Source: a virus. From it: DNA of 24,255 nucleotides. Below the pieces are notes generated by a model that saw only the letters and a program-made list of their open reading frames with translations, did no database searches and was not told the origin of the DNA. This document shows positions 1-24,255 of this stretch, in pieces (positions within the stretch are counted from its first letter, which is position 1; every line of letters starts with the position of its first letter). The position numbers were made by a program, and so were the translations under genes. The stretch lies in the IMG/VR virus record IMGVR_UViG_3300046655_000618, positions 1 through 24,255 of that record. The stretch is one strand, 5' to 3'.

Positions 1-3000
1 GGCGATGTAAAAGGGAATGTTTATGCATCAGATGATACAAGTATTATTTTAAATGCAGGCACTAATGGCAACGATGCAATATTCAAAGGTGACGTTTATA
101 GTACAACTGATACATTAATCATAGACAGTGGTGCAAGTATAGACGATGCAACATTTTATGGAAATATAGATCTTAGAACAGAAACAAATTACGGAAATAC
201 TCCAAGCACAGGTACTACTTCATACTTTAACAATTTAGATGTTGCCGGTACACTATCAATGGCAAATGCTTCAATAGGCACACTGTCTGGTAACTTAGTT
301 GGAGATATATATGCGTCTAACGGAACAAGTTTAATATTAGACAATGGTACTAATGGAACAGATGCATCATTCCAGGGTAGTATTAAAAATGACAACGGAA
401 CAGTAATTATTCAAAATGGTTCGACAGGAGTTGCAGCAACATTTACTGGTAAATTAGTAGGTGATGTAGATAGTAGCGGCATATCATATTTTAACAATAT
501 GTATGCTAACGTTATTAACGCATTCTTAGACGGTGACATTTCGGGTAGTGTACTAGGCGAAGATAGTGTAATGATGCTTGACGCCGGCGCTAGAACACTT
601 AGCGTTACTGATGTGCAAACAAGTACAATTACTGCATCATCTTACCTATCAGGCGATGTGCGCGGCGATATTTACAACGATGACGGCACTCAAAAAATAT
701 TAGAGACAGGCGGCACAGCAACAAATTCTGCTATCTTTACTGGTAGAGTTGATGCGTCAACTGCAACTAACACAACATCTAACTTTAACAATGTTGACGC
801 AACAGGTATATTTACTGGTGTATTAGGCGCAGTAGGTAATACTGCTAATGCATTTGTGAATGATCTAGCAGTAGATAGCATAGCAACATTTACTGGTGTT
901 GTTAATGCTCTTACATCAGCTGTTAATATTAATTCTGTAAACATAGATGGCGGAACAATAGACGGAACAGTTATTGGCGCAGCGACTCCAGCAGCAGTCA
1001 CAGGTACAACTGTAACTGCAAACACAGGATTTGTTGGTGATATCACAGGTGACATCACTGGAGACTTAGACGCAAGAGGTCTAGGCGGTACAACGTTCAT
1101 TGATGATTTAGTTATGGGTCCAGGCACAAATGCTGCTATAGATACTGCAACAATTACTACACTTAATGCTTCTACTCTTGTTCTAACAAACTTAGCACTA
1201 AGTGGAGATTTAGACGTACTTACTGGTACAGGTACATTCCAAAACTTAGAAGTTACTGCTGGCGGCAACATTGTAGGACTTGCTACTCTAGGTACAAGTG
1301 CATCACCAGTAGCAAGTTCAGTAATTACTACAATTGATGTTAGTGCAGGTGATATAGTTGGCCTGTCTACTCTAGGTACAAGTGCATCACCAGTTGTAGC
1401 AGCAGACATAAACACTGCGGTTATAGATGATGTAACTAGTGTTACAGTAAGAGCTGATAACTTTACTATTACTAATACAGGCGATGCTGCTCATAAGTTC
1501 ACTGGTCCGTTAGAAGGTAATGTTACAAGTGCTGGAACAAGCACATTTACTGGTACAGTAAACTTATCAAGTGCATCTGTTGTACTTGCTGATAACCAAC
1601 TAAGTGGTGATAAAATAGACGGTGGTGTCATAGGCAACGCTGATCTGTTAGGCAACGGAACAGGTAACACAATTAGCGGATACGATATCACAGTAACAGG
1701 AGCACTTGACTTAACTGGAGCAACTGTAACATACGATAACGATTCGATATCAGGTGATAAAGTATCTGGCGGTACTATTGATTCTGCAAATATAACTGGC
1801 GCCGCAGGTAAAACACTTGACGGATATGATATTACCGTAGGTTCTGGCAGAACATTAACTGTAGACGGAGCAACAAGTGTTGCAACATTAGCAGCATCTG
1901 CACTTGCAGAATTAGACGGCGGTTTCAACGTTAATGACGACTTTGTTGTAGATGTAGATGGTAACACACGTCTTAATGCAGCAGCTAATTTTGAAATTTG
2001 GAATGCAGCAGGAACACCTGTAAAAGTATTTGATATTGTTGGTTCAACAGGCGCAACTACTATTACAAATACCTTAGACGTTGTTGGTCCAGTATCTATA
2101 ACAACAGGAACAGGAAGCACAAGCACATCTACCGGTTCACTTATTGTTACTGGCGGAGTAGGCATAAGTGAAAATGCATTTGTCGGAGGCGATCTAGATG
2201 TTGCAGCAAATGCACAACTTGGCGGCACTTTAGATGTTGACGGCGTAACAAATATTAATAATACATTAACTGTAGATTCGTTAGCAAGTTTAGACGGCGG
2301 CATTGCAGTATCAGACGGTGCAGTAGGCGATGCATTTACAGTTGCAGTTACTACAGGTAATGTAGTAACAACAGGCACATTAGATGTAACAGGTTTGTCA
2401 TCACTAGATGGCGGCATTGATGTTAACGGGTCTAACTATACAGTATCAGCAGCAGGCGCAGTAACACAAGCAAGTACACTAGATGTAAGTGGAGATGTTA
2501 CACTATTACAATCTGCAAACTTTGAAATCTTTGATGCAGGTGTTGGTAGTAATTCTACATTTGCTATCAATGGTGCTGATGGTAATACACAAATAGCAGG
2601 TACGTTAGGAGTAGACGGCCTAGCATCGTTAAATGCAAGTTTGACTGTTACTGGACTTACAACAACTGATACAGCAGTAGTTAATAACACTCTTGATGTA
2701 ACTGGCGCAACAACATTAGACGGAACATTTGCTGTACAAAATGCAGGTGTAGATGTATTTACAGTCGCTGATGCAACAGGAAATACAGTAATTTCAGGAA
2801 CACTTCAAGCAGGTAATACTACTGTAGCAGACGTAACTGCAACTGGAACTGGTACTGTAACTGGTAACTTTGATGTAAACACAACTGCATTTACTGTTGC
2901 AGCAGCAACAGGTAACACTGCTATACTTGGTGACTTAGCAGTTAATACAACAGCTCTTACAGTAGCAGCAGCAACAGGTAATACTACAGTAGGCGGAACA

Positions 3001-6000
3001 TTTGATGTAGCAGGTGTTACAAACTTTAACGATACTACAGGAAGCACATTAAGTACTAATGGTGCAGTAATAATTGACGGCGGCCTAGGCGTTGCAGAAA
3101 ATATTAATTTTAGCGGTGTATTAAAGACAACAACCGCAACAGCAAGTACAGATACCGTAACAGGATCAATTGTTACCGCAGGCGGCGTTGGTATAGCAGG
3201 CGCTTTAAATGTTGGTGGTGTAACACATATTTCTCAAACAGTAGATGCAACTTCAGCAACTGATGGTGCGTTGTTCGTAGACGGTGGCGTTGGCATTGCT
3301 AAGAAACTATTTGTTGGTACTGATTTAGATGTAACTGGTTCAGTACAAATTGATACAGATCTAAATGTTACTGGAAATACTGTAATAACAGGAAATCTAA
3401 CAGTTAACGGCGCAAGTACAACAATTAATGCAGCAACACTAGATGTTGAAGATAAAGATATACGTGTTGCAAGTAATGCAGATACACTACTTGGAGCAAA
3501 TAATGCAGGCTTAATAATTGGTAGTACTAATGTTGGTGATATAGCAAATGGCGGCAACGCAGGTGAAACAAATGTTACATTTACATATAATGCTACAGAT
3601 GATAGTTTAGACAGTAATGTCGATATACAAGCGCCAACATTTATTGGTAATTTAACAGGCGATACTACAGGAAGCGCAACTATAGGTGTTGGCAAAACTC
3701 TTGACGTAGACGGAGCATTTAATGTTAATGCAAGTTCTGGTAATTTAGATAATGTAGTAATTGGCGGAGTTACTAGAGCAGATGCAAGTGTACATACTCT
3801 AACTACAAGAAACATTAATGTAGATTCAGGATACGATGTTACCCTTGCAAGCGGAGATGTTACAATTACTGCTGGTGACTTTGTTGCAACAACAGGTAAT
3901 ATTAGTGCAACTTCAGGAACTATATCCGGTGATATATTTGTTGCAGGAACAGAATTTAGAGGCGATTTAACAACTGTAGACGGCGGTACTGGTGTTAACT
4001 TATTTGAGTCAACAGGCGTAGCAGTAAGTACAGGTAACATTACAACTACAACAGGTGACTTTACAAGTACAAGCGGAGACTTTACTACAGGCTCAGGAAA
4101 TATTTCAACAAGTAGTGGTGATATTACTACTACAACTGGTGATATTAATGGCCAAATTATTACCGCTAACACTAAGGTTATAGGACAACTAGGTACTGAT
4201 GCAAGTACAGCAGCAGACATGAATGATGCGTTTGTAGCAACACTTTATTCTAATACAACTATAACATCAAGTGGTAATACAAGTGTAGGAGGCAACCTTA
4301 CAGTAACAGGTACTTCTGACTTTGATGATGCTGTAACTATTTCAAATAACTTAACAATTAGTGGACCAGGAGGCGTTGATGCGCAGGGCAATCCAAATAA
4401 ATCTACAGCGACATTCCAAAACATTGTTGTTACAGGATCATTTACAGTTGATACTCTAACAATTGATGACTTTACTGTTGGTGATGAATTATTTGTGTTA
4501 GGTGATACTGCACTATCAGGCAACTTAACAGTTAACAGTGGTGTAACAACATTAAGCTCAGTTGATATTGCAGGCGGTGCAATAGACGGTGTTACAATTG
4601 GCGGCGACGGTGTAACACCTGCTGCAAATATCACAGGTGCTGCGTTAACAGGTACGTCTTTGACTACTACAACAGGTAATATAGTACTAAACAGTGGTAA
4701 CTTAGTTGCTACACAGGGTAATATTACAACTACAGCAGGTGAGATAAGATCACCAGTTGGTGGCTTTGTAGGTCAAATTGATGCTACTGCAACAGGTACA
4801 TCAAGTTTTGACAATATCTTAGTAAATGATGATTTAACTGTAAACGGTAAAGTATTTTCAGTAGCAAGTGCTGCAAGTGGATTTGTTGGAGATTTATATT
4901 CTAACAATTCAGGTGGCACTCCAATAAAAATTCTACAAGCAGGTACTACACTAGGCACTGCAATGTATACTGGTAATGTTACTGGTGTTGTAGGCGATGC
5001 CGCAAACAGAAATACTGCTCACTTTAGTACAATAAACGCAACACAAGCTGATTTAGCATCTGTTGATATAAATGCTGGTACAATTGACGGAGTCACATTT
5101 ACAGCAGGTACATTAGTAGATACACCAATTGGACAAACAGGAACACCACAAAACGCTACAGTAAGTAATCTTGTAAGTAATACAATTAGAGTTAACAGCA
5201 GCACTGCAAATACTATAGACGGTGTTACAATTGGTGATACACAGCGTAGACCAGGTAACTTTACTACTTTAAATGCAAACACTAGTATTACAGTAGGTGC
5301 AGTAGCAGGTAGTATAAACTCAACACCAATTGGTGATAGTATTGCATCTACGATAACAGGAACTACAATTGCAGCGTCTACAAGGTTTGAAGGTGTCCTT
5401 CAAGGTGATATACAATCAACATCAGGTGGTGTTGGATTACCTGCAGGTGCATTATTAATAGATTCAAGTACTAGAAATATTTCTAATATTGTCGATTTTA
5501 CCTCAGAAACTGTGCAAGCAACAACAATCACAGCTACCCAAACAACAAATGGTTTCCAAGGTGATTTAACCGGTGATGTAATAGGACAAATTGGTACAAC
5601 AACACTTTCAGATAGAAACAACGCATTCTTCACCAATGTAGACATATTAGGCGATCTTGATATAGATGGCGACATTACACTTGCAGCGACACATACAATT
5701 ACTGGTATAATAGACGGATTAGCTGGTACAGATATAACAGGTGCATTTACGCTTGAAACAGGTCAAACAGCAGACTTGTCAGGCGGTACACTAACACTTG
5801 CTAATGATCAAATTAGTGGCGACAGCATTGAAGGCGGCACCATAGGTAACATTACTATAAGCAATCTTACTTCGCCTAACATAATTATTACTGGTGGTAC
5901 ACTCCAAGGCGTTGATGCAACAAGTTTCGATATCGATGGCGGCACTATTATTAACACTTCAATTGGTCAATCTGGTTCTGCACAGAACATTAAAGGTGCT

Positions 6001-9000
6001 ACAATCGAGTCTACTACTGGATTTGTAGGACAAATTAATGCTACTGGTGGCAGCGGAGGTACATCAAACTTCGATATAATTACTGTTGCAGGCACAAGTA
6101 CATTTACAGGAAATGCAACATTTGGCAATTTAAGTGGTGCGCTTACAGGATCATTTACCGGCGGCGCAACTATTACAAGTGGTACATTTAGTAATATACA
6201 AATTGCAAGTTCTACACAAATTAATTCTTCGGCATTTATTGGCCCATTGTCAGGTGATGTTACCGGCGGCGGAACAGGCACAGTTAGTACCTTTAATAGA
6301 TTAAACGTACAAGGTGGCCCAACAGAAGCTTCTCAAATATCAAATCTAACTGTGGGTACGTTTGCAACTAACGCTGCAACAATTACTGGTGGTAATATTA
6401 CAAACACTACTATCGGTGGTGCAACTGGTACAGGTAGTTTCCCAGGATACTTTAGTTTAGTAGAAGCAACAGGCGCTATTACAGCAGGAACACAGTTTAT
6501 AGGAGATATGAATAATCCTAATACTGTTAACCAAGATGATTCATCAGCTGACTTTACACAAGGTTATTTTACTAACTTACGAGTTAAGAATTTTGAAACT
6601 GATACTATCATAATTAACAGTGACCAAGAATTTAGTAATGTTTTGATTACTGGTGACTTAACAGTAAACGAAGATGTGCTAATAAAAGGCGATTTAGAAG
6701 TTGAAAAAAACTTTATTACAGTTAACAAAAACGAAACAGGTAATTCGGGTATTAGTGGCGCTGGTAACGCAGGTATAATTTTTGAACGTGGTAACGGTGT
6801 TGGTATACAAGATGCAAGTCTTATATTCAGCGAAAGCGGCGGCAATCCTGAATATGAATTTAGTCAATTTAAAGTTCTTGCAGAAGAATTTCAAGCACCT
6901 TTATTTTCTGGAAACATTACCGCAGTCTTAGGTACCTCTACATTTAATAATGTTACTGTAAGTAACTCTGCTAACTTAGGAAACAGCGTTACTATCGCTG
7001 GCGGCAATATAGATAATACTGTAATAGGTAATGGAACTCAAGCAAGCATCGACGGTACGACAATTAAAGCACATGTTGAATTCCAAGGAGACTTAGATAC
7101 TACTAACGGTGTTACTGGAAATATTGATACCATTACAATGGATGCAACTGGACTTATTACTGCACGAGCAGGTCTTGATGCAACTGGTGGAACAATTGAC
7201 GGTGAAGGAAGATTTACTACAGGTACAACTATTGACGCTGGTACACATATTAGAAATACACCAATTGGTGTTGACGTAAGCGGTATAAGTGGTAGAGCAG
7301 TAGGTTACTTTAATGCCTTAGAAGCTACTACAATTATTAGTACACTGGGTATAACTGGCAATATTACTGGAGATGTAACAGGTAGTATTGATGATAGAAA
7401 TACAATCGGTGAAGTTCCTTTAAATCCGCCTGTCTTGACAGAAAACTTAAATATGAATCTATCGCAATTTGATAGAGTAAGTGTACTAGGTCATCTTACA
7501 ATGGGTACAGATACATATATTAAAGCTGTTAACCTAGATGTTTCTGGTATCTTTAATGTTAACGATTTAGATATCGGTGCTACACTTGATGTTGCTGGTA
7601 ACTTTACTGTAGGTAGTGGAACACCTAAAAAATTAGATGTCAATGCTGCTACAGGTGCAATGACACATAATGGTGCATTTACAACGTCTGGAACTGCAAC
7701 ATTTGATGGTGATATTAATGCAAATGCTAATGTAACAGTAGGCAGCGATGCAGCAGACGAACTTATTATAAATGCTGTAATCGATAGCGATATTTTAATT
7801 AAAACTGATGGTGCTTATGACATTGGTACAGTTTCAACACGTTGGGGACATGTATATGCTGATAATGCAACATTTACAGATGATGTTGCTATAGGTGGAA
7901 ATTTAACAGTTACAGGATCAGTAACCCAAACTAATGTTGATCAAATCAACATTGCAGATAACATAATTGTTCTTAACGGACAAGAATCATCAACTCAAAT
8001 TTCAGCAGGTACTGCTGGTATACAGATTAGTAGAGGTACTGGAAGCGATGCATCGTTCTTGTATGATGAAGGTTTAAATTCCTGGACACTTACAGGTGCA
8101 ACAAGTAAATTAACTGTTAATGAAGTTAGAGCTGATATTGAAGCCACTGACGGAGCAACTATAGTAGATATTTCAGCAAAATCAATTGATATGTCTGCTG
8201 TTGATACAGATGCGTTAACAGTAAATCAAGGCGCAACGATAGGCACAACATTAGTAGTTAGCGGACTATCTACACTTGCAGAAGCAAAAGTACAAGACTT
8301 AGCACAAGATCATATTCCATTAGCAGGACTTGACGGTAGACTTAACACAAATGCAAACTTTAGATTTGACGGCGTTGATCTTGATATAGGTGCTGCTGGT
8401 TCAGAAACATTTAAAGTAGCAGTTGCATCAGGAAACACTGACATACAAGGTACACTTTTTGTAGATAAACAAACTACTATAAAAGGCAATAACCTAGGTG
8501 CAAGTAGTACAACAACAGGTGCATTAGTAGTTCAAGGCGGTATTGGTATATCTGAAAATATACATGCAGGAGGCACTTTAACATTAACTGGACTTGCATC
8601 ACTAGCATCTGGTATAAATGTTAATAATGATTTTGTAGTAGATGCAGACGGCAATACTGACTTGTCAAGTGGTGCAACACTAACAGTTGACGGTGAAGTA
8701 AACTTTAATGGCGGTATTGTAATGGATACTGACAGGTTTACTGTAGCAAACGGTTCAGGTAACGTTGCAACAGCTGGTACGCTTCAAGTAAGTGGAAATA
8801 GTATACTAACAGCACTTATTACATCAGGAATAGCTTCATTAAATGGAGGCATTGAAGTAGACATAACGAAGTTTACTGTAGACGGCGGCACAGGCGCTGT
8901 TGTTACACAAAGTACTTTAACAGTTGACGGTACAACTACGCTTAATTCAGATCTATCTGTAACAGGAAGTAACGATATAAGAATAGTTGACGCTCTTACT

Positions 9001-12000
9001 GCAAATGTATTTGAAGTAAACGGAACAACAGGCGCAACATTAATTACAGGTAACCTTACAATGGACGGATCTGTAGGCGCAGGCAATCTTGACATAGGCG
9101 GTAACTTTACAGTAGCAAATGCAACAGGTAATACAGACATAACAGGTACATTAGATGTAACTGGTGATACTACAGTAGATGTGTTTAGTGCAGGTACAAG
9201 TACATTAGGTACAACCTCTATCACTGGCACAACTCTATCAGTAGGTTCTGACTTTACTATAATAGGAGCAAGCGGTGTAACTGAAATAGGTGGTATGTTA
9301 AGTGCAGATGGCGGTATTCAAGTAAGAAATACTGCTAATACTGCTGAAGCATTTACTGTTTCACTTGGCACAGGTAATACTAATATAGTAGGTACACTTG
9401 ATGTAACTGGTACAACTACTGTACACGATTTAAATATTACTGGTGCATTAGGTGTAACAGAAGGACTAACAGTAACCGACGACTTTAGTGTTAATGGAAA
9501 CTTTGTAGTAACTGCTGCAAATGGTAACACACAAGTTGACGGAACTCTTACAGCAGACGGTGACTTTAACATTAACAACCAGTTTACTGTAACAGCAACT
9601 ACAGGCGCAACGAATATTGCAAGCGGTCCGTTAACAGTTGGCGGATTAACTACACTTAACGGTGGTATTACAGCAGACGGTGGTGTGTTTACCGTAGCAG
9701 ACGGTACTGGTAGTATTGCTACAAGTGGCACGTTAAATGTAACAGGTGCTACAACTTTAAGTAGTGCATTGAGTGCAGACGGCGGCATCGAAGTAAGAAA
9801 CACAGGCAACACAGCAGAAGCATTTAGCGTACAAGCAGGTAGTGGTAATGTAGATACTGAAGGTACATTGGATGTAGGTGGTGATGTTACTATAGGAGCT
9901 AACACAGTTACTATAGACGCTGGAAACGGAAATACAATTATTGCCGGGACATTAAATGTAAATACAAGCGCAACAGTAGCATCGTTACGTGTGTCAGACT
10001 TAACTACAGTTAATGCTGTATTACTTGGCCAATCATCAGGCGAAGTTGCTGATAGTTCAAATCTAACATTTAGCGGTAGTTTACTTGATGTAACAGGCAG
10101 TATTGACGTATCGGGCAATGTAGATATTGCAGGAAATGTATTTGCTAATAATGCTTATATAGAAACTTTAAATGTTAACGAAATACCAGTTACAGGAAGT
10201 GCTGGGTTAATTACAGGTTCGAGTGCATTTACATTTAATCCAACAGGTGGTATATTAGGTGTAACTGGTAGTATAACTACAACTGGCACTGTAACTGGTT
10301 CGACTTTCTTAGGAAATATTACTGCTCCGGGAACAAGTACATTCTCAGGACAAACAAACCTAAACGGTCTAGTTACTTTAGCTAACAATTTAACAATAGG
10401 TGCAGGTGTAGGTAGTATTAACGCAACTAGTGGTGCTATTGCAACAAATTCAACAATAACAGCAGGCGGCTTAGCAAGTCTAAACGGCGGCATTAATGTT
10501 GATAGTGGTGCATTTACTGTATCCGGAGACGGCTTTGGTAGTGTCTTTATAGACGGTCAAACAAATATTGATAATAATTTATTAATTACAAGTTCTGGAG
10601 ATATTACACTAAGTGATGGTGTATCTACTGTAATTACACTAGATGGCGCAACTGGCGGGATTAGTGCAGATGGTAATTTAAACATTGCAGGTAATACTAA
10701 TCTTTACGGTAGTATTACAAGACTAGGTAATGCTGTATCTGATGAATTAGAAATTAACTCTGTACTAACAAAAGGCTTTTATCTAAAAGCAGGTACATTA
10801 AACGCAGATATAGGTAGTACGACTACAAGATTTGCTGATGCGTTCTTAGAAAATTTAAATGTATCAGAGAATGTTACTATTGCAGGTGATTTAACTGTAG
10901 AAGGTGAATTTACAACTGTAAATGCACAAACTGTTGCTATAGCAGATAATATTATTACATTGAACTCAGGTCAAGCAGCAGCAGATGCAGGAATTGAAAT
11001 AGATTTATCTGGTACTACAAAAGAACTAAAATGGGCTAATACTGCTGGTGAATGGACAGTTGGTGCAGAAACATTTGTAGCAGGAGCATTTAGAGGTGAC
11101 TTACATGCAAGTGATAGCGCTGTATTAGTTAACCAAACAACTAAAGCAGTAGATGTTGCAACTGTAACTACAAGCGCAAATACAACAGTAGGTGGAATAC
11201 TTGCTGTAAATGGTACAAACTTAAATGTTGGTTCAGGAAACTTTGTTGTAACAAGTGCAAATGGTAACACTGATATTGCAGGTATACTTAATGTAGGTAG
11301 TAGTAACTTTACTGTACAACCGGGATCAGGTAATACATTAGTTGCTGGTACATTAGGTGTAACAGGTCTAACAACTATAGATACATCAACTGTTACTGGT
11401 GTAATGAATATTACAAGTTCAGTAGAATCAACTGGAACAACTAATGGTGCTATTAAAATACTAGGTGGTATTGGTCTATCTGGTAACATACACATGGGCG
11501 GCAACTTACATGTTGGCGGTACAATTAACGCAACAAGCGGTACTATTACTGGAACTACTTTAGGTAGTACATCAAGTAGAGTTACAATAGAAGCTGATAA
11601 CATCGGTGTTAGTGGTCTAATTACAGGTGACATTAGTGGTTCTATAACAAGTAGTAACGTTACAATTACTGGTGGTACAATTAATACTACGCCAATCGGT
11701 GGCGCAAGTGCTGCTACAGCAGATGTTATTAGAGGTACTGTAATCACAGCAGAAACTAACTTTGTTGGAAATATTACAGGTAACGTTACATCAACTGGTA
11801 CATCTACATTCGATGGCATAGACGTAAGCGGCGGCGAGATAGACGGTACAATAATAGGTGGTAACGATCCTGCAAACATAACTGGTTTGGTGATTGAAGC
11901 GGACACAGAATTTAGAGGAAACATTGTTGCTGCATCAGGATCAAGTTCATTTACAGATTTAACTGTAAATGGAAATATTACCAACACAGGTTCGACAAGT

Positions 12001-15000
12001 ACTGCAACGTTTAGAGATTTAAGTGTAGTTGGTAACTTTGTTCCTAACGCTCTTAATGTTACTACTGATGCAGACATAGGCGGCAACTTAACTGTTGGCG
12101 GCACTGCACAGTTTGACACAACTCTATTACAAGTTAATCAAGCTGCAACAGGCGCACCGGCAGGTTCACTAACAGCAGGTATTGAAGTAAGTAGAGGTAG
12201 TTCTCCAGCTAAAAGACTTAACTGGGACGAAGGTGGATCGACATGGACAGTAAGTACTGAGAAATTTACAGCAGGTACATTCGAAGCTACTACTACAATT
12301 ACTGCCCCAACTGTAACTGCTGATGTAACTGGTGACTTAACTGGTCTAGCAGATAGAGCAGATAAATTAGAAACAACAAGAACAATTGCGTTAGCTGGCG
12401 ATGTTGCAGGTAGTATTGGATTTGACGGTACTTCAAATGTAACTATCAATACAACAATACAACCTAACAGTGTAGATATTGTTGCAGATACAACAGGCGA
12501 TTATGCAAGAACTGTAACTGTAAGTGGCAATGGTTTGTCAATTACTGGAACACAGGGACACGATATAGCTTATGAAGTAATATCAAATGCAGTTTCAACT
12601 AACACAGCAAGTACAATAGTATTTAGAGATGCATTTGGTGCATTTAATGCAGGCGACATAACAGGTTCGCTTATTACTGCTAACACTAGATTAGACGGCA
12701 TTACAAGAGGTAATGTACAATCTACTGCTGACGGTGCATTTGCAGCAGGTGTTACACTTGTAAATGCGGCAGACAGAACATTAGATAATATTAAAGATAT
12801 CACTTCTGAAGATGGTACATTTGATACAATCGACATTAATGGTGGTAATATAGACGGTACTGTAATCGGTAGCGCAACACCAGCAGCAGGTACGTTCCTT
12901 GCAGTAGAAGGTACAACTATTGAAGCAACAACAGGATTTACTGGAGATTTAACAGGCGATGTGCTTGCAAGTGATGCAAGTGTAATACTTAATCATACAG
13001 CAAAATCAGTTAATGCAACAAACTTAGATGGTATACTAGGTGCTAATACAGCATCGGCTGCAACAGTAACAACACTAGCAGCAAGTGGCGCAGTAACTCT
13101 TACAGCAGGCACAGCATCTAACTCAACTACAACAGGTACACTTGTTGTAACAGGCGGTGCAGGCGTAAGTGGCACAGTAAGTGCAGGACAATTTGTTGGT
13201 CCTGTACAAGGTGCTTTAGTTGGCACAGTTGGTGCAGGCGGAATTTCAAATAGAAACTCAGGTGAATTTACAACTGTAAATACTGATAGTAATGTTGTAG
13301 TTGGCGGATCACTTACTGTTAACTCTGCAACATCAACATTTAGTACTGTTGATATTAATGGCGGCGCAATAGACGGAACACGTATAGGTGGTGCTACACC
13401 TGATAACGCAGACTTCTTAGATGTAGAAGGCACAACAATTACAGCATCTACAGGGTTTGTAGGTAACATTACTGCACCGTCAGGTGGTACAGTAGGAACA
13501 TCCACACTACATGATTTAGATCTACAAGGTGACTTAACTGTAGCAAGCGGAAATATTATATTTGGTGCCAACACTGTAATTGACAATAGTAGAAATGCTA
13601 CGTTTAATAACTTAACTGTACAAGGTACATTCTTACCAAACACATTAAATGTTACATCAACAGCCGTAATAGGAACAGACTTAACAGTTAATGGTGACCT
13701 TACAGTTAATGGTACAACTACAACACTTGATACTGATAATATTACACTAGCAGATAACACAATTGTACTGAATACAGGATATTCAGGACTATCAAATGGC
13801 GCATTTACATCAGGTATTGAAATTGACCAAAACGGTACATCAACAAGCCTACTATGGAACAACGGCACAAATACTTGGACAGTTGGTAATAAAAACTTTA
13901 CAGCAACTAGCTTTATTGCAACAACAGATTTCCAAGGTGCATTAGTTGGTAACGTTACTGGTAAAATTGGTGAAACTTCAAGAGACACAGGTAAGTTTAC
14001 AACATTGGATACAACCGGAACTGTTACAGTTGGTACAAGTTTAACTGTTAACGGAGGTGTTGCAACACTTGGCAATGTTGACATAAATGGTGGTAATATA
14101 GACGGCACTGTGATAGGTAATAATGTTCCAGCAACAGTTACTGGTACAACAATTACAGCTAGCCAATTTGTAGGTCCAGTTGACGGGCATGTAACAGGTG
14201 ACGTAACAGTAGAAGCAGGCGATACATTAAATGTAGACGGTATTGTAGATATTGATGCAAGCTCAGGTAATATGGATAATGTAGTTATAGGTGCAACAAC
14301 ACCAGTAGCTGGCACATTTACAACTATAACCGGTAACACAAGTATAACTAGCGGAGCTACAGGAACAGGACCAATTACTGGTGGTGTTATTACAGCAGCA
14401 ACAAACTTTGCAGGTGCATTAACAGGTGATGTAACAAGTTCAGGTACAAGCACATTTGAAATTGTAGAAATAGATACTAGTGCTGATATTCAAACACTTG
14501 ATGTACAAGCAGGCACAAATTTATTAGGAACATTAGATGTTACCGGCGCAGCAACATTTGTAAGTCAAGTTAATGTCGAAGATGATGTTATTACACTTAA
14601 TTCAGATTATACAGCTGGTGCTCCGTTAACAAGCGGACAGCAAGGTATACAAGTTCTTAGAGGTGATGAAAATACTGTAAGATTTGTATGGGTAGAAAGT
14701 CAAGATAGATGGGAAACACAAAATACTGATTTACGTGTAGGTGAGAATCTATCGGTTAACGGAACAATTATATCAACCGGCGGAGTTCAAGCCACACCAA
14801 TTGGCGATGTAAATCCTAATACAGGTAAATTTACAACTCTTGAAACAACAGGCAATGTAACTATTACAGGCGATATTGATCATACAGGTGACTTTGTAAC
14901 TACAAGTTCAGCAATTAAAATTGATAATGCTGAGTCTACAATGGGCAATTTGTTTGGTTCAGGTATTTATGTAGGAGCAGACGGTCTTTCAGGTAGACCA

Positions 15001-18000
15001 AGTATTATAGTTGGATCAAACAGTAAATGGGAATTTAACAGAGACTTTGTTGCAACTGCCGGCAGTCAATTTATAGGCGATATAACAGGCGATGTAACAG
15101 GTAACATTACATCGTCAGGCACAAGTACATTTAGTGGTACAGTTGATCTTAATGGTGCTACAGTAAACAACGCAGCATTTAACCTAGTTGGTGATCTTAC
15201 AGGTACAGCAGATGATGCAGATGCATTGTCAAGTGCTGTAACTGTTACACTAGCAGGAGATGTAGCAGGTACTGCAACCTTTACAAATGCAGGCGATACA
15301 GCAGCAATTACAACAGTTATCCAAAACGGATCAGTTGAAAATGGAATGTTAGCAGGTGCTATTACTAATGATAAGCTTGTAAATGATTCAGTAACTATAG
15401 GTGCAACTGAAGTAGATTTAGGCACAACTGTAACAGCATTTACAGGCCTAACTAGTTTAACTTCGACAGCAATATTTGGCGAGCTAGGTTCTCCTGCTAT
15501 AAGAGGTGACATTTACGCAACAGATATAAATGCTTCAAATACTGTTACAGCAGGTACATTTGCTGGTAATGTAAGTACATCTGGTACAAGCTTAATGGGC
15601 GCAACGATATTTAGTGGTAACGGAGTATTTAATGCAGGACTTACTGTTGCAGCAGGACAAACAGCAACAATTAACGGTGACTTAGACGTTAACGGAACTA
15701 CAACATTTGCAAATATTAGTGTTCCAGGAACATTTACTGCTGAGTCTACTGCTAACTTTAACACTGACTTTATTAAATTAAATGCACTAGGTACAGTGCA
15801 AAATGCAGGTATAACAATTGAGCGTGGGGCTACTGATGTTTCGTTCTTCTGGGACGAATCAAATGACAAATGGTCTATATCAAGTGAAACACTTGTAGCT
15901 GGTATGGTAGAAAGTGATGTAACAGGACATCACTATGGTGATGTAACAATTGCAGGTGGCGAAACTATTGATGTCAGTGCAGGTACAATAACTTTTGCTA
16001 ACGATCAAATCAGTGGTAATGCAATTAACGGTGGTACTATTGATGCTATTACTATTACAACATTAGCAGCATCGTCTGTAAACATAGACGGTGGTGCAAT
16101 TGACGGAGTTTCTATAGGTAACGCATCTAGAGGCACTGGTAAGTTTAGTACACTTGACGCAACCGGAGCAATTACTACTGACACTAATATCACAGCAACA
16201 GGATCAATAAATGGTGCAACAGTTGTTGCAAGCACATCAATGACAGCACCGTTATTTACAGGTGACGTAACTGGTGATGCAGATGGTGATCATACTGGTA
16301 CATTTACAGGTACAATGAGCGGTGCAATTGGCGGCGCATCAGACAGAAGCACTGCACACTTTAGTACAGTTGATGCATCTAATGCTACACTATCAAGTGC
16401 AGACATCAACGGTGGTACAATTGACGGTGTTGTTATTGGTGGCGCATCACCAGGCTTAATTACAGGTACTACTATTAATGGTACTACTATTAATGCAAGT
16501 ACATTTAATGGTAACATTAATGGTAATGTTACAGGTGATGTAACAGGTAACGTAACAATTCCAGTTGGTGATACACTATCAGTTAACGGTACATTTGCAA
16601 TTGATAATATGACAGTCAATCAAAACTTAACTGTAACAGGTGATATGACTGTAAACGGCACTACTACGTCTCTTAATACTGAAGAAATTAAACTTGCTGA
16701 CAACTATATTCTACTAAACAGCGGTACTAGCACAGCACAAAATGCTGGTTTAGAAGTTGATCTATCAGGCGGAACAACTAAGGCATTAGAATGGACTACG
16801 TCAGGCGGCGGCAGATGGAGTGTTGGATCTGAAGACTTTGCAGCAGCAAACTTTATTGGTGACGTAACTGGTGACGTAACTGGAAATGTAACAGGTAATG
16901 TTACTTCAACAGGAACTTCAACATTTAGTACTGTTGATATTAACGGCGGAAACATTGACGGAACAATTATTGGCGGCACAACTAGAGCTGAAATAACTGG
17001 TACAACAATTACCGCAGACACAAGATTCTATGGTCCATTAACTGGCGATGTATCTGGTAATGTAGTAGGTAATGTTACTGGCACAGTAAGTAGTATTGCA
17101 AATCACTCAACAACTGACTTATCAGAAGGTTCTAATCAATACTTTACAGATGCAAGAGCAAGAGCAGCAGTTAGTGTTACTGATACAGGCGGTGACGGCG
17201 GTCTTACTTACAATAGCACAAGTGGTGTGTTTACTTACACAGGTCCAACTGCATCAGAAGTAAGAGCACATATTACAGGAAGCACTGGTGTAACATTTAG
17301 TGGTGGTGCAATAAGTATAGGACAACCTGTTGCTACAACAGATAATGTTACATTTAACGATGTTGATGTTGATGGCGACTTAACTGTTGCAGGTTCGTTG
17401 GCATTTGGTACTGTTGAAATTACAAATAGTTTAACAGTTTCAGGTAATATAACTTCGCTAGAATCAGAACAGATAGCGTTCTCTGATAACTTTATACTAC
17501 TTAACGCAGTTCCGTCAGGTGATACACCACATGCAGGCGAAACAGCAGGTATTGAAATTGATAGAGGAACTAACTCCAACAAATTCTTTAGCTGGGACGA
17601 AACTGCTGATAAGTGGTCACTAGGCGGGGAAACACTTGTAGCAGGTACAGTTGAAGCTGACTTTACAGGTACATTAACTGGTAGAGTTAACCATGCAAGT
17701 GGTACATCAAACTTCCAAAACATTGATGCTACTGGCACAATTGAAGCTGATGGGGTTATAACTGGTAACGCTGGCTTCTCAGGAGACTTGACTGGTAATG
17801 TATCTGGTACAATAAATGATATTTCCAATCATACAACAACAGCATTAAGTGAAGGTACAAATTTATACTTTACAACTGCAAGAGTAAACAGTCATCTACT
17901 ATCAAACATTATTAATAACGTTATGCCAGCTGCTGGTACAGGTGGTACTTTAGACTTAGGTACTAATGCTCTAAGATGGAGAGATGGTTACTTTACTAGA

Positions 18001-18378
18001 GATGTTGTAGCAAACACACTTACTGCTGTAACTAAAAACTTCGTAATTGATCACCCAACTAAGGAAGATCATAAATTAAGATATGCATCACTCGAGGGTC
18101 CAGAAAATGGTGTATATGTAAGAGGTAAACTAAAAGGTGAAACTGTAATTGAACTACCTGACTATTGGACAGCACTAGTTCACGAAGAGTCAATTACAGT
18201 TAACTTAACAGCAAACCTTGGCTTCCAGCAATTATATGTTGAGAAGATAGAAGATGGCAAAGTGTATATTAATATTGCAGGGGCAGATATTGATGCAATT
18301 GATTGTTTCTATACAGTTTACGGTGAACGTAAAGATGTAGACAAACTTGAGATTGAATTTAAAAAGGACTCAGAATAA
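1..18378 (+). CDS. Giant modular tail-fibre-like structural protein, 5'-partial (at least 6125 aa)
   Basis: The frame is open from base 1 with no stop until TAA at 18376-18378, so the true start is upstream; the first in-window ATG (259) lies inside a repeat module and is not a credible start. The protein is a low-complexity mosaic rich in Thr, Ser, Gly, Asn, Asp, Val and Ala, and I noticed only one Cys, in the last domain. Recurring modules include DINGG-x-IDGT-x-IG followed by TGTTITA and GDVTGNVT, FTVA-x-ATGNT-x-I-x-GTLDVTG, GALVV-x-GGVGI, and ADN-x-I-x-LN...AGIEI-x-RG...WDE...W. An RW-type motif (LGTNALRWRDGYF, 17956-17994) precedes a globular C-terminal domain at 18031-18375 (KNFVIDHP, LRYASLEGPENGVYVRG, IELPDYW). 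These features are typical of marine myovirus fibre proteins; a beta-solenoid or trimeric beta fold is inferred. Role: probably a virion-surface adhesion fibre. A bacterial adhesin is unlikely next to phage neck genes. Confidence 0.85.
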   Translation, partial: GDVKGNVYASDDTSIILNAGTNGNDAIFKGDVYSTTDTLIIDSGASIDDATFYGNIDLRTETNYGNTPSTGTTSYFNNLDVAGTLSMANASIGTLSGNLVGDIYASNGTSLILDNGTNGTDASFQGSIKNDNGTVIIQNGSTGVAATFTGKLVGDVDSSGISYFNNMYANVINAFLDGDISGSVLGEDSVMMLDAGARTLSVTDVQTSTITASSYLSGDVRGDIYNDDGTQKILETGGTATNSAIFTGRVDASTATNTTSNFNNVDATGIFTGVLGAVGNTANAFVNDLAVDSIATFTGVVNALTSAVNINSVNIDGGTIDGTVIGAATPAAVTGTTVTANTGFVGDITGDITGDLDARGLGGTTFIDDLVMGPGTNAAIDTATITTLNASTLVLTNLALSGDLDVLTGTGTFQNLEVTAGGNIVGLATLGTSASPVASSVITTIDVSAGDIVGLSTLGTSASPVVAADINTAVIDDVTSVTVRADNFTITNTGDAAHKFTGPLEGNVTSAGTSTFTGTVNLSSASVVLADNQLSGDKIDGGVIGNADLLGNGTGNTISGYDITVTGALDLTGATVTYDNDSISGDKVSGGTIDSANITGAAGKTLDGYDITVGSGRTLTVDGATSVATLAASALAELDGGFNVNDDFVVDVDGNTRLNAAANFEIWNAAGTPVKVFDIVGSTGATTITNTLDVVGPVSITTGTGSTSTSTGSLIVTGGVGISENAFVGGDLDVAANAQLGGTLDVDGVTNINNTLTVDSLASLDGGIAVSDGAVGDAFTVAVTTGNVVTTGTLDVTGLSSLDGGIDVNGSNYTVSAAGAVTQASTLDVSGDVTLLQSANFEIFDAGVGSNSTFAINGADGNTQIAGTLGVDGLASLNASLTVTGLTTTDTAVVNNTLDVTGATTLDGTFAVQNAGVDVFTVADATGNTVISGTLQAGNTTVADVTATGTGTVTGNFDVNTTAFTVAAATGNTAILGDLAVNTTALTVAAATGNTTVGGTFDVAGVTNFNDTTGSTLSTNGAVIIDGGLGVAENINFSGVLKTTTATASTDTVTGSIVTAGGVGIAGALNVGGVTHISQTVDATSATDGALFVDGGVGIAKKLFVGTDLDVTGSVQIDTDLNVTGNTVITGNLTVNGASTTINAATLDVEDKDIRVASNADTLLGANNAGLIIGSTNVGDIANGGNAGETNVTFTYNATDDSLDSNVDIQAPTFIGNLTGDTTGSATIGVGKTLDVDGAFNVNASSGNLDNVVIGGVTRADASVHTLTTRNINVDSGYDVTLASGDVTITAGDFVATTGNISATSGTISGDIFVAGTEFRGDLTTVDGGTGVNLFESTGVAVSTGNITTTTGDFTSTSGDFTTGSGNISTSSGDITTTTGDINGQIITANTKVIGQLGTDASTAADMNDAFVATLYSNTTITSSGNTSVGGNLTVTGTSDFDDAVTISNNLTISGPGGVDAQGNPNKSTATFQNIVVTGSFTVDTLTIDDFTVGDELFVLGDTALSGNLTVNSGVTTLSSVDIAGGAIDGVTIGGDGVTPAANITGAALTGTSLTTTTGNIVLNSGNLVATQGNITTTAGEIRSPVGGFVGQIDATATGTSSFDNILVNDDLTVNGKVFSVASAASGFVGDLYSNNSGGTPIKILQAGTTLGTAMYTGNVTGVVGDAANRNTAHFSTINATQADLASVDINAGTIDGVTFTAGTLVDTPIGQTGTPQNATVSNLVSNTIRVNSSTANTIDGVTIGDTQRRPGNFTTLNANTSITVGAVAGSINSTPIGDSIASTITGTTIAASTRFEGVLQGDIQSTSGGVGLPAGALLIDSSTRNISNIVDFTSETVQATTITATQTTNGFQGDLTGDVIGQIGTTTLSDRNNAFFTNVDILGDLDIDGDITLAATHTITGIIDGLAGTDITGAFTLETGQTADLSGGTLTLANDQISGDSIEGGTIGNITISNLTSPNIIITGGTLQGVDATSFDIDGGTIINTSIGQSGSAQNIKGATIESTTGFVGQINATGGSGGTSNFDIITVAGTSTFTGNATFGNLSGALTGSFTGGATITSGTFSNIQIASSTQINSSAFIGPLSGDVTGGGTGTVSTFNRLNVQGGPTEASQISNLTVGTFATNAATITGGNITNTTIGGATGTGSFPGYFSLVEATGAITAGTQFIGDMNNPNTVNQDDSSADFTQGYFTNLRVKNFETDTIIINSDQEFSNVLITGDLTVNEDVLIKGDLEVEKNFITVNKNETGNSGISGAGNAGIIFERGNGVGIQDASLIFSESGGNPEYEFSQFKVLAEEFQAPLFSGNITAVLGTSTFNNVTVSNSANLGNSVTIAGGNIDNTVIGNGTQASIDGTTIKAHVEFQGDLDTTNGVTGNIDTITMDATGLITARAGLDATGGTIDGEGRFTTGTTIDAGTHIRNTPIGVDVSGISGRAVGYFNALEATTIISTLGITGNITGDVTGSIDDRNTIGEVPLNPPVLTENLNMNLSQFDRVSVLGHLTMGTDTYIKAVNLDVSGIFNVNDLDIGATLDVAGNFTVGSGTPKKLDVNAATGAMTHNGAFTTSGTATFDGDINANANVTVGSDAADELIINAVIDSDILIKTDGAYDIGTVSTRWGHVYADNATFTDDVAIGGNLTVTGSVTQTNVDQINIADNIIVLNGQESSTQISAGTAGIQISRGTGSDASFLYDEGLNSWTLTGATSKLTVNEVRADIEATDGATIVDISAKSIDMSAVDTDALTVNQGATIGTTLVVSGLSTLAEAKVQDLAQDHIPLAGLDGRLNTNANFRFDGVDLDIGAAGSETFKVAVASGNTDIQGTLFVDKQTTIKGNNLGASSTTTGALVVQGGIGISENIHAGGTLTLTGLASLASGINVNNDFVVDADGNTDLSSGATLTVDGEVNFNGGIVMDTDRFTVANGSGNVATAGTLQVSGNSILTALITSGIASLNGGIEVDITKFTVDGGTGAVVTQSTLTVDGTTTLNSDLSVTGSNDIRIVDALTANVFEVNGTTGATLITGNLTMDGSVGAGNLDIGGNFTVANATGNTDITGTLDVTGDTTVDVFSAGTSTLGTTSITGTTLSVGSDFTIIGASGVTEIGGMLSADGGIQVRNTANTAEAFTVSLGTGNTNIVGTLDVTGTTTVHDLNITGALGVTEGLTVTDDFSVNGNFVVTAANGNTQVDGTLTADGDFNINNQFTVTATTGATNIASGPLTVGGLTTLNGGITADGGVFTVADGTGSIATSGTLNVTGATTLSSALSADGGIEVRNTGNTAEAFSVQAGSGNVDTEGTLDVGGDVTIGANTVTIDAGNGNTIIAGTLNVNTSATVASLRVSDLTTVNAVLLGQSSGEVADSSNLTFSGSLLDVTGSIDVSGNVDIAGNVFANNAYIETLNVNEIPVTGSAGLITGSSAFTFNPTGGILGVTGSITTTGTVTGSTFLGNITAPGTSTFSGQTNLNGLVTLANNLTIGAGVGSINATSGAIATNSTITAGGLASLNGGINVDSGAFTVSGDGFGSVFIDGQTNIDNNLLITSSGDITLSDGVSTVITLDGATGGISADGNLNIAGNTNLYGSITRLGNAVSDELEINSVLTKGFYLKAGTLNADIGSTTTRFADAFLENLNVSENVTIAGDLTVEGEFTTVNAQTVAIADNIITLNSGQAAADAGIEIDLSGTTKELKWANTAGEWTVGAETFVAGAFRGDLHASDSAVLVNQTTKAVDVATVTTSANTTVGGILAVNGTNLNVGSGNFVVTSANGNTDIAGILNVGSSNFTVQPGSGNTLVAGTLGVTGLTTIDTSTVTGVMNITSSVESTGTTNGAIKILGGIGLSGNIHMGGNLHVGGTINATSGTITGTTLGSTSSRVTIEADNIGVSGLITGDISGSITSSNVTITGGTINTTPIGGASAATADVIRGTVITAETNFVGNITGNVTSTGTSTFDGIDVSGGEIDGTIIGGNDPANITGLVIEADTEFRGNIVAASGSSSFTDLTVNGNITNTGSTSTATFRDLSVVGNFVPNALNVTTDADIGGNLTVGGTAQFDTTLLQVNQAATGAPAGSLTAGIEVSRGSSPAKRLNWDEGGSTWTVSTEKFTAGTFEATTTITAPTVTADVTGDLTGLADRADKLETTRTIALAGDVAGSIGFDGTSNVTINTTIQPNSVDIVADTTGDYARTVTVSGNGLSITGTQGHDIAYEVISNAVSTNTASTIVFRDAFGAFNAGDITGSLITANTRLDGITRGNVQSTADGAFAAGVTLVNAADRTLDNIKDITSEDGTFDTIDINGGNIDGTVIGSATPAAGTFLAVEGTTIEATTGFTGDLTGDVLASDASVILNHTAKSVNATNLDGILGANTASAATVTTLAASGAVTLTAGTASNSTTTGTLVVTGGAGVSGTVSAGQFVGPVQGALVGTVGAGGISNRNSGEFTTVNTDSNVVVGGSLTVNSATSTFSTVDINGGAIDGTRIGGATPDNADFLDVEGTTITASTGFVGNITAPSGGTVGTSTLHDLDLQGDLTVASGNIIFGANTVIDNSRNATFNNLTVQGTFLPNTLNVTSTAVIGTDLTVNGDLTVNGTTTTLDTDNITLADNTIVLNTGYSGLSNGAFTSGIEIDQNGTSTSLLWNNGTNTWTVGNKNFTATSFIATTDFQGALVGNVTGKIGETSRDTGKFTTLDTTGTVTVGTSLTVNGGVATLGNVDINGGNIDGTVIGNNVPATVTGTTITASQFVGPVDGHVTGDVTVEAGDTLNVDGIVDIDASSGNMDNVVIGATTPVAGTFTTITGNTSITSGATGTGPITGGVITAATNFAGALTGDVTSSGTSTFEIVEIDTSADIQTLDVQAGTNLLGTLDVTGAATFVSQVNVEDDVITLNSDYTAGAPLTSGQQGIQVLRGDENTVRFVWVESQDRWETQNTDLRVGENLSVNGTIISTGGVQATPIGDVNPNTGKFTTLETTGNVTITGDIDHTGDFVTTSSAIKIDNAESTMGNLFGSGIYVGADGLSGRPSIIVGSNSKWEFNRDFVATAGSQFIGDITGDVTGNITSSGTSTFSGTVDLNGATVNNAAFNLVGDLTGTADDADALSSAVTVTLAGDVAGTATFTNAGDTAAITTVIQNGSVENGMLAGAITNDKLVNDSVTIGATEVDLGTTVTAFTGLTSLTSTAIFGELGSPAIRGDIYATDINASNTVTAGTFAGNVSTSGTSLMGATIFSGNGVFNAGLTVAAGQTATINGDLDVNGTTTFANISVPGTFTAESTANFNTDFIKLNALGTVQNAGITIERGATDVSFFWDESNDKWSISSETLVAGMVESDVTGHHYGDVTIAGGETIDVSAGTITFANDQISGNAINGGTIDAITITTLAASSVNIDGGAIDGVSIGNASRGTGKFSTLDATGAITTDTNITATGSINGATVVASTSMTAPLFTGDVTGDADGDHTGTFTGTMSGAIGGASDRSTAHFSTVDASNATLSSADINGGTIDGVVIGGASPGLITGTTINGTTINASTFNGNINGNVTGDVTGNVTIPVGDTLSVNGTFAIDNMTVNQNLTVTGDMTVNGTTTSLNTEEIKLADNYILLNSGTSTAQNAGLEVDLSGGTTKALEWTTSGGGRWSVGSEDFAAANFIGDVTGDVTGNVTGNVTSTGTSTFSTVDINGGNIDGTIIGGTTRAEITGTTITADTRFYGPLTGDVSGNVVGNVTGTVSSIANHSTTDLSEGSNQYFTDARARAAVSVTDTGGDGGLTYNSTSGVFTYTGPTASEVRAHITGSTGVTFSGGAISIGQPVATTDNVTFNDVDVDGDLTVAGSLAFGTVEITNSLTVSGNITSLESEQIAFSDNFILLNAVPSGDTPHAGETAGIEIDRGTNSNKFFSWDETADKWSLGGETLVAGTVEADFTGTLTGRVNHASGTSNFQNIDATGTIEADGVITGNAGFSGDLTGNVSGTINDISNHTTTALSEGTNLYFTTARVNSHLLSNIINNVMPAAGTGGTLDLGTNALRWRDGYFTRDVVANTLTAVTKNFVIDHPTKEDHKLRYASLEGPENGVYVRGKLKGETVIELPDYWTALVHEESITVNLTANLGFQQLYVEKIEDGKVYINIAGADIDAIDCFYTVYGERKDVDKLEIEFKKDSE
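1283..1394 (+). repeat. 28-bp exact direct repeat, period 84 bp
   Basis: Bases 1283-1310 and 1367-1394 are identical over 28 bp (starting CTACTCTAGGTACAAG), an offset of exactly 84 nt or 28 codons. The encoded units are IVGLATLGTSASPV and IVGLSTLGTSASPV. This is the longest exact in-frame tandem repeat I noticed, and it looks like a recent unit duplication. Confidence 0.85.
1850..11400 (+). repeat. FTVA-x-x-TGNT-x-I-x-GTLDVTG module family in three blocks inside the giant gene
   Basis: About twenty copies of a 25-50 residue unit (F-[TV]-V-x-x-x-x-GNT-x-I-x-GTL-x-V-x-G, often with LDGGI-x-V before it). They are concentrated at about 1850-3050, 8400-10030 and 10460-11400, for example near 2335, 2755, 2887, 2953, 8410, 8737, 9103, 11239 and 11308. 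Copies interleave with GALVV-x-GGVGI units. The block near 9100-9970 is the most regular. Low-complexity coding repeat; no separate gene. Confidence 0.75.
2134..13200 (+). repeat. G-[AST]-L-x-V-x-GG-[VI]-GI module family (7 copies) inside the giant gene
   Basis: Short motif, typically preceded by ST-x-TG and followed by a helix- or turn-like stretch and L-x-VGG. Copies begin near 2134, 3061, 3163, 3262, 8518, 11446 and 13135; three lie close together at 3061-3310. A similar motif recurs in fibre-like proteins of marine T4-like phages. It appears to mark boundaries between FTVA blocks and other modules. Confidence 0.7.
3394..17660 (+). repeat. AGIEI-x-RG ... W-x-x-x-x-x-x-W module family (about 10 copies) inside the giant gene
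   Basis: Module of about 75-90 residues: LTVNGTTT, then ADN-x-I-x-LN, then AGIEI-[DE]-RG, then L-x-W-[DN]-E and W-[ST]-[VL] with E-x-[FL]-x-AG. Copies start near 3394 (divergent), 6655, 7900, 10888, 12082, 13678, 14551, 15673, 16639 and 17431. They hold nearly all the tryptophans of the protein, so they are probably small folded domains spaced along a repetitive shaft. The neighbouring fibre gene carries one more copy near 19100-19320. Confidence 0.8.
18031..18375 (+). other. C-terminal globular tip domain of the giant fibre protein
   Basis: About 115 residues that break from the repeat composition. They are richer in Lys, Glu, Tyr, Leu and His, contain the only cysteine I noticed in the protein (AIDCFYTVYGE) and end in charged FKKDSE. 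The stretches KNFVIDHP, LRYASLEGPENGVYVRG and ELPDYW resemble a C-terminal domain I recall from cyanophage and other phage fibre proteins, where it follows an LG-x-x-x-x-RW motif as here. Its position suggests a fibre tip, a trimerisation or folding domain, or a receptor-contact domain. I see no basis to choose among these. Confidence 0.6.
18364..18368 (+). promoter_or_regulatory. Ribosome binding site for the second fibre gene
   Basis: AAGGA lies 10 bases before the ATG at 18379, within the last codons of the giant gene. The two genes abut (TAA immediately followed by ATG). I see no late-promoter-like TATAAATA between them, so co-transcription is likely. Confidence 0.6.
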
Positions 18379-20430
18379 ATGGCTAATACAGATAAAAACA
18401 TTACCATACGCCCACGCACAGGTGATAACTCACTAAATCCTGTTATAGAATTTGACGGCGCCAGTGGCAGTACTGGTGCTCAGCAAATTACTTTAACTGT
18501 TTTACCGGATGATGATGGTACTCTAATTTTAGCAGGCTCAGGCGGTGATATTTTTGAAATTACAGATAATGGTATATACAGCGCAGAAGTAACCGGAGAT
18601 CTTAGAGTAAGCGGAACAATAGTTGCAAGCACTGGATTAACTATAGGGTCAGATACTATAGCAGAATATGTATCAGATACTGTAGGTGCAATGATTAGTG
18701 GCGGGTCCCAATCAGGTATTACAGTTGACTATCTCGATGCTGATAACACAATTGATTTTAATGTAGATGATTTTAGTATAACACTAACTGGCGATGTAGC
18801 AGGAACAGGTACAGTTACTAATTTAGGAAATGTAAGTTTTGCTGCTACTATACAAGCAGATAGTGTTGCATTAGGTACAGACACTACTGGTAACTATATG
18901 TCAGGTATATCAGGAACTGCTAATGAAGTAGAAGTTACACATACAGCAGGCGAAGGATCGTCAGCTACAGTCGGATTGCCTGATAGTGTCTCAATCACAA
19001 GTAATCTTACACTAGGGGGATATCTTGCAGGCCCTACAAGTTTTACAATAGACCCGTCAACAGTAGGTGATGATACTGGTACAGTTATTATTGCCGGTAA
19101 CTTAACAGTTAACGGTACAACAACACAGGTAAATTCTACAACTGTTAATATTGCAGATAATAACATACTTCTTAATTCTAATCACTCAGGTCCACCCACT
19201 GCAAATGCAGGAATAACAGTTGAAAGAGGCTCAGTAGTAGATGCATTATTGCAATGGAACGAAGGAAGTGATTATTGGGAATTATCTGGACCAGGAACTA
19301 CTACAGGAAGAATACTTACAACAGGTGACGAAGGCACAGGCAATGGATTAGATGCTGATACACTAGATAGTCAAGAAGGTACTTATTACTTAGACCATAC
19401 TAATTTTACTAACGTGCCAGATCCTGTGGTAACTGTAACACTTACAGGAGCAGTAACAGGCACCGCAACTGCTACATTAACTAATTTAGGTAATGCAACA
19501 GCAACGGTTGCTACAACTGCTACTAGTGATCCAACACTAACTCTTAGTGGTGATGTATCTGGTTCAGCTACTTTTACTAACTTAGGCAATGCTACTCTTA
19601 CTGCTACTGTAGCAAATGATAGTCATACTCACGCTTTCAATAATCTTACGAGTAAGACAAGCGGTACTGGAGATTATGCTACAACAGGCGATTTACAGTC
19701 TGGTAAAGGAAGCGGCGGTGTAGCAATGACCATTAATGACGGTTATGGTAATGCTAACTTAACATTTAATCATAGAAACGGGACACCAGAACAAGCCGGT
19801 AATGCTGCTAGAATAGAAGTTAACACTGATAGTACTTCAGGTGCTAGTATGAATTTTGAAGTTAAGTCAAATGTCGCAGCTAATAGTGCTATCCAAACAA
19901 CTACAATTCTTAATTTAGCAGAAACAAATTCAACCTTTTCTACAAACTTATTGCCTTCTGCAAATAACACTAAAAATTTAGGAGCATCTGGAACAGTATG
20001 GAATACAGTTTATGCTACGTTGTTTAATGGTACAGCACTTGAGGCATACTATGCTGACCTTGCTGAAAATTATCTAGGTGATAAAAAATACGAACCAGGT
20101 ACAGTAGTTGTGTTTGGCGGTTCGGAAGAAGTTACTACAACAGATCAAAAAGGTAATTTTAGAATTGCCGGAGTTGTATCAACCGATGCTGCTTACTTAA
20201 TGAACAGTGGTCTTGAAGGCGACACAGTAATGCCAATAGCACTTCAGGGTCGAGTACCATGCAAAGTTATAGGCAAAGTTGAAAAGGGAGATATGTTAGT
20301 TACTAGTGCAATTTCAGGATATGCAATGGTTGACAATAGACCAAGTGTAGGTACTGTAATAGGTAAAGCAGTTGGTACTAAGGATACTAGTGATAAAGGT
20401 GTAGTTGAAGTTGTAGTAGGTAGATCCTAA
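18379..20430 (+). CDS. Fibre-like structural protein with conserved N-terminal and ADLAE-type C-terminal domains (683 aa)
   Basis: A complete gene that starts on the base after the stop of the giant gene, with AAGGA upstream. The N-terminus (MANTDKNITIRP, PVIEFDGASG, ITLTVLPDDDGTL, about residues 1-65) resembles the conserved start of many cyanophage tail-fibre proteins and probably mediates attachment. Middle: LTGDVAGTGTVTNLG repeats, one AGITVERG...LQWNEG...W module (about 240-302), LDADTLDSQEGTYYLDH (about 324-340) and an S-HTH-AF motif (His416, His418). Then comes an LGASGTVWNTVYA motif, and from residue 559 a domain with ADLAENY, KYEPGTVVVFGG, IAGVVSTDAAYLMN and LQGRVPCKV. This C-terminal domain recurs in phage fibre proteins; I recall it as a fibre-end domain but cannot assign a catalytic role. 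Likely a second virion appendage protein, perhaps a partner of the giant fibre. Confidence 0.8.
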   Translation: MANTDKNITIRPRTGDNSLNPVIEFDGASGSTGAQQITLTVLPDDDGTLILAGSGGDIFEITDNGIYSAEVTGDLRVSGTIVASTGLTIGSDTIAEYVSDTVGAMISGGSQSGITVDYLDADNTIDFNVDDFSITLTGDVAGTGTVTNLGNVSFAATIQADSVALGTDTTGNYMSGISGTANEVEVTHTAGEGSSATVGLPDSVSITSNLTLGGYLAGPTSFTIDPSTVGDDTGTVIIAGNLTVNGTTTQVNSTTVNIADNNILLNSNHSGPPTANAGITVERGSVVDALLQWNEGSDYWELSGPGTTTGRILTTGDEGTGNGLDADTLDSQEGTYYLDHTNFTNVPDPVVTVTLTGAVTGTATATLTNLGNATATVATTATSDPTLTLSGDVSGSATFTNLGNATLTATVANDSHTHAFNNLTSKTSGTGDYATTGDLQSGKGSGGVAMTINDGYGNANLTFNHRNGTPEQAGNAARIEVNTDSTSGASMNFEVKSNVAANSAIQTTTILNLAETNSTFSTNLLPSANNTKNLGASGTVWNTVYATLFNGTALEAYYADLAENYLGDKKYEPGTVVVFGGSEEVTTTDQKGNFRIAGVVSTDAAYLMNSGLEGDTVMPIALQGRVPCKVIGKVEKGDMLVTSAISGYAMVDNRPSVGTVIGKAVGTKDTSDKGVVEVVVGRS

Positions 20431-20861
20431 AAGAGCTCGATCATTTTAAAAACTGTTTCTAACTTAGCCCTATTAATTTTACTATTAAGAGTATTACGCA
20501 AGCCTTGGTGCAAAGGCTTTGGCCAGTGATTAAATTTTACCCAAGCATAACCAGTGTGTTCGCCATTTAGATTAGGTATAAACTCTTTCTCGATTACACA
20601 AAGATATGTATGAAATTGAAAATGCTTATCACTGCTAATAAATGTTTCTAATGGAATTGTTTTTTTAATAGTAGGCAAACTTCCTATCTCTTCTACTATT
20701 TCACGCTTTAAACCTTCCCACGGTGTTTCTGAACTTTCATTTGTTCCACCAACAATACCCCATTGATTATTTCTTTTACTGCCATTTCTATACAGCAATA
20801 AAAATCTATTTGTGTCTAATGTATAAAATAAAGCACCGCTACAGGTAATATCACTCGTCAT
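20427..20861 (-). CDS. Nudix hydrolase (MutT/NudE-like), 144 aa
   Basis: The Nudix box is complete: G-x5-E-x7-REIVEEIG, about residues 39-60 counting from the chosen start. It carries the REVxEExG-type Glu residues that bind the divalent metal in this family. The preceding LLLYRNGS...NNQWGIVGG is the usual strand leading to the box. Family members hydrolyse nucleoside diphosphates linked to another group X; the substrate cannot be read from sequence, and T4 has an unrelated-position homologue, nudE. Start: I prefer ATG at 20861, 8 bases after the gp15 stop, giving MTSDITCSG. An in-frame ATG at 20894 would add 11 residues and overlap gp15 by 25 bases. Its AGGA sits only 2 bases before that ATG, and neither start has an ideal ribosome site. 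Last gene of the gp14-gp15-Nudix cluster; its TAG stop overlaps the stop of the convergent fibre gene. Confidence 0.85.
   Translation of the reverse strand: MTSDITCSGALFYTLDTNRFLLLYRNGSKRNNQWGIVGGTNESSETPWEGLKREIVEEIGSLPTIKKTIPLETFISSDKHFQFHTYLCVIEKEFIPNLNGEHTGYAWVKFNHWPKPLHQGLRNTLNSKINRAKLETVFKMIELF
20500..20519. other. Short hairpin near the convergent gene ends
   Basis: AAGCCTT (20500-20506) and AAGGCTT (20513-20519) form a perfect 7-bp stem with a 6-base loop, inside the 3' part of the Nudix gene. No T-run follows on either strand, so a classical terminator is not supported. It may be chance in coding sequence, or a weak mRNA end structure for the convergent fibre transcript. Confidence 0.25.
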
Positions 20862-20869
20862 ACAAGTAA

Positions 20870-22282
20870 TTATACTTCTAAGGAAAGTCTCCATGTTCCT
20901 ACTGGATATTCACCATCAATGCTTAATAACCAAGATCCGTCTGCATATCGATACTGTATACTTGTGTTTAAATTTGTTGTATAGGTAATTGTAGTTGACT
21001 CACTTGCATCAAACACAATAATCCATTTAGCGCCATCCCATTCTATTATATCGTTTGCACTAGCTACAAAGTTAGTATTATCATTATTCTTCCATGCCAC
21101 TGCGCCTTCGACAGCACTAGTATTGCCAATATCGCCGAGTAATAGTAAACGAACTCCGGCGGCCTTTACTGTCGTAGGATTAAAGGTACTAGGATCAATA
21201 ATAAAATCTACACTTGTTCTGCCACTAATAATAGTATCTTGAGGAAAACTATCCGAATCCCAAGAAATATTTAAAACTGTTTCGTTTAGAGGATTGAGGC
21301 TAATTGTACCTGTTGGTGTTGCTGATGAATCTTTATTATTCAGATATATTCTTGATATATCGGCTGTAAACTTACCAGGTTGGGTTTCAAATATATCATT
21401 CCAATTTATTGTACCTAAACTACCTTTATGTATTATTTTTGCGGTAGTACCTTCAACATAGATTGCATAATTTAAATAGTTTACATTAGCCATTTGGCTT
21501 GATATCTCTGTAACTGCTTTTCTGCCACTTGCTGTCTCTGTTACTCCAGCTGTAATTCCGTCATCGTATGCATTTACTTGAGGTTGAGTAATTCCAGATT
21601 CAATATCACCAGTAGTTTCATCAAATAAACTTGTAATAATATTTTGTATTACACCTAAACGTTTTACCTTTGCAGGTGGTGAAATATAGATTGGAATAAT
21701 AAAACTAAGCGTAGCTATATCTACTTCACTTTCGATCCCTACTGGTACAGTTCTATTACTCCAGTTAATATTTTCTAATTCTAGTGTAGTAATACTTGTC
21801 CAGTCAATAAAATTATCTGTAGTCTGTAATTCTAGTGTAGGATTAAACCATACACCTATTTGTTCTATAATTTGTAATTTTTGATCTGTATTACTTGTCC
21901 ATACATCAACATTTGCTTTAAGTGTAAATGGAGTTGGCATTAAGCGTTCAACGGTATAATTTTTGCCTTGGGTATTAAGATATTCGTTTGCATTTTCATC
22001 AAACTCTCTTTCTTTAATATTGATTTTATTTACAAAAGATGGATCTTGTGTTCGTTCTCTATCTTGATCTAACCCTGTTATATAAACACTCATTCGTGGA
22101 ACACTTGGTAATTTATTTTCAGAATTATCTCTAATTAAGTTTGCTACTTGTCTGGTCAAATCGCCATACATAACTGGCACAGTAGTTATTTTTCCTTTAC
22201 CGTCCTTGACCGGAAAGTTGCTCATTATACGCATTAGCTGTGTAATATAGCGCCTAATTTGTCCATCATAAAAATGTTGCAT
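20870..22282 (-). CDS. gp15: Tail sheath stabiliser / tail completion protein, T4 gp15-like, with C-terminal extension (470 aa)
   Basis: The first 220 residues follow T4 gp15. They open with FYDGQIRRYITQLMRIMSNF (T4: FYNSSFRRYATLMGDLFSNI), then VPVMYGDL, the P-RMSVYITGLDQDRERT segment, ERLMPTPFTLKANVDVWT and QKLQIIEQIGVWFNP (T4: NPSPIKMIYELSIFTRYEDD, QIVEQILPYFQP), and end near IPIYISPPAK. In T4, gp15 forms a ring on top of the tail tube and sheath and connects it to the neck. T4 gp15 is about 272 residues; here roughly 235 extra residues follow, with beta-rich character and WDGAKW and YADGSW motifs near the end (413-452). The start ATG shares one base with the gp14 stop (TAATG), suggesting translational coupling, and AAAGG lies upstream. 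Assignment by recognised residue patterns, not by a search. Confidence 0.85.
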   Translation of the reverse strand: MQHFYDGQIRRYITQLMRIMSNFPVKDGKGKITTVPVMYGDLTRQVANLIRDNSENKLPSVPRMSVYITGLDQDRERTQDPSFVNKINIKEREFDENANEYLNTQGKNYTVERLMPTPFTLKANVDVWTSNTDQKLQIIEQIGVWFNPTLELQTTDNFIDWTSITTLELENINWSNRTVPVGIESEVDIATLSFIIPIYISPPAKVKRLGVIQNIITSLFDETTGDIESGITQPQVNAYDDGITAGVTETASGRKAVTEISSQMANVNYLNYAIYVEGTTAKIIHKGSLGTINWNDIFETQPGKFTADISRIYLNNKDSSATPTGTISLNPLNETVLNISWDSDSFPQDTIISGRTSVDFIIDPSTFNPTTVKAAGVRLLLLGDIGNTSAVEGAVAWKNNDNTNFVASANDIIEWDGAKWIIVFDASESTTITYTTNLNTSIQYRYADGSWLLSIDGEYPVGTWRLSLEV

Positions 22283-23433
22283 TAATTATCTGCCTTTGGT
22301 TTTAGAGCTTTACTAACAGCTTGACGCTCGGGTATAGTATCGCCACCTATTGTGTTATTTGCACTATTATTAATAAATCCTGCTTTCAGCGTAGATCTTG
22401 TATTTGAATTTGTAAGTGTTTCACGTAAGTTATCTTCAACCTTAATCCACCTAGTTCCGTCAAATCTAAATAATCTATTAGGCATATAATCTGTTCTTAA
22501 AAAATAGTCTCCAGAATCGTTTGATCCTGGAAATGATATCCCGCTACCAAATGCACTACCGTTAGGAGTTTCTCCGTCACCATAATCAACAAGATAACCA
22601 GAGTATCCGTCTTTCTCTGGAGGACCACTTGTGGTAATGTCTCCACCGCCGTTAGGATTTTCTATTTGCTGTAAGTCAGCAGTTCCGTCAGCATTACGTG
22701 CTATTGTGTAAAAATGACTTGTTTCATATCCACTTAGTGGTGCTTCAACCTCTGCTTGAGCAATTACTGCATTGTTTATCTGCATTTCTTTTTCGTAAGT
22801 AGAAAGCAAGTCACGTAACGTGTTGCTACCTGGTTCTTCCTCATTAGCAGGTAGATCTAATATCTCACTGTATTCCTGACCGTCGTATATTTGTTTTAGT
22901 TTTAGTCTATATAAATGTGGATACCATGTATGACTAAACCCTTCTGAACCTCTACTTACGTCTTCGATTACATAAAATCGTTTTAGTGCAATATCATAAT
23001 CGTTTAGTGCATACTCATCTTTTAAATGTGGCAACTCAATAACATCACCACTTAACGGTTTACGACCTATTGTTTTTACAATACTTCTAATATGCACAGT
23101 CATAAACAATGTATCGTTCGATAAGAACAATCCAAATTGACTTAAATCAAAATCAATGTCTTGTACATTATAAATTGCTCTGTGCGTGTACACATCTGGA
23201 TCATATTTACGATCTCTGTTTTCAAGAAACAACAAATCTTGTATGTTAGTTTCCTTTACAGCATCGTATTGAGGCTGTACTGCATCTGCTTCACCCTCAG
23301 GTAAATTGTTTGATCCAAGATATTTATGGATATGAATGTCGGTTCCCCCAACAGTAAACATTTCTAGAATTTGTCTGTCAATAAATTCATAATCATTACC
23401 GCGCTCGGGTTTATATAAAGATAACTTTGGCAT
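22282..23433 (-). CDS. gp14: Neck / head completion protein, T4 gp14-like, with C-terminal extension (383 aa)
   Basis: The region of about residues 60-190 (numbered from the upstream ATG) matches the T4 gp14 pattern: NIQDLLFLENRDRKYDPDVY, then FGLFLSNDTLFMTV, GDVIELPHLKD (T4: EGDLIYFPMDNSL), then an F-x-V-x-DV segment and HLYRLKLKQIYDG. In T4, gp14 and gp13 form the collar that closes the packaged head before tail joining. T4 gp14 is 256 residues; here about 190 residues follow the core, including GDYFLRTDYMPNRLFRFDGTRW (310-331 region), a motif I recall from cyanophage gp14 proteins. Start: ATGs at 23439 and 23433. I chose 23433 (MPKLSLY) because the upstream ATG overlaps the predicted late promoter and neither has a Shine-Dalgarno sequence. 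The upstream alternative adds only two residues. First gene of the minus-strand cluster. Confidence 0.8.
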   Translation of the reverse strand: MPKLSLYKPERGNDYEFIDRQILEMFTVGGTDIHIHKYLGSNNLPEGEADAVQPQYDAVKETNIQDLLFLENRDRKYDPDVYTHRAIYNVQDIDFDLSQFGLFLSNDTLFMTVHIRSIVKTIGRKPLSGDVIELPHLKDEYALNDYDIALKRFYVIEDVSRGSEGFSHTWYPHLYRLKLKQIYDGQEYSEILDLPANEEEPGSNTLRDLLSTYEKEMQINNAVIAQAEVEAPLSGYETSHFYTIARNADGTADLQQIENPNGGGDITTSGPPEKDGYSGYLVDYGDGETPNGSAFGSGISFPGSNDSGDYFLRTDYMPNRLFRFDGTRWIKVEDNLRETLTNSNTRSTLKAGFINNSANNTIGGDTIPERQAVSKALKPKADN

Positions 23434-23438
23434 ATACA

Positions 23439-23459
23439 TATTTATCGTTACGATAAATA
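23439..23459. promoter_or_regulatory. Perfect inverted repeat forming two divergent T4-type late promoters
   Basis: Arms TATTTATCG (23439-23447) and CGATAAATA (23451-23459) are exact reverse complements around a 3-base loop TTA. Each arm reads outward as GATAAATA, one base from the T4 late promoter core TATAAATA. The plus arm continues as CTATA, also like the longer T4 consensus TATAAATACTATT. With T4-like spacing, the plus start would be about 23464-23465, just before the gp13 ribosome site, and the minus start about 23433, at the gp14 ATG. The palindrome could alternatively be a protein operator or a cruciform. Confidence 0.6.
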
Positions 23460-23465
23460 CTATAC

Positions 23466-23470
23466 GGAGA
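23466..23470 (+). promoter_or_regulatory. Shine-Dalgarno site of gp13
   Basis: GGAGA is followed by 6 bases and then ATG at 23477. It is the strongest ribosome site in the window and fixes the gp13 start. The divergent gp14 has none. Confidence 0.75.
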
Positions 23471-23476
23471 TTTCAT

Positions 23477-24235
23477 ATGAGTAGTTTAAAAACAAAAAAA
23501 CAAGAGGTATTTGATTATGTTAACGCATTTTTAGGCGGAGGCATGATTGATGTTGAACTTGACCCAATACATTACGAAACTGCTTTAACAAAGGCATTAA
23601 CACGTTTTAGACAGCGTTCAGATAATTCAGTTGAAGAATCTTATATGTTTATGCCTACAATTGTAGATACTAATGAATATACGTTACCAAGTGAAGTAAT
23701 TGAAGTGCGTAAGTTATTTCGTAGATCAATTGGATCACGCACCGGCGGCGGTGATGGCGGCTCAATATACGAGCCGTTTAATTTAGCATATACAAATACA
23801 TATCTAATGTCTAGTTCAAACTTAGGGGGATTAGCAACATATGATATGTTTAGCCAATACCAAGAACTAGTAGGCAGAATGTTTGGTTCGTTTATTGAGT
23901 TTAAATGGAATACTTCAACTAAGAAATTAACGTTATTACAGCGTCCTAGATCAACTGAAACACTAATGTTATATTGCTACAATTATCGCCCAGATGAACA
24001 GTTACTTGACGACTATCTAGCAAAACAATGGATTAAAGATTATACACTTGCTGGTTGCAAATATATGCTAGGCGAGGCACGTTCAAAGTTTGCAACTATT
24101 GCTGGACCTCAGGGTGGAAGCACTCTTAATGGTGATACACTTAAAGCAGAAGCACAAACTGAAATGGATAAACTAGAACAAGAAGTTATACAACAAGTAG
24201 CTGGCGGCGCAGGTTATAGTTTCCTAATAGGTTAA
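23477..24235 (+). CDS. gp13: Neck protein, T4 gp13-like (252 aa)
   Basis: Small acidic-basic mixed protein with the gp13 pattern seen in T4-like marine phages. An N-terminal helix (KTKKQEVFDYVNAFLGGGMI) is followed by LDPIHYETALTKALTRFRQRSDNSVEESY (29-57), then NEYTLPSEVIEVRKLFRR (66-83). A C-terminal region follows with QWIKDYTLAGCKYMLGEARSKF (184-205), IAGPQGGSTLNGD (208-220) and a helix ending in EMDKLEQEV before YSFLIG. In T4, gp13 (309 residues) works with gp14 at the portal vertex to complete the head; this version is shorter. It is preceded by a good GGAGA site and the plus-facing late promoter. It is transcribed away from gp14 and gp15, unlike T4, where 13-14-15 are in one direction. 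The following 20 bases carry no recognisable feature. Confidence 0.85.
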   Translation: MSSLKTKKQEVFDYVNAFLGGGMIDVELDPIHYETALTKALTRFRQRSDNSVEESYMFMPTIVDTNEYTLPSEVIEVRKLFRRSIGSRTGGGDGGSIYEPFNLAYTNTYLMSSSNLGGLATYDMFSQYQELVGRMFGSFIEFKWNTSTKKLTLLQRPRSTETLMLYCYNYRPDEQLLDDYLAKQWIKDYTLAGCKYMLGEARSKFATIAGPQGGSTLNGDTLKAEAQTEMDKLEQEVIQQVAGGAGYSFLIG

Positions 24236-24255
24236 AGATCATTGTCGTGTATGTA

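Follow-up and report, generated by a model that had tools for sequence, protein, structure and literature searches.

The closest described system is the long tail fibre of phage T4 (gp34, gp35, gp36 and gp37), which is likewise fibrous and built of a modular shaft and a terminal tip. This fibre is about 145 nm long and is shared by four proteins, the largest of 1289 aa (PMC5537660, PMC3004832). gp37 has 1026 residues and gp34 has 1289 (PMC5537660), the latter extending over 700 A (PMC3004832), with residues 744-1289 spanning just over 30 nm and a triple beta-helix domain at residues 900-1127 (PMC5537660). Very long phage proteins, some of them tentatively structural, come from a survey of huge phages (Al-Shayeb et al. 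2020), which gives proteins of up to 7,694 amino acids (PMC7162821). Appendages of another kind are found on jumbo phages: Atu_ph07 has 'hairy' whiskers that seem to be associated mainly with the capsid, and the tail whiskers of CBB measure 119 nm (PMC6102473, PMC5259590). Unlike the four-protein T4 fibre, the gene described here holds an N-terminal region, a shaft and a tip in one open reading frame, and its chain is seven times the length of gp34.

The DNA analysed (the window) comprises a virus record of 24,255 bases, and its first base is the first base of residue 3,146 of the full protein. Its plus strand is open from base 1 to a TAA that ends at 18378 and holds the 3' two thirds of the giant fibre gene, 6,125 of 9,270 codons (residues 3,146-9,270). 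The initial annotation had described an 18.4-kb open frame cut at the window edge, with the N-terminus missing. The open frame was confirmed, and the start was recovered in four longer contigs, where the whole protein has 9,270-9,511 residues and the length first given proves an understatement. These contigs were found by IMG/VR scans with the tip, the N-terminal part and a gp15-like neighbour: G001 (IMGVR_UViG_3300047450_000156, 61.9 kb), G002 (3300034341_000538, 69.8 kb), G003 (3300025751_000013, 109.9 kb) and G004 (3300049740_001473, 50.1 kb), together with two fragments, G005 (3300022921_000063) and G014 (3300022926_000191). In the four longer contigs the gene starts 9,435 bases before the first base of the window, adding 3,145 residues, and the surroundings of both start and stop are identical in all four. 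The complete open reading frame is 9,270 aa in G001, G002 and G004 and 9,511 aa in G003, for a gene length of about 28,000 bases (27.8 kb) and a protein of about 930 kDa (about 930-954 kDa across the two lengths) with one cysteine and a pI of 4.05. With this base composition, a stretch of 9,270 codons would be expected to hold about 670 stops, so chance does not explain the open frame. Of the five remaining frames of the full gene, four contain 646-1,127 stops and the fifth, an antisense frame, just 121. Many antisense open reading frames, of up to 486 aa, were also seen on the minus strand of the window (690-17828); these are probably a by-product of composition and not a sign of genes.

We consider it likely that the product of this gene, a single polypeptide of 9,270-9,511 residues, forms the shaft and tip of a tail fibre, most likely trimeric, on a T4-like and probably jumbo phage. 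The modular phage tail fibre is a known kind of protein, and the one described here is extreme in length. The initial comparison of its size with that of T4 gp37, put at about 1000 residues, was sound (1026 residues; PMC5537660). We infer the trimeric state, the place on the virion, receptor binding and a length of about 0.5 micrometre; as arithmetic on an analogy, 9,270 residues at the gp34 ratio would extend to about 500 nm, where the T4 fibre measures about 145 nm. In the literature searched, which included the huge-phage survey, the longest phage protein we found had 7,694 aa, a maximum that is compared with the 9,270-9,511 aa here by length alone; a longer one may exist elsewhere, and we claim no record.

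A gene packed with related modules invites the suspicion that several shorter fibre genes were collapsed or joined through their repeats during assembly, as does the presence of separate open reading frames at the same place in two sister contigs. The initial annotation had itself raised a collapsed or chimeric assembly, and as far as the assemblies tell the evidence goes against it. First, the four contigs, the window and the fragments G005 and G014 agree, and the gene is unbroken in contigs about 4% apart in protein. Protein identity is 99.97% among G001, G004 and the window; the difference from G001 is 3.9% for G002 and 4.5% for G003, and these two are 2.5% apart, giving three strain types with 95.5-97.5% protein identity. 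Second, dN/dS (Nei-Gojobori) was 0.12, 0.13 and 0.15 in the three informative strain pairs (the G001-G004 pair, with five differences only, is uninformative), which argues for a real gene and against a chimera. Third, purifying selection was seen in each full block of the gene: between G001 and G003, dN/dS per 500-codon block ranged from 0.04 to 0.36 in the 19 full blocks, outside which falls a last 11-codon block without synonymous change. The low values in every full block suggest that the gene is translated and constrained along its whole length. Lastly, a deeper lineage has an 8,782-aa chain that aligns through the joint at which the sisters' genes part. An assembly artefact is thus largely refuted and, in our estimate, highly improbable; as far as these assemblies show, the giant gene is real and not chimeric.

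Among strains, the length of the gene changes by in-frame gain or loss of whole modules. G003 carries an extra 132-residue module between 9192 and 9193 (plus strand), a 396-bp tandem copy with 91% DNA identity to the next copy over 339 bp. An extra 108-residue stretch of two IDGT-type units is present between 12327 and 12328 (plus strand) in both G003 and G005, the latter not extending to the site of the 132-residue module. Both of the extra stretches in G003 are in frame, and both are absent from G001, G002, G004 and the window.

The protein is laid out as an N-terminal region of about 280 residues, about 9,000 residues of recurring modules and a tip formed by the last 120 or so residues. The module kinds named in the initial annotation are real: each of four profiles matched repeatedly, and none matched in 20 shuffles of the protein. 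The profiles found 13 GIEI modules (module length 76 aa), 37 IDGT-IG, 33 FTVA and 31 GDVY/GDIY modules in 9,270 aa, covering 4,769 of the 9,270 residues; 10, 25, 24 and 9 of these, respectively, lie inside the window. The ten GIEI modules (3376..17643, plus strand; profile search) start at 3376, 6637, 7882, 10870, 12067, 13678, 14527, 15664, 16624 and 17413, with a consensus of about LTVNGTTTTLNT..I.LADN.I.LNS...AGIEI.RG...L.WNE..D.W.VG. The GDIYASNGT units that had been assigned to the first part of the window also exist, with their position corrected, as they lie mostly upstream of the window; of the nine inside it, five start in the first 220 or so residues and four are scattered. Assembly of the gene by duplicated and swapped modules, proposed at the outset, is supported by the module counts and by the 396-bp in-frame tandem copy in one strain.

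An AlphaFold model of a GIEI stretch (16564-16950) had a mean pLDDT of 83.8 and was mostly extended chain. Its residues 1-60 had pLDDT block means of 82-93 and no DSSP strand, as would be expected if the strands pair with other chains. When this monomer model was compared with 139 chains in VIA, the best match was T4 gp34 (4uxg, residues 896-1037), with 115 residues aligned at an rmsd of 4.5 and a Z of 4.9, a value in the range that may mean just a common arrangement. This weak alignment falls within the triple beta-helix domain, as that domain is delimited in PMC5537660. The other entries at Z >= 2 were VgrS (3.5), two of endoneuraminidase NF (3.1), the Bd2133 fibre (2.2) and a tailspike (2.0), and we take all six matched entries to be trimeric fibres or spikes. 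Foldseek against the PDB gave no significant match for the shaft model (best E 1.7), and a PDB sequence search with the shaft profile returned nothing credible and did not list the T4 fibres. No Pfam family reached its cut-off in the scanned slices of the giant, where sub-threshold matches to Bactofilin and EF_TS were disregarded. Hydrophobic autocorrelation along the shaft had no single strong period; its positive peaks were chiefly those at lags 12 and 8 (z 7 and 4), and it was negative at lags 1 and 3 (z -8 and -13). Among PHROG families, phrog_697 (structural protein, filed under 'head and packaging') matched five of six window slices and phrog_4549 (tail fibre) the sixth. A megablast of the window against 50,697 phage records found no match, and a shaft slice of 1,000 residues (281-1,280) gave one weak match to a phage record.

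The C-terminal tip region lies at 17956..18375 (plus strand), with a beta-sandwich predicted at about 18109-18330. It matched phrog_17490 and phrog_28536 (function unknown; E 6e-36 and 2e-35) and represents a SLEGPE-type family with 23 invariant columns in 52 sequences. When IMG/VR was searched for the tip family, there were 239 pattern matches, 216 of them relatives, from which 80 were fetched and 40 examined; the domain was at the extreme C-terminus in 40 of 40 loci. Of the tip open reading frames in these loci, 31 extend past the locus edge, and in 21 a simple pattern picked out one of the module motifs. The earlier reading of an unusually long, fibre-like appendage gene is supported by this constant C-terminal position and by the structural and tail-fibre family matches; no result favoured the surface coat that the initial annotation had named as an alternative. 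The tip model had a mean pLDDT of 74.7 over all 140 residues and is confident at about residues 51-130 only. Its best VIA match was the tailspike of cyanophage Pam1 (rmsd 2.3 over 68 residues) at a Z of 8.3, which again may mean just a common arrangement, followed by other phage tailspikes and fibres at Z 5.6-6.5, with the Klebsiella phage K64-1 depolymerase, AP22 gp53, Sf6 and R2 pyocin at 5.7-6.5. Snail H-type lectins matched at Z 5.2-5.3, and near these lower matches stood rows that are neither fibres nor lectins, namely ZapD (5.1), an endospore appendage protein and a rhamnogalacturonan lyase (both 5.0). No Foldseek match of the tip model to the PDB was significant (best E 0.075), and a PDB sequence search with the tip found nothing credible. 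The last 258 residues matched 117 phage records, 99 of them Synechococcus phages, with 39-54% identity among the 40 matches listed. Proteins that share the tip include one of 587 residues in Flavobacterium phage immuto, annotated as a 'putative tail fiber-like protein' (most of the others being 'hypothetical'), and the tip also ends a 3,487-aa open reading frame in the 735-kb phage LR756501.

At the other end of the protein, the first 280 or so residues are conserved, with 52-54% identity in two sister lineages and 54% in a third relative, G029. Residues 112-198 match the tail-fibre family phrog_9851 (E 3e-8). The N-terminal 280 residues had no match among the 50,697 phage records, and the PDB sequence search with this region gave nothing credible. 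Upstream of the giant gene are five small genes, some of them weakly matching structural proteins, and a second giant open reading frame; no baseplate gene was recognised among the upstream neighbours examined.

Downstream, the start codon of a second fibre-like protein of 683 aa (18379..20430, plus strand) directly follows the stop of the giant. Of the two GIEI modules in this protein, one is clear (residues 236-304, E 1e-26) and the other weak, and its C-terminus resembles phrog_6427 / 22593 and has 68% identity to the end of a 233-aa protein in the sister contig G007. It is followed by a NUDIX hydrolase (20427..20894, minus strand; PF00293, E 8e-15), a T4 gp15-like tail sheath stabiliser (20870..22282, minus strand; PF16724, E 3e-26; phrog_11196, E 1e-75), a virion structural protein (22282..23439, minus strand; phrog_11591, E 1e-87) and a head-tail adaptor (23477..24235, plus strand; phrog_211, E 2e-32). 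NUDIX also stands beside gp15 in G003, in the sister contigs G007 and G008 and in Pseudomonas phage Cassandra, and G003 encodes sheath, tube, terminase, portal and major head protein as well. Of the 98 records that match gp15, 15 cover at least 80% of it, at 31-35% identity, and its full-length relatives among isolates belong to the jumbo phages Phosso, Atu_ph07, the PA5oct group and SCTP-2, with genomes of 285-490 kb. Judged by these sequence comparisons, the phage is T4-like and probably jumbo. The largest contig, at 109.9 kb, is a fragment (IMG/VR class 'linear'), and with gp15 relatives of 285-490 kb the gene would take perhaps 6-10% of the genome, which qualifies the initial statement that it would fill a large share of a typical T4-like genome.

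Tip and gp15 occur together elsewhere. Nine of 14 tip contigs tested for gp15 matched at E <= 0.001, and in the five strongest (from IMG/VR, two of them 372 and 383 kb) the tip open reading frames are 850, 1,208, 1,794, 2,224 and at least 2,754 aa, the gp15-like gene lies about 8-24 kb from the tip open reading frame, and NUDIX adjoins gp15 in three of the five. Conversely, 43 of 80 gp15 loci have an open reading frame of at least 900 aa. Among the 21 of those frames that were compared with the giant, that of locus L013 alone matched its first or last 300 residues; the remaining ones appear by eye to be mostly another family, loci L014 and L015 being uninformative (neighbouring open reading frame only). 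A scan of genome contigs yielded two further ones, L244 (PBPT01000016.1, 335 kb) and L245 (PBPT01000082.1, 153 kb), from a MAG filed as Candidatus Neomarinimicrobiota, with a gp15-like protein at 59% identity; these are possibly phage contigs binned into the MAG, not proof of a host.

The gp15 relatives also bring in a different reading, in which the giant chain would be a whisker of the head or tail shaft, like the decorating hairs on jumbo phages CBB and Atu_ph07, and not a receptor-binding tail-tip fibre. Both of these phages are among the records matching gp15, whiskers are described on both (PMC6102473, PMC5259590), and phrog_697 is classed with head and packaging proteins; set against this are the tip domain, which is modelled as closest to a tailspike end, the homologues that end in S74 and the tail and neck genes next door, the last not decisive. 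We regard a whisker as unlikely, though the most serious of the alternatives, and favour a tail fibre.

S74 is a chaperone domain of fibres and tailspikes that is known to cleave itself off. As in S74-terminated fibres and endosialidase-type tailspikes (PF13884), the homologous chains of G007 (3300028388_004500), G008 (3300007609_000014) and G029 (3300000425_000002) end in S74; the window's chain differs in that no S74 stretch was found and it ends in another domain. The open reading frames at the same place are of 6,200, 2,243 and 4,681 aa in G008 and of 1,188, 4,822, 2,893 and 233 aa in G007. The break between the 1,188- and 4,822-aa frames was not counted as a gene boundary, as it looks like a frame change within a stretch that G008 encodes as one gene, and may be a sequencing error or a real break. 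Residues 1-2,027 of the giant match the first open reading frame of G008 (44%), residues 6,908-7,504 its last part (41%), residues 7,538 onward the sisters' next gene from its residue 49 (45% in G007), and residues 8,770-9,270 the end of the 2,893-aa frame of G007 (50%). For residues of about 2,080-6,180 there was no co-linear sister match above 110 bits, and by sequence these look lineage-specific. Peptidase_S74 (PF13884) ends the homologous first chains of G007 (E 5e-13) and G008 (E 8e-15), and is followed by a stop and a new start; at this one-chain joint (13075..13179, plus strand) the window's chain continues, with 33 other residues between 7,504 and 7,538.

It could be that the giant is a polyprotein, cut after synthesis into two or more fibres and so mimicking the split genes of its sisters, given that G007 and G008 encode the two halves separately and that the first half ends in the self-cleaving S74. 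A profile built from three relatives, however, found no S74-like match in the 9,270- or 9,511-aa chain, Pfam scans of the window slices, tip, upstream slices and joint gave no PF13884, and no Pfam family reached its cut-off in the slices scanned. We judge such processing to be quite improbable and retain the single-chain fibre.

A third relative bears on how the two arrangements arose. G029 has one chain of 8,782 aa with its own S74 at the end (E 2e-16), and the other giant gene, next to it, encodes 5,602 aa. The alignment of the 8,782-aa chain passes through the joint (36% over 849 columns). The G029 contig ends short of the place of gp15, and no gp15 was found in it. When four proteins were concatenated (1,117 columns) and a four-taxon tree was built with G013 as outgroup, G008 and G029 grouped together in 98 of 100 bootstraps. 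The one-chain state is probably old and the split of G007 and G008 derived, since one split in their line needs fewer events than two fusions, which could also have taken place; this direction is limited by the repetitive modules and the four-taxon tree. A fusion of two sister genes in the window lineage is no longer favoured, because G029, which groups with G008, is also one-chain through the joint.

In the tail fibre that we favour, three chains would intertwine into a parallel trimeric beta-structured fibre. The N-terminal 280 or so residues would attach it to the virion, small beta modules totalling about 9,000 residues would form the shaft, and the C-terminal beta-sandwich would act as a distal tip that may start trimer folding, bind the host surface or both. 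The number of modules would set the length of the fibre, which in-frame duplication or loss would alter. Sister phages would make the homologous stretch as consecutive chains, the first ending in the S74 intramolecular chaperone, where the window's chain passes through. A bolder version, which we put forward only tentatively, is of a half-micrometre single-chain trimeric fibre, the longest phage fibre or structural protein that we found described, with its reach tuned by module gain or loss and its one- or multi-chain build switched by an S74 chaperone-stop-start cassette. The gene shows how far one phage structural gene can grow, and its relatives offer a natural series for the setting of fibre length, in which chains of 850 to 9,511 residues carry one and the same tip, strains lie one recent module apart, and one-chain and split versions both occur. 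A repetitive chain of about 930 kDa would here have to fold and trimerise without an S74 domain. A long reach could, speculatively, aid in finding sparse hosts or crossing thick capsules.

Other large open reading frames occur in these contigs and their relatives. The second giant frame just upstream is 4,957-4,959 aa long (4,253 aa in G008 and 5,602 aa in G029) and was located at 33952-48828 in G003 (L105-L106), at 9272-24145 in G002 and, in reversed-contig coordinates, at 9448-24327 in G001 and 16648-33456 in G029. It starts with MSTIRLKRSAEP in the copies printed, has long repeated units by eye and is unlike the fibre in composition; the two giants together occupy about 43 kb in G003. Beyond the head genes, G003 also encodes an endolysin-family protein with weak tail-fibre/lysozyme similarity (1-2355, minus strand) and an SbcC-like nuclease (8399-10171, plus strand). 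The 4,681-aa frame of G008, a third large one (50658-64703 in reversed-contig coordinates; part in L014), has repeats of the form '...DNGTKLFVLSQ...IHQF', which we take to resemble propeller-like repeats. A more distant relative, G013, has a giant frame of 5,511 aa at another place in its contig (6073-22608) with no strong fibre match, indicating that giant open reading frames recur in this group.
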